From Paludibacter propionicigenes WB4 (GTDB lineage: Bacteria > Bacteroidota > Bacteroidia > Bacteroidales > Paludibacteraceae): a DNA stretch of 64,000 nt. The notes under the pieces were generated by a model. The model made no database searches, was not told where the DNA came from, and saw only the letters and a list, made by a program, of their open reading frames with translations. Made by a program: the position numbers and the translations under genes. Location: the NCBI RefSeq assembly GCF_000183135.1, contig NC_014734.1, forward strand, positions 2,170,001 through 2,234,000, given 5' to 3'. Positions 1-64,000 of this stretch are shown in pieces (position 1 is the stretch's first letter; each line of letters starts with the position of its first letter).

Positions 1-1
1 A

Positions 2-1132
2 GCCACCCAACCGGAATTAAGACCAGTTCATCAAATAATAAAACTAACCGGTGAAAACGGTTACATTCCATTTCACTTTCAAAAAGCAGCAGAATATAAA
101 ATACTGAGTGAGCAAAACAGCTACAACTTTAAAGGGCTCGAAGATATGGAACTCTCCACGCAGCTTCTTCTTCGCGAAGCGGTAAGACGAGGTGTTAGCT
201 TTGAGATTTTAGATAGAGCAGAAAATTTTGTTCGTCTAAAGCGAGATGGAAATATTCAGTATGTGCGTCAGGCTACCAAAACATCGCTCGACAATTATTC
301 CAGCATTCTGGCTATGGAAAACAAAGTAGTTACAAAACTGATACTGGAAGAACATAAAATCAGAGTACCCAAAGGATTAAATTATACCGACAAAGCCAGC
401 GCTAAAGCCGATTTCAATTATTTTAGAGATACAGCCGTGGTTATTAAACCCAAATCTACAAATTTTGGACTCGGAATAACTATCATTAAAGAAAATAGCG
501 ATCACCTTATTTATGAACGAGCCATCGATATAGCATTTGAGCAAGATGCGAGCATACTGATCGAGGAATTTATTGATGGAAAAGAATTTAGAATATTCGT
601 TATGAATGACGAAGTAGTCGGTATCTTACATCGAGTACCAGCTAATGTAACCGGCGACGGAGTACTTTCGATTCGTGAACTTGTGATTGAAAAAAATAAA
701 GATACATTGCGCGGTAAAGGTTATCACACACCGCTGGAGAAAATTCAACTCGGCGAAGCCGAATCTATTTTTCTCAAAGCTCAGGATAAAGACTTTGACT
801 ATGTTCCTCGGGTAGATGAAGTCGTATTTTTACGTGAGAATTCAAACATCAGTACGGGTGGCGACAGCATTGATTTCACGGACGAGATTCCAGCCTCCTA
901 TAAAAAAATAGCCGTAAAAGCGGCTCAGGCTTTAGGAGTAAAAATCACAGGGTTAGACATGATTATCCCTGATTATAAGCAGGAAGCAACTGAAGACAAT
1001 TACGCTATAATTGAATTAAATTTCAATCCCGCAATACACATTCATTGCCATCCGTATAAAGGTAAAAACCGACGGTTGAATGAAAAATTGCTGGATATGC
1101 TGGGATATCCGGCTTTAAATCAACTTCCCTAG
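2..1132 (+). CDS. gshF: Glutathione biosynthesis bifunctional protein GshF, C-terminal part (5' end outside window)
   Basis: This is the ATP-grasp (glutathione synthetase-like) half of GshF, the fused glutamate-cysteine ligase/glutathione synthetase that makes glutathione or gamma-glutamylcysteine in the cytoplasm. The reading frame is open from base 2, so the ATG at 146 (in ...GLEDMELST...) is internal and not a start. ATP-grasp features are visible: the lysine-rich strand VVIKPKSTNFGLG, the acidic pair ILIEEFIDGKEFR, and the metal-binding end AIIELNFNPAIHIH. The N-terminal ligase domain lies outside the window. The ars gene follows after 37 nt, so glutathione synthesis and arsenite export may be co-transcribed. 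Family assignment is from recognised sequence; loss of the 5' end is only a window effect. Confidence 0.9.
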   Translation, partial: ATQPELRPVHQIIKLTGENGYIPFHFQKAAEYKILSEQNSYNFKGLEDMELSTQLLLREAVRRGVSFEILDRAENFVRLKRDGNIQYVRQATKTSLDNYSSILAMENKVVTKLILEEHKIRVPKGLNYTDKASAKADFNYFRDTAVVIKPKSTNFGLGITIIKENSDHLIYERAIDIAFEQDASILIEEFIDGKEFRIFVMNDEVVGILHRVPANVTGDGVLSIRELVIEKNKDTLRGKGYHTPLEKIQLGEAESIFLKAQDKDFDYVPRVDEVVFLRENSNISTGGDSIDFTDEIPASYKKIAVKAAQALGVKITGLDMIIPDYKQEATEDNYAIIELNFNPAIHIHCHPYKGKNRRLNEKLLDMLGYPALNQLP

Positions 1133-1169
1133 CTCACAACTAACAAAACATTGATATAAACTAAAAAAT

Positions 1170-2225
1170 ATGAAAACAAAACTAAAATTTCTTGACAGAT
1201 ACCTGACACTGTGGATATTCACAGCCATGTTTATAGGTGTTTTTGCCGGTTGGATTAGCCCGAATGTGGCGAAATTCTGGAATAGCTTCTCGGTAGGAAC
1301 TACGAACATTCCCATAGCCATCGGACTGATAATAATGATGTATCCACCACTGGCAAAAGTAAAGTATGAAGAACTGGGTGAAGTTTTTCGCAACACAAAA
1401 ATACTTGCTCTATCGCTGATTCAAAACTGGATTATTGGTCCGGTTTTGATGTTCGCACTGGCTGTTCTTCTCTTTAAGTTTTTCCCCGGAGAGAATAATT
1501 CCAACCTGCCTTATGTGTATGGAATAATAATGATAGGGCTGGCCCGATGCATTGCCATGGTGATAGTGTGGAACGACTTGGCTAAAGGCGATACTCAATA
1601 TGCCGCCGGTTTGGTTGCCTTCAACAGTGTATTTCAGGTGCTATTCTTCTCAGTCTATGCTTATTTCTTTATTGCCGTGGCACCTGCGTGGTTTGGCATT
1701 CCTACCAGCGATGCTGTTTCGAAAATAACGATTCAGCAGATAGCCGAGAGTGTTTTTATCTATTTAGGCATACCGTTTATTGCCGGATTTCTTACTCGTT
1801 TCGTGTTAGTGAGGGTAAAAAGCAAAGTGTGGTATCAGACCAAGTTTATACCTGCCATCAGCCCTCTAACGTTGATTGCTTTGCTATTCACCATAGTGGT
1901 TATGTTTTCGCTTAAGGGCGAATATATTGTAAAAATACCTCTGGATGTGGTTCTGGTAGCAATACCTCTGCTTATTTATTTTGTAATTATGTTTGTAGGC
2001 TCATTCTTTATGAGCAAAAAAGTGGGGGCTACTTACGCGCAATCCACTACCCTGTCGTTTACTGCTGCCAGCAATAATTTCGAATTGGCCATTGCTGTTG
2101 CGATTGCCATTTTTGGAATAAACTCGGGTGAAGCCTTTGCCGCCGTTATTGGTCCCTTGGTAGAAGTGCCCGTCATGATAGCTCTGGTTAATGTTGCTTT
2201 TCGGTTTAAGAAAAAGTGGTTTTGA
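1170..2225 (+). CDS. arsB: ACR3-family arsenite efflux transporter
   Basis: A polytopic inner-membrane protein of 351 residues, the normal length for ACR3 permeases, with about ten hydrophobic segments. It shows the ACR3 pattern [17 protein letters not shown] with the conserved cysteine at residue 127, needed for arsenite transport in studied members, and [11 protein letters not shown] in the second half. It exports As(III) or Sb(III) driven by the proton gradient. It lies 37 nt after gshF, and thiols such as glutathione often work with arsenic resistance. No arsR, arsC or arsM is seen beside it, so the determinant is minimal here. A perfect hairpin terminator follows 15 nt after the stop. 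Confidence 0.9.
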
Positions 2226-2240
2226 ATTCGTACAATAAAA

Positions 2241-2275
2241 CAAAGAAAGCCAACTATAATAGTTGGCTTTCTTTG
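2241..2275 (+). terminator. Perfect hairpin terminator after arsB
   Basis: A 16-bp perfect inverted repeat (2241-2256 with 2260-2275) with a 3-nt TAA loop, starting CAAAGAAAGCCAACTA. The rising arm is A-rich and the falling arm T-rich (GGCTTTCTTTG), so it can act in both directions. It separates plus-strand arsB from the minus-strand araC gene, which ends at 2327. Confidence 0.8.
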
Positions 2276-2326
2276 TTTACATAGTTCTGGCACAAAATAT
2301 AAGATTGAGTTTGAACAGCATCCATT

Positions 2327-3220
2327 TCAAATCATAATACGCATTTTGTGATAATTTTCTCTGAATTCTTTGGGCGTAAAACCTTTACGTTTTTTGAAAA
2401 TCCGATTAAAATTGGATAAATTATTGAAACCGCATTCGTAGCTTATTTCGGCTATTGTCTTTGAAGTTTCGACCAGGCAGCGCGAAGCAATACCCAAGCG
2501 CAGGTCATTCAGGTACTCGATATAATTTTTCCCGGTCCGCTTTTTCATAAACCGACTAAATGAAACTTCAGACATACTTACATGATTGGCTACATCCAGT
2601 AAGCGGATTTCCTTCTGATAGTTGTTGTTTAAAAAACTTATTACTTTTTGGATTCTGCGGCTTTCTGAGGAATCATCCTGATTAACAAATGTTCCCGTAC
2701 ATAAAATACGAGATTCTGTATCAAGTGATAGTTTATATAAAATAGTAAACAGATCGATTACTGAATAAAAGCCTTTCGAACTACTGGATAATATGTATAG
2801 ATCCTGTTTTATTAACTCAATTGTTTTTCTCGAAAAAACAATTCCTTTCTTTGCTTTCTCAAGCATTACCGCTATGGAGTGAAACTGCTTTTTCTTCAAT
2901 AAGCTGTCAAATAAAAGCTGTTTGTAAAAATGAATGGTGATTTCGTGAATTTCATCTGATGAGCAATGACCATTCATCCAAGCATGGCCCAAATTCTCAT
3001 TGCCAATCAAACAGAGTTCCAAATCGTCAATTTCTTCAATTGAATCGCCAATTAAACGACCGGCTCCTTTGCCATTTTCAATAAAGTTCAGTTCATATTC
3101 CGGATGCACATGTACAGGATATGTAAAATCCGACTTCACTCTGGAGTTAACAACAAAGCAGTCTTCGTCGGAAAGAAGTGTTACTTCGCGAAAGAGGTTA
3201 GATGGTTGCATAGTTATCAT
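2327..3220 (-). CDS. AraC-family transcriptional regulator
   Basis: An AraC/XylS regulator of about 297 residues. The N-terminal half has a cupin-like ligand-binding signature (HVHPEYELNFIENGKGAGRL). The C-terminal third carries the double helix-turn-helix: LLDVANHVSMSEVSFSRFMKK and TIAEISYECGFNNLSNFNRIFKK, then KGFTPKEFR. The frame extends six codons upstream to a TTG at 3238, but the ATG at 3220 (MITMQ) or 3211 is more likely. No convincing ribosome-binding site decides between them, which is normal for this phylum. It sits at the downstream end of the minus-strand mannan locus, which has no other regulator in view, so it is the best local candidate to control that locus. That role is inference. 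Confidence 0.85.
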   Translation of the reverse strand: MITMQPSNLFREVTLLSDEDCFVVNSRVKSDFTYPVHVHPEYELNFIENGKGAGRLIGDSIEEIDDLELCLIGNENLGHAWMNGHCSSDEIHEITIHFYKQLLFDSLLKKKQFHSIAVMLEKAKKGIVFSRKTIELIKQDLYILSSSSKGFYSVIDLFTILYKLSLDTESRILCTGTFVNQDDSSESRRIQKVISFLNNNYQKEIRLLDVANHVSMSEVSFSRFMKKRTGKNYIEYLNDLRLGIASRCLVETSKTIAEISYECGFNNLSNFNRIFKKRKGFTPKEFRENYHKMRIMI

Positions 3221-3340
3221 GATTCTATCAAGTTGCAATTGTACAAATTATCATTGAATAAACAATATAGGTTTTTATTAAAAAACAAATGCCGCCATTA
3301 GAACACTAATATAAGCAGATTCAAAGGCTATTTTCAATTT

Positions 3341-4336
3341 CTATTTATTCATTTCGCGAATAGAAGAACGACTGATTTTACCCCAGCTTTTCAACAGTCC
3401 ATCGTCCCAGTTTCCGGTAGAAGAAGCGCGTGGAAGTAACATCGAACAAGTTTCGTTCTTATCTGAAACTGACCATACACACCAACTTAATTTAGCTCTA
3501 TCCATCCAATCGATATACAGTTTCCATTCTGCTTGGTCAATCGGTCCATCTCCTGTCGCATCCATTCCGGCACATTCAGAAACAAAAATCGGGATTCCTT
3601 TTGCTATGACGGCATCAGTCTTGTCACGCAACCATTTCTTATGAGTCCCTGCATAAAAATGCATAGTATACATGATATTCTTTTGTCCAACGATTGGGTC
3701 ACCTGCAACAGAATCAATATCCTGATCCCAATGAGGAGAGCCCACAAGAATTATATTAGTAGGATCAATGGCACGAATCGTTGAAATAACTTCTTCTGAA
3801 TACTGTTTCACTACTTTCCATGAATAATAATCGGGCTCATTCCATATTTCGTAGATGACGTTCGGGCTATTTTTATACTTGGCAGCCATACCTGTGAAGA
3901 ATTTTTTTGCTTCAGCCGTATGTAGTTTATGGCTATGAAAATCAATCAATACATAAACTCCGTTCTTGATGGCAGCATCGATTACATTTGTCATGCATTT
4001 GAGTGCATAATCAGGATTTTCCAGATAGCTGTCGTCCAAACCCACGCCCATTGAAGCACGGATAACATTACATTTCCAGTCGGAAACAAGCCACTTTACA
4101 GCTCCCGCATTATAAAAACGTGGCCAAAGGTTATGCCATCCAAGGCTAGCACCATGAAGTGCCAGAGAATTTCCTTTTGAGTTTGATAACTGAGTACCAA
4201 TAACCTGAAGTTTGCCATTTAAGGCAACGGGAGAGTTTGCAGGAGGAATCTTTTTTGTTGTTTTCGATGTAGCATTACATAGCGTTATAGGCATCACAAC
4301 AATAAAAATCAAAGCAATTTTAGTTGAGAGTTTCAT
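3341..4336 (-). CDS. Secreted glycoside hydrolase family 5 (GH5_2-like) endo-beta-1,4-glucanase/mannanase
   Basis: A 331-residue single-domain GH5 enzyme with an N-terminal signal peptide (MKLSTKIALIFIVVMPITLC). The catalytic acid/base is Glu167 in IYEIWNEPD and the nucleophile is Glu254 in PIFVSECAGMDATGDG; the xSExxxxDATGDG arrangement is typical of subfamily GH5_2. The substrate ring motif RASMGV and the HFYAGTH segment are also present. Family members cut internal beta-1,4 bonds in cellulose or glucomannan. In this locus it would open the glucose-containing stretches of glucomannan, yielding cellobiose or Glc-Man for the GH94 phosphorylase. A Cys after the signal core (LCNATS) could make it a lipoprotein, but the lipobox is weak. 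Exact specificity cannot be read from sequence. Confidence 0.87.
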   Translation of the reverse strand: MKLSTKIALIFIVVMPITLCNATSKTTKKIPPANSPVALNGKLQVIGTQLSNSKGNSLALHGASLGWHNLWPRFYNAGAVKWLVSDWKCNVIRASMGVGLDDSYLENPDYALKCMTNVIDAAIKNGVYVLIDFHSHKLHTAEAKKFFTGMAAKYKNSPNVIYEIWNEPDYYSWKVVKQYSEEVISTIRAIDPTNIILVGSPHWDQDIDSVAGDPIVGQKNIMYTMHFYAGTHKKWLRDKTDAVIAKGIPIFVSECAGMDATGDGPIDQAEWKLYIDWMDRAKLSWCVWSVSDKNETCSMLLPRASSTGNWDDGLLKSWGKISRSSIREMNK

Positions 4337-4387
4337 TTTGTATATTATTTAAAGGTTATTCGAAAAATCAATTTGATATAAGAAAAA

Positions 4388-5584
4388 TCAATCGTGAATC
4401 CGATGCATTAATTCCAAACACATCCTCCCGTTATGGTAAGGACATTTCCAGAACCCGGCCTTATCATTGTTATTATCCACCTTACCGGTTGACGAAACCG
4501 ACCAATGCCATTCTCCATCTTCGGTATCGATAATGTTCGCTTTTATAAACTCCCAGGTAGCAAGTGTCTTCATGGCATAAGTTTCGTTTTTCGATAATTC
4601 ATACGCACTGAAAAAACCAACCATGGCTTCAGCTTGCGGCCACCAATCGCAGTTAGTATCAACGTGTCCGGTTGCTGAGTTTTTCTCGTTTACAATTGAG
4701 CCGTTTGATTGAATACCTTCCGCCGCCGCATCGGCAACCTTCAGTGCCACATCACGCACTGTCTTCAATACATCAGCATTACCAAGGACAACAGCGGCTT
4801 CTTCGAGTAACCATGCCGCTTCAATATCATGACCGTACGAAAACAAGGTTGATTTACAATTCCAGTTTTCATCGAAAAATAAATCAAGATGATATGTTTT
4901 CGAATTAATAATTTTGTTTAAAAATATATCAATCAGGTTTTTCAATTGCTTAGCCAGTTCTTCGTTCTTCCAGATGCGATATAAATTCGTATAAGCTTCC
5001 AGAATATGCAAATGCGTATTCATGGTTTTCTTTTCGTTAGCATCTTTCTCGCTTAAACGCAAATCTTCCAACAGAACCCACTCTTTGCTATAAGCTTCGA
5101 AATAGCCATTTTGCGTGGCATCAAAACTATATTTTTCGATTAAGCGAAAAAGATCGATAGCTTTATCCAAACATGCTGCATCGTTTGTAACACGGTAGTA
5201 TTCCACTAAAGCATATATGAAAAATGCCTGGCTGTAGATTTGTTTTTTTGTATCAACAGGAGATCCATCAGCATTCAACATCCAATAGGTTCCACCATTT
5301 TCGGTATCGAAGAAATACTGGAAGGCGTAATCCTTGGCACGTTTGGCATATTGTGTGTAAAGCGGAATGTTGAAATACAATGCAGCCGACGAAAATGTCC
5401 ACATAATGCGGGCATTCAATATGCCACCCTTGGGTGCATTAGATATCAGTTGGTTTCTCCCTGTCATCTGACCATAATAACCACCGTTTATATCATCAAT
5501 CATTTTATCCATCCAAAACGGAAGGATATTGTGCGTCAACTCTTCTTTAAGTTCTTGTTTGAGTTGAAGAAGTTCGTATTTCAT
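4388..5584 (-). CDS. ce: Cellobiose/mannobiose 2-epimerase (AGE family)
   Basis: A cytoplasmic (alpha/alpha)6-barrel protein of 398 residues, the usual length for cellobiose 2-epimerases. Conserved patterns include NTHLHILEAY, YGHDIEAAWLLEEAA, DWWPQAEAMVGFF and FWKCPYHNGRMC, with the histidine pair used for C2 proton transfer. It interconverts the reducing-end sugar of beta-1,4 disaccharides: cellobiose to Glc-Man, and mannobiose to Man-Glc. With the GH130 phosphorylase of this locus (catalytic Asp131) it forms the known Bacteroides mannan route, mannobiose to Man-Glc to mannose-1-phosphate plus glucose. It has no signal peptide, which fits a role after uptake. N-acetylglucosamine 2-epimerase is the family alternative, but context argues for the disaccharide enzyme. 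Confidence 0.88.
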   Translation of the reverse strand: MKYELLQLKQELKEELTHNILPFWMDKMIDDINGGYYGQMTGRNQLISNAPKGGILNARIMWTFSSAALYFNIPLYTQYAKRAKDYAFQYFFDTENGGTYWMLNADGSPVDTKKQIYSQAFFIYALVEYYRVTNDAACLDKAIDLFRLIEKYSFDATQNGYFEAYSKEWVLLEDLRLSEKDANEKKTMNTHLHILEAYTNLYRIWKNEELAKQLKNLIDIFLNKIINSKTYHLDLFFDENWNCKSTLFSYGHDIEAAWLLEEAAVVLGNADVLKTVRDVALKVADAAAEGIQSNGSIVNEKNSATGHVDTNCDWWPQAEAMVGFFSAYELSKNETYAMKTLATWEFIKANIIDTEDGEWHWSVSSTGKVDNNNDKAGFWKCPYHNGRMCLELMHRIHD

Positions 5585-5661
5585 ATTGTGTAGTAAACAA
5601 ATTCATTGTAAAAAGTAATCCGGCTGTTTATCACAACCTGCTTGCCAACACGCTTGGCTAG

Positions 5662-5829
5662 CTTGCTATTGCTTTTAGCAAGATTGCTAATTCCTTTAGA
5701 CACCTTGCTATTGCTTTTGGCAAGATTGCTAATCCCTTTAGTTATCTTGCTATTATTCCTGGCAAGCTCGCTAATGCTTTTAGCCATCTTGCTATTGCTT
5801 CTGGCAAGCTTGCTAATTCAATTAGCAAG
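5662..5829. repeat. Tandem array, exactly 4 x 42 nt, each unit made of two related 21-nt halves
   Basis: Four direct repeats of 42 nt start at 5662, 5704, 5746 and 5788. The first half of each unit has the arms CTTGC...GCAAG, able to form a 5-7 bp hairpin (5662-5668 with 5676-5682 in unit 1). The two 21-nt halves of unit 1 match at about 14 of 21 positions, so the basic period is 21 nt. The array fills most of the gap between the GH94 gene and the epimerase gene. It stays open in several frames on both strands because 42 is a multiple of three. I find no unique spacers. Confidence 0.9.
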
Positions 5830-5888
5830 CTATTTTATTACGTTTTATCTCTCCCATCGGTTTAAACCGGGAAGAGATAAAACCTTAT

Positions 5889-8327
5889 TTAATTCATAAC
5901 CACCTCTACTTTGTAAGTTCCACCTACAGGCATCAATGGGATAGTATTTCCTTCAATGGCTTTACCATCGACGGTTAATGAGGCAACACCCTTCATCGAT
6001 CCATTTGGATTTTTGACTTCGATCAGGTAAGTCGCTCCACGGAATTTACGGGTTACAGTAAAACCTTTCCATTCGGGGGCAATACAAGGTTCTATTCTCA
6101 AACCGTTGTAAGTGGGTTGAATTCCCAAAATGTACTGTGTAATGGCGTAATAGTTCCAGGCCGCCGTTCCGGTTAACCAGGAATTCTTCGCTTCACCCGG
6201 TTTGAAAGCGTCTTTACCGGCAATCATTTGGGCATACACGTAAGGCTCTACCTTGTGCAAATCGCTGATTTCTTCGGTGTACGAAGGACAAATTTTGCGG
6301 AAATACTCCCACGCTCTGTCGCCACGTCCCTGAACGGTTTCGCCAATAATAATCCACGGATTGTTGTGGCAAAATATACCCGCGTTTTCTTTGTAACCGG
6401 GAGGATAACTGGAAATTTCGCCATATTCGATATAATACTTTGTGTAGGCAGGATTATTGAGCACAATACCGTGTTCGCAGTCCAGACGTTCTTTTACTGA
6501 GTCCAGTGCCTTGGCTACCATGCCCTCTTCCAAACCAATGCCGGCCATAGTACACCATCCATTCGATTCGATAAAGATTTTACCTTCTTCGTTTTCATTA
6601 GACCCAATTTTATTCCCAAAATAATCGTACGCACGAATAAACCAGTCGCCATCCCATCCGTTCAACTTAATGGCTGCCACCATGGCATCAATATGTTGTT
6701 GAGCACGCGCCGCTTCTTCGGTTTTTCCAATTACTTTACACAATTCCACATAATCGCGACCGTACACCACAAAAAGTCCGGCAATCATTAAACTTTGCGC
6801 CTGACTGCCTTCCGATTTATTTTCGGTAGTCTGGAAGCTTTCGTTCGGATCGTTGGAGAAGCAGTTCAGGTTTAAACAATCGTTCCAATCGGCACGACCG
6901 CTCAATGGTAAACCGTGAGGTCCGAGGTTATTCACCACGTGATTGAACGAAACGGTGAGGTGATGGAAAAGTGAGACTTCCGAACCCACTTCATTATCAA
7001 ACGGAACAGGTTCATCCAAAATAGTGAAATCGCCCGATTCTTTGATATAAGCCGTTGTTCCGAGAATCAACCACATAGGGTCGTCGTTGAAACCTTGTCC
7101 GATCTCGTTGTTTCCCTTTTTGGTCAACGGTTGATATTGATGATAGCAACCGCCGTCGGGGAATTGCGTGGAAGCAATGTCGATGATACGTTCGCGGGCA
7201 CGTTCCGGAATCTGGTGTACAAAACCCACCAAATCCTGATTGGAATCGCGGAATCCCATTCCACGTCCGATACCGCTTTCGAAGAACGAAGCTGAACGCG
7301 AGAAACAGAAGGTAATCATACATTGGTATTGATTCCAAATGTTTACCATGCGATCCAGTTTTTCTTCGCCGGTTTTGATCGTGAATACATTCAATAAATT
7401 ATCCCAATAAGCGTTCAGTTCTGCAAGGGCAGCATCCACTTTGGCAGCTGTATCAAAACGCGCAATAGTGGCTTTCGCTTTGGTTTTATTGATGACGTTT
7501 TTACTTTCCCATTTCTCGTCTTGTGCATTTTCCACGTAACCCAACACGTACACCAACTCTTTCGATTCTCCCGGTTGCAATACTACTTCTACATAGTGCG
7601 AAGCGATAGGCGACCAACCGTGTGCTTCCGAGTTGCGCGGTGCACCTTCGAGTACGGTTTGTGGTTCGTCAAAACCATTGTACAAGCCAAAGAAAGTCTC
7701 GCGATCGGTATCAAAGCCCTGCATCGGTTCATTTACCGAGTAGTAAGCGAAATGGTCGCGACGTTCCTTGTATTCTGTTTTGTGATAAATCACCGAATCT
7801 TCTATTTCCACCTCACCGGTTGAGAAGTTACGTTGGAAGTTTTCCATATCGGTAGCTGCATTCCACAAACACCACTCCACGAAAGAGAAAATCTTCAGCG
7901 TTTTTACTTCGTTCGTGGTATTTCTAAGCGTCAGTTTTTGTACTTCGGCCCATGTTTTCAATGGCACAAAATACAAAGCCTCTGCTTCTACCCCGTTTTT
8001 CACCCCTTTGATGGTGGTGTAATTCATCCCGTGACGACACTCGTAGCTATCCAATTCCGTCTTACAGGGTTTCCAGCCCGGACTCCACACCGATTCTCCA
8101 TCGTTGATATAGAAGTATTTTCCACCACTGTCCATCGGTACATTATTGTAACGATAGCGTGTAATGCGGCGGAACTTGGCATCCTTATAAAAAGAATATC
8201 CACCACCGGTATTGGAAACTAAACTAAAAAAGTCCTCATTGCCGAGGTAATTAATCCAAGGCCATGGCGTACGTGGATTGGTAATGACGTATTCACGTCT
8301 GTTGTCATCGAAATGTCCGTATTTCAT
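5889..8327 (-). CDS. GH94 cellobiose phosphorylase (or related beta-glucan disaccharide phosphorylase)
   Basis: An 812-residue cytoplasmic enzyme without signal peptide, close to the length of characterised cellobiose phosphorylases. It begins [20 protein letters not shown], followed by the beta-sandwich domain ([20 protein letters not shown]). The (alpha/alpha)6 catalytic domain has [16 protein letters not shown] and the general-acid segment [14 protein letters not shown], where the Asp after RADWN is catalytic in the family. It cleaves Glc-beta-1,4-Glc with phosphate to give glucose-1-phosphate and glucose. In this locus it would handle cellobiose, or Glc-Man after epimerisation, released from glucomannan. 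The 42-nt repeat array follows its stop codon. Specificity for cellobiose rather than another beta-glucoside is inferred from context and overall likeness. Confidence 0.88.
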
Positions 8328-8338
8328 AATTAGAAATG

Positions 8339-8358
8339 ACCCCTAGCCCCTAGGGGAA
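8339..8358 (-). repeat. Intergenic copy of the GC-rich mini-repeat
   Basis: On the minus strand the segment reads TTCCCCTAGGGGCTAGGGGT. It matches the 23-nt mini-repeat at 17837-17859 and 47447-47469 except for a 3-nt shorter centre and one base change. It lies in the short gap between the symporter and GH94 genes. Runs of CCCC and GGGG in otherwise AT-rich intergenic DNA make it stand out. Confidence 0.7.
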
Positions 8359-8398
8359 CAAGAGAAGTTAGTATTGTTTTATTTATTTTGAAGAATGC

Positions 8399-10177
8399 TT
8401 ATTTTTTATCTCTTTCTACGGCTAAATCAGTTGCTATTTCTTTCATCTTTTTCTCATTCAACGGATAGATAAACATGAAAACTGCTGCAAGTAAAGCCCC
8501 AATTGCCGGGAACAAACTCAACATCATTCGGAAACCATTTTGAGTTGAAATAGCTTGTTCGACATTGGGAATATAATGATACATAGCCATAATCCAACCC
8601 ACAGCGGCAATACCCAATGAAGCTCCGAATTTTTGCGACATTGAAGCTGCTGAGAATACCAACCCTGTTGCGCGACGTTTGTTTTTCCATTCAGAATAGT
8701 CGGCTGTATCGGCATACATTGACCATACTAATGGGAAAATAATACCGGCATTGATACTGATTAAGAACTGGAACCCGAGGATAGCGTAAAGATTTGATTT
8801 GTCAACAAAGTAGAAAATAACACTTAATATCGTTGCAAACAACATGGCGACAAGAAACGTATTTTTCTTACCTATTCTGTCAGAAACAGGTTTAGCCAAC
8901 ACAACTCCAACGATATTCGCAGCCTGACCTAACAATAGATATACAGTACTGATTGCCAATGCTGTAGTAGATGTAATTTCTATACTGCTTTCGCCCTTGA
9001 AATAATACAAGAAGTAATAAACTGCTGCACCGTCACGAATAGTATTGAAGAAAATCGTAGAAACACTTGCGCCCAACAGGATAAACCAAGGCATATTTCT
9101 AGTCAAATCCTTCAAATCATCTTTCAGTTTGGTCTTTTCTGAAATTGGTTTCACTCGTTCGCGAGTCCATGAGAATGTCAACAAAAAGAAGATAACCGCC
9201 ATTATAGCAATAACCATTACAGCATATTGGAAGCCTGTTTTGTAGTCAATTTGTTTGATGGCAACTTTGGTGAATTTTACATCACTATCCTTTTCAGATG
9301 AATAAACTACTTTTAAAATACCCAGATTATTAAGTGTTTCTTTTGGAACAATGCTTGATAGTCTAATAAGCACATTGCTTGTGCTTCCATCACGAAGTAG
9401 TCCCAATGTATCTTTTCCAGCCGCAAAGTTTACCCAACTGTATTGGTTTGTGGTTGTATTTAAAACACCAATTTTAAATGCATCTTTCGATTTAGTAATA
9501 ATTTTTGCAGAGACAAAAAGAAGAGAATCAACCGGTTTGTCTTTTAACTCGGAAGTAATCTGACCGTTCCAAACATATAAATTTGCTGCAGAAGCCTGAG
9601 TACTGTCAGTTAACTGAACTAATTTAGGTTCGCTATAGTTGCTAACCGTTTTAGTTCCGAATCCGTCGAAAAGCGGTTGAAACAATGCCAACACAAGAAA
9701 ACTACCTCCAAAAGCAAAGATAAAACGGAAAGTGGCAAGGGTTGTTCTTTCTTTACCATCCGATGTCATTACGCCCATTAACGAAGCATAAGGCACATTA
9801 ATCATTGAATAGATAATCATCATCAGCGAGTAAGTAGCATAAGCATAAATAATTTTGCCCGTCATACCCATATTTGGAGTTGTAAAGGTCAAAACCCCGA
9901 TAATGCCAAATGGAATAGCCATCCAAAGTAAATACGGACGAAACTTACCCCAACGGGTTTCGGTACGATCGGCCATGATTCCGATAAACGGATCGATTAT
10001 GGCATCACCTACACGAGTAATCAGAAACATGGTTCCCACTATTGCGGCAGGGATACCATAGATATCTGTATAAAAGAACATAATATACATTCCGAAAAGT
10101 TTCCAGAACATCGACGAAGCCGCATCTCCGAAACCATAACCAATTTTTTCTTTTAAACTGAGTTTCTTAATATCCAT
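8399..10177 (-). CDS. GPH-family (MelB-like) sugar:cation symporter with a ~140-residue insertion
   Basis: An inner-membrane transporter of the glycoside-pentoside-hexuronide:cation family. Typical signatures are KIGYGFGDAASSMFW (residues 11-25), VGDAIIDPFIGIMADRTETRWGKFRP (57-81) and NVPYASL (127-133). The family is normally about 450-480 residues; this one has 592. The extra length is one block, about residues 172-314, between helix 5 and helix 6. By MelB topology it faces the periplasm. The block is polar and beta-rich (for example NLYVWNGQI, SAKIITKSKDAFKIGVLN, VLIRLSS) with no hydrophobic helix. The transporter would import mannobiose, cellobiose or similar disaccharides for the epimerase and phosphorylases on either side. 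The substrate is inferred from context. Confidence 0.88.
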   Translation of the reverse strand: MDIKKLSLKEKIGYGFGDAASSMFWKLFGMYIMFFYTDIYGIPAAIVGTMFLITRVGDAIIDPFIGIMADRTETRWGKFRPYLLWMAIPFGIIGVLTFTTPNMGMTGKIIYAYATYSLMMIIYSMINVPYASLMGVMTSDGKERTTLATFRFIFAFGGSFLVLALFQPLFDGFGTKTVSNYSEPKLVQLTDSTQASAANLYVWNGQITSELKDKPVDSLLFVSAKIITKSKDAFKIGVLNTTTNQYSWVNFAAGKDTLGLLRDGSTSNVLIRLSSIVPKETLNNLGILKVVYSSEKDSDVKFTKVAIKQIDYKTGFQYAVMVIAIMAVIFFLLTFSWTRERVKPISEKTKLKDDLKDLTRNMPWFILLGASVSTIFFNTIRDGAAVYYFLYYFKGESSIEITSTTALAISTVYLLLGQAANIVGVVLAKPVSDRIGKKNTFLVAMLFATILSVIFYFVDKSNLYAILGFQFLISINAGIIFPLVWSMYADTADYSEWKNKRRATGLVFSAASMSQKFGASLGIAAVGWIMAMYHYIPNVEQAISTQNGFRMMLSLFPAIGALLAAVFMFIYPLNEKKMKEIATDLAVERDKK

Positions 10178-10315
10178 ATTATTGTTTGTTTTGTGTTTTT
10201 TAATATTTTAATTCAGAGGTAAACTTTATTTTTAGGGCGTAAAAGTATCTATTCTTAGCCAAACATAAAGCATCGAATGTTTCTAAAACAGTACTGTTTT
10301 GAGACAGCCGATACT

Positions 10316-11530
10316 TTATTTAAATAACTTCAGACAGAGAACATCTCTAGCCGGAATTGTCGCTTTAAAAGGTTTGCGCGTGTCTCCCACATTTTTCTTC
10401 AACCACAAGTCACGTAACTTATACACTTCTTTGGCTGAAGTGTTGAGTGTGCGGTTCGACAATGAGTCGATCACCGAGAATGTTTTCCAATCGAGCGCTA
10501 CAACTCTTGGCGTAGTACTCCGATTCAGCAGGCACACTGCCCATTCACCATTTTTGAGGGGTTTAAGCCAGGTTTCCACACTGTCTTTAACCGCATGTCT
10601 GAATCCCTGAACTCCCAACGAATCCTGATCGATGGCAATTACTTCTTTGTTCGAAAGTACCGTCAAAGTCTCTGCATTCATAGAACGTAAATCATTACCG
10701 GCAATAAGTGGAGCCGCCATCATGCACCAGATCGAAAAATGAGCTCTCGATTCGTTCAACGACATTCCATTGCCCACCTCAAGCATATCAGGATCGTTCC
10801 AATGACCCGGTCCTGCATTTTTTCTCAATCCGTCTTGTTTATCCATAATTTGCATCACTCCAAAAGCTTTCCATGTTCCATTATTCTGAACACAATCAAA
10901 GCAATTGTAAATATCACCGGTTGTTCTCCAGAGGTGTCCGACTTCCTTCGCCCAAAGCTCCGGTTTATTGTTGCCCCATTCGCACAAGCTGAAAACGATG
11001 GGACGTCCCGCAGCAAACAACGCATCGCGCATGGTGGTATAAGCACCTATGGCATTCAGGTTTTCAGTATCACACCAGTCATACTTCAGATAATCGACAC
11101 CCCATTTGGCGTACGACAAAGCATCCTGATATTCGTGTCCGCGACCGGCAGGACGACCACCACAAGTTTTGTTTCCGGCACATGAATAAATGCCAAATTT
11201 CAATCCTTTAGCATGTACATAATCGGCCAATGCTTTTATTCCTGATGGAAAACGTTTCGGGTCGGCAACGATAAAGCCAAGACTATCGCGACTTACCTGC
11301 CAGCAATCGTCAATAACAATGTATTCATATCCGGCATCTTTCATACCGGTAGCCACCATGGCATCGGCTGTTTCGCGGATCAATTCTTCGCTTACATTGC
11401 AAGCAAATTTATTCCAGCTATTCCAACCCATTGGAGGTGTGAGTGCCAATCCCTGAAATTTCTGCGCCTGCATAACTGTCGAAGCCAGCAAAACACAGCC
11501 TAACAATAGAAAAAAACGGGTATTCTTCAT
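10316..11530 (-). CDS. GH27 alpha-galactosidase (secreted or periplasmic)
   Basis: A 404-residue GH27 enzyme starting at ATG 11530 (MKNTRFFLLLGCVLLASTVMQAQ), which gives a clean signal peptide; the frame runs 12 codons further upstream but without one. The clan-D signature LALTPPMGWNSWN opens the mature protein. The nucleophile is the Asp in YLKYDWCD, and the acid/base Asp is in GHWNDPDMLEVGNG. The C-terminal beta domain ends at RDVLCLKLFK. It removes alpha-1,6-galactose side chains, so the locus can treat galactomannan as well as plain glucomannan. It lies between the symporter and the GH130 phosphorylase, all on the minus strand. Confidence 0.92.
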   Translation of the reverse strand: MKNTRFFLLLGCVLLASTVMQAQKFQGLALTPPMGWNSWNKFACNVSEELIRETADAMVATGMKDAGYEYIVIDDCWQVSRDSLGFIVADPKRFPSGIKALADYVHAKGLKFGIYSCAGNKTCGGRPAGRGHEYQDALSYAKWGVDYLKYDWCDTENLNAIGAYTTMRDALFAAGRPIVFSLCEWGNNKPELWAKEVGHLWRTTGDIYNCFDCVQNNGTWKAFGVMQIMDKQDGLRKNAGPGHWNDPDMLEVGNGMSLNESRAHFSIWCMMAAPLIAGNDLRSMNAETLTVLSNKEVIAIDQDSLGVQGFRHAVKDSVETWLKPLKNGEWAVCLLNRSTTPRVVALDWKTFSVIDSLSNRTLNTSAKEVYKLRDLWLKKNVGDTRKPFKATIPARDVLCLKLFK

Positions 11531-11569
11531 TTTTGATTCAATTAGATTTAAGTGATTTGAATACACTGC

Positions 11570-12766
11570 TTAGTTCTTCGCCGACACAGCTTTTTGATTT
11601 TCCAATGTTTTATTTTTTGCAATCAGTTTTTTAATCGTTTCTACCGATTTAAATGAACGATATCCATCAGCAGGAGTATTGATACAATAATCCAATAAAC
11701 GGTCGATAGTAGAAGTAGCCACATGCATGCGGGTATCAGACGAAGCGTAATAAATAAATACTTTTCCATCCTCATCAGCAATCCAACCGTTGCTGAACAA
11801 TACGTTCGATACATCACCAATCCGTTCTTCGCCTTGAGGAGCCATAAAAAATCCTGCCGGTTCAGCAATCAGTTTTGTTGGATCCTGCAAATCGGTAAGG
11901 TAAAGATACAGCACGTAGCGTAGTCCGGCAGCACAGTTGCGCACACCATGTGCCAAATGCAACCAACCTTCTTTTGTCTTGATAGGATGCGGACCTTCGC
12001 CGTTTTTCAATTCTTTGATCGTATGGTAGTAACGGTGATTAATGATTTTCTCATCTTTCACTTCCGCATTGGTCATATCATCCACTAATCCCCAACCGAT
12101 TCCGCCGCCGCTACCGGTATCGATAAATCCATCCTGTGGACGGGTATACAAAGCATATTTACCATCAACAAATTCAGGGTGAAGCACCACGTTGCGTTGT
12201 TGACTTTTTGTTTTCAAATCGGGAAGACGCTCCCAGGTCAATAAATCTTTGGTACGTACAATACCGGCTGCAGCCACTGCCGACGATAAATCGCCTACCG
12301 GTGCATTCGGGTCTTTGCGCTCGCTACAGAAAACACCGTAAATCCAACCATCCTCGTGAGCTGTCAGACGCATATCGTACACATTGGTATCCGGCTCGTC
12401 AGTTTCGGGTAAGGTTACAGGCTCGTCCCAAAAGCGGAAATTGTCCACCCCGTTTTCGCTTTCTGCAATGGCAAAAAACGATTTGCGATCGTTACCTTCC
12501 ACGCGTACCACCAAAATATATTTGCCGTTCCATTTCATAGCACCTGCATTCAGAGTAGCGTTCACGCCTATGCGTTCCATCAAATAAGGATTTGTTTCAG
12601 GGTTGAAATCATAGCGCCACTCGATGGGTGCATGCTCATTTGTCAGTACAGGATTTGTATAACGGTCGTAAATTCCATTTCCAAATGGTAATTTCTCGTT
12701 TTTCTTACTTAATAATTCCTCGTGGTTTGCTCTGAGGTGATTCAAAGCTTTGATAAATTCAGTCAT
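11570..12766 (-). CDS. GH130 4-O-beta-D-mannosyl-D-glucose phosphorylase
   Basis: A 398-residue cytoplasmic enzyme that matches GH130 subfamily 1. The catalytic Asp falls at residue 131 in [13 protein letters not shown], the same position I recall for the characterised Bacteroides fragilis mannosylglucose phosphorylase. Other conserved patches are [37 protein letters not shown] (phosphate- and sugar-binding loops), [12 protein letters not shown] and [15 protein letters not shown]. It converts Man-beta-1,4-Glc and phosphate to mannose-1-phosphate and glucose, so the cell saves an ATP. Together with the 2-epimerase it is the diagnostic pair for mannan breakdown. It has no signal peptide, fitting action after uptake. 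Confidence 0.95.
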
Positions 12767-12778
12767 GCTCTATTATAT

Positions 12779-15265
12779 TTATTTTTTAATTATTTCTGTA
12801 GTTGGTCTCAAAACCGAGGTAGTTGTAGTCAGTTTTAATGTGGATGAAGTCATTCCTTCCGAACTTGCTATCAGCGTTATTTCACCGGCTTGTTTTGTTG
12901 TTTTCACAATAATCTGAGCCAGTCCGTTAAAGGTCTCTCGTTTCCATTGTGGTGTAGGATTCGATGCCGTTGCCACAAATTGCTCTGGAGCATGCGAAGC
13001 CGGATCACCATTGCCAACACCTATGATTTTGCCAGGACCGCTTAAGGTGAAAACAACTTCCTTATTGGCTGTTGGCACCCAACGGTTTTTCAAATCGTTT
13101 AGCTGAACAGTGATAACCGCAACATCTTCTCCATCGGCATTCAGTTGCGAGCGATCAGCCAATAGTGCTACTTTAGCCGGTGCACCGGTTGTTTCAACTT
13201 GTTCCGAAACGGTTGGTTTTCCGTTTACAAATCCTTTGGCAACAAGTGTTCCGGGTTGATACGCCACCTCCCACTCGAGATGTCCGTTTTTCTCCATGGT
13301 TTTCTTGCCCAGCGATTTTTTGTTCAATACCAATTCTACTTCTTCCGCATTGCTGTAAATAGTTACTTTTATATTTTTCCCTTCACAGCCTTTCCAGTTC
13401 CAGTGTGGCATTATGTGCATCACCGGTTGTTTTCCCCACCACGATTTCAGGTAGTAGAAAATATCTTTCGGGAAACCGCACAGATCGACAATGCCAAATT
13501 GCGAGTTTACGGCTGGCCACAACAGTGGGTTCGCTTCACCTCTGTAATCAAATCCTGTCCAGAAAAACAGACCCGACAAAAATGGACGGGCTGCATAGAA
13601 TTTCCAACCCGACTCGGTACCCACATTTTCCGGCATACGATTGCTAGCAGCCATGCGCCCATTAGCTTTATCGTCCACATAAACGCCACGTGTTCCTATC
13701 GTGTTGCTTTCCTCGGTACCGATACCGCTTTGCCAAGGAAAATTTTTATGATGTTCATCAATATTTCCCTGAACAATATAATTGTAGCCCATTACCTGGG
13801 TTGTTTTTCCGCTTCCATTTTCCCAACCGCCTGAGATGGCAACGGTAAATGCCCGCGACGAATCAATTTTCTGTGCAAACTCCTGCATAGTTTTGGTGAT
13901 GCGTGCTCCTTTTTCGTTGCTCTCGATAGCCCACTCTTCATTTCCTACCGACCATAGAACCACCGAAGGATGGTTACGGTCGCGCACCATAAAGCGTTCC
14001 ATCAAATCAAAATGCTCCTGATTGATTCCCATCAGGCGGTTTTCGTCGAGAACAAGCATTCCGAGACGGTCACAAGCATCCAACATTTCCGGTGTAGACG
14101 GATTGTGCGAAGTACGAATGCCGTTGTTGCCCATCTCTTTGAGCTTTTTGATTCTGAATTCCTGCAAAGCATCGGGAATGGCTGTACCCACCCCTGCATG
14201 ATCCTGATGCATGTTGGTGCCAACAATCTTTACACTTTTACCATTTAGAAAAAATCCCTGATTCGGATCGAAACGAACAGTACGAATACCTACATTAGTG
14301 GTGTAACTGTCCACAATTTTACCATCAGTAATAATGTTGGTTTTCAGTTTATATAAATAGGGATTTTCGAGCGACCAAAGGGTTGGCTTTTCCACCTTTA
14401 TTTTTTGGAAATACGTATTGTCTACATTTCCATTCAAACTTACGTTTTCAAGTTTCTTAGATAAGACTTGCTGGTTGTTAGCGTCCAACAAGCTTTGTTC
14501 AATAGTAAATACAGACGACTTATCGTGTTGATTCTGCACTTTGGTACGCACAGTAAGTTCAGCATTGTTGCCGGTCAATTCCGTTGTTACAAATGTACCG
14601 AACTGAGCTACGTGTAGTCGGTCAGTTTTATTCAACCACACATGACGATAAATGCCCGCACCCTCGTAATACCAACCCTCTTCAATGCTCGCATCCACGC
14701 GAACAGCAACTGTATTTTCACCACCATAATTCAGATAATCAGTGATGTCGTATACCGAAGTAGCATAGCCGCTTGGCTCGTTACCCACATAAAAACCATT
14801 CACCCAAACTGTTGCATTTCGGTGCACACCGTCAAACTGAATACTTATTTTACGTCCCATATCAGATGCAGGTACCGTGAATTTCTTGCGATACCATCCC
14901 ACCGATGTTTCGGGGTATTTGTAACCGATGGTTTTATATCCGTGACTATGACTTGCATCGCCCGAAAAAGGAAGCTCTACTGCCCAGTCGTGCGGTAAAT
15001 CCACTTCGCGCCAGGTGCTGTCTTTGAATTGCGCCGCCGCAACTCCATCACCATATCCAGTCTTGGCAAAATAGGTGAAATAGCTTGTTCCTGTTGTAAA
15101 ATCTTTAGTATAATCGGTGGCATGACCCAGTGCAAAACGCCAGCCGAAGTCCATCAACAGCCTCTCCCGCCCTTGTGTAGAAAAGCTTGTCTTTTCGTTT
15201 TGCGAAAAAACAGACATCACCCCAAGAAATAGAATTAGCGCTAAAGAGATATTCTTTTTTATCAT
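12779..15265 (-). CDS. Secreted GH2 glycosidase (beta-galactosidase/beta-mannosidase type) with C-terminal Ig-like domains
   Basis: An 828-residue GH2 enzyme with signal peptide MIKKNISLALILFLGVMSVFSQ. Order of parts: jelly-roll sugar-binding domain (WREVDLPHDWAVE, VWVNGFYVG, about residues 90-220), Ig-like linker, TIM barrel with NGIRTSHNPSTPEMLDACDRLG, acid/base Glu443 in WSVGNEEW and probable nucleophile Glu518 in GIGTEESNT. After it come a DUF4982-like segment and a bacterial Ig-like domain (about 690-800). Family members act on terminal beta-galactosides or related units. In a mannan locus it may trim beta-linked galactose or non-reducing ends of acetylated galactoglucomannan. The sequence does not settle whether galactose or mannose is the substrate. 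Confidence 0.88.
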   Translation of the reverse strand: MIKKNISLALILFLGVMSVFSQNEKTSFSTQGRERLLMDFGWRFALGHATDYTKDFTTGTSYFTYFAKTGYGDGVAAAQFKDSTWREVDLPHDWAVELPFSGDASHSHGYKTIGYKYPETSVGWYRKKFTVPASDMGRKISIQFDGVHRNATVWVNGFYVGNEPSGYATSVYDITDYLNYGGENTVAVRVDASIEEGWYYEGAGIYRHVWLNKTDRLHVAQFGTFVTTELTGNNAELTVRTKVQNQHDKSSVFTIEQSLLDANNQQVLSKKLENVSLNGNVDNTYFQKIKVEKPTLWSLENPYLYKLKTNIITDGKIVDSYTTNVGIRTVRFDPNQGFFLNGKSVKIVGTNMHQDHAGVGTAIPDALQEFRIKKLKEMGNNGIRTSHNPSTPEMLDACDRLGMLVLDENRLMGINQEHFDLMERFMVRDRNHPSVVLWSVGNEEWAIESNEKGARITKTMQEFAQKIDSSRAFTVAISGGWENGSGKTTQVMGYNYIVQGNIDEHHKNFPWQSGIGTEESNTIGTRGVYVDDKANGRMAASNRMPENVGTESGWKFYAARPFLSGLFFWTGFDYRGEANPLLWPAVNSQFGIVDLCGFPKDIFYYLKSWWGKQPVMHIMPHWNWKGCEGKNIKVTIYSNAEEVELVLNKKSLGKKTMEKNGHLEWEVAYQPGTLVAKGFVNGKPTVSEQVETTGAPAKVALLADRSQLNADGEDVAVITVQLNDLKNRWVPTANKEVVFTLSGPGKIIGVGNGDPASHAPEQFVATASNPTPQWKRETFNGLAQIIVKTTKQAGEITLIASSEGMTSSTLKLTTTTSVLRPTTEIIKK

Positions 15266-15328
15266 TTCTACTGATATTTATTCGTTGCAACCCATTATTT
15301 TAAATTTCCAAATATAATTTTCCTGATT

Positions 15329-15510
15329 CCGAGCCACCTTATCCTACTTCAATAGCAGGTAATCCTACTTCCGAACTACCTTTTTCTAGTTCAATAGTTG
15401 GCTATCCAACTCCTAAACTACATTATCTTGGTTCAATAGCAGGTTTTCCTAGTCCCGAACTACCTTGTCCTGCTTCGATAGCAGGTTTGCCTAGTTCCGG
15501 ACTATACTTT
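15329..15510. repeat. Second tandem array with a 42-nt period, overlapping the 3' end of the GH5-GH26 gene
   Basis: Units of 42 nt start at 15329, 15371, 15413 and 15455, with a partial fifth at 15497. The sequence differs from the array at 5662-5829, but it has the same period and the same build of two related 21-nt halves. Small hairpins recur, for example CCTGCT (15469-15474) with AGCAGG (15480-15485). The minus-strand stop codon of the GH5-GH26 gene, at 15491-15493, lies inside unit 4, so the last few residues of that protein are encoded by the array. Confidence 0.88.
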
Positions 15511-17899
15511 TCTGAGATTTTAACGGTACATACATGGGTGGCATATTGTTACTCATCACCATCCTCTTGCTTTCGGTGAATTTTTTAAAATCATTAGCCG
15601 ACGAGTGCCCTGGGTAGGGTGCATAAAAATGAGTTTCTTTGTTAAATGCATTTCTCCAAAGCAACACATAGCTAATGTTGAAAGGCTCTATAATTGGCAA
15701 CAGAATGTTTGTAAAATAATCGGCTACCGGAATAGACTCCATACCTGTTTCTGCCAAAACGGGAATCTTATTATTAAGCTTTGCATAATCAGTCACTACA
15801 TGTAATCCTGCAGTCACATCCTTTTTATATCTTTCGATAGACAATTTATCTGAACCGCAATAATTATCGAAACCTACCACATCCACCCAGTCGTTACCCG
15901 GATAGCGGCTTAGAAATTCAGTTTCGGTAGTTATGCCTGCTGGCGAAAAAGCGTACAAAATATTATGAACACCCTTTACATCGCGCAAATAACTTACGGT
16001 CATACGATATAATTGGTTGTATTCGTCAGGAGTACATTGTTTGGCTCCCCACCAAAACCAACTACCGGTATGCTCGTGGAACATGCGGAAAATAACAGGG
16101 AACGTTTCGCCTTTCGAATCTTTCAAATCATTAAAGAAAACGGCCAAACGATCCAGCCAGGTCAGAAATTTCGCATGATTGCTTCCACCCGGCAATACAC
16201 TGCTTACCACTGTATTTTGAGCACAATCCCAAGCAGTTTTTCCGGTAACAATGTTATCACCATGCCAGCTAATAGTGTTGATACCGCCGCGTTCATACAC
16301 TTCGCGCATCATGCGTTTCATGTCAGTAAAATAAATTGAATCAAGATTATATGCTGCACCGATTTCCAGATGACCTAACTCCCAACCCACCATGGCCGGA
16401 TAATCACCTGTAACTGCTTTTACATCGGATCCGCCTGCTTTGCCATACCAACCGTGTCCGTAAGCAGGGTCATCCTGATGACACAACATAATGCCTTTGC
16501 CCAGATTATTGAACATGTTGTAAAACAACGCTTGCGTTTTTGGCGTAGCGTTTATATCCACCAACGTCGGAATATTTTGCATTTTCATCACATATTTTTT
16601 TACCAACTTCACAGTGGCATCTGTATTGAAAACTGCATTCAGACCTTGTTCTTCCTGAGCGGGATCGCCCAGATAATCGTCGCCTTTAACCCAATACACA
16701 TGTTTTGGATTGGGACGACCGAAACCACCCCATGCCCAGAAATTACATCCGGCCAGAACATCTTTTTCTTTCGAAGATTTCAGGATTTTTTCAAAAACGG
16801 AAGTATAATAAGTATCGCGCAAGCTGGTAGTGTCTGTGAGCGTATATTGATGATGATCACGTGGAAAACCAAACTCTTCCAACACGATTGGTTTTGACAA
16901 CTTACGGGCAACAGCCATATGATTATTCATGTATTCAGCTGTTTTATCAATACTATTTTGTAAAGTACCCGGCATATCTTTCACATCCAACCAACTCCAG
17001 TTTTTAGGCCAGATATGCATGGTCAGGTAATCGACATTTTTATCGGCATGAATTTGCTCAAACAAACCCATATCCATTTCACAGCCCCACTGTCCCTCGG
17101 AGCCGATAGAAACCATGTGATTTTTATCCAACGACTTAATGTAAGCCGAAATATCTTTCAACCAAGCAGCAAAAAGAGGTTTGTTGGCATCTGAGAAAGC
17201 GCGTGGCTCGTTACCAATTTGCCAGGAAAAAATAGCCGGATCTTCAGTATATTTTTTATTTGTGTAACGGTTAGTGCGGGTAATAACATGCTTAATGTGA
17301 TTTTTCAGCATCTGACGGCATTCATCACAACCAGCGTACTGTTTTACAAACTCCATATATGCGGGCCAACCATCAACCGAAGGAATTGGATTCTTTCCTT
17401 TACCAGCCCAGTTAAGGTACTGGCTGTATCCGCCCGACCACTCCCATGAGTTGGTAAAAAACAATACCGCTTTCATATCGCGCTTGCCCAATTCCGACAA
17501 TAAAAAATCCAATCCATCAAAAATAGTATCGTTGTAGACACCCGCTTTTATCTGCAAGGTTGGCTCTACTTTCGATGGAATACCATTGCTTCCATCGGAA
17601 CCAATAAGTACACGCAAGTTCACCAACCCGTTTTCCTTCATAAAATCCAGTTCTTTGATCAAACGTGCCCTATCACCACCCTGGCCTTTTGAGCCCAGAA
17701 TAGCTCCAAACCAGAAGTTAGTCCCTACAAAATAATAAGGCTGTCCATTTTGAACGAAATTACCCTTGGTATTTGTTTTTACAAAAGACATAGACGTTTT
17801 TGCAAAACCATTCATAGATATTAATAAAAATAGAAGAACCCCTAACCCCTGAAGGGGAATTAGATTAGTTCTGTTTTTTTTATATTCTTTAATTTTCAT
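15491..17899 (-). CDS. Bimodular endo-beta-1,4-mannanase, GH5_7 plus GH26
   Basis: An 802-residue secreted enzyme with two catalytic domains in one chain, starting at ATG 17899. The N-terminal GH5 (subfamily 7-like) domain, about residues 35-440, has acid/base Glu231 in WQIGNEPR and nucleophile Glu342 in IVLEEFGFPRD. The C-terminal GH26 domain, about 450-790, has acid/base Glu609 in RMFHEHTGSWFWWG and nucleophile Glu717 in VLAETGMES. Both families include endo-mannanases, so this is the main backbone-cutting enzyme of the locus. The signal peptide contains a mini-repeat: codons 14-21 (IPLQGLGV) are the 23-nt element at 17837-17859. The C terminus runs into the second 42-nt array. An upstream ATG at 17953 is in frame but would move the signal peptide inward. 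Confidence 0.92.
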   Translation of the reverse strand: MKIKEYKKNRTNLIPLQGLGVLLFLLISMNGFAKTSMSFVKTNTKGNFVQNGQPYYFVGTNFWFGAILGSKGQGGDRARLIKELDFMKENGLVNLRVLIGSDGSNGIPSKVEPTLQIKAGVYNDTIFDGLDFLLSELGKRDMKAVLFFTNSWEWSGGYSQYLNWAGKGKNPIPSVDGWPAYMEFVKQYAGCDECRQMLKNHIKHVITRTNRYTNKKYTEDPAIFSWQIGNEPRAFSDANKPLFAAWLKDISAYIKSLDKNHMVSIGSEGQWGCEMDMGLFEQIHADKNVDYLTMHIWPKNWSWLDVKDMPGTLQNSIDKTAEYMNNHMAVARKLSKPIVLEEFGFPRDHHQYTLTDTTSLRDTYYTSVFEKILKSSKEKDVLAGCNFWAWGGFGRPNPKHVYWVKGDDYLGDPAQEEQGLNAVFNTDATVKLVKKYVMKMQNIPTLVDINATPKTQALFYNMFNNLGKGIMLCHQDDPAYGHGWYGKAGGSDVKAVTGDYPAMVGWELGHLEIGAAYNLDSIYFTDMKRMMREVYERGGINTISWHGDNIVTGKTAWDCAQNTVVSSVLPGGSNHAKFLTWLDRLAVFFNDLKDSKGETFPVIFRMFHEHTGSWFWWGAKQCTPDEYNQLYRMTVSYLRDVKGVHNILYAFSPAGITTETEFLSRYPGNDWVDVVGFDNYCGSDKLSIERYKKDVTAGLHVVTDYAKLNNKIPVLAETGMESIPVADYFTNILLPIIEPFNISYVLLWRNAFNKETHFYAPYPGHSSANDFKKFTESKRMVMSNNMPPMYVPLKSQKSIVRN
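17837..17859 (-). repeat. GC-rich 23-nt mini-repeat inside the signal-peptide codons of the mannanase
   Basis: Read on the minus strand, this 23-nt segment is identical to 47447-47469 on the plus strand (starts TTCCCCTTCAGGGGTTAGGG). Here it is translated as part of the hydrophobic signal region, IPLQGLGV. The two copies lie 30 kb apart and are read in different frames. Confidence 0.9.
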
Positions 17900-17940
17900 T
17901 CTCACAGTTATATCATTATAAATATCATAAGTAATATTGT

Positions 17941-18017
17941 CCCCCCCTTTCAAGGGCTAGAAGTTATTCTATTACTTTCTTTTAGAGTTTATACGTCAAT
18001 TGACGGAGGTTAGGGGT
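17941..18017 (-). repeat. Probable degenerate mini-repeat between the mannanase and esterase genes
   Basis: The segment holds CCCCCCTTTCAAGGGCTAG at its left side and GGAGGTTAGGGGTCGTC about 50 nt later, both reminiscent of the 23-nt mini-repeat (C-run, centre, G-run, TTAGGGG). It may be a split or rearranged copy. The match is loose. Confidence 0.45.
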
Positions 18018-18023
18018 CGTCAT

Positions 18024-19433
18024 TTACGGCTTATATTGAATCATATCCGTTCTGAACGGAATTAATGGTAAGCCATTGGTATCGAATAAATCGGGCGTAG
18101 CGTCGTTTGTAAAGCAATAGCGAACTGACACGGGCACTTTCACTTCTTTGCTTGAAACAGTGATAGAACCATCTTTTTCTATTTTAGCTACAGCCGGAAA
18201 AAACTGGTTGTCGGCTCCTGCCAGTTGAAAATTAGCCGGAGTTTTGGCTTTACAAATCAACTTTCCGCTAGTTGTAAACCGAATATTGATTTTATCTTTT
18301 TTAATGCTGAAATTTTTATAACGAGGATGGTATGGATTTACATCCTGAAAACCATAGTGTTCTTTCAATGCCAGGTTTACCAGTCGCATTCCCACTTCTT
18401 TCTTTATTCTGGGGTGAATATCTTTGATGTTGTCTACTAAATCACCTACTGTTATCATCCCCGTTTTAGGCAAATGAAGTACTGCCTCCTGTTGTTCGCG
18501 CAGGTAAGCCGCACTGTTTTTCCCGTAGCCGCTCCATGGCGCAATTTGTACGAAATAGAATGGGAAGTCGTTATTGAATGCCTTTCTCCAACCGGTTATA
18601 AGCCCTTCAAACAGTTTGCTATAGTTTTGCGGTTCGCCGGTATTGCCTTCTCCCTGATACCAAATAGCTCCTGCAATTTTATAGTTCACCAGCGGTTGCA
18701 ACATCGAATTGTAGATGACAGCTGGTGCGACCGGTGCCCAATTAACCGCTTTGGTATCTTCGGCCAGTGTTTTTAGTTCCGCATTTTCCGCAAAAACTTC
18801 GTTTGGAATCCACGACTGTACATTTGTCCCACCCCAATACGACGCGATGAGTCCCACGGGAGCTTTCGTTTTTTCATTGATTGTTTTGCCAAAGAAATAG
18901 CCGGCAACGCTCATGGATGGAGTAGTTTCGGGCGAACTGATTTTCCATTCACCATCCGAGTTATCTTTGGGGTAAATGCTGTAAGTATGCGAAAGTTGAA
19001 AGAAGCGCAACTGATTATTGGCCGATTTAGCCACTGCATCACCAACATCGATGGGCTTTGATTCCCAGTTAAAAGCATATTCCATGTTCGATTGACCGGA
19101 ACATAACCAAACTTCTCCAATTAAAATATCTTCAATAACCACTTTTTGTGAGCTACTGATAAATGTAATGGTGTAAGGACCGCCTGCTTTCGGCGTTTTT
19201 ACAATAGCATCCCATGTCCAGTCTTTACGGGGTTCCGCTTTCACGGTATCCGTTGGATTCCAACTACAACTTATCTTTACGGTGCTGCCACTTTGAGCCC
19301 AGCCCCACAATTTCACATCTGTAGATTGTTGTAATACAGCATGATTACTAATAATAGACGGTAAGCGAAAAGCCCATTGCGCTGAAGTATTTAAAGCAAG
19401 GCATAAAAGAATTGGTACAAGTAATTTTTTCAT
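18024..19433 (-). CDS. Sialate-O-acetylesterase-type carbohydrate esterase (SASA/SGNH)
   Basis: A 469-residue secreted esterase starting at ATG 19433 (MKKLLVPILLCLALNTSAQ, a clear signal peptide); the frame reaches back to 19550 but that part is not signal-like. SGNH features: block I GEVWLCSGQSNMEY with candidate nucleophile Ser115, block III WYQGEGNTGEPQNY, and the Asp-His pair in VGDLVDNIKDIHPRIKKE. The N terminus carries the usual jelly-roll (LPSIISNHAVLQQ). Family members remove O-acetyl groups from sugars. Next to mannanases, the likely substrate is acetylated glucomannan, not sialic acid. It is the first gene of the minus-strand mannan operon and sits directly downstream of a promoter and the shared 27-bp element. 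Confidence 0.85.
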   Translation of the reverse strand: MKKLLVPILLCLALNTSAQWAFRLPSIISNHAVLQQSTDVKLWGWAQSGSTVKISCSWNPTDTVKAEPRKDWTWDAIVKTPKAGGPYTITFISSSQKVVIEDILIGEVWLCSGQSNMEYAFNWESKPIDVGDAVAKSANNQLRFFQLSHTYSIYPKDNSDGEWKISSPETTPSMSVAGYFFGKTINEKTKAPVGLIASYWGGTNVQSWIPNEVFAENAELKTLAEDTKAVNWAPVAPAVIYNSMLQPLVNYKIAGAIWYQGEGNTGEPQNYSKLFEGLITGWRKAFNNDFPFYFVQIAPWSGYGKNSAAYLREQQEAVLHLPKTGMITVGDLVDNIKDIHPRIKKEVGMRLVNLALKEHYGFQDVNPYHPRYKNFSIKKDKINIRFTTSGKLICKAKTPANFQLAGADNQFFPAVAKIEKDGSITVSSKEVKVPVSVRYCFTNDATPDLFDTNGLPLIPFRTDMIQYKP

Positions 19434-19517
19434 TGTATTGAATTTAAATAATAATGCAAACGAGTATCCATTAAACATTTCCATGAGGTCAACCCGAAAC
19501 AAATTATTCTCGACACG

Positions 19518-19525
19518 CAAAAATA
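19518..19525 (-). promoter_or_regulatory. -7 promoter box of the mannan operon
   Basis: On the minus strand this reads TATTTTTG, matching the Bacteroidota -7 consensus TAnnTTTG. It is 85 nt upstream of the esterase start. The -33 region is a weak TTTT at about the right distance, as is common for activator-dependent promoters. Confidence 0.6.
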
Positions 19526-19555
19526 AAGCATTCGTACTAAGTAAAACCATATTTA

Positions 19556-19582
19556 TTTAGCCATACATGATACTATTTCTAC
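19556..19582 (-). promoter_or_regulatory. 27-bp element shared with the SusC operon promoter (candidate activator site)
   Basis: On the plus strand it reads TTTAGCC, then TA, ATGATACT and TTTCTAC with single variable bases between. It matches 24 of 27 positions at 31317-31343. In both cases the element begins 31 nt upstream of the end of a TAnnTTTG box on the minus strand, about -38 to -65 from the start of transcription. The identical spacing argues for a protein-binding site. Confidence 0.7.
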
Positions 19583-20141
19583 TCTTTGATTATTATTTAC
19601 ACTTAAACAGTTAATTCGAATTGGTGAATATTTCAACCGAGAATAATCAAACAATTGAAGAAATCAAAAGCCTTAATGTGTTCAAAAAAGGAATAATTAG
19701 CTAAAAACAATTACAAATCAGTTTTCGACAGTGATTATCCCTATTCAGAAGCATCACAAGTAGCTGATTTTTTGACACTAATATTCAATAGTACAATTTA
19801 GAAGAATAAGACTTAAAATTGGAGTAATAATTACATCAAGAATAAAAAATCTAATCTTACTGCAGTTTAGAAGTGAAAAAACATTCCCTTTTTCATTTTC
19901 AACGATATTGATTAAAGAGAAAAACATGCCATTGATCAAGAACCTATATTCAAAGGGATTTATCTTTATTTTATTCCATTTTTTTAATGTATATGATAGA
20001 AAAACAACATTTTTAGGAATTTAAAATTGACGTTGTAAGGCAATAAAAAAATGTTATGCGAAAAAATAAACAATGTAGCACTACAGCGAGTTTTAGCACC
20101 TAATACTTTTGTATCAGCCTATCAAACAGTTAATTGCATAT
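19583..20141. other. Gene-free AT-rich intergenic region
   Basis: About 560 nt between the mannan operon promoter and the end of the RidA-like operon. I see no open frame of useful length and no tRNA. There is a plus-strand TACTTTTG at 20104-20111 that resembles a -7 box but leads to no gene. A small unannotated RNA cannot be excluded. Confidence 0.5.
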
Positions 20142-20178
20142 GAAAAAGCTCCTTTATCATATTACAGATTAAGGAGCT
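20142..20178 (-). terminator. Terminator of the SusC-to-RidA operon
   Basis: Inverted repeat AGCTCCTT (20147-20154) with AAGGAGCT (20171-20178) and a 16-nt loop. On the minus strand the stem is followed by GCTTTTTCATATG, a T-tract. It lies 28 nt after the stop codon of the last operon gene. Confidence 0.7.
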
Positions 20179-20205
20179 AAAAATTATATGTTAATGTCAT
20201 TGTGC

Positions 20206-21321
20206 TTAAAGACTACTAAATTTATCATTTTTATCTTTCCTCAAAGCGATACATTCCATTTCAATAAGCCAAGTTGGACGGCAAACAGGTGCAAGCACAA
20301 ATTGTTTTGGAATCCTTAAATATCGATCGTCAAGAATAGGCTTGACAACAGAATAATCAGCAGCGTCTCGCAGATATATAATAATCTGTGCTAAATCTTC
20401 CCTGTTAGAACCTCCCTCTTCCAGAAGCTTCTCTACATTTTCGCACATCCTGCGAGCCTGAGATACCACATCCCCTTTATATAGTACCTCTCCTTTACTA
20501 TCAATACTAGCTGTACCGCTAATATAAAGTTGTCGTCTATCTCCATACAATACACAAACTCCTCTTTCAAATGTCACACCATATACAGCCGTAGGACTCA
20601 TATGGCTCAATGCATAAAGATATTTCATTTGACCTGATTGTAATCCTTTAACTGCATATGCATCTAACAATACATAAACATTAGGGTTTGCATGACGACC
20701 TTCAATTCCTGTGCTTGCAATATAATGAGTCTGCTCCGTAAGTCCTTGTTCTACAAAGTTCTCGCGACGAGCTTTCACTAATCCGGCATAATTTACATCT
20801 ACATTTTGAACAAAGAACCAAGTACGTATGCAATCTCTTTCCAATAAACACCCATATTGTTGTAACTCCAACTCGTATTTTTGTAAAAGCAGATGAGTCT
20901 GCTCTTCTGAATTTCCAGAAGCAATTCCTAAACCAGCCATCCAATAGTGTTCATATACAGGATTAGTATCCTTTATTAAATAACACCACAATGCAATCTT
21001 ACTACCATCCAAAGGAGACTGTTGAAGAATGGAAGTTGGGCATGCAGGAAACAATTTCAGCTCTTCCTGTAGTTGTTCAGCTTGATTAGCTGCGTCGCTA
21101 AGAAAATAACGTTTCAGGACCGGTTTCGCACCATTCATTGATTCATCTTCCAGAAACTCTCTATAAGCCCGATGCAAATTTTGTAACTGAGTTTCATAAT
21201 TTAAATCTCTTCCTTTTACATGAAGCATGAGATGGTACTCCATTGCATGCCCGGTCTCTCCAAAAAAAGAAAGCTCTACATTTACATTATGAGTGGAAAA
21301 TGTATAAGACCTATATTTCAT
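20206..21321 (-). CDS. RidA/YjgF-fold protein (tandem Rid domains, chorismatase-like)
   Basis: A 371-residue soluble protein with no signal peptide. The C-terminal part is a RidA/YjgF-like domain: LYISGTASIDSKGEVLYKGDVVSQARRMCENVEKLLEEGG, AQIIIYLRDAADYSVVKPILDDR, and the end PVCRPTWLIEMECIA, which corresponds to the substrate-binding Arg and Glu segment of the family. The central part (SGNSEEQTHLLLQKYELELQQYG) looks like a second, diverged copy, as in FkbO/Hyg5-type chorismatases. Family functions range from enamine/imine deamination to chorismate hydrolysis; the substrate is not identifiable. Its start codon directly abuts the stop of the PD40 gene, so the two are probably translationally coupled. 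Its place in a SusCD operon is unusual. Confidence 0.65.
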   Translation of the reverse strand: MKYRSYTFSTHNVNVELSFFGETGHAMEYHLMLHVKGRDLNYETQLQNLHRAYREFLEDESMNGAKPVLKRYFLSDAANQAEQLQEELKLFPACPTSILQQSPLDGSKIALWCYLIKDTNPVYEHYWMAGLGIASGNSEEQTHLLLQKYELELQQYGCLLERDCIRTWFFVQNVDVNYAGLVKARRENFVEQGLTEQTHYIASTGIEGRHANPNVYVLLDAYAVKGLQSGQMKYLYALSHMSPTAVYGVTFERGVCVLYGDRRQLYISGTASIDSKGEVLYKGDVVSQARRMCENVEKLLEEGGSNREDLAQIIIYLRDAADYSVVKPILDDRYLRIPKQFVLAPVCRPTWLIEMECIALRKDKNDKFSSL

Positions 21322-22791
21322 TTATTTTCTAACTTTTACTTGTATACGTTCTGCAGATGTGAGTACACTTTCCATTTCTCTTCTATTCCATTTTACAGGT
21401 GAAGACACAAAATCAGGTACATTATATGAATAGACAGACTCATCATAATAACAGAAAGGTTTTTTCTGTGGCAAAAGGAAAGGTTTACTTATAACTCCTT
21501 TATCATCTATGGAAGCTATATACAAACGCGTATACAATCCTCCACCACGGCGGCTACTAAACACAAACCAATGCGAATTACTACTCCAATTATGATAACT
21601 CTCCGTATCATCACTATTCACTTCATCCAGTCTCCTTATACTTTTATCAGCTAGATTAAGTAACCATAAATCAGCTTCTTTATGCCAAATTGAAAAGTTT
21701 CCGTAATCAGACAGGGTGAACATTATATATTTACCATCATAAGATGGACGAGGAAATGATACACTTTTATTCAGCACCTTTGCAGACACAAGTGTATCTA
21801 CATGACTACCAAAAGTTCCTTTTTTAGGATCAAAACCAATGCTGCATAAACTATATTTCACATCTTTGTAATCCTTTGGAATATTCTTCTGCGAAGCAGA
21901 ACAAAAATACAATGTACGCCCATCAGCAGAAAAAGCAGGAAAAGTCTCAAACGAAGGGGTTTTTAAAAGATTAGTTGTCAACACCTGATTCGTTTCCGGT
22001 TGATATACAATTACATCCGACTCTAAATCTACCACCTCAATGCGCTCCTCTTTTGCCTCATGAAATACCTGACGGGTTTTATTAACCGAATAAGCTATAT
22101 ATTTTCCCGATGGATGCCAATATGGATAAACAAAGGACCCTATAGTTTCATCTGCTTTGGTATTTAGAAACACAGATTTACCATTGATATTCAGATAAGT
22201 AGCTCCATTTTTTCCACGTACATGCATACTTGAATAATTTGGGTTTGTTTTATTAAAACTATGGCAATTAACACAAGAGCCAATAACAAGAGTATTCTCA
22301 TACAATGGTGTCTGGTTATAAGATGATAACTCGCGTTGATAAATACCCATTTTACTATAAATCTCATATCCTGGAGCAATTAATCGATAGACTAATCCAT
22401 AATCAATAGGATATTTACTTATATAAATTGGGAACGGTTTATATTGTCTCCATTTCCCTGTCTGCTCCAAACAAACCGTTACTAAAAGACTGTCACCGAT
22501 ATTGCTTTCCAACAAACTTTTCCACTCTGAAGAAGAAAAAGATACGTCATCACCGCTAAAGTGTATTTCGTTCCCGTTTTTACCTTTGACAACTACATCT
22601 ATCCTATCAAAAACCTCTTCAGGCAGTGTGAAATTCAGAGGTGCGATAGTAGCCGGTATTGTTACACCTACATAATCAGGATAAATAAGAGGGTATTTAT
22701 CTATTTGAGAAGGTGATTTCACTTGATTATTGCAAGAAATACCAGCCATTATAATCAATAGAAGGCAGATTATACGTTTTATTCTTTTCAT
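21322..22791 (-). CDS. PD40/TolB-like beta-propeller lipoprotein with a CxxCH haem-binding motif
   Basis: A 489-residue probable lipoprotein: signal peptide ending MAGISC (Cys20). A single cytochrome-c-type motif CVNCH sits at residues 173-177, preceded by LYENTLVIGS. After it come WD40-like (PD40) repeats: YPYWHPSGKYIAYSVN, TFPAFSADGRTLYFCSAS, SFPRPSYDGKYIMFTLSD and YHNWSSNSHWFVFSSRRGGG. The last includes a DTESYHNWSSNSHW pattern typical of TolB-like propellers. The protein should be exported and may carry covalent haem, or use the Cys pair otherwise. It overlaps the upstream DUF6057 gene by 4 nt, a sign of coupled expression. No function is established; a sensor, scaffold or redox role is conjecture. 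Confidence 0.72.
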   Translation of the reverse strand: MKRIKRIICLLLIIMAGISCNNQVKSPSQIDKYPLIYPDYVGVTIPATIAPLNFTLPEEVFDRIDVVVKGKNGNEIHFSGDDVSFSSSEWKSLLESNIGDSLLVTVCLEQTGKWRQYKPFPIYISKYPIDYGLVYRLIAPGYEIYSKMGIYQRELSSYNQTPLYENTLVIGSCVNCHSFNKTNPNYSSMHVRGKNGATYLNINGKSVFLNTKADETIGSFVYPYWHPSGKYIAYSVNKTRQVFHEAKEERIEVVDLESDVIVYQPETNQVLTTNLLKTPSFETFPAFSADGRTLYFCSASQKNIPKDYKDVKYSLCSIGFDPKKGTFGSHVDTLVSAKVLNKSVSFPRPSYDGKYIMFTLSDYGNFSIWHKEADLWLLNLADKSIRRLDEVNSDDTESYHNWSSNSHWFVFSSRRGGGLYTRLYIASIDDKGVISKPFLLPQKKPFCYYDESVYSYNVPDFVSSPVKWNRREMESVLTSAERIQVKVRK

Positions 22792-24578
22792 GATTTTTTA
22801 GCTCCAAAATGTAAGTAATACCAATATGTATCTCCGAATCGTTCTTTTAATATTGGGCCTGCGTTTTTTTCCTGCAAATATATCGGAGCATATTCCAGTA
22901 AACGTTCTGTTATCTGAGGATCAATAGGCCATGGGGCTTTTTCCTTTAATGGGTGATGTTTCAAACTCCAAATAAATAATAATTCCTCTTGATAGCTTTT
23001 AGGTATATGGCTATAACCTATATCCTTACCTAATGGGTAATAATTGATGAATTTTTGCATGTCTTTACTAAGCAAAGTACAAGCCATCAAATACTCATAA
23101 GCCATACGATTACTTTTATTATTCTGAAATAGAATTCCTAACATAACGTCAAGTTCATCTTCACTAAAAAGGGAATCGGCTTTATAACGTAATTGTCTTA
23201 ATCTTCCCCACTCAGGATGCGTATTTATTCGTTTTTCATCATTTAGATAAGTCAATGTTTCTGTTGCCCAATTACGATAAAAGAGTGTATGCTGCAATAC
23301 TCTCAAATATTTAGCAGCAACTTTATATTGTCCATTAATTAAATTTGTTTCAGCTAAACGTTTAAAACAACTTGCACTCTTTTGATAATCCGGAATCGAT
23401 TCCATTGCTTCAAACACTAAACGCTGAGCTGTATTTATCATTCCCAACTGATAATAGATCTCACTTGTTGGAAGAGGAGAAGTAAAATCCGGTTCAAAAT
23501 GAGGAATTAAGCCCTGTACTCCATTTTGATAATAACTGAACATGTTATCACCAAGTACTCCAGTCTTGGCTAAAGCAAGATTCAAGCAAGAAACCGACAT
23601 TGGTGCAGTTGGAGTTTTTTTTGCCGCCATTACGATGACTTTGTCCCATTCTTGCATTTTCACATAATGAGCATATCCCATTAGCTCCTCTTTATTCCAA
23701 TTAGCTGCGTTGCCAATCAAGTAGCCTCCACTTATTATTAGCAATGCAATTTGTAATGCCATTACTATAATGTACTTCTTTGCTGAAATTATCTTTGGTA
23801 AGAAACGAGGCAAAACTGACACGACAAATACTAACGACCAAACAATTAGTTGTCCGTAAGGAGAAATCTTTGGAAAGCGATAAAAGCCAATCCCGAACCA
23901 CAAGTTTTCTAACGGATATTGATAGAAATATTTAGATAGTAAAGGAGAAAATATGATCAATAGTACTGAACCAATAGACATTACGAACCAACGAAAATCT
24001 ATTTTCACTCTCCAATAGTTAATTTCAAACAGTACCATAAATACAGCAAAAAACCAGAAGCAACCGCTACAAGAAATATACAGTATTGGAGTAAGGACAA
24101 TAGTAGATATCACTCGAAATGTACGGGAATGAATGGTCGTGCAAACAATAACTGCTGCCAATACTATTATTAATAAAATTAATCCGGAAAGCATATAATT
24201 TTCGTCACACAGCAAAATCCAATAAGCAATAGAAGGCAAAAATGTTATTGGATAGAACGCGTTATTGCAACCCAACTTCTTTGTAAGCCAGGCAACTTCT
24301 CTTTGCAACAAAACCAACAGCACAGCTATAATGAGTGAGCCGGCCCAAGAATAATAAAAAAATTGGACGAAGAAACGTCCTAAATATAGAGCCATTCCAC
24401 CCGGCTCAGATACTGTTTCAAAAAAATAGCTCGGAGTAAACAGAAACATCTGAAATAATTCATGATATTGAACATGAAAAGGATAGTAGAAATTAAAGAA
24501 AATAAAAGCACACACTCCCAATAAGATTGATAGTAGTGTATTTGTTTTTATTATGTGAGTGTTTAATATTTCTTTCAT
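22788..24578 (-). CDS. Polytopic membrane protein, DUF6057-like, with C-terminal helical repeats
   Basis: A 596-residue protein. The first ~300 residues contain about ten hydrophobic segments, beginning TLLSILLGVCAFIFFNFYYP and including a run of paired helices around ISTIVLTPILYISCSGCFWFF. The remaining ~290 residues are soluble and look like TPR-type helical repeats (TNLINGQYKVAAKYLRVLQ, YEYLMACTLLSKDMQKFINYYP). This build matches what I know as DUF6057, a Bacteroidales family of unknown function. It is encoded between the DUF4369 lipoprotein and the PD40/CxxCH lipoprotein and overlaps the latter by 4 nt. The soluble half could bind a partner protein encoded in the same operon. No reaction can be proposed from the sequence. 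Confidence 0.7.
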   Translation of the reverse strand: MKEILNTHIIKTNTLLSILLGVCAFIFFNFYYPFHVQYHELFQMFLFTPSYFFETVSEPGGMALYLGRFFVQFFYYSWAGSLIIAVLLVLLQREVAWLTKKLGCNNAFYPITFLPSIAYWILLCDENYMLSGLILLIIVLAAVIVCTTIHSRTFRVISTIVLTPILYISCSGCFWFFAVFMVLFEINYWRVKIDFRWFVMSIGSVLLIIFSPLLSKYFYQYPLENLWFGIGFYRFPKISPYGQLIVWSLVFVVSVLPRFLPKIISAKKYIIVMALQIALLIISGGYLIGNAANWNKEELMGYAHYVKMQEWDKVIVMAAKKTPTAPMSVSCLNLALAKTGVLGDNMFSYYQNGVQGLIPHFEPDFTSPLPTSEIYYQLGMINTAQRLVFEAMESIPDYQKSASCFKRLAETNLINGQYKVAAKYLRVLQHTLFYRNWATETLTYLNDEKRINTHPEWGRLRQLRYKADSLFSEDELDVMLGILFQNNKSNRMAYEYLMACTLLSKDMQKFINYYPLGKDIGYSHIPKSYQEELLFIWSLKHHPLKEKAPWPIDPQITERLLEYAPIYLQEKNAGPILKERFGDTYWYYLHFGAKKS

Positions 24579-24727
24579 CGTATTATATTTAAGATTCCTA
24601 GTTTAACAATGTGCGTAATGAGGCTAAACCTAAGGTTTTGGAAATAAATAAAATAAGGTTAATCGTTCTAGCAAGATGATTTAATTCTGGATATTGTTAT
24701 CCCGAATTTCGGAAACAGTTGTTGTTC

Positions 24728-25303
24728 TTATTTGTTGGAGTTACCTGTTAACTTCCGGACAAACGTTCCAACTGTATTATCGCCTTGTTCTTTGAGGAAG
24801 CGCTCGTTAAATAACTTCTCGCGTTTAATGATAGCATCCTTTTGAGATAGCCAACGAAGCGAGTCTTTTCCGCTCACCGAGCGTAATCCTGCTGTAACAA
24901 AGCTATAAGCAGACATCGATTTTTCTCGTTCTTCTTTCCACAATTGCAGTGCATCATTTTGTGGTGTACCATGAGCAGAACTGACAGAATCAAGAATAGC
25001 CTTAGTAGTGCCGGGCTCTGTAACAATCAACAATTCTTGTAATTTTAAGCGTAAAAGTGCTCGTGACCGAATAATAGACATCCGTTCAATATTACCTTCG
25101 AAAGTAAAGGAAGCATTTGCAATTTTTACAGAATCAACAGTGTGGGAATTTGCTCCTTCAATGGGGACTAAATAAATCCATTCTCCATCGTACTTTGTTG
25201 ATGGCACTGAACCCGTAATTTTGAAATCTTTTTTGGGAGAGTTACAACTTATACAACAAGTTATAAGCAGCAATACGTATAGTGTTTTATTTTGCATTAT
25301 CAT
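24728..25303 (-). CDS. DUF4369-like lipoprotein
   Basis: A 191-residue lipoprotein: signal peptide with lipobox ITCCISC, then the DUF4369 pattern FKITGSVPSTKYDGEWIYLVP, TVDSVKIANASFTFEG and a charged helical tail (LWKEEREKSM, KREKLFNERFLKE). DUF4369 domains often precede thioredoxin-like domains in Bacteroidales, but here no thioredoxin domain follows, so this is a stand-alone form. It is separated from the upstream lipoprotein gene by about 160 nt containing a strong hairpin, and from DUF6057 by about 150 nt. From memory, small lipoproteins in similar positions of the Bacteroides SusCD system BT2261-BT2264 associate with the SusCD complex; whether that applies here is untested. Confidence 0.72.
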   Translation of the reverse strand: MIMQNKTLYVLLLITCCISCNSPKKDFKITGSVPSTKYDGEWIYLVPIEGANSHTVDSVKIANASFTFEGNIERMSIIRSRALLRLKLQELLIVTEPGTTKAILDSVSSAHGTPQNDALQLWKEEREKSMSAYSFVTAGLRSVSGKDSLRWLSQKDAIIKREKLFNERFLKEQGDNTVGTFVRKLTGNSNK

Positions 25304-25389
25304 TGTAGGTTAATCGTATTACAAATATAGCAAATAGTTTTAGATGTTGTTCCTTATCTCAATATCCCAATACTATATATTTAACAAGA

Positions 25390-25426
25390 ATATAGGGCGA
25401 AATTTAGTTTAAATTTCGCCCTATAT
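25390..25426. terminator. Perfect intra-operon hairpin between two lipoprotein genes
   Basis: A perfect inverted repeat of about 16 bp: arms ATATAGGGCGAAATTT (25390-25405) and its complement (25411-25426), with a 5-nt loop. On the minus strand the stem is followed by TCTTGTTAAAT, only a poor T-tract. It may be a partial terminator or an RNA-stabilising stem that sets a high ratio of SusCD to downstream products. Confidence 0.65.
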
Positions 25427-25462
25427 ATAAATTATAATTTACTGATTTTGATCTACAATAAA

Positions 25463-26296
25463 TTATTTAGCTTTAAAACACCAGAACCAACAAGTACCCC
25501 AAGCTCCTGCACCAGCTTCAGGACAAGCTAAATACAAATGATCTGCATCTAACTTAAGAATATCATACTCATTGATCACTTTATTTCCAGCATTCGGCTG
25601 AATACCCAAAAGTACATTTACACTTTTAGTATATAATTTACCAATACCCCATACATTATCTCCTGCGGGAGTTTTTTTGGACATGTCGAAAGTAAATGAT
25701 CCAACAGTTCCATCACTCTTAGTTATTTTTGCACCTTTAAGAGAAAACACCATAGATCCGTTTTTTCCATCACCAGGAAAGCCTTTTTCTATAGCCTGTG
25801 TTTCAATTGCATCTACATTGTTAGTCCACCATCCTGGAGTTGTGTTACCCAGGTAACCACCATTACCCCAAGGTGTTCCCATTACATCATCCCAAACCCA
25901 TGTTTTGGTCCCTTTATCGCCACAAAATACAGCCCATTCAGGTTCTACATCAAACAATTTATCTACATGTACAATTAATGTTTTCTTTATGATAGTTCCA
26001 TCTGCGTTCATACCGTTATACACGATTTCATTATCACCAGCCATCATTACTTTAACAGTAGCTTTGGTCTTGGTTACTACCCCAAAACCATAATCCCAGG
26101 AAGTTAAGCAGGCATTCCCTTCGCTATTCAACTCGATGTAATTCGACTTTACACCTTCTTTAATTACCGGAGTAGCCGAAATCTTCAACTGATCAGCAGT
26201 AATGCCTCCAGTCATTGTATCGCGGTCTTCAATAGGGTCACAAGCAATTAACATTGCAGTTCCCACAAGCATTGAAAATATAATTGACTTTTTCAT
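25463..26296 (-). CDS. Surface lipoprotein of a SusCD operon (probable glycan- or ligand-binding protein)
   Basis: A 277-residue lipoprotein (signal peptide MKKSIIFSMLVGTAMLIAC, Cys19). The mature N-terminal part looks like an Ig/PKD-type domain (LKISATPVIKEGVKSNYIELNSEG, KTKATVKVMMAGDNEIVYNG, TLIVHVDKLF). The C-terminal part is rich in Trp and Gly (WVWDDVMGTPWGNGGYLG, WGIGKLYTKSVN, GAWGTCWFWCF), as in sugar-binding surface proteins. It follows susD directly on the minus strand, the usual place for a surface glycan-binding protein. Its ligand is unknown. From memory it resembles the extra lipoproteins of the Bacteroides BT2261-BT2264 complex, which would favour a non-glycan ligand; I cannot test this here. 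Confidence 0.68.
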   Translation of the reverse strand: MKKSIIFSMLVGTAMLIACDPIEDRDTMTGGITADQLKISATPVIKEGVKSNYIELNSEGNACLTSWDYGFGVVTKTKATVKVMMAGDNEIVYNGMNADGTIIKKTLIVHVDKLFDVEPEWAVFCGDKGTKTWVWDDVMGTPWGNGGYLGNTTPGWWTNNVDAIETQAIEKGFPGDGKNGSMVFSLKGAKITKSDGTVGSFTFDMSKKTPAGDNVWGIGKLYTKSVNVLLGIQPNAGNKVINEYDILKLDADHLYLACPEAGAGAWGTCWFWCFKAK

Positions 26297-26324
26297 TCTT
26301 CTTACTATTTAATAATTTATATTA

Positions 26325-28055
26325 TTAGTTATTCCAGCTTGAGAAATTAGCCGATGCGTCATCCCAACCCGGATTTTGCTTCAAAGCACCGTTAGACAAA
26401 TCGATCTCTGTCTTTGGAATCGGGAAGAATCCTCTAGTGGCTTTATAACGAGCTACATATCCTGTTCCCTGATCTTTCATTGTAGTCTCCTGACCTTTAT
26501 TCCAGATAGTCTCACCAACCTGCTTAGCTAAAGCTGTTTCAGCATCATGCCAACGACGAATATCGCCCCAACGAAGACCTTCAAAAGCTAGCTCATGACG
26601 ACGCTCCTTTTTCAACGCATCAAGAGAATAAGCAATATTAGAAAGACCTGCACGAGCACGAACCTTATTCATACCATCAGCTGTACCGGTCAATTCTGAA
26701 TGCATCAATAATACATCTGCAAAACGAATTAAATTTAAGTTCTGAGCATGAGATACCTGAAAATGGCTAGTGGTTCCGTCTCCATAGTAATCAGTTGTAG
26801 AACAAAAACTAGGAAGATTATTAGCACCAACAATGGCACGAGTTGCAACAATTTTAGATTGCCACAAACCTGTTTCTTCCATCTGACTATCACGCCCTTT
26901 TGGAAAATCTGATTTAACCTGATAAACAGAAGCTCCGCGACGAATGTCGGTTGGTTCTTCAGTACTCCAGTCATTCCACAAATTAGCTGCAACAGGCCCT
27001 TGTCCCCAACCTTGTCCGATAGGATAAGTTCCAGTCAATCCATAGTCTGTGCTTCCGTCACGAATACCAAAGAAAAGCGCATATTCATTAGCAAATCCAA
27101 GTTTATCACCATTCCAAGTTGATTGATAAGAGAAGTTAAGAGTAAAAACCTGTTCAGGATTTGAACCATCTTTCAACCATGTCTTAGTTGTTTTATCAAT
27201 CTGATAAGTAGAGTTTTTACTTGTCGCAGAATTTGTATACGGCCACAAACTGCGGAAGTCAGGAGCAAGGCTATGCCCTGAGTTTTGAATACAATCGTTC
27301 AAACCGGTTACCACAAAATCTTTAGCCAATTTAGTTCCATCAACTAATGGAAGAGCATCCTTTTGATAAAAGCCTGTATAGAACAAATATACACGAGCCA
27401 ACAAAGCCTCTGCAGCCCAACGTGTTGCAGCACCATTAGTTGAACTGTTTGCAACCCATTTAGTGGCAGGCATGATTTCTACAGCCTTTTTTAAATCAGA
27501 AGCAATATGCGCATAAATAGAATCAGCAGGCATCTGCACAGGGGGTGTTTGAGCCTGTGCAACATTTTCTGGCGCTGCAGAAATTAATGGCACATTTTCG
27601 AACATTTGAGTCAATTCAAAATAGAAGTAGGCACGTAAGAAAAGTGCTTCACCTTTCTTTTGATTTCTGATTGTCTCATCAGCCACATTGTCCAAATTAG
27701 CCAGTGCCATATTTGCACGGTTAATTCCTTGATAACGTGCAGACCAAAAATCGCCAAAAATACTTGGAGTATTGATCATTAAGTGATCTGTAGCCTGAGC
27801 ATCTTTATCATTTTCACCACCACCACCATAACAATCATCTGAGGCCAATTGAGCCACATAGAAATATGTTTTATTTACACCCTTTTGAACTGCAATATTC
27901 ATGGTTGCATAAATAGCTGTAATCATTTGGGTAGCATCAGTTTCATTCAGAGGAAAATTCGATGAATTTTTCTGTGTCAAGTTCTCTGTAGTCAAGAAAT
28001 TATCACAACTTGAGAACAGAAAAGCCACTACTAGTAAATATATTAATTTTTTCAT
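26325..28055 (-). CDS. SusD/RagB-family outer-membrane nutrient-binding lipoprotein
   Basis: A 576-residue SusD homologue, normal length. Lipobox FLFSSC near residue 18, then the conserved start DNFLTTENLTQKN. SusD-type TPR helices include EALFLRAYFYFELTQMFENVPLI, and the C-terminal signatures are LKKERRHELAFEGLRWGDIRRW and FPIPKTEIDLSNGALKQNPGW. SusD proteins form the lid on the SusC barrel and present ligands for import. It is encoded 11 nt after susC and forms a pair with it. The ligand is not evident, though promoter similarity ties the operon to mannan use. Confidence 0.95.
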   Translation of the reverse strand: MKKLIYLLVVAFLFSSCDNFLTTENLTQKNSSNFPLNETDATQMITAIYATMNIAVQKGVNKTYFYVAQLASDDCYGGGGENDKDAQATDHLMINTPSIFGDFWSARYQGINRANMALANLDNVADETIRNQKKGEALFLRAYFYFELTQMFENVPLISAAPENVAQAQTPPVQMPADSIYAHIASDLKKAVEIMPATKWVANSSTNGAATRWAAEALLARVYLFYTGFYQKDALPLVDGTKLAKDFVVTGLNDCIQNSGHSLAPDFRSLWPYTNSATSKNSTYQIDKTTKTWLKDGSNPEQVFTLNFSYQSTWNGDKLGFANEYALFFGIRDGSTDYGLTGTYPIGQGWGQGPVAANLWNDWSTEEPTDIRRGASVYQVKSDFPKGRDSQMEETGLWQSKIVATRAIVGANNLPSFCSTTDYYGDGTTSHFQVSHAQNLNLIRFADVLLMHSELTGTADGMNKVRARAGLSNIAYSLDALKKERRHELAFEGLRWGDIRRWHDAETALAKQVGETIWNKGQETTMKDQGTGYVARYKATRGFFPIPKTEIDLSNGALKQNPGWDDASANFSSWNN

Positions 28056-28066
28056 TTTATTATCTA

Positions 28067-31000
28067 TTAAAATTTAATATTAGCACCTACTAAGAATGTT
28101 CTTGGACTTGGATAAAATCCTAAATCGATTCCTTTTACCCATGACTGGTCATTTCCATAACCAACTTCAGGATCCATTCCAGAGTACTTAGTGAAGGTAT
28201 AAAGGTTTTGAACTGTAAAGTAGAGACGAGCTTGTTGAAGTGGTAATTTTTTGAAGAGGGTTTTGAAATCATAACCTATAGTTACGTTTTGAATTTTCAA
28301 ATAATCGCCATTTTCAATATAGATGTCAGAGATATTCTGCCAGTTAGTATTTGACCCTGAAGTTAAGCGAGGTAATTTATTGGAAGTACCTTCACCTGTC
28401 CAACAACCAAAAATATCTGTTGTGAAGTTTTGATTCTTACTATCAGCAAATGAACGATATGATTTGGCAATTTGCTGACCGAATGCACCAGCACCAGCAA
28501 CATTAAAGTCAAAGCCCTTATAGCTAAAATTAAGACCTAAACCTAAAGTATAATCAGGATTTGGATCGCCAATCATAGTTTTATCTTTATCATCTATTTT
28601 ACCATCTCCATTAACATCTCTAAAGATAACATCTCCAGGTTGAGCTCCAGCTAACACACCTTTACCTGCTGCCTTATAAGCTGCTATTTCATCATAATTT
28701 TGGAAAACACCATCTGTTTTGTATCCATAAAAATAACCAATAGGATAACCTACCTGAGCGCGGTACATCTCTGCTGTTCCCTGACTTAAAACATCTGAAG
28801 CTCCATGGATGATACCTTCAGCATTTGCGATACGGGTTACATTGTTCTTATTGTTTGATATATTTACATTAACACCATAATTGAAATCTTTTCCAATTTT
28901 ATCCCTCCAGTTCAGAGCCAACTCAATACCTTTGTTTTCAACATCACCACCATTAATATATGGGGCATTTAGACCGTAAGTAGAAAGAATAGGAGCTTGA
29001 ACCAACCAGTTTTTAGTAGTCTTCTTATATAAGTCTAGAGCAACTCCTAAACGCGAATTAAAAAAGCGTGCATCAAAGCCTAAATCAGTCTGTTCAGATG
29101 TTTCCCAGGTCACATCAGGGTTCTTAAGAATATTCGCATACCCCCCTGTTGTTTGAGTAGATTTATCACCACCGAAGTAGTAACCATTAGTAACATCAAA
29201 AGAGAATGTTGTTAAATATTGGTAACCACTAATATTACAATTACCATTCTGTCCCCAACTTCCACGAAGTTTCAAGAAATCCATCCAATCCTTAGTAGAT
29301 TCCATCCAAGGCTCACTGGTCATTACCCAACCAACAGATCCTGAAGGGAAATAACCCCATTGTTTGCCGGGAGCAAAGTTTGAGGAACCATCAGCACGCA
29401 TTGTAAATGAAGCCATATACTTTTCATTATAGTCATAGTTTAAACGACCAAAGTAAGAAGATAAATCTCCTTCACCCCAAGGGCTACCACCTGCTGCTAT
29501 TTGAGACAATGCAGTAGACTTAGTATTGTCAACATATGCATTTTTCCAAGAGCCCAAGAATAAAGAATTTTGTCCTGAAGAACTAACATTTTCACCTAAT
29601 CCCCATTTTTCAGCAGATTGACCAACCATAACATCAAATGTATTGTCTTCTAATTTAAACTTATAAGACAATGTATTATCTATCGTCCAAGATGTACCTA
29701 CACTTTCATTCTGGCTAACTGTTTCTGTTGAAACCTGAGTATCCGAGCTAAGATTTCTTATTCTGTCATACGACCGATAAGAAGAAGCACTCATTTTGTA
29801 CCCAAATTGAGATTTGAAAATCAAATTCTTAATTGGTTGAATTTGCAAATAAGCAGTTGCTTGTAGATTATGATTTTTGGAAAGATTTAAGCCTTGACTC
29901 GAAAGAGCAGTATTTGCAATAGGGTTTCTTGCATTTGCATCAAAATTCCAGCCATCAGCAGCCTTCGATGCATAATCGTAATATCCACCAGCTGAATTAT
30001 AAACCGGCAATAATGGATTAGCTGTTAACAAGCTGTGAATAGAGTTCCAATAGATATTACCAATAGAAACACCAGACTTAGTATTATAAGAATAGTTCAA
30101 TGTTTCTCCGATTTTAATCGCATCAAAGTTATTCACTTTCAAAATTACATGATCAGAATTTATACGAGCTGTATAACGATCATAACTAGATGCAACAGGT
30201 TTTCCAAAAATACCGTCCTGAGAGGCATAAGAAAATCCTAAAGAGAATTTGGATAGTTCAGTACCACCAGTAAGGTTAATTGCATGATTCTGAACAGGAG
30301 CAGCTTTGTTATAGGATTCTTTCAGCCAGTTTGTGCCATTCCATGTTCCGTCCTGAATTGATTTATACAGAGCTGCAGGAAGCAAAGTAGACCAGCTATT
30401 TGCAGGATTACCCTCATTAAAATTTATCATGTCTTCAACAGCCATGTATTCTTTTGCATTCAGTAAAGCCGGCATTTTGTATGCGTATTGCGCACCATAA
30501 TAAGCATCATAAGAAACTGAAGTCTTACCAGATTTTCCTTGTTTTGTTGCTACCAGGATTACTCCATTTGCTGCACGTGCACCATAAATAGCTGCTGAAG
30601 CCGCATCTTTCAAAACATCAATAGATTCGATATCTGATGGGTTTAAGTTGTTAATATTACCACCAGCTACACCATCTATAACATATAAAGGACCTGAAGA
30701 ACCTACAGTCCCTAGACCACGAATATTTACTTTAAAACCTTCACCGGGTTGACCTGAGCTTTGTGTAATACTCACACCTGGACTCTGACTCTGTAAAGCA
30801 GTCAAAGCACTTGTTGTACTTAGCTTCTGAAGACTTTCACCACTTACCTGAACTGTCGCACCAGTAACAAGCTTCTTTCTCATGGTTCCGTAACCAATAG
30901 CTACAACCTCATTCAAAACTTGAGAGTCTGATTCAAGGCTTACATTAATTACATTACTTTTGACAGAAACTTCTTGTTTTTTCATTCCAATGTATGAAAA

Positions 31001-31219
31001 AATTAGTTTAGATCCTTGAGGAGCATTTAGGGTATACTTCCCATTGACATCGGTAATTGCTCCAGATGTAGTTCCCTTGACAAATACAGAAACGCCCACC
31101 ATTGGACTTCCATCACTTGCATCTGAAACAACTCCCGAAACTGAAAGATTCTGCTGGGCAGAAACAAAGCATACTCCAAATAAGAGTAGCGCCATTAGAA
31201 AATTGATTTTTCTTTTCAT
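28067..31219 (-). CDS. SusC/RagA-family TonB-dependent outer-membrane transporter
   Basis: A 1050-residue SusC-type porin. Signal peptide to QQN (MKRKINFLMALLLFGVCFVSAQ). Next a carboxypeptidase-D-regulatory-like domain (VSGVVSDASDGSPMVGVSVF, DVNGKYTLNAPQGSKLIFSYIG), then a TonB-box-like segment (LNEVVAIGYGTMRKK). The plug has SPGVSITQSSGQPGEGFKVNIRG, YVIDGVAGG and DVLKDAASAAIYGARAANG, followed by a 22-strand-type barrel ending FLVGANIKF. It imports the SusD-captured ligand using TonB energy. It is the first gene of a seven-gene minus-strand operon. There is no STN domain, so no direct anti-sigma signalling is indicated. Confidence 0.96.
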   Translation of the reverse strand: MKRKINFLMALLLFGVCFVSAQQNLSVSGVVSDASDGSPMVGVSVFVKGTTSGAITDVNGKYTLNAPQGSKLIFSYIGMKKQEVSVKSNVINVSLESDSQVLNEVVAIGYGTMRKKLVTGATVQVSGESLQKLSTTSALTALQSQSPGVSITQSSGQPGEGFKVNIRGLGTVGSSGPLYVIDGVAGGNINNLNPSDIESIDVLKDAASAAIYGARAANGVILVATKQGKSGKTSVSYDAYYGAQYAYKMPALLNAKEYMAVEDMINFNEGNPANSWSTLLPAALYKSIQDGTWNGTNWLKESYNKAAPVQNHAINLTGGTELSKFSLGFSYASQDGIFGKPVASSYDRYTARINSDHVILKVNNFDAIKIGETLNYSYNTKSGVSIGNIYWNSIHSLLTANPLLPVYNSAGGYYDYASKAADGWNFDANARNPIANTALSSQGLNLSKNHNLQATAYLQIQPIKNLIFKSQFGYKMSASSYRSYDRIRNLSSDTQVSTETVSQNESVGTSWTIDNTLSYKFKLEDNTFDVMVGQSAEKWGLGENVSSSGQNSLFLGSWKNAYVDNTKSTALSQIAAGGSPWGEGDLSSYFGRLNYDYNEKYMASFTMRADGSSNFAPGKQWGYFPSGSVGWVMTSEPWMESTKDWMDFLKLRGSWGQNGNCNISGYQYLTTFSFDVTNGYYFGGDKSTQTTGGYANILKNPDVTWETSEQTDLGFDARFFNSRLGVALDLYKKTTKNWLVQAPILSTYGLNAPYINGGDVENKGIELALNWRDKIGKDFNYGVNVNISNNKNNVTRIANAEGIIHGASDVLSQGTAEMYRAQVGYPIGYFYGYKTDGVFQNYDEIAAYKAAGKGVLAGAQPGDVIFRDVNGDGKIDDKDKTMIGDPNPDYTLGLGLNFSYKGFDFNVAGAGAFGQQIAKSYRSFADSKNQNFTTDIFGCWTGEGTSNKLPRLTSGSNTNWQNISDIYIENGDYLKIQNVTIGYDFKTLFKKLPLQQARLYFTVQNLYTFTKYSGMDPEVGYGNDQSWVKGIDLGFYPSPRTFLVGANIKF

Positions 31220-31278
31220 GGAATTAGTTTTAATATTAAAAGGTTAATTATTGTTGGAATTGATGTATTCCGACTGTG

Positions 31279-31286
31279 CAAAAGTA
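31279..31286 (-). promoter_or_regulatory. -7 promoter box of the SusC operon
   Basis: On the minus strand this reads TACTTTTG, a match to TAnnTTTG, 60 nt upstream of the susC start. No good -33 TTG is found at the normal distance, so an activator is probably needed. Confidence 0.65.
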
Positions 31287-31316
31287 TAGTATAGGGAACG
31301 ATAATAACTATATTAT

Positions 31317-31343
31317 TTTAGCCTTATATGATACTTTTTCTAC
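31317..31343 (-). promoter_or_regulatory. 27-bp element shared with the mannan operon promoter (candidate activator site)
   Basis: Plus-strand reading TTTAGCC, TA, ATGATACT, TTTCTAC with single variable bases between; 24 of 27 positions equal 19556-19582. It begins 31 nt beyond the -7 box at 31279-31286, the same offset as in the other promoter. Confidence 0.7.
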
Positions 31344-31344
31344 G

Positions 31345-31738
31345 AATGTTGCTGTTTGATGGCTGAATTATCAAAAACATCGATAAAACTTATACTTTTC
31401 TGACAAGTTCAAGATCGAGATAACGTTCATAAAACATGTTACAGAACATATTTTATTGCAAAACCAGAATAACACTTTTCTCCTAAACAGTCAGATTAAC
31501 ATCTAATATTCTTGATAATAACCCTGATTCAGCATCAAAAATTATTGAGTCGAAAAAGTATTTGTAGGTAATAGCATTTTTTAATTATTGAATAAACGAA
31601 TTGTGGAGTTATACTCATTGAGTCATTGGCCCATTATTTACAATAACAACTAATAATTAATCCGGGTTGAAAATGTTTTTAATACGTATTAAACACATCG
31701 GAGATTATGCCATTTTTGTGTCATTCCTTTATCTATTC
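31345..31738. other. Gene-free AT-rich region between two divergent promoters
   Basis: About 390 nt between the SusC-operon control element and the promoter of the phenol-lyase-like gene. I see no open frame, tRNA or strong hairpin. Confidence 0.5.
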
Positions 31739-31768
31739 ATTGTTATTTTAGAAATATTCATACCTTTG
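31739..31768 (+). promoter_or_regulatory. Promoter of the tyrosine phenol-lyase-like gene
   Basis: ATTG (31739-31742), an 18-nt spacer, then TACCTTTG (31761-31768). This is close to the Bacteroidota vegetative consensus. It leaves a leader of roughly 130 nt before the ATG at 31905; I find no short upstream reading frame of the TnaC type in it. Confidence 0.75.
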
Positions 31769-31904
31769 CCTGTCACAAACTTTAAATCTGTAATAAAACA
31801 GGTATATTTATTCAAAACGCAGGCTGATTAATCAAAGCACGCTGATTTTTTGAAAGAAACAGCCATAAATAAATCATAAAATTTAAAAATCATTCTCTAA
31901 CACC

Positions 31905-33353
31905 ATGCAAGAAATCAAATTTTACAGTGGAGAAAACATTCCATTGGAATTGCACAAAGTACGCATTGTACAAAAACTACACTTAGTACCCATCGAACGT
32001 CGTTTGGAAGCACTTTACGAAGGTGGGTTCAACACTTTCCGCCTCAGTACCAAAGACGTTTTCCTTGACATGCTCACAGACTCCGGTACAAACGCCATGA
32101 GTGACAATCAACTTGCGGCCATGATGCAAGGCGACGATGCTTATGCCGGTTCACAAAGTTTCTACCGCCTGGAAAAAGCTGTACAAGATGTACTTGGAAA
32201 AAAATACCTGTTGCCGGTTCACCAGGGTAGAGCCGCAGAAAACATTATTGCACTGGCTTATGTAAAAAAAGGCAGTCTGGTGCCAATGAACTATCACTTC
32301 ACTACTGCTATGGCTCACATTACCGACAAAGGCGGACAAATAGTGGAACTACTTTACGATGAAGCTTATGTGGTAAATTCAGACCATCCTTTTAAAGGGA
32401 ACATGAATATCGAAAAACTGGAAGAAGTAATCAAACGTCATAGTGCAGCCAACATTCCTTTTATTAGAATGGAAGCATCGACCAACCTGATTGGCGGACA
32501 ACCATTCTCGGTTCAAAACTTACGAGATGTTCGCGCAATAGCCGACAAATATGGTATTCGTATTGTACTTGACTGTAGTTTGTTGGGAGAAAATGCTTAT
32601 TTGGTACTGAAACGTGAAGAAGAATTTAAAAATTCCGACATGGCTACCGTACTTAAGACCATGACCGGATTAGCAGACTTGTGTTATTTCTCTGCCCGTA
32701 AAATAAGTTCTTCGCGCGGAGGTGGTATGTGTACCGATCGCCTTGAAATAATGAAAGAACTGGAAGCATTGGTGCCACTTTATGAAGGATTCCTTACTTA
32801 CGGTGGTATTTCCGTTCGCGAAATTGAAGCGATGGCAGTTGGTCTTTATGAAACACTGGACGAAACAATGATTTGTCAAAGCCCTAATTTCATTAAATAT
32901 CTTGTTGACTCATTATATGCTAAAGGAGTTCCAATGATTAAACCTGCAGGAGTGTTAGGTGCTCACGTAGATGCTATGCAGGTTTGTGCGCACATTCCAC
33001 AAACAGAATATCCTGCCGGAGCATTGGCTGCTGCTTTATTTTTAATCTCGGGGATTCGTGGTATGGAACGCGGTTCTATATCCAATCAACGTGATGAAGA
33101 AGGAAACGAAACGTATGCCGACATGGAATTACTTCGACTGGCGGTGCCACGCAGAGTGTTCACACTTTCGCAAATAAAATATGTGGAAGACCGTATGCAT
33201 TGGTTATATGACAATCGCGAACTTATCGGTGGATTGAGGTTTGTCTATGAACCACCTGTACTTCGCTTCTTTATGGGAGGACTGGAACCTACCAGCGACT
33301 GGCCTCAGAAACTTATGGCTAAATTCAAAGCTGATTTTGGAGAAAGCCTGTAA
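31905..33353 (+). CDS. Tyrosine phenol-lyase/tryptophanase-family PLP enzyme with altered cofactor pocket
   Basis: A 482-residue beta-eliminating lyase. The N-terminal part is very close to tyrosine phenol-lyase (LTDSGTNAMSD, GDDAYAGSQSFYRLE, LPVHQGRAAEN). The PLP-binding lysine is Lys266 in FSARKISSSRGGG. Residues that mark phenol-lyase rather than tryptophanase are kept: FTT in NYHFTTAM, Arg389 in GMERGS, and LRFF at 453-456 where tryptophanase has LRHF. But the Arg that contacts the PLP 3'-oxygen (in DATR or DSAR of known enzymes) is Leu226 here (D223-C-S-L), and the lysine before the PLP lysine is Arg265. The fold and PLP use are secure; the substrate is not. It has its own promoter and terminator, so it is monocistronic. 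Confidence 0.82.
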   Translation: MQEIKFYSGENIPLELHKVRIVQKLHLVPIERRLEALYEGGFNTFRLSTKDVFLDMLTDSGTNAMSDNQLAAMMQGDDAYAGSQSFYRLEKAVQDVLGKKYLLPVHQGRAAENIIALAYVKKGSLVPMNYHFTTAMAHITDKGGQIVELLYDEAYVVNSDHPFKGNMNIEKLEEVIKRHSAANIPFIRMEASTNLIGGQPFSVQNLRDVRAIADKYGIRIVLDCSLLGENAYLVLKREEEFKNSDMATVLKTMTGLADLCYFSARKISSSRGGGMCTDRLEIMKELEALVPLYEGFLTYGGISVREIEAMAVGLYETLDETMICQSPNFIKYLVDSLYAKGVPMIKPAGVLGAHVDAMQVCAHIPQTEYPAGALAAALFLISGIRGMERGSISNQRDEEGNETYADMELLRLAVPRRVFTLSQIKYVEDRMHWLYDNRELIGGLRFVYEPPVLRFFMGGLEPTSDWPQKLMAKFKADFGESL

Positions 33354-33389
33354 GTATAATGCATAATTTATAATGCACAATTAATAATT

Positions 33390-33423
33390 AAAGAGACCGA
33401 ATGATGAATCATTCGGTCTCTTT
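33390..33423. terminator. Perfect hairpin terminator between convergent genes
   Basis: A 16-bp perfect inverted repeat, AAAGAGACCGAATGAT (33390-33405) with its complement at 33408-33423, minimal loop. A-rich on the left and T-rich on the right, so it can serve both the lyase gene and the convergent S9 peptidase gene. Confidence 0.8.
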
Positions 33424-33483
33424 AGCTTCACGTTGTGAACTTGAGATGCCAATCCGGGCTGAACTGACATCACTTTACATAAT

Positions 33484-35898
33484 TTACTTCAGATATTTCT
33501 CCAAAAACCGATCCTGCTCCCAAAGCAAATGCAGGATGTTCTCCCGAGCCACATAACTGTGTTGTTCTTTGGGCAAAATCACCATGCGGGCAGGTGCTCC
33601 GAGTCCTTTCAGTGCCTGAAAGTATCGTTCAGTCTGCAGGGTAAAAGTGCCGGGATTGTTGTCGGCTTCGCCATGTACCAGCAACAACGGCGTTTTCATT
33701 TTGTCTGCATTCTGAAACGGCGACATCGCATTATAGACTTCCGGTGCATCCCAGTAATTGCGTTGTTCGCTCTGAAAACCGAAAGGTGTCAGTGTACGGT
33801 TATAAGCACCGCTTCGGGCAATGCCACAAGCAAACAGGTTACAATGTGTAAGCAGATTAGCCGTCATAAAAGCACCGTATGAATGTCCACCGACAGCTAC
33901 CTTTGCCCTGTTGATATAGCCCAACGAATCTACCGCATCGATAGCCGCTTTGGCATTGGCTACTAATTGCTCGATAAAGTTATCGTTCGGCTCGGTTTTG
34001 CCTTCACCGATAATGGGGAAAGCAGCATCGTCGAGCACGGCGTAACCGCGCGTCACCCAATACACAAAGGAACCATAGTAAGGAAAAGTAAACTCGTTCG
34101 GATTAGCGGCGCTTTGACCAGCGCTGTTTTTATCTTTGTACTCAGCAGGATAAGCCCAGATCAGTAACGGAAGTTTTTCTTTCCTGGTTTTGCGGTCATA
34201 ACCTACGGGCAAGTAGAGCGTACCCGACAGCTCTACCCCATCGGCTCGCTTGTATTTTATCAGCTCTTTGTACACATCTTTAATACTCTCAAACGGATTA
34301 GGGAAATGAGTAATCTGTGTCAGTGCATTCTTTTTACGGAAATTACGGAAATAATAATTCGGATATTCGTTTTTCGACTGAATACGCACCAGCGCCTCCC
34401 CTTTTTTGAAATCTTCTATATCAAAAATTTCTTCCATCTTATCCGTATAAGCCGACTGATAAAGCCGAGTAATTTTAAGGGTGGATAAGTTCAACTCATC
34501 AATAAAGGGAAATTGTCCCTTGGGCGTATGTCCGTCGCCAATGCGAAACAAACAATTATCGTTGATGGCCAATACGTATTTTCCATAAACATTTTTCCAT
34601 GTTTCAAAGTGCCCGGGGTCGGAATACAGATCCTGAAAGTTACGGTCATCAATTACCTTGGGTTCCTCTTTCGGATTAGAAGGATTAACGAGATAAGTCT
34701 TTTCGTTGCGCGTATCGTACCATTCGTCCTGCACTATAGCCACAGTGGCATTGCCCCAGATGATATTCATAAATCGTTGAACTGTTTTGGTCATCAACAT
34801 TGGATTTTCGGCAAAAGGAGCTTTCCAAAGATAAATGGCATCGCGATAGTCGGCTTTAGTTTGCGGGTCGCCACCGTCGAGCTCTTCCACATAATACAAG
34901 GTGGCAGGCTCATCGGCACGCCAACTCATTTGTCTTTTGCCTTTACGAATAGCCATAAATCCTTTGGGCAATACTTCCGAAAGCGGCACTTCGTTTACCG
35001 TTTTTACCAGATTTCCCTTCAGATCGTACACAACCGATAGCTGAGGGAAACGATTCAACGGAACTATGTACGAGAACGGTTTGCTCAATGTGGTGACCAA
35101 TATATAATTTCCATCAGGCGAAAAAGACTCGCCGGCATACATATCTTTACCTTTGAACAATTCTGATTTTGCATCCAAGTCTACCTTGTATAGTTCCGAT
35201 GATGACAGGGTGACAAAGTTTTCTTCATCGGTAGCGTTTTTCAACAAATCTGGATAGGTACGATTCTGCGATTTTGAACCATCGCTTACTGAGATTATCG
35301 GTCCTTTGGGTAGTTCGCTTTTAGTATCTAACAAAGCCGGGCGATTTTTAGGTAATAATCGTACCAACAACTGCTTACTATCCCGGTACCAGTTAAGCGG
35401 ATTGCCCATATTGGCATTCACCACAGGCTCGGTAAGTCTGGCAGCCTGCGCCGAAACAATATCAAGCACCCAGAGTTCTACGCCATGCGAGGTGGTATTG
35501 GTAAAGGCAATCTTTTTCTCATCAGGCGACCACGTAACGTAAGCAATACGGGCATTCACAGGCAGTCCCTTTACCTGAACCGGCTCCTTGTCAGTCACTT
35601 TTCTTACCTTGAGGTTACTGATATAATTTGTAGCCGAAGCTATATTCGTTACCGGATTAATTCTTAATCCACCCATGCTCATTTCCTGCTGATTCAGATC
35701 ATCAAGCGTCTTGTAAGTATTCCTGTAACTAAGCAACATATATTGTTTCTTGGTGTCAATAGATACTTGCGGAGCGCGTTCGTAATCAGCCAGACGCATA
35801 ATGCTTGCCGGCGGCGTTTGATACGTAAGGTTTTCTTGTGCCATACTTATTGTAAATGCTATCAATGTGAATACTGTAGTCGTAACGAATTTTTTCAT
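33484..35898 (-). CDS. S9-family serine peptidase (acylaminoacyl-peptidase/prolyl-oligopeptidase type)
   Basis: An 804-residue exported peptidase starting at ATG 35898 (MKKFVTTTVFTLIAFTISMAQ, a signal peptide); the frame runs 20 codons further upstream without signal character. The N-terminal two thirds form a beta-propeller (VTWSPDEKKIAFTNTTSHGVELW, SFSPDGNYILVTT). The C-terminal alpha/beta-hydrolase domain has nucleophile Ser673 in VGGHSYGAFMT, the Asp region in LLVHGEADNNPGTF, and the His in LPKEQHSYVARE. It degrades short peptides in the periplasm, in keeping with the peptide-based metabolism of the group. A good promoter lies about 30 nt upstream. Confidence 0.9.
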   Translation of the reverse strand: MKKFVTTTVFTLIAFTISMAQENLTYQTPPASIMRLADYERAPQVSIDTKKQYMLLSYRNTYKTLDDLNQQEMSMGGLRINPVTNIASATNYISNLKVRKVTDKEPVQVKGLPVNARIAYVTWSPDEKKIAFTNTTSHGVELWVLDIVSAQAARLTEPVVNANMGNPLNWYRDSKQLLVRLLPKNRPALLDTKSELPKGPIISVSDGSKSQNRTYPDLLKNATDEENFVTLSSSELYKVDLDAKSELFKGKDMYAGESFSPDGNYILVTTLSKPFSYIVPLNRFPQLSVVYDLKGNLVKTVNEVPLSEVLPKGFMAIRKGKRQMSWRADEPATLYYVEELDGGDPQTKADYRDAIYLWKAPFAENPMLMTKTVQRFMNIIWGNATVAIVQDEWYDTRNEKTYLVNPSNPKEEPKVIDDRNFQDLYSDPGHFETWKNVYGKYVLAINDNCLFRIGDGHTPKGQFPFIDELNLSTLKITRLYQSAYTDKMEEIFDIEDFKKGEALVRIQSKNEYPNYYFRNFRKKNALTQITHFPNPFESIKDVYKELIKYKRADGVELSGTLYLPVGYDRKTRKEKLPLLIWAYPAEYKDKNSAGQSAANPNEFTFPYYGSFVYWVTRGYAVLDDAAFPIIGEGKTEPNDNFIEQLVANAKAAIDAVDSLGYINRAKVAVGGHSYGAFMTANLLTHCNLFACGIARSGAYNRTLTPFGFQSEQRNYWDAPEVYNAMSPFQNADKMKTPLLLVHGEADNNPGTFTLQTERYFQALKGLGAPARMVILPKEQHSYVARENILHLLWEQDRFLEKYLK

Positions 35899-35929
35899 AT
35901 AACTTTTAATTTTGCAGTTAAACGAATGA

Positions 35930-35958
35930 CAAAAGTACGCCTTTCTTTTTGAATTCAA
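35930..35958 (-). promoter_or_regulatory. Promoter of the S9 peptidase gene
   Basis: On the minus strand: TTG (35958-35956), an 18-nt spacer, then TACTTTTG (35937-35930). Confidence 0.72.
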
Positions 35959-36112
35959 CCGAATATAAATACAGTATTTCAGGCTTTCTTTACCATAATT
36001 GTCAACAACGATAAAGTCTATTTACGCCATTCGGACAACATAATTCACGAAAAAGTGTTTTATTTTTAATCGATTACGTATATAATGATTTCTACAATAG
36101 ATTATTTTTTTA

Positions 36113-36120
36113 TAGTTTTG
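36113..36120 (+). promoter_or_regulatory. -7 box upstream of the carboxypeptidase-regulatory-like gene
   Basis: TAGTTTTG matches TAnnTTTG and lies 29 nt before the ATG at 36149. The -33 element is not clear. Confidence 0.5.
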
Positions 36121-36148
36121 TAGACTTTAAAAACCAAATTCAAAGAGT

Positions 36149-37453
36149 ATGAGCACACAATCACAATTTTCGTTTTACAAACTCATGTTTGTATGCACCT
36201 TTGCCTTATTCTTGATTCTACTTCCAAATCAGGTTACGGCAATAAACACGACTGAAGCTTCACTAAAAGGTGATTCGGAAAACTACACGGAATATAAAGG
36301 TAAAATTATTGACAAAAAGAATGGGAATGCCCTGGCCTATGCAGGAATTATTATTGCAGGCACAAATATTTCTACCATATCAAACTCCGAAGGCGAGTTC
36401 TCAATCAAGGTACCAAACGATTTAAATAATCCCGAAATAAAAATCAGCTACATTGGGTATATAAATAAATCCGTTCCACTTGCCGGCCTAAAATCCGAAA
36501 AAAACAAAATTGAACTGGAGTCTACATCCGTTCAACTTCCCGAACTAAATGTAATATCCAAGAATGCCGATGAAATTATCCGGAGCGTACTGCAAAAAAA
36601 AGGCGAAAACTATTTCAACACACCTACGCTGATGACCGCATTCTACCGCGAAACGATCAAGAAAAACCGATCTTACGTTTCGTTGGCCGAAGCCGTAGTT
36701 GAGATTAACAAGCAATCATACACCAATCACAAGGATGACGCTGTAAGACTGTATAAAGCCCGAAAAAAAGCCGACTACGATAAGCTGGACACATTGACAT
36801 TTAAGCTTCAGGGCGGACCCTATAGTTCATTGTATCTGGACATAATGAAATATCCTGAATTTGTGTTCACGTATGATATGTTGGCCAATTATGAATTTAC
36901 TTTTGACCATACCATCTACGCTGACAATAAACTTATCTACGTTATCGACTTCAAACAACGAGATAATAAAAACGAGCCTTTATATTATGGCAAATTATAC
37001 ATTGATTCTCAGAATATGGCTTTGAAAAGTGCCGTATTCAGCCTTAATCTAACAGATAAGGTTGCTGCGGCCGATCTGTTTATCAAGAAAAAACCTTTTA
37101 ATGCAAGAGTTTATCCTACAGAAGCAAAATACAGGATAGATTTTCTGGAAAAAGATGGTAAATGGTATTATTCATACAGCCGTATTGAGTTGGGATTGAA
37201 AATAATTTGGAAAAAGAAACTATTTAATACCAACTATTTATCGACAGTAGAAATGGCTGTAACTGACTGGGGCAAAAGTTCTGAAGATAAATCAGCAAGC
37301 TTTAGTGAAAAATTAAAACCAACAGTAATTATTGCCGATGAAGCGTCGGGCTTTACCGATTCCGACTTCTGGGGCGAATACAATGTCATAGAACCCGAAA
37401 AGTCTATTGAATCTGCGATTAAAAAAATACAGAAAAAACTCGAAAAGAAATAA
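36149..37453 (+). CDS. Exported carboxypeptidase-regulatory-like domain protein (DUF5686-like N-terminal part)
   Basis: A 434-residue exported protein. A hydrophobic N-terminal segment (LMFVCTFALFLILLP) is followed by a carboxypeptidase-D-regulatory-like beta-sandwich (YKGKIIDKKNGNALAYAGIIIAGTN, TISNSEGEFSIKVP, IKISYIGYINKSV). The middle has the pattern NADEIIRSVLQKKGENYFNTPTLMTAFYRETIKKN, common in Bacteroidota outer-membrane-associated proteins. It lacks the beta-barrel that such proteins often carry after this part, so it may be a periplasmic accessory protein. The end is lysine-rich (KKIQKKLEKK). Function is unknown. It stands alone between a promoter and a terminator. Confidence 0.72.
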   Translation: MSTQSQFSFYKLMFVCTFALFLILLPNQVTAINTTEASLKGDSENYTEYKGKIIDKKNGNALAYAGIIIAGTNISTISNSEGEFSIKVPNDLNNPEIKISYIGYINKSVPLAGLKSEKNKIELESTSVQLPELNVISKNADEIIRSVLQKKGENYFNTPTLMTAFYRETIKKNRSYVSLAEAVVEINKQSYTNHKDDAVRLYKARKKADYDKLDTLTFKLQGGPYSSLYLDIMKYPEFVFTYDMLANYEFTFDHTIYADNKLIYVIDFKQRDNKNEPLYYGKLYIDSQNMALKSAVFSLNLTDKVAAADLFIKKKPFNARVYPTEAKYRIDFLEKDGKWYYSYSRIELGLKIIWKKKLFNTNYLSTVEMAVTDWGKSSEDKSASFSEKLKPTVIIADEASGFTDSDFWGEYNVIEPEKSIESAIKKIQKKLEKK

Positions 37454-37485
37454 AGAGCGCATAGCAGCCACTTTAAAATTCAAAC

Positions 37486-37520
37486 CGGGGAATAGGAGAA
37501 ATTTTATTCCCCGATTTTTT
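37486..37520 (+). terminator. Terminator after the regulatory-like domain gene
   Basis: CGGGGAATA (37486-37494) pairs with TATTCCCCG (37505-37513), loop 10 nt, followed by ATTTTTTATT. Confidence 0.78.
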
Positions 37521-37656
37521 ATTCATTTTATTGTACTTGTGTCTTTTTTCTAAAAATACACAATATCCGGTAGAATAAAAACAAAAAGAGACCCTTTTAC
37601 GTTATGTTTTGTACTGTAATAAGTTACAGAATTATGCTTTAAAACACATTTTTTTG

Positions 37657-37664
37657 TACCTTTG
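37657..37664 (+). promoter_or_regulatory. -7 box of the suf operon
   Basis: TACCTTTG, a good TAnnTTTG match, 86 nt before the sufB start. The -33 region is not obvious. Confidence 0.6.
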
Positions 37665-37749
37665 TAGCATTAATTTCGTTTTTAATTCATATTCAAAGTA
37701 TCACTTTTTATATGGAATTATAAATTAATAATTTTGAATATAAAAAATC

Positions 37750-39186
37750 ATGTCCACAGATATATTAGACCAAGTTACCCAGGGAGATTATAAATACGGT
37801 TTTACGACCGATATTGAAACTGACATCATTCCAATCGGGCTCAGTGAAGAAGTCGTACGTCTTATATCGGCGAAGAAGAACGAACCTGAATGGATGTTAG
37901 AGTTTCGCCTAAAAGCCTACCGCCACTGGCTCACCATGGAGATGCCAACCTGGGCGCATCTTACTGTTCCGGAAATTGATTATCAAAGCATATCATATTA
38001 CGCAGCTCCACGCAAAAATGCTCCGAAAAGTCTGGACGAAGTGGATCCGGAATTACTGAAAACATTTGAAAAGTTGGGCATTCCGCTTCATGAGCGAATG
38101 GCCTTATCGGGAATAGCGGTGGATGCAGTTATGGATAGCGTTTCGGTAAAAACAACTTTCAAAGAAAGTCTGTCTGAGTTGGGCATTATTTTTTGCTCAT
38201 TCAGCGAAGCTGTAGAACATCACCCCGATTTAGTTCAGAAATACATGAGCTCGGTGGTGCCTTATACCGATAACTTTTTTGCTACATTAAACTGTGCCGT
38301 CTTTTCGGATGGTTCATTTGTGTACATTCCTAAGGGCGTTCGTTGCCCGATGGAGCTTTCCACTTATTTCCGCATCAACGCTATGAATACCGGTCAGTTT
38401 GAACGGACTCTTATTGTAGCCGACGAAGATAGTTACGTTTCGTATCTCGAAGGTTGTACAGCTCCAATGCGCGACGAGAATCAGCTGCATGCGGCCATTG
38501 TGGAAATTGTGGCCATGAAAAATGCCGAAGTGAAGTACTCTACGGTACAAAACTGGTATCCGGGCGACAAAGACGGTAAAGGAGGAATCTACAACTTTGT
38601 AACCAAACGGGGTATTTGCAAAGGCGATAATTCTAAGATTTCGTGGACTCAGGTAGAAACCGGCTCGGCCGTAACCTGGAAATACCCAAGTTGCATCTTG
38701 CTCGGCGATAATTCTTCGGCCGAATTTTATTCGGTGGCTGTAACCAATCACCACCAACAAGCCGACACCGGAACAAAGATGCTCCACATTGGTAAAAACA
38801 CCAGCAGTCATATCCTTTCCAAAGGAATTTCGGCCGGAAAGAGCCAAAACAGTTATCGCGGATTGGTAAAAGTAAATCCGGCAGCTGAAAATGCCCGTAA
38901 CTTTTCGCAATGCGACAGCTTATTACTCGGCGACAAGTGTGGTGCACATACTTTTCCGTACATGGAAGTAAATAATGATACTGCCATTGTGGAACACGAA
39001 GCTACCACCTCAAAAATAAACGAAGATCAGATATTTTATTGCAATCAACGTGGTATTTCCACCGAAGATGCCGTGGGATTGATTGTAAACGGGTATGCAA
39101 AAGAAGTATTAAACAAACTTCCCATGGAGTTTGCCGTAGAAGCACAAAAGCTGCTGCAAATAACCTTGGAAGGTTCAGTAGGATAA
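37750..39186 (+). CDS. sufB: Fe-S cluster assembly scaffold SufB
   Basis: 478 residues, normal for SufB. Conserved segments include [66 protein letters not shown] and the C-terminal core [34 protein letters not shown] with the Cys/His residues that bind the nascent cluster. SufB forms SufBC2D in the cytoplasm and assembles Fe-S clusters. First gene of sufB-sufC-sufD, with a promoter upstream. No sufS, sufE, sufU or sufA is adjacent, so the cysteine desulfurase must be encoded elsewhere. Confidence 0.97.
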
Positions 39187-39295
39187 AAGTTATTAGCCTA
39201 ACGGCGATATTTGCTTTGCGATATTTACTCCCTCCGGTCGCGATATTAATTGTTTCCCGACAGGAACTTTAGATAAAAGACATTAGACAAAACAT

Positions 39296-40057
39296 ATGTT
39301 AGAAATAAAAAACTTACACGCCAATATCAATGGCAAAGAAATTATAAAAGGATTAAGTCTCACCGTTAACGCGGGCGAAATACATGCCATCATGGGACCA
39401 AACGGTGCCGGCAAGTCAACATTATCATCAGTATTGACAGGAAATCCTGCATTTACAGTTACCGAAGGGCAGGTTACTTTCAATGGTAAAAATCTGTTGG
39501 AACTAAGCCCCGAGGATCGTTCACGCGAAGGAATTTTTCTGAGCTTTCAGTATCCGGTGGAAATCCCAGGCGTAAGCATGGTCAATTTTATGCGTACAGC
39601 CGTGAATGAGCACCGTAAATATAAAAATCTGGATCCTATTTCAGCTACCGATTTTCTTCGACTAATGCGCGAGAAAAAAGAGTTGGTGGAAATGGACAAC
39701 AAACTGGCGAACCGTTCGGTAAACGAAGGTTTCTCAGGTGGTGAGAAAAAGCGTAACGAAATTTTCCAAATGGCCATGCTGAATCCTCTTTTATCTATTC
39801 TGGACGAAACCGATTCAGGCCTCGACATTGATGCTTTGCGCATTGTTGCCAACGGGGTAAATAAACTGAAAAGTCCTGACAACGCGAGCATCGTCATTAC
39901 TCACTATCAACGTCTGCTGGATTATATTATCCCTGATTTTGTACACGTATTGTACGACGGACGTATTGTAAAATCGGGCGGTAAAGAGCTTGCTTATGAG
40001 CTTGAAGAAAGAGGCTACGACTGGATAAAAAAAGAAGTTGAGGAAGCCGCCATCTAA
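39296..40057 (+). CDS. sufC: Fe-S cluster assembly ATPase SufC
   Basis: A 253-residue ABC-type ATPase. Walker A GPNGAGKST at residues 34-42, signature NEGFSGGEKKRNEIFQ, Walker B LLSILDETDSGLD, and the H-loop in SIVITHYQRLLDYI. All are the characteristic SufC forms. It powers the conformational change in the SufBCD complex. It starts 109 nt after sufB; that gap holds three GCGATAT-type short repeats but no gene. Confidence 0.97.
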   Translation: MLEIKNLHANINGKEIIKGLSLTVNAGEIHAIMGPNGAGKSTLSSVLTGNPAFTVTEGQVTFNGKNLLELSPEDRSREGIFLSFQYPVEIPGVSMVNFMRTAVNEHRKYKNLDPISATDFLRLMREKKELVEMDNKLANRSVNEGFSGGEKKRNEIFQMAMLNPLLSILDETDSGLDIDALRIVANGVNKLKSPDNASIVITHYQRLLDYIIPDFVHVLYDGRIVKSGGKELAYELEERGYDWIKKEVEEAAI

Positions 40058-40092
40058 GTTCCTCATAAGGGATGTAAAGAAAAATTGTACAA

Positions 40093-41493
40093 ATGGAAAA
40101 CAAAACTATAATAGCCGAAACTAACTCAAAAAGCCCCTCTTTGGGAGGGGTTGGGGAGGCTTCGTATATCGACTTATATAAACAACATCACGAAAGCATA
40201 AAAAAACATTCGGCTGCCGTGATGAACGATTCCCGCGACGCATCTTTTGCGCTGTTCGAAGAATTACGATTTCCTACAACGGCGTTGGAAGACTATAAAT
40301 ATTCCGACCTTAAGGCGGCTCTGTCTATTGATTATGGCTTAAACATTAACCGCATCCCTATTCCGGTAAATCCGTACGATGCGTTTAAATGTGATGTGCC
40401 GGGCATTCAATCTTACCTTTTCTTTGTGGTGAATGATGCATTTTATCCAACTATGGATCCAAAAGCATTAAAACTGCCCGAAGGAGTAATTATTGGTAGC
40501 CTGAAAGAGATTGCCGAAACGCGTCCCGAATTATTGAAAGAATATTATGGCAAGCTGAGCACTCCCAAAAAAGACGGACTCGTTGCTTTCAACGGAGCTT
40601 TTGCTCAGGACGGATTCTTTATGTACGTACCGAAAAACGTGCAACTGACTAAACCTGTACAGCTCGTAAACATTATGCGTTCGGACGTCGATTTTATGGC
40701 GAATAGCCATAACCTCATTATTCTGGAAGAAGGCGCCAAAGCACAACTATTGGTATGCGACCACACGGTGGATGAAGTCCGCTTCCTGTCAAATCGCGTC
40801 ACCGAAGTGTTTGTGGGCGAACATGCCACTTACGAGCATTACAAACTCGAAAATACACATACCAAAACCACCAACCTGTCTACGCTGCTGATTGATCAGC
40901 GTGCGTCGTCCAATGTGATAGCCAATGTAATTACCTTGCACAACGGTGTAACGCGGAATACGGTGGAAATAGATCTGGATGGCGAACATTGCGAAACCCA
41001 GCTTTGCGGCATGGTGATTGGTGATAAAAACCAGCAGGTAGATAACTTTACCTCCATTATTCATAACAAACCAAATTGCAATAGTCACGAGCTCTTTAAA
41101 TATGTGTTGGATGATTTTGCAAAAGGTGGGTTTACCGGAAAACTGTTGGTGGCAAAAGATGCACAGAAAACAGCTGCATTCCAGACAAACCGGAACATCT
41201 TGCTGAACAAAACGGCTAAGATGCGTACCAAACCGCAACTGGAAATCTATGCCGACGATGTAAAATGTTCGCATGGCGCTACTATCGGGTCGTTGGACGA
41301 AACGGCCAAATTCTACATGCAGTCACGTGGTATTTCCGAGCCGGAAGCACGCCTGTTGCTGATGTTTGCTTTCACCAACGATGTGATTGAATTCATCCGC
41401 ATTCCGGCATTGCAAGACAGGATAAAAATGTTGGTAGAAAAACGCCTGCGCGGAGAATTATCCAAATGCGAAGGCTGCGTAATTTGCCAATAA
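40093..41493 (+). CDS. sufD: Fe-S cluster assembly protein SufD, with a mini-repeat in its N-terminal codons
   Basis: 466 residues, the SufB paralogue and partner in SufBC2D. The C-terminal beta-helix is typical: DGEHCETQLCGMVIGDKNQQVDN, GKLLVAKDAQKTAAFQTNRNILLN, DVKCSHGATIGSLDETAKFYMQSRGISEPEARLLL. The protein ends with a CEGCVICQ tail. Residues 13-24 (KSPSLGGVGEAS) are encoded by a GC-rich mini-repeat at 40131-40162, so the first ~25 residues are probably not conserved. It lies 36 nt after sufC. Confidence 0.95.
   Translation: MENKTIIAETNSKSPSLGGVGEASYIDLYKQHHESIKKHSAAVMNDSRDASFALFEELRFPTTALEDYKYSDLKAALSIDYGLNINRIPIPVNPYDAFKCDVPGIQSYLFFVVNDAFYPTMDPKALKLPEGVIIGSLKEIAETRPELLKEYYGKLSTPKKDGLVAFNGAFAQDGFFMYVPKNVQLTKPVQLVNIMRSDVDFMANSHNLIILEEGAKAQLLVCDHTVDEVRFLSNRVTEVFVGEHATYEHYKLENTHTKTTNLSTLLIDQRASSNVIANVITLHNGVTRNTVEIDLDGEHCETQLCGMVIGDKNQQVDNFTSIIHNKPNCNSHELFKYVLDDFAKGGFTGKLLVAKDAQKTAAFQTNRNILLNKTAKMRTKPQLEIYADDVKCSHGATIGSLDETAKFYMQSRGISEPEARLLLMFAFTNDVIEFIRIPALQDRIKMLVEKRLRGELSKCEGCVICQ
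40131..40162 (+). repeat. Mini-repeat variant inside the sufD coding region
   Basis: Contains CCCCTCTTTGGGAGGGG followed by TTGGGGAGGCTT, the same C-run/G-run/T-GGGG layout as the 23-nt element at 47447-47469. It is translated in frame as SPSLGGVGEA. Confidence 0.75.
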
Positions 41494-41574
41494 AAAACTA
41501 TAATTATTTTTATTTCCCGTAGATAAATGCAGAAATCAGCTCTGTAGAAATCTGCGGGAAATTTATTTTAAACC

Positions 41575-42204
41575 ATGCTATTCAGTAAAACAGAACTAAA
41601 ACAAAAATTCCAACAACCATTACCGGGTACAGCTTCACACCTCAAAATGGCACCACCAAACCGGGCAAAAGAATTGCTTGAAAAGGAAAATCATCTCCTT
41701 ACTGCCAGACAAAGCGCTGTAATGGTTTTACTTTTTCCTTCCAACAACCGACTACAGGCTATTTATATAAAACGCAGCGAATACGACGGAGTGCATAGCG
41801 GCCAGATTGCTTTTCCCGGAGGAAAACAGGAAAAAACAGATCCTGGTTTTGAAGCTACTGCCCTGCGTGAAACATTTGAAGAAATTGGTGTAACGGCTGA
41901 CAAAATAGAAATAATCGGGCAACTCTCCGACTTGTTTATCCCGCCTAGCAATTTTATAGTGAAACCTTTCGTCGGATATTGTACCCATCAACCGGCATAT
42001 AAGCTTGATCCGAGAGAAATTCAAGCTGTAGTTGAAATAGATTTAGCTGATTTTTACTCGGAAAACCGTATCTTTGAAAAGGAATTCAGTACAGGCACAG
42101 CCGGAAAAACAATCAAAGCTCCCTACTTTGCTATTAATGGTATTGAAATATGGGGAGCAACCGCTATGATAACCAGCGAACTACTAGACGTGCTGAATCA
42201 CTGA
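41575..42204 (+). CDS. NUDIX hydrolase, CoA pyrophosphatase type
   Basis: A 209-residue NUDIX protein. The NUDIX box is GGKQEKTDPGFEATALRETFEEIG, preceded by the NudL/CoA-pyrophosphatase pattern YDGVHSGQIAFPGGK. Such enzymes cleave CoA or its oxidised forms to 3',5'-ADP and phosphopantetheine. It has no signal peptide and acts in the cytoplasm. It begins 82 nt after sufD and 30 nt before the pseudouridine synthase gene, so it may be read from the suf promoter. Confidence 0.85.
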   Translation: MLFSKTELKQKFQQPLPGTASHLKMAPPNRAKELLEKENHLLTARQSAVMVLLFPSNNRLQAIYIKRSEYDGVHSGQIAFPGGKQEKTDPGFEATALRETFEEIGVTADKIEIIGQLSDLFIPPSNFIVKPFVGYCTHQPAYKLDPREIQAVVEIDLADFYSENRIFEKEFSTGTAGKTIKAPYFAINGIEIWGATAMITSELLDVLNH

Positions 42205-42233
42205 AACAATAAACTTACTCAACCAATAAAACA

Positions 42234-43196
42234 ATGACCGAAAAAATCCGACTGAATAAATTTATCAGCGACAGCGGTGTATGCTCTCGTCGTGAAGCCG
42301 ACAAATATATCGAACAAGGTCATGTTTTTATTAATGGGCGAAGAGCCACTGTTGGAGCTCAGGTTTCCAAACACGATAAGGTTACATTAAACGGCAATTT
42401 GATTGAAGCCAAAGAAGGAACCGATTTTGCTTTTATAGCTTTCAATAAACCCGTTGGAATTATCAGCACCACAGAAATTGGCGTAAAAGACAGTATTATT
42501 GATTATATAGGTTACCACGAGCGTATTTTTCCTATCGGACGACTCGATAAAGAATCTCAGGGACTAATCTTTCTTACTAATAACGGTGATATTGTGAATA
42601 AGATATTACGGGCAGGAAACAAACATGAGAAAGAATACCTGGTCACAGTCAATAAACCGATTACCGATGAATTTATCCTCAAAATGGGTAATGGAGTACC
42701 CATTCTTGGTGAAATGACCAAAAAGTGTAGCGTAATAAAAGAGTCCGTATTTTCATTTCGCATTGTATTGATTCAGGGGCTAAATCGTCAGATACGAAGG
42801 ATGTGCGAGTATTTTGAATACGAGGTGGTAAAACTTGAGCGCATTCGCATTATGAACATTGGCTTGAAAGGAATACCGCTGGGCGAATGGAGACAACTGG
42901 AAGCCGAAGAGATGAATGAAATAATGATGGCTATAAAAGATTCATCGTCAACAGCAAAGCCCAAAAGCAATGGTGGGGAAAGCAAAATACAGCATCAGGA
43001 ACCAAGGCGAAAAACAATGGATAGACCTATGTCCGGTTCCAAACCTTCAAAAACAGACCGTACATCAAACCCCAACCCTAAATCAAAAGAACTGCGTGGA
43101 GGTTATGCAGGTCAGGCAGGAAAGAAAACAAATCCGTCGAGATCTGCATCAAATGCAAAAGGGAACAGAACGTCAGGAAAACCGGGCAAAAGATAA
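42234..43196 (+). CDS. rluF: 23S rRNA pseudouridine synthase, RluF type
   Basis: 320 residues: an N-terminal S4 RNA-binding domain ([30 protein letters not shown]), then the RsuA/RluB/RluE/RluF catalytic domain with Asp105 in [13 protein letters not shown]. The C-terminal motif [25 protein letters not shown] and the one-domain layout fit RluF, which modifies U2604 of 23S rRNA. A disordered basic tail of about 80 residues rich in Lys, Arg, Ser and Pro follows from about residue 240, longer than in E. coli. The downstream gene is convergent, only 25 nt away. Confidence 0.85.
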
Positions 43197-43221
43197 AACA
43201 AAAATTTCTGAGTCAAAACTT

Positions 43222-43938
43222 CTAATTGTTCATGCCATCAATTATACCCACTACCACCGCAAACGAAATTGTGGAAGTCCAACCCATGAACTTGCCAAAA
43301 CCGGTGGGTTTAGCTATATAAAACAAATCCGGTCGGGAATTTTTGGAGATAAGATTATTGCTTGTCTGAAATATCTCCGCAACCCAAAAATCATTATCAA
43401 AAAAGACCGGCGATGATAGATCTTCTTGAGTTGTAAGTGCCAGAATATTCCTGAAGTAAATCGGTGTATTATTCTCATCGTAAAAGTGTATTTTACTCTT
43501 ATCCTTCACGTGCTTCACTAAACCCGTTGAATCATACGGTGTAGGATTGATAAACTGATTTACAAATGTATTACTCGTTACTGTCACAGACGAATTCGGC
43601 GCTACAACAGCCACCTGATTATCGTTATAAAAAGAACCATCTTCCTGTATGTCATTGACAATTACCGAAGTTTTACGCCAATCAATATAAACAGGTTTAT
43701 CCAGCTTGTTCTCAATAGTAATCTTGAATCCAAAATCCTGCCCGGAAAAATTGTACTTTATTTTAAAAGAATCAGTTTCCTGAACAAACTCCTTCAACTC
43801 ATTCTTTTTCAAATGACTGTCAACATACACATACTGATAACTTGTGCAGCCAGTAAACATTATCAAACAACCCATTACAAGAAGAAAAAGGGTCATTCGT
43901 TTATTGCTTCTATTCTGAAATAAATCTAGCTTATTCAT
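43222..43938 (-). CDS. Hypothetical lipoprotein
   Basis: About 238 residues. The lipobox is at MGCLIMFTGC, and the mature part is beta-rich (YQYVYVDSHLKKNELKEF, FSGQDFGFKITIENKLDKPVYIDWRKTSVIVND, NSSVTVTSNTFVNQF). The C terminus ends with a hydrophobic stretch (STISFAVVVGIIDGMNN) that may be a second membrane anchor. ATG 43938 and ATG 43944 are both possible starts. I do not recognise a named family. It is convergent with rluF and stands alone. Confidence 0.6.
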   Translation of the reverse strand: MNKLDLFQNRSNKRMTLFLLVMGCLIMFTGCTSYQYVYVDSHLKKNELKEFVQETDSFKIKYNFSGQDFGFKITIENKLDKPVYIDWRKTSVIVNDIQEDGSFYNDNQVAVVAPNSSVTVTSNTFVNQFINPTPYDSTGLVKHVKDKSKIHFYDENNTPIYFRNILALTTQEDLSSPVFFDNDFWVAEIFQTSNNLISKNSRPDLFYIAKPTGFGKFMGWTSTISFAVVVGIIDGMNN

Positions 43939-44028
43939 GAGCATTAAAGTTATAAAAGAATCCTGCTACAAAGCTACAAAAAAGATTGACATTCAGTTTA
44001 ACCTACTCTGTGTTTTATTCGTTATATT

Positions 44029-44610
44029 TCAATCTTTTTCATCTACTTTTTTCTCTATTCGTCTGTCCGGCACGAGCCATAAAACGGCAATTGCCACAAT
44101 AATAAAAATTGACAACTCTCTGTATATAAACGCAAAGGCAACAGCTATGGCATATCCTATTATTGAGATAAGCCCTTTAATATCTTTTCCAATGGCCGTT
44201 GACAAGACCGAATCCCTTCCGTGAACATGTATAATTGTTTTCGAAAGGATGAAGTAAGCAACTCCGGCCATCATTAATACAAAAGAATAAGTAGCTACAG
44301 GCAATTCAGCAAAATGATTTTCGCCTGCCCATGCTGTTACAAACGGAATTAGCGACAACCAAAATAACAGATGCGTATTTGACCAAAGAATAGCTCCGTT
44401 TACACGTTTTACGGTATGAAGCAAATGATGGTGGTTATTCCAATAAATGGCAACGTAAATGAAGCTTATGACGTAACTGATGAACTTTAATGCCAGACCA
44501 GAAAGTGACTGCCAATCCGAACCCTTTGGGATTTTGAGTTCCAACACCATGATGGTAATAATGATAGCAATTACTCCATCGCTAAAAGCTTCTAATCTTG
44601 TCTTGTTCAT
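44029..44610 (-). CDS. TMEM175-family (DUF1211) potassium-channel-like protein
   Basis: A 193-residue membrane protein with about six helices, the length of bacterial single-repeat TMEM175 proteins. The diagnostic motif RLEAFSDGVIAIIITIMVLEL is in helix 1 (RxxxFSDGVxAIxxTxxxLE, the K+ filter-lining helix). WNNHHHLLHTVKRVNG is also typical. Such proteins form tetrameric K+-leak channels in bacteria. It stands alone between the tRNA-Gln region and the lipoprotein gene. Confidence 0.85.
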   Translation of the reverse strand: MNKTRLEAFSDGVIAIIITIMVLELKIPKGSDWQSLSGLALKFISYVISFIYVAIYWNNHHHLLHTVKRVNGAILWSNTHLLFWLSLIPFVTAWAGENHFAELPVATYSFVLMMAGVAYFILSKTIIHVHGRDSVLSTAIGKDIKGLISIIGYAIAVAFAFIYRELSIFIIVAIAVLWLVPDRRIEKKVDEKD

Positions 44611-44677
44611 TTTTATGTTTGCTAATTATATAAACAACAAGAAATCCTCTGATTCTGTTTTGAGATTACAAATAAAA

Positions 44678-44709
44678 AATCCCTTGCAAACATTTGTTCA
44701 CAAGGGATT
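44678..44709 (-). terminator. Terminator of tRNA-Gln(CUG)
   Basis: AATCCCTTG (44678-44686) pairs with CAAGGGATT (44701-44709). On the minus strand the stem is followed by TTTTATTTG. It lies 6 nt past the tRNA. Confidence 0.75.
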
Positions 44710-44714
44710 GATTG

Positions 44715-44785
44715 TTGTCTTACTAGGATTCGAACCTAGACAGGCAGATCCAGAAACTGCAGTGCTACCATTACACCATAAGACA
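44715..44785 (-). tRNA. tRNA-Gln, anticodon CUG
   Basis: On the minus strand: acceptor TGTCTTA paired with TAAGACA, D arm GTGTAATGGTAGCAC, anticodon loop TTCTGGA (anticodon CTG after U33), and T arm around GGTTCGAATCC. The U1-A72 pair is a known glutamine identity element. The 3' CCA is not encoded. Confidence 0.93.
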
Positions 44786-44835
44786 ATTTTAAAAAACTTC
44801 TACTAAATGTAGATTTCTGAAAATCTTTTGCGTGT

Positions 44836-44866
44836 CAAAATTACAAAAAAAAATCGTTTTTACAAG
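44836..44866 (-). promoter_or_regulatory. Promoter of tRNA-Gln(CUG)
   Basis: On the minus strand: CTTG (44866-44863), a 19-nt spacer, TAATTTTG (44843-44836), about 50 nt upstream of the mature tRNA. Confidence 0.6.
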
Positions 44867-44885
44867 CCTTTCGGGCTAAAAAATA

Positions 44886-44917
44886 ACGGTTGAAATCCTA
44901 AAATGAATTTCAACCGT
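44886..44917 (-). terminator. Terminator of tRNA-Gln(UUG)
   Basis: ACGGTTGAAAT (44886-44896) pairs with ATTTCAACCGT (44907-44917). The minus strand continues TATTTTTTAG after the stem. Confidence 0.78.
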
Positions 44918-44928
44918 CGTTGCTTTGG

Positions 44929-44999
44929 TTGTCTCACCAAGATTCGAACTTGGACAGGCAGAACCAAAAACTGCAGTGCTACCATTACACCATGAGACA
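44929..44999 (-). tRNA. tRNA-Gln, anticodon UUG
   Basis: On the minus strand: acceptor TGTCTCA/TGAGACA, the same D arm as its neighbour, anticodon loop TTTTGGT (anticodon TTG), and T arm around AGTTCGAATCT. U1-A72 is present. It has its own promoter and terminator. Downstream of tyrS on the same strand. Confidence 0.93.
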
Positions 45000-45027
45000 A
45001 TCATTGTGCCTTATTTCTAAAGCGGTG

Positions 45028-45057
45028 CAAAGATACGAATTTTTTCTTTGCCCCAAA
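45028..45057 (-). promoter_or_regulatory. Promoter of tRNA-Gln(UUG)
   Basis: On the minus strand: TTTG (45057-45054), an 18-nt spacer, TATCTTTG (45035-45028). A near-consensus promoter, about 30 nt before the tRNA. Confidence 0.8.
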
Positions 45058-45097
45058 ATGTTTTTGAAAAATTATTCAGAAAACCGCCTTATTGAGC

Positions 45098-46390
45098 CTA
45101 TTCAGCTATAAGTAAAAAGTAATTTTTCTTGCCTTTCTGAATCAATAAATATTTGTTATTGAGAAGTTTCGAACCATCTAACACTTCGTCCTGATTATCG
45201 AGTTTTTCTTTGTTAATACTCACGCCTCCCGATTGAACCAGCTTGCGCATTTCGCCTTTCGAAGGGAAAATAGCAGCTTTTTCGGTCAGCAAATCGATAA
45301 CTTTGACGCCTTCCTCCAGCTCTTTCTTCGAAATCTTGAATTGCGGAACACCATCGAATACTGCAAGCAGGGTGTTTTCATCCAACTTTTTCAGGGCATC
45401 GGAAGTAGCATTTCCGAACAAAATATTTGAAGCTTCAACCGCCGCATTGTAATCTTCTTCGGAATGAACCATGATAGTGATATCGTGAGCCAGTTTCTTT
45501 TGAAGCTCACGCAAATGAGGTGCCTGACGATGGCGCTCGATAAGCTCCTCGATTTCCTCCTTCGACATAAACGTGAAAACACGAATGTATTTTTCGGCAT
45601 CAACATCGGCCGTGTTCAACCAAAATTGATAGAAAGCATAGGGTGTGGTTTTTTCAGGATCAAGCCAAACATTACCCGATTCGGTTTTTCCAAATTTACC
45701 ACCATCAGCTTTAGTGATAAGGTTAATTGTCAACGCATAAGCTTCACCACTTGCTTTTCGGCGAATGAGTTCAGTCCCCGTGGTTATATTTCCCCACTGA
45801 TCGGAACCACCCATTTGGAGCTTGCAGTTCATGTTTTCGTACAACCAGTAGAAGTCATAACCCTGCACCAACTGGTAAGTGAATTCAGTAAACGACATTC
45901 CATCGCGGGTTTCGCCGGTAAGACGCTTTTTTACCGAATCTTTAGCCATCATGTAATTGACAGTAATATGCTTACCAATGTCGCGAATGAAAGACAGAAA
46001 GGTTTGCTCTTTCATCCAATCGTAGTTGTTCACCATTTCGGCCTTGTTTGGCGATTCGGTTTCAAAATCGAGGAATTTGGCAAGTTGCTTTCTTATTCCT
46101 GCCAGATTTTTTTCCAGAGTTTCTTCATTCAACAAATTGCGTTCCTGCGATTTTCCCGATGGGTCGCCAATCATTCCGGTAGCACCACCAACCAATGCAA
46201 TGGGCTTATGACCTGCCAACTGAAAGCGTTTCAGAAGCAAAATCGGAGCCAGACTTCCAATATGAAGCGAATCGGCAGTAGGGTCAAAGCCAATATATGC
46301 TGATGTAACTTCCTTTGCTAGCTGTTCTTCGGTTCCGGGCATCATGGTATGAATTACTCCGCGCCATTCGAGATCTTCGATAAAATTCAT
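45098..46390 (-). CDS. tyrS: Tyrosyl-tRNA synthetase
   Basis: 430 residues, a class I synthetase of the bacterial TyrRS type. HIGH-like motif [10 protein letters not shown] near the N terminus, [13 protein letters not shown] in the tyrosine pocket region, and the KMSKS-like loop [15 protein letters not shown]. The C-terminal S4 RNA-binding domain is present ([50 protein letters not shown]). It charges tRNA-Tyr. A consensus promoter is 50 nt upstream. The two tRNA-Gln genes follow it on the same strand. Confidence 0.97.
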
Positions 46391-46439
46391 TGTCTATATC
46401 GTTTTGTGTTTATTATCAACTGTTTCTTTTTTGAACGTG

Positions 46440-46470
46440 CAAAGATACTACTTTTTAGTTTTACGAACAA
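46440..46470 (-). promoter_or_regulatory. Promoter of tyrS
   Basis: On the minus strand: TTG (46470-46468), a 20-nt spacer, TATCTTTG (46447-46440). Confidence 0.75.
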
Positions 46471-46587
46471 TAATAAATTCAATGCTTCATCCTGTAAGTT
46501 TTTAAGACTTAAATTATTCCAAACACCTGCATAGATTACGTAATTTTTACTACTTTCGCTTTTATTCTAACAAAACTCCCGTTCAAA

Positions 46588-47346
46588 ATGAAATCGAATA
46601 AATTCCTGTTTATAAGCCTTATAGTTTTTAGCACGCTTTCCTACAGTTGCAAAACATGGACAATCACACAGGCTACTTCATCAAAAATTGCAATTGACAG
46701 CACCACTGACGCTATTGTGGATAAGAATTATGAAGCTTATTTGCAACCTATGAAACAAAAAATAGATGCTCAGATGAATGTGGTAATTGGTCAGACAGCA
46801 GAAACAATGAAAGGTCACGGACCGGAAAGCCTTTTGTCAAATCTGAGCGCTGATGTTTATCTGCAAGCAGCATCAGATTTTTTAGGTTCGAAGGTGGATA
46901 TCTCTATCGTCAATCTAGGAGGTCTGCGCACCGTTGTTCCTGCAGGCAATATAACTATTCGAAAAGTGTTTGAATTAATGCCTTTCGAGAACGAATTGGT
47001 TATTGTTTGGATTAAAGGCGATAAACTCAATGATCTGCTACAGTATTTTGCAAGCATGGGGGGCGAAGGAGTATCAGGGTTGCGCATGGAAATAAAACAA
47101 AAAAAGGCAGTGAATATAACCATCAACGGGCAAGCGCTGGATGATGCTAAAGTGTACAGCATCGCTACCAACGATTATCTGGCAGGTGGAAATGACCAAA
47201 TGATACAACTGGCTCAGTACGAAAAAAGGCTGAATACAAATATCAAAATTAGAGACATGCTGCTCAATTACATCCAGAACGAGACAAAAAAAGGGAACAA
47301 AATTCAATCAAAATTAGACGGAAGAATCAAGATAACAAACCCCTAA
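46588..47346 (+). CDS. 5'-nucleotidase C-terminal-domain lipoprotein
   Basis: A 252-residue lipoprotein (lipobox near STLSYSC, Cys21) made only of the UshA-type C-terminal nucleotide-binding domain: ESLLSNLSADVYLQAAS, ISIVNLGGLRTVVPAGNITIRKVFELMPFENELV, YSIATNDYLAGGNDQM. This domain binds the base and sugar in the full-length enzymes. The catalytic metallophosphatase domain is encoded separately in the next gene, 57 nt downstream, with its own signal peptide. The two products probably join into one enzyme in the periplasm or at the outer membrane. The order is reversed relative to the domains of UshA. Confidence 0.88.
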   Translation: MKSNKFLFISLIVFSTLSYSCKTWTITQATSSKIAIDSTTDAIVDKNYEAYLQPMKQKIDAQMNVVIGQTAETMKGHGPESLLSNLSADVYLQAASDFLGSKVDISIVNLGGLRTVVPAGNITIRKVFELMPFENELVIVWIKGDKLNDLLQYFASMGGEGVSGLRMEIKQKKAVNITINGQALDDAKVYSIATNDYLAGGNDQMIQLAQYEKRLNTNIKIRDMLLNYIQNETKKGNKIQSKLDGRIKITNP

Positions 47347-47402
47347 TCTACAAAGGAGACTAAGATTAGCACATTCCATACAAACCATTCACATAAATTC
47401 AT

Positions 47403-48287
47403 ATGAAAAAACAACATACATATTTAAAAATCAAAAGTAACTTCAGTTCCCCTTCAGGGGTTAGGGGTTTTCTTTTGATGTTAGCGTTTATATCGGTTTC
47501 GGTTTTTTCTCAACAAAAAATAAAACTGGTTATCCTGCATACCAACGATACGCACAGTCAGGTAGAACCAACAGAAAAATCAAGTCTGCAAACATCCGAC
47601 ATGGGCGGTTATGCTCGGCGAATGGGTGAAATAAGTAAAATCAGACAGCAGGAAAAGAACGTGTTGCTTGTTGATGCGGGCGATTACTCGCAAGGGAGTC
47701 CATACTTTAACTTCTTCAACGGACGCGTAGAAATTGATGCAATGAACCGTATGCAATATGATGCGGGAACACTTGGAAATCATGAATTCGACAACGGAAT
47801 TGACACCCTGGCCGTGGTTTTGAAAACTGCCCGCTTTCCGCTGATTAGCTCCAACTATGATTTTGGCAAAACGGCTTTGTCCGGTATGATAAAACCATAC
47901 ATTGTGCTTCAACGAGCAGGATTACGTATCGGAATTATGGCATTGGATGTGAACCCCAAAAGCCTTATATTCGACAAAAATTACAAAGGCATGGAGTACG
48001 AAGATCCCTTTATCAAAGCCAATGAGATTTCTACTTTGCTGAAAAAGGAGGAAAAATGCGATGTAATTATCTGCTTATCTCACCTGGGAGCTAACGGTGC
48101 TGAAGTAAATGATTTTGACATTGCTCATAAAAGCCGGTACATTGATGTGATCATAGGCGGACACTCGCACAGCATGATAAACAATACAACCGAAAAAAAT
48201 GCTGCCGGAAAACCCATTGTGATAGCGCAGGTTGGCAAAAGCGGATTGTACCTGGGAAGAGTGGAACTGGAGCTGGAGAAAAAATAG
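47403..48287 (+). CDS. 5'-nucleotidase/UDP-sugar hydrolase, N-terminal metallophosphatase domain
   Basis: A 294-residue calcineurin-like metallophosphoesterase. Metal-binding motifs are in order: LHTNDTHSQVEP, LVDAGDYSQGSPYF, LGNHEFDNGID, CLSHLGANGAE and IIGGHSHS. An N-terminal hydrophobic stretch (LLMLAFISVSVFSQ) is the signal peptide, but the preceding residues 16-23 (SPSGVRGF) are encoded by a 23-nt mini-repeat at 47447-47469, giving a long n-region. It hydrolyses nucleotides or UDP-sugars in the periplasm, probably with the preceding C-terminal-domain lipoprotein. Confidence 0.9.
   Translation: MKKQHTYLKIKSNFSSPSGVRGFLLMLAFISVSVFSQQKIKLVILHTNDTHSQVEPTEKSSLQTSDMGGYARRMGEISKIRQQEKNVLLVDAGDYSQGSPYFNFFNGRVEIDAMNRMQYDAGTLGNHEFDNGIDTLAVVLKTARFPLISSNYDFGKTALSGMIKPYIVLQRAGLRIGIMALDVNPKSLIFDKNYKGMEYEDPFIKANEISTLLKKEEKCDVIICLSHLGANGAEVNDFDIAHKSRYIDVIIGGHSHSMINNTTEKNAAGKPIVIAQVGKSGLYLGRVELELEKK
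47447..47469 (+). repeat. GC-rich 23-nt mini-repeat inside the nucleotidase signal-peptide region
   Basis: Identical over 23 nt to 17837-17859 on the other strand, starting TTCCCCTTCAGGGGTTAGGG. Here it is read in a different frame, giving SPSGVRGF. Confidence 0.9.
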
Positions 48288-48358
48288 TTTTTGCTTAATT
48301 TGGCAAGATTTTTGTTGATAATCAAACGATTGATTCTACAACACAAATCTGATTAGCC

Positions 48359-49072
48359 ATGAAGAAAAACTACCTGATATTACTCCTTTTCTACACTTCA
48401 GCAATTTTTGCTCAAAGCGGCACAGAAACTACCAAAACTACATTTGACGGGAAGAGTTCTCTGACAGATAGCCCAATTTACTACAGCCAGCCTTCTTTAT
48501 TCAAACAAAATGATTTATTTCCGAAAAAACAATCCGGTAGCATATTCCTACAGACTCCTACATTCAATGCTTCTGCGCTTTCTATAAAATACATTCCGCA
48601 AATTAATCTGACCGACAACCTGTACAATCAGTTTAGCGTCAACGACTGGAGCTGGATAAGTACTTCGCGCACCATGAACAATTACTTCGGCCTCGGAGGA
48701 GTAAATATGGTTGGTGCAAATTACAACATGAAGCTTGGTAACTTCAGTGTTCTGTCAGCCGGAATTTTTGCTTCGAAATACAATCTTTACAACAACTTTG
48801 GCAACAGTTCCGGATTAAATGGAAACCTCCGGTTAAGGTTATCTGACAGAGTTTTCCTGAATACTTTCGGACAATATTCCATTGGTGGAGCTAAAAACGG
48901 AATACCTCCATATTTATCCACACTTTATCCGAACTCGTTTTATGGAGGATCATTTGAATTTAAAGTTACCGACAAGTGGGGTATAATAACCGGAGCCGAG
49001 CGCGAATTCGATGTTTTTGCGCGAAAATGGGTAACCCGACCATTTATTATGCCTGTATTCTACGGACATTGA
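48359..49072 (+). CDS. Hypothetical exported protein, probable outer-membrane beta-rich protein
   Basis: 237 residues with a signal peptide (MKKNYLILLLFYTSAIFAQ). The mature part alternates polar and aromatic residues in a beta-barrel-like manner: YNMKLGNFSVLSAGIFASKYNLYNNFG, GNLRLRLSDRVFLNTFGQYS, FYGGSFEFKVTDKWGIITGAEREF. It ends in aromatic residues (PVFYGH) but not in a classic Phe-terminal barrel signal. I do not recognise a family. It follows the 5'-nucleotidase pair by 71 nt on the same strand and may share its transcript. Confidence 0.6.
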   Translation: MKKNYLILLLFYTSAIFAQSGTETTKTTFDGKSSLTDSPIYYSQPSLFKQNDLFPKKQSGSIFLQTPTFNASALSIKYIPQINLTDNLYNQFSVNDWSWISTSRTMNNYFGLGGVNMVGANYNMKLGNFSVLSAGIFASKYNLYNNFGNSSGLNGNLRLRLSDRVFLNTFGQYSIGGAKNGIPPYLSTLYPNSFYGGSFEFKVTDKWGIITGAEREFDVFARKWVTRPFIMPVFYGH

Positions 49073-49085
49073 CCCCGGAGAGGAA

Positions 49086-49132
49086 TAAAAAATCCCGTTA
49101 TAATCGTAGCAAAACTACAGCTATAACGGGAT
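49086..49132 (-). terminator. Terminator of the FabH-like gene
   Basis: ATCCCGTTATA (49092-49102) pairs with TATAACGGGAT (49122-49132), with an inner GTAG/CTAC stem. On the minus strand the stem is followed by TTTTTTATTCC. Confidence 0.78.
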
Positions 49133-49152
49133 GCAAACTATAAAAAAAACGA

Positions 49153-50238
49153 TTATGCCATTTTATAAATAAATGCATTAATGTTCATACCGGCACCCAC
49201 CGAGGCAAACACCAAAACATCTCCTGATCCAATGCTGTGATTTGCCAAATTCTCTTTCAAAATTAAGTCGAGCAAAGTAGGCAAAGTTGCCACCGAAGTG
49301 TTACCCAGTTCATGTACCGTCATTGGCATCACATTTTCAGGAGCTTCATCGATATTGTAAAGAGCATAAAGCCGCTTTAGCATAGCATCATCCATCTTTC
49401 CGTTAGCTTGGTGAATCAACACTTTGCTAACTTCAGTTATAGGCATATTAATTTTGTCAAGACAAGCCTTTATCGCCGGAGGTACAGTTTCGAGAGCGTA
49501 TTGATACAGCCTGCGACCATTCATTTTCAGGAACAAATCATTCGGCTTTTCGTATTCAGGGTTATACGATGGTCCCATGTGTAGCAAACCGGCATGTGAA
49601 AATGTGTCTGAACGCGTTTTATGAGTAAGTATTCCAATTGGCGTTGTACTTTCTTTGGCTTCGAGTACCACAGCTCCTGCACCATCGGCATATAGCATGC
49701 AATCTCTGTCGTGCGGATCGCTGATTCTGGATAAAACTTCTGCACCGATAACCAAAATTTTCTTCGCATCACCCGATTTGATAAAATAATCAGCCTGAAT
49801 AACACCTTGTACCCAACCAGGACAACCAAATGTCAAATCGTAAACGACTGTATCTGGATTTTTAATTTGCAGTTTATGTTTCACTTTCGATGCCATGGCC
49901 GGAACATGATCCGAGGCGCGATTGTCGACCTTCGTATCACCAAAATTATTCGCAACGATAATGTAGTCCAGTTCTTCTTTATCAATATTGGACGATTTAA
50001 TGGCTTGCTCTGCAGCAAAAAAAGCCATGTCTGAAGTAGTCAGATCGTCAGTAATATAGCGTCGTTGGGCAATAGTAGTGATTTCTAAAAACTTTTCGGT
50101 AATCTCCTGATTTGGTTTATTCAGCTTCTCGCCATTTGTTTCAAAGAATTCATTTGTAAGAAAATCCTCGTTTGTAATTACTCGTGACGGGATGTAACTT
50201 CCGGTTCCGGTAATTACACTGTAGATGTTTGTATTCAT
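49153..50238 (-). CDS. 3-oxoacyl-ACP synthase III (FabH-like ketosynthase)
   Basis: 361 residues, a little longer than E. coli FabH (317). Nucleophile Cys139 is in TFGCPGWVQG, the catalytic His in VLIHQANGKMDD and the Asn in ELGNTSVATLP. It condenses acyl-CoA with malonyl-ACP. The insert after LTNEFFETNGEKLNKPNQE and the stand-alone location, away from any fab or plsX genes, suggest a paralogue for a special product (for example flexirubin, aryl polyene or long-chain lipid), or a second FabH. This distinction cannot be made here. Confidence 0.83.
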   Translation of the reverse strand: MNTNIYSVITGTGSYIPSRVITNEDFLTNEFFETNGEKLNKPNQEITEKFLEITTIAQRRYITDDLTTSDMAFFAAEQAIKSSNIDKEELDYIIVANNFGDTKVDNRASDHVPAMASKVKHKLQIKNPDTVVYDLTFGCPGWVQGVIQADYFIKSGDAKKILVIGAEVLSRISDPHDRDCMLYADGAGAVVLEAKESTTPIGILTHKTRSDTFSHAGLLHMGPSYNPEYEKPNDLFLKMNGRRLYQYALETVPPAIKACLDKINMPITEVSKVLIHQANGKMDDAMLKRLYALYNIDEAPENVMPMTVHELGNTSVATLPTLLDLILKENLANHSIGSGDVLVFASVGAGMNINAFIYKMA

Positions 50239-50392
50239 GCTTTAAATATAATGTTCTGATAAGTAAAAAAACCGATTATAGGCATCGGGATGCTTATTTA
50301 GGCGGCAAAGTTAAATATAAAATTGAGATATAAGGTCATAAAATAAGATTATATGATGTAAAGAAATCACCTCGCTTATATTTATCAGCGAC

Positions 50393-50905
50393 TTAGAGTC
50401 TCGATATTAACGTACAAATTTCATTTACTGTTTCGTCGATATCCCCTGACAGCGCATAAATTGCCTGTGAGTAAAAAGCCTCCCGCTTGGCTAATCCATC
50501 AGCAATAAAATCCTTTAATTCATCTCCACTCCTACCTGCTATTAACGGACGTTTATTGGCTTGAGAGGATTCCAGCCGCTCAGCAAGTTCGGCCGCAGTA
50601 AGTTTAAGGTAAATCGTCAACCCTTTTGACTTCATGTATTCCATATTATCGAAAAAGCATGGAGCACCTCCTCCTGTAGAAATGATTACATCTTCAAATT
50701 CAGACACTTCATGCAGGCATCGCTGTTCCATCAGCCGAAACTGCTCTTCGCCAAGTTCTGCAAAAATCTGCGATATGGTATTAAAGTATTTGTTTTCAAT
50801 GTACACATCCATATCCACAAAACCATACCCAAGTTTCTCGGCCACCAGCTTGCCAATGGTGGTTTTCCCAGAACCCATATACCCAATCAGAAAAACTCTT
50901 CTCAT
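50393..50905 (-). CDS. aroK: Shikimate kinase
   Basis: 170 residues. P-loop GYMGSGKTT at residues 8-16, shikimate-binding Asp in FVDMDVYIENK, GGGAP loop in IISTGGGAPCF, and the lid Arg segment NKRPLIAGRSGD. It phosphorylates shikimate in aromatic amino-acid synthesis. Divergent from the asparaginase gene; a TATTTTTG-type box lies upstream on the minus strand at 50962-50969. Confidence 0.94.
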   Translation of the reverse strand: MRRVFLIGYMGSGKTTIGKLVAEKLGYGFVDMDVYIENKYFNTISQIFAELGEEQFRLMEQRCLHEVSEFEDVIISTGGGAPCFFDNMEYMKSKGLTIYLKLTAAELAERLESSQANKRPLIAGRSGDELKDFIADGLAKREAFYSQAIYALSGDIDETVNEICTLISRL

Positions 50906-51064
50906 TCTTATAATCTATTCATGTTTGAAATCAAATACTTGCGTTTCGAACTTATTGAAAGCAAAAATACGAATAAATTGTCAAGAGGCAGACTCGCTGT
51001 AAATAAAAAGCAAAAAATGATTTCATAATGTCCGATTGCTTGTCCATGACATGGATATTTATAC

Positions 51065-51072
51065 TAACTTTG
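51065..51072 (+). promoter_or_regulatory. -7 box of the asparaginase gene
   Basis: TAACTTTG, matching TAnnTTTG, with TTG 22 nt further upstream (51040-51042). The start codon is 25 nt downstream of the box. Confidence 0.65.
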
Positions 51073-51097
51073 CACTAAATTTTTTTACAAAAAAATC

Positions 51098-52132
51098 GTG
51101 GAAAAAGAAAGTGCTGTATTATTGCTTTTTACGGGTGGGACTATCAGTATGTCCGAAGACCCTGCTACGGGAGCTTTGCGTCCCATCGATTTCGACAGAC
51201 TTCAGGAATATATGCCCGAACTGAAACAGACGGGAGTTCGTATAAAAAGTATCCCTTTTTTACCACTTATCGATTCATCGGATGTTCATCCTCCGGTTTG
51301 GGAACGTATGGCTGAAATCATTCAGGAAAACTACGATGAATTTGATGGATTTGTGATATTGCATGGCACTGATACGATGGCCTATACGGCTTCGGCCATG
51401 AGTTTCATGCTTGAAAATTTGTCTAAGCCGGTCATTTTCACCGGAGCCCAGCTACCGATAGGCATGATGCGCTCGGATGCTAAAGAAAACCTGCTTACTG
51501 CAATAGAAATTGCTTCGGCTCAGGAAAATGGACAACCTATTGTGCCCGAAGTGTGTATATTTTTTGAGGATACGCTTTTCAGAGGCAACCGCACAACCAA
51601 GAAAAATGCCGAGCATTTTAGTGCCTTCAATTCATATAATTATCCGCCACTGGCCAAAGCAGGTGTACATATAAAATACTTCAGATCATACATCCATTAT
51701 CCGGCAGCAAATACCAGTTTGCGCGTTCGCACCAAAATTGATCAGAATATAGCCATTTTGAAACTCTTTCCCGGAATTTCGGAGCATACGGTAAATTCTA
51801 TTCTGAATATTCCCGGACTTAAAGCCGTGGTGCTTGAAAGTTTCGGTGCCGGAAATGCACCCCGCCGCACATGGTTCTATAATGCACTGAAAGCTGCTAC
51901 CGACAGAGGCATACTGATCGTAAATAAAACTCAGTGCAGCACAGGATCTGTAGAAATGGGACGCTATGAAACAAGTCTGAATCTGGTAAATGCCGGTGTT
52001 ATGAGTGCTTATGATTGCACCACCGAAGCCATTGTTACCAAATTGATGCACCTACTGGGAGAATTTGATTCTGCAGACGACATCAAGCACCGCCTGAGCG
52101 TTAGTTTATGTGGCGAAATGACTGTAGCCTAA
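51098..52132 (+). CDS. ansA: Type I L-asparaginase (GTG start)
   Basis: 344 residues, cytoplasmic type I asparaginase. The nucleophile region is LLFTGGTISMS (Thr15), the second active-site motif FVILHGTDTMAYTASAMSF, and the later GAQLPIGMMRSDAKENL and LESFGAGNAPR. It hydrolyses asparagine to aspartate and ammonia. The start is GTG at 51098; the next in-frame ATG would lie inside the catalytic strand. A hairpin terminator follows the stop. Confidence 0.94.
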   Translation: MEKESAVLLLFTGGTISMSEDPATGALRPIDFDRLQEYMPELKQTGVRIKSIPFLPLIDSSDVHPPVWERMAEIIQENYDEFDGFVILHGTDTMAYTASAMSFMLENLSKPVIFTGAQLPIGMMRSDAKENLLTAIEIASAQENGQPIVPEVCIFFEDTLFRGNRTTKKNAEHFSAFNSYNYPPLAKAGVHIKYFRSYIHYPAANTSLRVRTKIDQNIAILKLFPGISEHTVNSILNIPGLKAVVLESFGAGNAPRRTWFYNALKAATDRGILIVNKTQCSTGSVEMGRYETSLNLVNAGVMSAYDCTTEAIVTKLMHLLGEFDSADDIKHRLSVSLCGEMTVA

Positions 52133-52155
52133 AATCGATTTTTCATCAGAGAAAT

Positions 52156-52194
52156 AAATAAAGCCCGAATGATAGTTTCATTCGGGCTTTATTT
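52156..52194. terminator. Perfect hairpin terminator between asparaginase and rsmA
   Basis: A 17-bp stem: AAATAAAGCCCGAATGA (52156-52172) with its complement (52178-52194), loop of 5 nt. A-rich and T-rich flanks make it usable by both convergent genes. Confidence 0.82.
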
Positions 52195-52232
52195 CTGCTA
52201 AAAATGTTTGGCTACAGATTTACCGTATCTTG

Positions 52233-53015
52233 TTATTTTGATGCCAAAGCTGCTTCTACTCTTTTTGTAAGATCGATAAATGCTGCTACATCCAGTCGCT
52301 CGGGACGTAAATCGAAAATCGGATCGGCATACATCGGATGACCGGCCTCTACAAGCGGCTTAAGGGAGTTTCGCAATGTTTTACGGCGTTGGTTGAACGA
52401 TGTTTTTACCACAGCTTTAAACAGTTGCTCGTCGCAATCAATTTTCGACACTTCGTTTCGGGTAAAGCGGATGACTGCCGATTTTACCTTGGGTGGCGGA
52501 TCGAAAACATGCTCGTGAACCGTAAAAAGGTATTCTATTTTATAGTAGGCCTGCATCAGCACACTTAAAATTCCATAAGTTTTACTGCCTGCCGGAGCAG
52601 CAATGCGTTCCGCCACTTCTTTCTGAATCATACCGGCCAAACAAGGAATGGAATCTTTGTTGTCGAGCATTTTAAAGAAAATCTGACTCGAAATATTATA
52701 CGGGAAATTGCCTATAACACAGAATTTATCCGGAAAAATGGTTTTTAAATCCAGTTTCAGGAAGTCGGCCTCAATGACATTCAGCTGTGGATAGTGTTGA
52801 TGAAGGTATTCCACCGACTCTTTGTCCAACTCTACTGCCGTGAGATCTATCAACGGGTTTTGAAGCAGAAATTGAGTCAGCACACCCATTCCCGGACCAA
52901 TTTCGAGTACTGAAGTCTTGCCATCCAGTATCAGACTATCGGCTATGCGACCAGCAATTCCCATGTCTTTGAGAAAGTGCTGTCCGAGATATTTCTTTGC
53001 TCTTACCTGATTCAT
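52233..53015 (-). CDS. rsmA: 16S rRNA dimethyladenosine transferase RsmA (KsgA)
   Basis: About 260 residues from ATG 53015 (MNQVRAKKYLGQHFLKD, the classic KsgA start); the frame extends 21 codons upstream but those residues are not conserved in type. SAM-binding motif VLEIGPGMGVLTQFLL, catalytic motif NFPYNIS, and the C-terminal RRKTLRNSL. It dimethylates two adenosines near the 3' end of 16S rRNA. Confidence 0.95.
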   Translation of the reverse strand: MNQVRAKKYLGQHFLKDMGIAGRIADSLILDGKTSVLEIGPGMGVLTQFLLQNPLIDLTAVELDKESVEYLHQHYPQLNVIEADFLKLDLKTIFPDKFCVIGNFPYNISSQIFFKMLDNKDSIPCLAGMIQKEVAERIAAPAGSKTYGILSVLMQAYYKIEYLFTVHEHVFDPPPKVKSAVIRFTRNEVSKIDCDEQLFKAVVKTSFNQRRKTLRNSLKPLVEAGHPMYADPIFDLRPERLDVAAFIDLTKRVEAALASK

Positions 53016-53103
53016 ATTGTTGATAATCGGTGTAACTTGGGTTAAAAAAATAATTGCTGTAAAATTGTCAATTACCAATTGTTATTTGTCAATTCATAAA
53101 TAC

Positions 53104-53111
53104 TATCTTTG
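53104..53111 (+). promoter_or_regulatory. -7 box upstream of the GtrA-like gene
   Basis: TATCTTTG matches TAnnTTTG. ATTG sits 22 nt upstream (53078-53081). It probably serves the gtrA-like, LPG-synthase-like and DPP IV genes. Confidence 0.6.
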
Positions 53112-53225
53112 CACAGCAGAGTATGTTTAATGCCTTTCAGAAGGCGCACAAAAGTAACTAAAATTGTTCGTTATTTCGACATTCCCAACGGAATAACCCA
53201 ACCGGAATAACTCAAAGTCATCCGA

Positions 53226-53744
53226 ATGAGAAAGAAATTCATATCACTTGGTCGTCGTATTTGCTGTGCAATCGACTTTTTCTATCCACCATTTCGCAAA
53301 TACATGACACTACAGTTTTTTCGGTATGGCTTTACCGGTGCCGTAAATGTAGGATTTTCTCTGGTTTTGTATTTTTTGGTTTATAATTTTGTGTTAGGTC
53401 AGAAAATGTTGCCCCTGGGATTTTTCACCTTTAGTTCGCACATCGGTACATTGGTTATCACTTTCCCTATTTCTACTTTTTTCGGTTTCTTGTTGCAAAA
53501 ATACGTGACGTTTACCGAATCCGACCTGAAAGGACGCATTCAGCTGTACCGATATTTTGTGGTAGCAATTGCTAACTTTTGGATTAACACGTTTTTCCTG
53601 AAAATTTTGGTAGATGAATTTCATTTCTGGACAACACCATCGCAAGTGGTGGCTACATTCTTTTGCGTTTTGATAAGCTATTTCTCGCAAAAGAAATACA
53701 CATTCAAAGCTCCTAAGAAACAGAATCATTCTACCGTAAAATAA
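53226..53744 (+). CDS. GtrA-family membrane protein
   Basis: 172 residues with four hydrophobic helices and the GtrA signature LQFFRYGFTGAVNVGFSLVLYFLV at the N terminus; FWINTFFLKILV and CVLISYFSQKKYTF follow. GtrA-type proteins are thought to flip lipid-linked sugars across the inner membrane. Its stop overlaps the next ATG by one base (53744), so the pair is co-translated. Confidence 0.85.
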   Translation: MRKKFISLGRRICCAIDFFYPPFRKYMTLQFFRYGFTGAVNVGFSLVLYFLVYNFVLGQKMLPLGFFTFSSHIGTLVITFPISTFFGFLLQKYVTFTESDLKGRIQLYRYFVVAIANFWINTFFLKILVDEFHFWTTPSQVVATFFCVLISYFSQKKYTFKAPKKQNHSTVK

Positions 53745-54724
53745 TGGACTTCTCAGCTGACAAATCCGACATGCCGAAAATTCCGTCGAAGGGTTGGCTC
53801 AATTTGTTGAAATGGATAGTCTTGCCCCTTGCATTCTCATTTCTCGCCTACAAACTTCTTACATTTAATCAATATCATGATCTGATTACGCAATGGAAGC
53901 AACTGTCGCTGTCGCAGTTCTGGTGGTTGGGTGCTGTTTTTCTATTACTTCCGATAAATATGCTACTTGAAGCCACTAAATGGAAACAACTGGTTTCAAA
54001 GATTCAAGTACTACAACTCACGGATGCACTCAGAGGAGTATTGGTCGGCATCGCCACCGGATTCCTGACGCCTAACCGCGTGGGTGAACTGGTAGGACGA
54101 GTGATGTTCCTCAACCCTGAACATCGTAAAGCCGGAATAACCCTGACGCTGCTAAACGGCCTTACACAAAACATCATCATGGTTTTATGTGGCGTCCCGG
54201 CTTGTGCATTGTTTATAAATTCGCACAAAGAAAGTATCGCAATGAATACCAGTCTTTACTTATGGCTCTTGGCGGCAGGGTTAGTACTGTTTGGAATAGT
54301 TTACTTTCTGCTTCCCCGATTTAGCAGAATGCTCAACAGGAGTCGTTATTCCGAAAAGATAAAGGCCTTCACCGATTGTTTATCTCTTTACTCAAAACAA
54401 GACCTTGTGCAGATAACGCTTATTTCACTTGGGCGTTATGTGGTTTTTTGTACGCAATTTTTCTTTATGTTGCGGTTTTTTGGAGTTGATCTTTCGATGG
54501 AGCAGGCACTAATTTCTATTCCCACCACGTATCTATTTGTGACATTCACACCCACGTTTGCCTTTTCGGATGTTGCGGTGCGTAGTTCGTATGCCGTGTT
54601 GGTTATCGGTGTTTTTTCCGGTCAGGTGGTCAGTATAGCCCTAGCCGGAATGTGTATCTGGTTGGTAAATTTTGTTATACCGTTGCTGGTCGGTTTGGTG
54701 GTACTGGCAAGAGAAAATAAATAA
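53744..54724 (+). CDS. Lysylphosphatidylglycerol synthase-like (UPF0104) integral membrane protein
   Basis: 326 residues with about eight helices. Typical patterns of the LPG-synthase transmembrane domain: ALRGVLVGIATGFLTPNRVGELVGRVMFL, and the late IPTTYLFVTFTPTFAFSDVAVRSSYAVLV. No aminoacyltransferase domain follows, so it is the flippase-like part only. It overlaps the GtrA-like gene by one base. A role in moving glycolipids is inferred. Confidence 0.83.
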   Translation: MDFSADKSDMPKIPSKGWLNLLKWIVLPLAFSFLAYKLLTFNQYHDLITQWKQLSLSQFWWLGAVFLLLPINMLLEATKWKQLVSKIQVLQLTDALRGVLVGIATGFLTPNRVGELVGRVMFLNPEHRKAGITLTLLNGLTQNIIMVLCGVPACALFINSHKESIAMNTSLYLWLLAAGLVLFGIVYFLLPRFSRMLNRSRYSEKIKAFTDCLSLYSKQDLVQITLISLGRYVVFCTQFFFMLRFFGVDLSMEQALISIPTTYLFVTFTPTFAFSDVAVRSSYAVLVIGVFSGQVVSIALAGMCIWLVNFVIPLLVGLVVLARENK

Positions 54725-54764
54725 ATCGGAATTCATCACAAAAATAATATTCAGCTATATTTCA

Positions 54765-57008
54765 ATGAAAAAACTTACTCTTCTCTCATTCGGACTTTGG
54801 CTTATGGGCCAGTCTCTTTTAGCTCAGGGCACGGTGGAATCGTACAATCGGGCCTTTTCGCTTCAGGATAAATTTAAAGACAAAGTATTTTACGCCAACG
54901 TAACTCCTCAGTGGATTGGAAGTTCTAGTCTATTCTGGTATGTACAAAATGCGCCGCAGGGAAAAACCTACATCCTCATTGATGCACAAAAGAAGACTCA
55001 TACCCATCTTTTCGATCATAATAAACTGGCGTTGGAACTGACATTGGCTACTGATAAACCGGTCGATGCACTTAAACTGCCTCTTCAATCGTTGAAAGTA
55101 ACCGAAGCGCTAGACAGTTTGTACTTTGTGTACAATTCATACAACTGGACGTATGCCATTAAACAGAACTCACTCAAAAAAGGAGACAAAGTGGTAGCGG
55201 TAAAAGAAGAGTATTGGGGAAAAGTAGATACGGAAAGGGAAGGAAAACCGGTTATTTCGCCCGATAAAAAGCTCTCGGCTTTTGTCAAAGACAATAATCT
55301 GTACGTGAAAGACCTGAAAACAGGTATCGAAAAAGCGCTGAGTACAAGTGGCACCAAAGAAGATTATTATTCGGCTTACCCCTATTGGTCGCCAGACTCA
55401 AAGAAAGTGGCTGTGATGCGTATTCACGGTGCTGAAACCCGGCAACTGTATCTGATAGAGTCATCGCCTGCCGATCAGTTTCAACCAAAACTCCAAACCC
55501 GCGACTATGTGAAACCGGGCGACGTATTACCTGCCCGCACACCGGTTATTTTTGACATCGCAAGTGGCGATCGGAAAGTTGCATCAAACGATCTTTTCAA
55601 AAGTCAGATGGATTTGAAGGGTTTCGAATGGTTGCCTGATAGTAAATCTGTCCTGTTCGAATATAATCAGCGCGGACATCAGGTTTATCGCGTCCTCGAA
55701 ATGTCGGCTGAGACCGGCGAGATAAAAACTCTGGTAGAAGAAACAGCCAAAACCTTTGTGAACTACACACGCTATTTCCGCCAGACGGTAAACAACGGCA
55801 AAGAGATGATTTGGATGAGCGAACGTGATAACTGGAATCATTTATACCTGTACGACAGGTTGACAGGGACGGTGAAAAACCAAATAACCAAAGGGGCATG
55901 GTACGTACGCGATGTGCTGAATGTGGATGAGAAAAAGCGTGAAATCATTTTCTCGGCCAACGGGATGAAAGCCAATGAAGATCCGTATTTGGTGCGTTAT
56001 TACCGCATCCGCTTTGACGGTACGGGACTTACTTGCCTTACGCCCGAGGAAGGAATGCATCAGGCTTGGTTCTCCGACGATAAAAAGTATTTGGTAGACG
56101 TTTATTCGATGGTCAACAAAGCTCCGGTGACTGTATTACGCAGCGCTGCGGATGGAAAAATCATTATGCCGCTCGAAAAAGCCGACATCAGCGAGTTGCT
56201 CAAAGCCGGATGGATTGCACCCGAACCTTTTGTAGCCAAAGGGCGCGATGGAAAAACCGATATCTGGGGAATTATTTACCGTCCGACCAACTTTGACGCG
56301 ACTAAGAAATATCCAGTCATTGAATATATCTATGCCGGACCGGGTAGCCAGTATACTCCCAAAACATTTATTTCGTACAACCGGAACATGTCCGCTCTTG
56401 CCGAGCTCGGGTTTATCCTTATTCAGCTGGATGGTATGGGAACTTCGTTCCGTTCCAAAGCATTCGAAGAAATCTGTTACAAGAATCTGAAAGATGCCGG
56501 ATTTCCAGACCGCATCCTGTGGGCAAAAGCTGCGGCTGCCAAATATCCGTATATGGACATAGAGCGTATGGGTATTTTCGGAGCTTCGGCAGGCGGACAG
56601 GAAGCGATGGGTGCCGTACTGTTTCACCCCGAGCACTACAAAGCAGCTTATTCTTCGTGCGGCTGCCATGACAATCGCATGGACAAGATATGGTGGAACG
56701 AGCAGTGGATGAGCTATCCTGTCGACTCCAGTTACATTGCCAGTTCCAATGTGGAAAATGCACACCTGCTTACCCGCCCGCTTATGTTAGTTGTAGGCGA
56801 GATGGATGACAACGTAGATCCTTCGACTACCTACAAGGTATGCAACGAACTGATAAAAGCCAATAAAGACTTCGAGCTGGTAGTGTTGCCCGGCGTGCCG
56901 CACACCATGGGTGGCGACTATGGCGAGCACAAACGCTTCGACTTCTTTGTGAAAAACCTGATGGGTGTTACACCGCCCAGCTGGGATAAGGTGGTAATTA
57001 AAAAATGA
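54765..57008 (+). CDS. Dipeptidyl peptidase IV (S9B family)
   Basis: A 747-residue exported peptidase from ATG 54765 (MKKLTLLSFGLWLMGQSLLAQ); the frame extends 31 codons upstream into the previous gene. An eight-bladed propeller (YSAYPYWSPDSKKVAVMRIHGAETRQLYLIE, KGFEWLPDSKSVLFEYNQRGHQVY) is followed by the hydrolase domain. Nucleophile Ser608 is in FGASAGGQEAMG, the Asp region in VVGEMDDNVDPSTTYKV and the His in LPGVPHTMGGDYGEHKRFDFF. It releases X-Pro or X-Ala dipeptides from peptide N termini. Confidence 0.92.
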   Translation: MKKLTLLSFGLWLMGQSLLAQGTVESYNRAFSLQDKFKDKVFYANVTPQWIGSSSLFWYVQNAPQGKTYILIDAQKKTHTHLFDHNKLALELTLATDKPVDALKLPLQSLKVTEALDSLYFVYNSYNWTYAIKQNSLKKGDKVVAVKEEYWGKVDTEREGKPVISPDKKLSAFVKDNNLYVKDLKTGIEKALSTSGTKEDYYSAYPYWSPDSKKVAVMRIHGAETRQLYLIESSPADQFQPKLQTRDYVKPGDVLPARTPVIFDIASGDRKVASNDLFKSQMDLKGFEWLPDSKSVLFEYNQRGHQVYRVLEMSAETGEIKTLVEETAKTFVNYTRYFRQTVNNGKEMIWMSERDNWNHLYLYDRLTGTVKNQITKGAWYVRDVLNVDEKKREIIFSANGMKANEDPYLVRYYRIRFDGTGLTCLTPEEGMHQAWFSDDKKYLVDVYSMVNKAPVTVLRSAADGKIIMPLEKADISELLKAGWIAPEPFVAKGRDGKTDIWGIIYRPTNFDATKKYPVIEYIYAGPGSQYTPKTFISYNRNMSALAELGFILIQLDGMGTSFRSKAFEEICYKNLKDAGFPDRILWAKAAAAKYPYMDIERMGIFGASAGGQEAMGAVLFHPEHYKAAYSSCGCHDNRMDKIWWNEQWMSYPVDSSYIASSNVENAHLLTRPLMLVVGEMDDNVDPSTTYKVCNELIKANKDFELVVLPGVPHTMGGDYGEHKRFDFFVKNLMGVTPPSWDKVVIKK

Positions 57009-57148
57009 TTTAGTGAAAAGTATTCGGAGTTCGACTTAAAGTCGCGCCCCGAATATAAAATACAAGACTACTTAGAAATGGGTGGCCTTATTTGATTTGA
57101 CACAAAAACACGTTTCCGTTAATTATTCAATATTTCCGAACAAAACAC

Positions 57149-57178
57149 ATTGAATTTCAGTTTTTGACTGTATATTTG
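57149..57178 (+). promoter_or_regulatory. Promoter of the RloA/RloB defence module
   Basis: ATTG (57149-57152), an 18-nt spacer, TATATTTG (57171-57178), ending 31 nt before the rloA-like ATG. The module has its own promoter separate from dipeptidyl peptidase IV. Confidence 0.72.
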
Positions 57179-57209
57179 TAAAATAATTACGAAACAACCA
57201 ACTAGAATC

Positions 57210-58475
57210 ATGATTCAAGAGTTTAAAGTAAAGAACTTCATGTCATTCAAAGAAGAGCAAGTCTTATCTTTTGAGGCAACAAGCGACACTACATCATTAG
57301 AGTATTTGACTTTTGAAGTGAAACCAAACTTGAGACTATTAAAGATGGCTATTGTTTATGGAGCAAACGCTTCAGGCAAGTCCAATTTATTACTCGCTAT
57401 TCAGAACATGTGGTCTATATTGTTTTACCCAAAAAACAGTAAGGAAGAAAATATAAAATTTAGTCCATTTGCATTGACATCAGATATACCAACAGAATCA
57501 GGTATAACCTTCTATTTAGATTCAGTTAAATATCAATACACCTTATCTTATAATGAGGAGAATATCCTACACGAAAAGATGGACTATGCTCCGAACGGTG
57601 TAATGTCTCTTTTCTATCAAAGAGATTTTGTTGGTGAAGATAAGGTTCCAGCCATCAAATTTGGGGATTTATTGGGGATTAGCGCTAAATCAAAAAAAAC
57701 ACTCATTGACAATACACTAAACAATCACACCCTACTTTCAACCTACCTTAAAATATCTGTGGATGCAGAACCTTTTAAAAAAGTTCACAATTGGATTAAG
57801 GATTATGTACATGAAGTCAATCTTAATAACTCTTTGATTGATATAACAAAAAAAGTATTGACCGACAAAAAAAAGACTGAATTCATATTAGAATCTTTGT
57901 GCAAGGCCGATTTCAACATAACCCGATTTGAATTGACCGAAATCAAAAATGAGATTCCAAAGAATTTCAAAAAACAAATTGAAAATGATCCTCAGCTCCC
58001 AAAGTCTTTCAAGGAACAATTACTTAAAGACACTAAAGAAGAGATTTTATTTCAACATCACACTAAAGATGGTGATTTCAAATTAACCTCTGGTTCTGAG
58101 TCAACCGGAACTTGTTTCTATATAAAATTATTGGATCAACTTTATGAAATGGTAAATCAGAATCATATCTTTTTATATGATGAAATTGAGAAGAATATTC
58201 ATTATGACTTGTTGATTCACTATTTGAGTCATTTCATGATGAATAGCCAAGCATCTCAACTAATTTTCACGACACACGATCAACTTTTGCTAGATGAAGA
58301 TTTTATTCGGAGAGATATGATTTGGTTTACTGATAAATCCAAAGAAACTGGTGGTTCGGAACTTTATTCTGCATCTGATTTTGGATTGCATAAAAATATC
58401 TCCCTATATAAAGCCTATAAAGTGGGTAAGCTTGGAGCAAAGCCCGAATTAGGTTCTATATTTCTAGAAAATTGA
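57210..58475 (+). CDS. RloA-like AAA/ABC ATPase (AbiL-like defence module, subunit 1)
   Basis: 421 residues, an AAA_15/OLD-like ATPase with a split ABC fold. Walker A GANASGKSN at 51-59, ABC signature-like TSGSESTGTCF, Walker B HIFLYDEIEKNIH, and switch histidine in LIFTTHDQLLLDED. The N terminus (MIQEFKVKNFMSFKEEQVLSFEA) is the usual first strand. A helical insert lies between about residues 190 and 290. The next gene, 4 nt away, encodes an RloB-like Toprim protein; this pairing is known as RloAB or AbiL and is listed among abortive-infection defences. The two genes are visibly richer in A and T than their neighbours, which suggests transfer. Confidence 0.85.
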   Translation: MIQEFKVKNFMSFKEEQVLSFEATSDTTSLEYLTFEVKPNLRLLKMAIVYGANASGKSNLLLAIQNMWSILFYPKNSKEENIKFSPFALTSDIPTESGITFYLDSVKYQYTLSYNEENILHEKMDYAPNGVMSLFYQRDFVGEDKVPAIKFGDLLGISAKSKKTLIDNTLNNHTLLSTYLKISVDAEPFKKVHNWIKDYVHEVNLNNSLIDITKKVLTDKKKTEFILESLCKADFNITRFELTEIKNEIPKNFKKQIENDPQLPKSFKEQLLKDTKEEILFQHHTKDGDFKLTSGSESTGTCFYIKLLDQLYEMVNQNHIFLYDEIEKNIHYDLLIHYLSHFMMNSQASQLIFTTHDQLLLDEDFIRRDMIWFTDKSKETGGSELYSASDFGLHKNISLYKAYKVGKLGAKPELGSIFLEN

Positions 58476-58479
58476 GATT

Positions 58480-59118
58480 ATGGGTAGAAGTACAGGAAAA
58501 AGAGCAACACTAGATAGTAATGCTATCGCTGTAATTGGTGAAGGAATCACTGAGCAGTATTATTTGCAATCAATTCCCAACGTCAAAGCAAAAATAACCC
58601 CAAAACTACCGCAGCACTCTACAGGTAACAAATTTCTTGAGGATAAGATTAAGGAATGTATTGATAATGGTTATTCCAATATATTTGTTCTTATTGATAT
58701 GGACAATAAAACAGATGTAAAAGATAGAGTTCGGTATCGACAAATAAAAGACAGATTCCATAATAAGACTTTCAAAAATGCAAGTAGAGGGACACAAAGT
58801 ACAATCATATTTTTTGAGAATGAACGCTGTTTAGAAATCTGGTTCTTATTCCATTTCAAAAACACAACGGCTCAATTCCTTAGTCAAAATGAATTAATAA
58901 GGGAAATCAAGAGGTATTGTGCATATGAAAAAACAGAAAAATTCTTTCTTTCAACCAAAGGACTTCATCAATACTTTACTAAAAATGGAGGCGATTTAGA
59001 GATGGCAAAATTACGTTCTGAAAGCTCTATTAAACGGAAAGATGAAGAAGGTGTTGATTATACCTATAGCGAGATGAAACTTTTTTTTGATTTAGTTCAA
59101 AAGAAAGACTGTGATTGA
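58480..59118 (+). CDS. RloB-like Toprim protein (AbiL-like defence module, subunit 2)
   Basis: 212 residues. RloB pattern: VIGEGITEQYYLQS with the acidic Toprim residues Glu21 and Glu25, then FVLIDMDNKTD with Asp73 and Asp75 (DxD), and IIFFENERCLEIWFLFHF. The Toprim arrangement suggests a nuclease or RNA-binding effector activated when the ATPase partner senses infection; this mechanism is inferred from related ATPase/Toprim pairs such as PARIS. The gene starts 4 nt after the ATPase stop. Confidence 0.85.
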   Translation: MGRSTGKRATLDSNAIAVIGEGITEQYYLQSIPNVKAKITPKLPQHSTGNKFLEDKIKECIDNGYSNIFVLIDMDNKTDVKDRVRYRQIKDRFHNKTFKNASRGTQSTIIFFENERCLEIWFLFHFKNTTAQFLSQNELIREIKRYCAYEKTEKFFLSTKGLHQYFTKNGGDLEMAKLRSESSIKRKDEEGVDYTYSEMKLFFDLVQKKDCD

Positions 59119-59153
59119 TATTATCAAGCTAAAGAAAATCATCTATTTTTCAA

Positions 59154-59183
59154 AAAAAGCAGAGCCTATCAACTCTGCTTTTT
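59154..59183 (+). terminator. Terminator of the RloAB module
   Basis: AAAAAGCAGAG (59154-59164) pairs with CTCTGCTTTTT (59173-59183), loop 8 nt. Confidence 0.75.
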
Positions 59184-59287
59184 CTATAGTTAATCGTACC
59201 CATGCACCGACTAAAGGACATTTCGTCTGATTTCTCTCCTGCTAAGCAAGGAGATTCGGTAATATCAAAACTAATTCCCAGCATCAA

Positions 59288-59322
59288 AAAAGCCCCGTTC
59301 AATTTACTTGAACAGGGCTTTT
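59288..59322 (-). terminator. Terminator of the CoA-transferase gene
   Basis: AAAAGCCCCGTTCAA (59288-59302) pairs with TTGAACAGGGCTTTT (59308-59322) with one mismatch, loop 5 nt. On the minus strand a T-tract follows. It is 24 nt past the stop codon. Confidence 0.78.
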
Positions 59323-59345
59323 GAATATGTATAAAAACAGAATTT

Positions 59346-60845
59346 TTATTTGTAATCTTCCCACTTGGTACCTAACATGCTACCTGTTTTGATAAACTCG
59401 TCGTGCATGCCGAAACAAGCCGAAAGGTTTTGAGGCGTATGTGTTCCGGTGGTCAGTTTCACGTACTCGCTCAGCATTTCTCTGTATTCAGGAGCCACAC
59501 AGTTGGCAATGATTTCTTCGGCACGCTGAATTGGCGATTTACCACGAAGATCGGCAATACCATGTTCGGTAATGATTACGTTCACCGAGTGTTCGTTTTG
59601 GTCAACGTGCGATACCATCGGTACGATTGAACTGATTTTTCCACCCTTGGCAGTAGCCGGCGTAGTGAAAATAGAGATATAAGCATTGCGGGTAAAGTCG
59701 CCCGAACCACCGATACCGTTCATCATTTTAGAACCCAACACGTGCGTACTGTTTACGTTTCCGAAAATATCGGCTTCCAATGCCGTATTGATAGTAATTA
59801 AGCCTAAACGACGTGCAACTTCAGGGTTGTTAGATATTTCCTGAGGGCGAAGCACCAATTTATCGCGGAAGAAATCCAAGTCGGCATAAATTGACTGCAA
59901 CACCGGAGTGGTCACAGTAAGCGAACAACCGCTGGCAAACTTCACATTACCCTCGCGGATAAGGCTGATAACTGCATCCTGAATTACTTCGGTGTACATT
60001 TCGAAAGGTGGAATATCCGGATTTGCTCCCAAAGAAGCCATAACAGCATTCGCTATATTTCCCACACCCGACTGGATAGGTAAAAATTCGGCAGGAATCC
60101 TACCCGATTTGATTTCGTCAACCAGGAACAACGCAACATTGTTTCCGATTTGATCTGTAACCGCATCAGTTGGAGTAAAACCACCCACTTCGTCGTTGCG
60201 CTCTGTTTCAACCACACATAAAATTTTCTTAGGATCAACTTTCAACACTGTAGAACCAATACGATCTGATGGTTTGTAAACCGGAATTTCTTTACGGTGA
60301 GGAGGATCCAACGGTTGATAAACATCATGAAATCCGCGAAGCTCTTTCGGATGGTTGTGATTCAATTCTACGATGATAAAATCGGCCAACTGAGCAATAG
60401 TTGGAGAAATACCTACACCCGAAGTAAGAACCAATTCGCCATCGGCAGTAATGTCACAAACCTCAATAATAGCAAATTTTGGTTTCGGCATAAATCCATA
60501 ACGTAATTCCTGCGCCAATACCGAAAGGTGCATGTCGAAGTAAGGAGCACGGTCGGCATTCAGAGCAGTACGCAAGTCTTTGTTAGACTGATAAGGTGTG
60601 CGGAACAGAATGGCATTGGCACGAGCCAAAGCACCGTCCAATGAGTCGCCGGTAGAAGCTCCGGTGTACATACCTATTTTAAACTCTTTACCCTCAGCAT
60701 GAAATGCTTCAGCACGTTTGGCAATCGCTGTTGGAACTTCTTTTGGACATCCTGCAGGTGTAAAACCGCTAAATCCGATAACGTCGCCGTTGTTTACATA
60801 GCTTGCTGCCTCTTCGGCAGTAACAAATTTATACGTATTATGCAT
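59346..60845 (-). CDS. Acetyl-CoA hydrolase/succinate (propionate):acetate CoA-transferase
   Basis: 499 residues, the length of the Ach1/Cat1/AarC family. Motifs: DVIGFSGFTPAGCPKEVP at the N terminus, QSGVGNIANAVMASLG, the catalytic Glu in EMYTEVIQD, and the CoA-loop MNGIGGSGDFTRNAYIS. It moves CoA between acetate and succinate or propionate, a step in acetate or propionate fermentation in Bacteroidales. It is monocistronic and divergent from pepD. Confidence 0.9.
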   Translation of the reverse strand: MHNTYKFVTAEEAASYVNNGDVIGFSGFTPAGCPKEVPTAIAKRAEAFHAEGKEFKIGMYTGASTGDSLDGALARANAILFRTPYQSNKDLRTALNADRAPYFDMHLSVLAQELRYGFMPKPKFAIIEVCDITADGELVLTSGVGISPTIAQLADFIIVELNHNHPKELRGFHDVYQPLDPPHRKEIPVYKPSDRIGSTVLKVDPKKILCVVETERNDEVGGFTPTDAVTDQIGNNVALFLVDEIKSGRIPAEFLPIQSGVGNIANAVMASLGANPDIPPFEMYTEVIQDAVISLIREGNVKFASGCSLTVTTPVLQSIYADLDFFRDKLVLRPQEISNNPEVARRLGLITINTALEADIFGNVNSTHVLGSKMMNGIGGSGDFTRNAYISIFTTPATAKGGKISSIVPMVSHVDQNEHSVNVIITEHGIADLRGKSPIQRAEEIIANCVAPEYREMLSEYVKLTTGTHTPQNLSACFGMHDEFIKTGSMLGTKWEDYK

Positions 60846-61413
60846 GACTTTTTGATTTACAATTGATAATCCTACGATTTACAATTGATTATGTTTGAAT
60901 ATGTTAGTTTGATTTTATGCCAAAAAACCGAAATACAGACCTTATCCGGAATTCGAGCGCAAAATTACCAAATATATTTTGATTGACATTGTAATTGCAG
61001 CACTAATTACTGAAAAATTTCTGTAATTAAAGATATGATTCACAACAGCTCCAAATAAGGAAGTAAAAGCGGAATGATAATTATTATTGATATGTTTTTT
61101 TTACATAGTTCATACTAGTTTTAAATAGGAGATATAAGACTAAGAACACATAGCATTATCCCGAATACGTGATAATTTCAGACTGAGTAGGAGTATCGTC
61201 AGATACTTTTACTATGTGACCTAAGTCTTTTTATCTCATAATTTCTATGTGTGCTATTGTGCTAAAATATACCATTAAATACCAGCAACTACTTATATCA
61301 AATTTATCCGAAAAAGGCTTTACATAAAAATGGTTATTCCAAAAAAAATGCGGATATTTGTACTTGCTAAAATTAGCATAAATATACAATAGTAAAACAA
61401 GAATTATCTACTT
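60846..61413. other. Gene-free divergent intergenic region
   Basis: About 570 nt of AT-rich DNA between the CoA-transferase and pepD starts. Minus-strand TAATTTTG (60967-60960) and TATATTTG (60976-60969) resemble -7 boxes for the CoA-transferase. At 61192-61207 there is an inverted repeat AGTATC/GATACT with a 4-nt centre. I see no open frame or RNA gene. Confidence 0.5.
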
Positions 61414-62877
61414 ATGAACGCAAACGACATTCGACAGTTAGAGCCTGCAGCGCTCTGGCAAAACTTCTATAATCTAACCAGAGTACCACGCCCTTCGCAC
61501 AAAAAAGAAGAAATCGGTCTTTTCCTCGAAAACTTCGGAAAATCACTCGGATTAGAAACCCTCCGCGACGAAATTGGCAATGTGCTGGTTCGCAAACCGG
61601 CCACCCCGGGCATGGAAAACCGCAAAGCAGTGGTTCTGCAAGCCCACATGGACATGGTACCCCAAAAGAACAGTAACGTAACACATGATTTTCAGACAGA
61701 CCCCATTGATGCACACATCGATGGCGAGTGGGTTACTGCTAGCGATACTACCCTCGGTGCCGACAACGGAATAGGACTGGCAGCAGCTATGTCTGTTTTG
61801 CAATCGAAAGATATACCACATCCCGCTATCGAAATGTTTGTAACTGTTGACGAGGAAACGGGCATGTTTGGTGCCTTTGGTCTGCAGCCCAATTTTCTGA
61901 AAGGTGACATTCTGATAAATATGGACTCCGAAGACGAAGGCGAACTGTATGTGGGTTGCGCCGGGGGTATTGACGGAGATATCACATTCCGCTATACCGA
62001 AGTTGAAATTGAAGAAGGCGATGTGGCTTTGAAGATTTCGCTCACCGGACTCAAAGGCGGTCACTCCGGTGTGGACATTCACTTACAACGGGCTAATGCC
62101 AACAAGTTAATGTTCCGCTTCCTGAAAGATGCTGTGTCCGACTACGAAGCCCGACTGGCAAGCATAGACGGAGGTAGCCTGCGCAATGCCATTCCGCGTG
62201 AAGCATTTGCCGTTATCACTGTTCCCGAAGAGGGAGTTGAAGATATCATTGAATTCGTAAAAGAATACGAAGAACTCTTCATTGAAGAATTTAAAGGAGT
62301 GGAGGACAAAATCTCGTTCACGGTCGAACAGGTTGAGCTTCCTACAGGGTTAATTCCCGAAGTAGTTCAGGATGACTTAATCAACAGCATCACAGCATGC
62401 CCTAACGGCGTTGCACGTTTTATCCCCGAACTGCCGACCGTGGTAGAAACCTCGAATAATCTGGCTATCGTAAAATCCGACGGAAGCACCATCACTGTAC
62501 GTTGTTTGATTCGTAGCTCGGTTGAGTCGCGCAAAGAGGAACTGGCATCGATGGTAGAGAGTGTATTCAGTCTGGCTGGTGCAAAAGTCGCGCTGGTAGG
62601 CGGATACCCAGGCTGGAAACCAAACCTGGAATCGCCCATATTAAAAGAAATGATCAAAGTATATGAAAACAAATACGGCATTACCCCAAAAATAATGATA
62701 ATACATGCCGGATTGGAGTGTGGTATTCTTGGAACTCATTATCCGAAAATGGATATGATTTCATTCGGACCAACCATCCGCTACCCACATTCGCCCGACG
62801 AAAAAGTAAACATCGCTACTGTTCAGAAATTCTGGGATTTCTTAGTGGCAACATTAGAAAATATACCATTAAAGTAG
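61414..62877 (+). CDS. pepD: Aminoacyl-histidine dipeptidase (PepD, M20 family)
   Basis: 487 residues, the full PepD length. Metal ligands: LQAHMDMVPQKN, GADNGIGLAAAM, VDEETGMFGA, MDSEDEGELYVGCAGG, and the late HAGLECGILGTHYPKMDMISFGP. The lid domain is inserted at about 200-400 (GLKGGHSGVDIHLQRANANKLM). It splits Xaa-His and other dipeptides in the cytoplasm. It complements the secreted S9 peptidases of this window. Confidence 0.95.
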   Translation: MNANDIRQLEPAALWQNFYNLTRVPRPSHKKEEIGLFLENFGKSLGLETLRDEIGNVLVRKPATPGMENRKAVVLQAHMDMVPQKNSNVTHDFQTDPIDAHIDGEWVTASDTTLGADNGIGLAAAMSVLQSKDIPHPAIEMFVTVDEETGMFGAFGLQPNFLKGDILINMDSEDEGELYVGCAGGIDGDITFRYTEVEIEEGDVALKISLTGLKGGHSGVDIHLQRANANKLMFRFLKDAVSDYEARLASIDGGSLRNAIPREAFAVITVPEEGVEDIIEFVKEYEELFIEEFKGVEDKISFTVEQVELPTGLIPEVVQDDLINSITACPNGVARFIPELPTVVETSNNLAIVKSDGSTITVRCLIRSSVESRKEELASMVESVFSLAGAKVALVGGYPGWKPNLESPILKEMIKVYENKYGITPKIMIIHAGLECGILGTHYPKMDMISFGPTIRYPHSPDEKVNIATVQKFWDFLVATLENIPLK

Positions 62878-63053
62878 GACTTAAGATTGGTGTGAGTATT
62901 AGATTATAAAAGATGGTGAACCACGGTAAAGGGTCACTATCTTTTTATAATATTCTTTTAGCAGAGGGTATTGGTATCGGATTATTTGTTTTTAAAAATT
63001 CTATAAATTGAGAGGGCAATATATTAGTAATAATCTTTAAAAAAGGAGGAAAG

Positions 63054-64000
63054 ATGCGGAGATTTAGCTTGTTTATAAGCGTAATGCTTTGTTTTGTTAT
63101 TTGTTCAGAGACGTATGCCGACTTTTTGTTTTTCAAAAGCAAAAAGAAGGAAGTGAAAAAAGAGGCAGTTGCCGATAAACCGGCAGCTAAAGGACCAAAG
63201 CCATACAGGCAGGTAATAACCAATAAAGCCAAGACAACATCGGGGTTGTTTATGGTTCATAAGGTAGATAACAGTTATTTCTTCGAAATTCCTGATTCTG
63301 TATTAAATCGGGATTTATTGGTGGTAAACCGTATTTCTAAATCGGCAGCCGATATCAGAAAAGGCTTTTCAGGCTATGCCGGCGACGAAATTGGAGAAAA
63401 CGTCATCCGCTTTGAGAAAGGGCCGAACGACAAATTGTTCATGAAGTCTATTTCCTATTCAGAGCAATCAAAAGATTCATCGGGCATGTTCTTCTCTGTA
63501 CTCAAATCAAATGTACAACCAATAGTAGGGGCATTTGATATAAAAGCATACAAAAAAGACTCCGTATCCAAAGCTCAAAGCTCTGTTATAGAAATCACCG
63601 ATTTTGCCAACGGCGATAATTCAATTTGGTTTTTTGACGAAAGAGTGAAAAGGAACTTTTCACTGGATAGAGTTATACCCGATCGTAGTTATATTGATAC
63701 GATCAGATCATTCCCTACAAATGTAGAGGTGAGAACGGTAAAAACGTATATGCAAAAACCGGAAACACCGTCAGGAATAACGCCCGATCCGGTTACGTAT
63801 GAACTAAATACGTCTATCGTAATTTTGCCCAAGGTATTGATGAAACCACGCTACGCTGACCCCAGAGTAGGTTATTTCACAGCAAATTATACCGATTTTG
63901 ATAAAAATCCGCAGGGAGTTGAGCAAATATCCATGATTTCACGATGGAGACTGGAACCAAAAGACGAAGATATAGAAAAATACAAAAAAGGTGAGCTGGT
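63054..64000 (+). CDS. Zinc-dependent metalloprotease of the DUF5117/DUF5118 type (N-terminal part, 3' end outside window)
   Basis: An open frame of at least 315 codons from ATG 63054 that runs off the window. Signal peptide MRRFSLFISVMLCFVICSETYA, then a lysine-rich linker (KSKKKEVKKEAV). The DUF5118-like start YRQVITNKAKTTSGLFMVHKVD, NSYFFEIPDSVLNRDLLVVNRISK is followed by the DUF5117-like region (VKRNFSLDRVIPDRS, VGYFTANYTDF). The catalytic HExxH part would be beyond the edge. An AAAGGAGGAAAG just before the ATG is an unusually strong Shine-Dalgarno for this phylum. Confidence 0.87.
   Translation, partial: MRRFSLFISVMLCFVICSETYADFLFFKSKKKEVKKEAVADKPAAKGPKPYRQVITNKAKTTSGLFMVHKVDNSYFFEIPDSVLNRDLLVVNRISKSAADIRKGFSGYAGDEIGENVIRFEKGPNDKLFMKSISYSEQSKDSSGMFFSVLKSNVQPIVGAFDIKAYKKDSVSKAQSSVIEITDFANGDNSIWFFDERVKRNFSLDRVIPDRSYIDTIRSFPTNVEVRTVKTYMQKPETPSGITPDPVTYELNTSIVILPKVLMKPRYADPRVGYFTANYTDFDKNPQGVEQISMISRWRLEPKDEDIEKYKKGEL

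Follow-up and report, generated by a model that had tools for sequence, protein, structure and literature searches.

A conserved operator candidate joins a mannan-enzyme operon and a SusCD operon to a proposed AraC-family regulator in Paludibacter

Regulators in Bacteroidota are often guessed from gene neighborhood alone. In Escherichia coli, AraC contacts RNA polymerase at araBAD, and its araI1-I2 site has a pair of direct-repeat half-sites with a spacing of about 21 bp; the second half-site overlaps the polymerase −35 region. In the carrageenan regulon of Zobellia galactanivorans, a susCD pair located elsewhere is co-induced and was taken by the authors as the importer, and deletion of the AraC regulator results in delayed and reduced growth on the glycan (PMC5698469). 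A beta-mannan PUL of Muricauda is induced by mannan, and its AraC-type factor, FG28_RS02325, is expressed (PMC9860051).

The locus described here lies in a 64-kb stretch of DNA (the window; positions 2170001 to 2234000) of the single-contig genome of Paludibacter propionicigenes WB4 (3,685,504 bases). Its gene content resembles that of the Muricauda PUL, which holds GH26, GH130, GH27, and GH5 enzymes, an epimerase, SusCD, and an AraC-type factor (PMC9860051): by Pfam, the window encodes GH26/GH5 mannanase, GH130, GH27, an epimerase, and SusCD, and these genes have an upstream element in common. The genes of the mannan cluster are as follows.

18024..19433, minus strand, SASA-type carbohydrate esterase, first gene (PF03629; ATG at 19433 chosen from the alignment with the relative G016)
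15491..17953, minus strand, GH26 (PF02156)
12779..15265, minus strand, GH2 (Pfam)
11570..12766, minus strand, GH130 mannoside phosphorylase family (Pfam)
10316..11566, minus strand, GH27-type alpha-galactosidase (PF16499)
8399..10177, minus strand, MFS sugar transporter (Pfam)
5889..8327, minus strand, GH94 (Pfam)
4388..5584, minus strand, AGE-family 2-epimerase (PF07221)
3341..4336, minus strand, GH5 (Pfam)
2327..3238, minus strand, AraC-family regulator, proposed activator (PF12833/PF00165; co-occurrence with the element; predicted fold)

A conserved element upstream of two operons

A first-pass annotation had described two 27-bp segments that agree at 24 of 27 positions and lie equally far from a minus-strand TAnnTTTG box. 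Both the identity and the positions of the boxes are borne out in the sequence, and the gap between box and element is 30 nt in both cases.

19556-19582, minus strand, mannan-enzyme core, reading TTTAGCCATACATGATACTATTTCTAC
31317-31343, minus strand, susC core, reading TTTAGCCTTATATGATACTTTTTCTAC
19518-19525, minus strand, −7 box of the mannan operon, TATTTTTG (TAnnTTTG recurs at the same spacing in aligned sites)
31279-31286, minus strand, −7 box of the susC operon, TACTTTTG

The likeness of the two 27-mers is not due to chance. Across the whole window, same-strand 27-mer pairs with at least 24 matches number six after merging; in five of them the copies are local repeats separated by under 220 bp, and the 19556/31317 pair is the sole dispersed one. 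No such pair arose in three first-order Markov simulations. With up to 3 mismatches, the core consensus occurs twice in the window, compared to 0 times in 100 shuffles, and the genome-wide search that had been proposed returned only these two copies in 3.69 Mb, both in promoters. The background frequency of TAnnTTTG in the window is 0.0008 per position.

Core copies with no more than 3 mismatches are found at 13 sites in 9 of 48 Paludibacter genomes, including the one studied here. To these we added 2 sites with 4 mismatches from genus genomes, yielding a set of 15 that was picked on columns 1 to 27 alone, with columns 28 to 40 and the −7 box unused in the choice. The 15 sites do not represent 15 independent events because several are homologous promoters of one gene class; the distinct targets among them are SASA, several SusC classes, GH130, and D-lyxose isomerase genes. 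In this alignment, 12 of the 13 columns from 28 to 40 exceed 1 bit (uncorrected for the A+T-rich background). The element is real, but the 27 bp first assigned to it are too short, and the conserved unit spans about 40 bp.

19543..19582, minus strand, candidate full operator of the mannan-enzyme operon (core plus extension toward the promoter; columns 1 to 40 conserved in the 15-site alignment)
31304..31343, minus strand, candidate full operator of the susC operon (contains core 31317-31343; 15-site alignment)

The 15-site consensus is GTAGAAAnAGTATCATnTAnGGCTAAAnnAATATGGTTTT, followed by TATTTTTG. The Bacteroidetes sigma-ABfr promoter consensus at −7, TAnnTTTG (PMC7366714), is present in 14 of the 15 sites, at a gap of 30 nt in 13 and 31 nt in 1, and the remaining site has TATTTTTA in its place. 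In the −33 region, columns 36 to 40 form a GTTTT-like block, with no clear TTTG among the 15 sites. The operator is probably made up of a pair of direct-repeat half-sites, GTAGAAAnAGTATCAT and GCTAAAnnAATATGGT, with a spacing of 21 bp. Self-similarity of the motif peaks at this offset (P = 0.005 for offset 21; P = 0.068 as the best of 16 offsets, 8 to 23), where 11 of 20 consensus positions agree. Counting from the −7 boxes places the core at about −40 to −68 and the end of the second half-site in the −33 region, where an activator could contact RNA polymerase, as had been suggested.

The two sites could also be alike through recent copying of a promoter, without common regulation. The leader of susC is indeed passed on together with the head of its gene; however, the two P. 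propionicigenes promoters are little alike outside the operator and −7 box, G016 has a site in the position equivalent to that of the SASA site, and the element precedes many unrelated genes in other genomes, which makes copying extremely improbable.

The proposed activator and the reach of its regulon

The gene at 2327-3238, the last of the mannan cluster, encodes the only AraC-type protein found in the window. This 303-residue protein has a C-terminal domain with two helix-turn-helices (PF12833, E = 1.8e-21, and PF00165), and residues ~190 to 299 match solved AraC-type domains. By sequence, the N-terminal domain is seen only as PF02311 at E = 0.18. In the predicted model (mean pLDDT of 79.5, pTM of 0.55; the placing of the two domains relative to each other is unreliable), this part folds into a seven-strand domain plus helices, and strands 28 to 104 and helices 111 to 171 match AraC (2arc/1xja) and RhaR (5u93); the predicted fold is that of an N-terminal ligand-binding/dimerization domain.

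Across 300 family genomes, the element (profile R1, E ≤ 1e-4) is found in 20. Orthologs of the AraC protein with at least 57% identity, a threshold fixed after seeing the gap down to 54%, are likewise found in 20, plus a fragment in G033 (86% over 102 residues). Both are present in 19 genomes (one by the AraC fragment), the element only in 1, AraC only in 2, and neither in 278; the corresponding Fisher value of 7.8e-27 ignores kinship and overstates the association because the genomes are kin and the threshold was set afterwards. The element-only genome, G018, is 82% complete and has several sites and no AraC match. Of the AraC-only genomes, G020 yielded no 5′ end of the mannan operon, and G027 has a weaker element match (E = 3e-4) before susC. 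The sole element genome outside the genus, G100, carries the closest AraC outside the genus (63%; the next is at 53%). AraC homologs of 45 to 54% identity occur in 23 further family genomes, with no site at E ≤ 1e-4. In four genomes with 49 to 52% AraC, the contig bearing that araC has a weak match, with E between 5e-4 and 0.14; three of these matches precede susC, and the fourth, in G040, lies 62 nt ahead of the araC gene. At AraC residue 231, within the first recognition-helix region, all 19 aligned element genomes have Met or Ile; the 14 element-less homologs (≤54%) have Phe in 11 cases and Ile in 3, a pattern that may reflect mere kinship.

Because the element recurs in relatives that also carry this AraC, the protein encoded at 2327-3238, already named as a candidate in the first-pass annotation, is most likely the common switch. 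We consider it highly likely that the element is the operator of an AraC-family activator, most likely this one, which would co-induce the mannan operon and susC-susD-277aa. What we observe are the sites, their conservation, the fixed spacing, the adjoining target genes, and the co-occurrence with AraC; from these we infer binding, activation, an inducer, and sugar sensing by the N-terminal domain. An AraC dimer would occupy the two half-sites directly upstream of the −33 region, its second half overlapping −33, and would touch RNA polymerase because the second half-site reaches that region. The bound dimer would recruit a sigma-ABfr-type RNA polymerase to the TAnnTTTG box. The inducer would be a mannan-derived sugar, in whose presence two transcripts would come on together, namely, the mannan/galactoglucomannan operon from the SASA esterase and the susC-susD-277aa outer-membrane importer.

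Two other kinds of regulator must be weighed. A repressor or other global factor could bind the site, and position alone does not prove activation; yet the site occupies the stretch ahead of −33 and extends as far as −33, clear of the −7 box and the start site, there are few sites per genome, and presence of the element follows one AraC protein, so we regard this as very improbable. Alternatively, the operator could serve a hybrid two-component system (HTCS); the AraC-type output domain of such a system uses a 21-bp direct repeat of the same kind. In published HTCS motifs, the repeats are direct and on average 21 bp apart (16+5+16 for HTCS_Man), and motif architecture cannot separate AraC from HTCS because both use direct repeats of this period (PMC3878776). 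Moreover, in G037, a 1452-residue protein of HTCS size with an AraC-type domain is encoded directly upstream of an element-driven susC. This protein, however, has no match in the P. propionicigenes genome at E ≤ 1e-250 (12 of 68 candidates scored there), and the 16 of 48 genomes that encode a protein at least 60% identical to it are evenly divided between those with the element (8) and those without (8). There is no HTCS in the window, and the G037 protein is the only one of such size and domain in 58 stretches, a count tilted in favor of AraC because several stretches were fetched for holding araC. In the 2327-3238 protein, among sensor, kinase, receiver, and AraC-type parts, the helix-turn-helix alone was matched. 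Judged by the window and this one protein of HTCS size, an HTCS appears unlikely, and we retain the AraC protein as the proposed activator.

Scanned across the genus, the profile matched 53 places at E ≤ 1e-4, including the 15 model sites and one chance match, C1:575039. A mechanical pick gave a downstream reading frame at 51 of these, and 42 of the 51 frames begin within 250 nt. The products include SusC-like transporters, SASA esterase, GH130, GH2, the D-lyxose isomerase family, GH28, GH88, GH65, and GH116, as well as proteins that are secreted or bind carbohydrates, some of them lacking a Pfam match; weaker sites (E = 1e-3 to 2e-3) precede two GDSL esterases. The four matches in G100 (E = 3e-7 to 3e-4) lie before GH28, alpha-amylase, a fibronectin-domain protein, and susC. 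A common activator site is supported, but a regulon restricted to mannan is not, because sites in relatives precede pectinases (GH28, GH88), other genes, and, in G100, alpha-amylase.

In P. propionicigenes, C1:3600496-3600554 was kept as a weaker third site (profile, E = 7e-6). It sits 57 nt before a 577-residue protein with what we read as a lipoprotein-like start; 8 among the 120 relatives listed for this protein are named alpha-L-arabinofuranosidase, and it matches solved arabinofuranosidases weakly (best E = 8e-4). The site is a plausible one, and the protein behind it appears to be of the alpha-L-arabinofuranosidase kind. Two other candidates were rejected: C1:575039 (E = 9e-5), which falls within the coding frame of a susC and probably arose by chance, making E values near 1e-4 unsafe by themselves, and C1:2054981, which covers model positions 19 to 67 only (E = 0.09). 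On 21 Bacteroides/Parabacteroides loci, the profile found nothing convincing (best E = 0.013, in L018, between susD and the next gene).

The SusCD transcript and its mosaic SusC

28067..31219, minus strand, SusC, mosaic (residues 1-105, head; 106-1050, type-A body)
26325..28055, minus strand, SusD (Pfam)
25463..26296, minus strand, 277-aa protein with no Pfam match (homologs after SusD in L014-L018 and L024)
25390..25426, minus strand, hairpin, likely terminator of susC-susD-277aa (fold of −23.2 kcal/mol, z = −7.5)

The SusCD pair at 26325-31219 is very probably a mannan importer because of the gene order in G016 and the homologous SusCs beside araC, GH26, and GH130 genes. In G016, one element precedes SusCD and the next, 12.7 kb on, precedes SASA-GH26-GH2-GH130-GH27; the window has the same order, with its elements 11.8 kb apart. 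Homologous SusCs (52 to 55% identity) share single stretches of ~23 kb with further genes: in Bacteroides clarus, these are araC (47%), GH26 (55%), and a GH130-type gene (27%); in B. oleiciplenus, they are araC (49%) and GH130 (75%); and in Parabacteroides goldsteinii, the neighbor is a GH26-type gene (29%). Together with the common site, this order and these neighborhoods support the role of import arm first ascribed to SusCD. Based on its gene position, the 277-aa protein is a candidate surface glycan-binding protein.

The first-pass annotation had also placed DUF6057, PD40/CxxCH, and RidA-like proteins in this transcript as an accessory arm, which was not borne out and which we judge unlikely. 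The hairpin after the third gene has a perfect 17-bp stem and no strong T run, and the case for termination hangs on it because the whole terminator scan returned 7 sites versus 7.8 in shuffles. The DUF4369 gene carries its own TAnnTTTG box, TATATTTG, and just 2 of the 48 genus genomes have DUF6057 (E ≤ 1e-40), the second being G012, where it likewise lies beside PD40 and the element. The transcript therefore probably ends after three genes, leaving out DUF4369, DUF6057, PD40, and RidA, and some read-through past the hairpin may occur.

Judged by sequence, the SusC of the window is a mosaic, with a head from element-driven SusCs and a body of another type. Residues 1 to 105 are closest to those of other SusCs driven by the element (as much as 90% over 30-residue spans), and the protein from ~106 on is closest to a different SusC type; leaving G037 aside, none of the 10 other genus members of that type that were examined had a convincing element (best partial match, E = 0.04). 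Trees of head and body disagree (ultrafast bootstrap of 83 for the head split and 100 for the body group). Among 13 element-driven SusCs picked by their MKRK start (with the weak-site case of G027 included and the SusCs of G038 and G041 left out), heads are 55 to 90% identical, and there are four body types, 28 to 42% alike. The element-driven SusCs of G036, G043, G045, and G017 have other heads (36 to 50% to the 13). Of 20 other SusCs used as controls (leaving out L018, whose longest frame is not SusC), L269 and L270 bear the head (75 and 70%) without the element. The constant head was rejected as an exact element marker on account of these two, which also indicate that leader and head move without the element promoter as well. 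By these comparisons, SusC heads, leader included, are exchanged among SusCs, sometimes with the element promoter and sometimes without. Tentatively, the leader, signal peptide, and N-terminal carboxypeptidase-regulatory-like domain might form an exchange cassette, with foreign barrels repeatedly plugged behind the mannan promoter and joining the AraC regulon at once. A shufflon around susC was rejected; inverted repeats in 18000-34000 reach no more than 34 nt, at 71%. The mosaic suggests a one-step route for a new transporter into an existing regulon.

Comparison with described systems

Our literature search, with subscription papers mostly outside reach, returned no description of the element, the regulon, or AraC control in Paludibacter; the mechanism itself is of a known kind. 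The Zobellia carrageenan regulon, with CgrA, is alike in having an enzyme cluster without susCD but with araC. It differs in its glycan, carrageenan, and in resting on RNA-seq and mutants, whereas the candidate operator here is read from sequence; its susCD lies elsewhere, whereas that of Paludibacter adjoins the enzymes; and the accessible part of the report does not describe an operator (PMC5698469), whereas one was found in Paludibacter. The Muricauda PUL encodes an HTCS as well, and no operator is named in the part available (PMC9860051). Motifs of Bacteroides HTCS_Man and other HTCSs, which are direct repeats with half-sites ~21 bp apart before susCD and mannosidase genes, resemble the probable repeat described here; HTCS_Man differs in being a hybrid sensor for alpha-mannan (PMC3878776), whereas the Paludibacter candidate has 303 residues and no receiver or kinase domain. 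With E. coli AraC, the candidate probably shares the half-site layout; its predicted N-terminal fold matches 2arc, and it differs in sequence, sigma factor, and inducer. For hemicellulose use across a Bacteroidota genus, the analysis sets beside these systems a proposed operator and regulator together with a list of genes, and DNA alone served to link a SusCD pair with a glycan.

A mosaic SusC

Residues 1 to 105 (the head) of the window SusC (28067-31219) are common to SusCs of other body types that are also driven by the element, the putative AraC-type operator. Its plug and barrel are of a different type from those of these head-sharing SusCs. The protein is a mosaic of this head and a differently typed plug and barrel. 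Within the genus, one kind of SusC head precedes four body types.

Genes near susC and repeats in the window

Other genes lie in the following segment:
20206-24578, genes for DUF6057, PD40 and RidA-like proteins
DUF6057 is rare, being found in 2 of the 48 genus genomes. A tryptophanase-family gene (31905-33353) is divergent to susC, with the element 560 bp away, and no tie to element control was seen for it.

Short intergenic repeats occur in two gaps of the mannan cluster, 5662-5814 (starts 5662, 5704, and 5788) and 15436-15504 (starts 15436 and 15478), whose predicted RNA folding was only weakly better than that of shuffled sequences (z = -1.4 and -2.4, respectively). Separately, a 27-base stretch is present twice within 44750-44990, the copies differing by one mismatch and lying 214 bp apart.

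Further sites and regulators

A third, weaker element site in the same genome (G000 C1:3600496-3600554, stretch L203) lies upstream of a protein of the alpha-L-arabinofuranosidase kind. Among relatives, G016 carries a tandem pair of araC paralogs (C1:277809-279802), which match the AraC protein of the window at 79 and 70%. In G037, a 1,452-aa protein with an AraC-type output domain (L083:5104-9462), the size of a hybrid two-component system, is encoded directly upstream of an element-driven susC.
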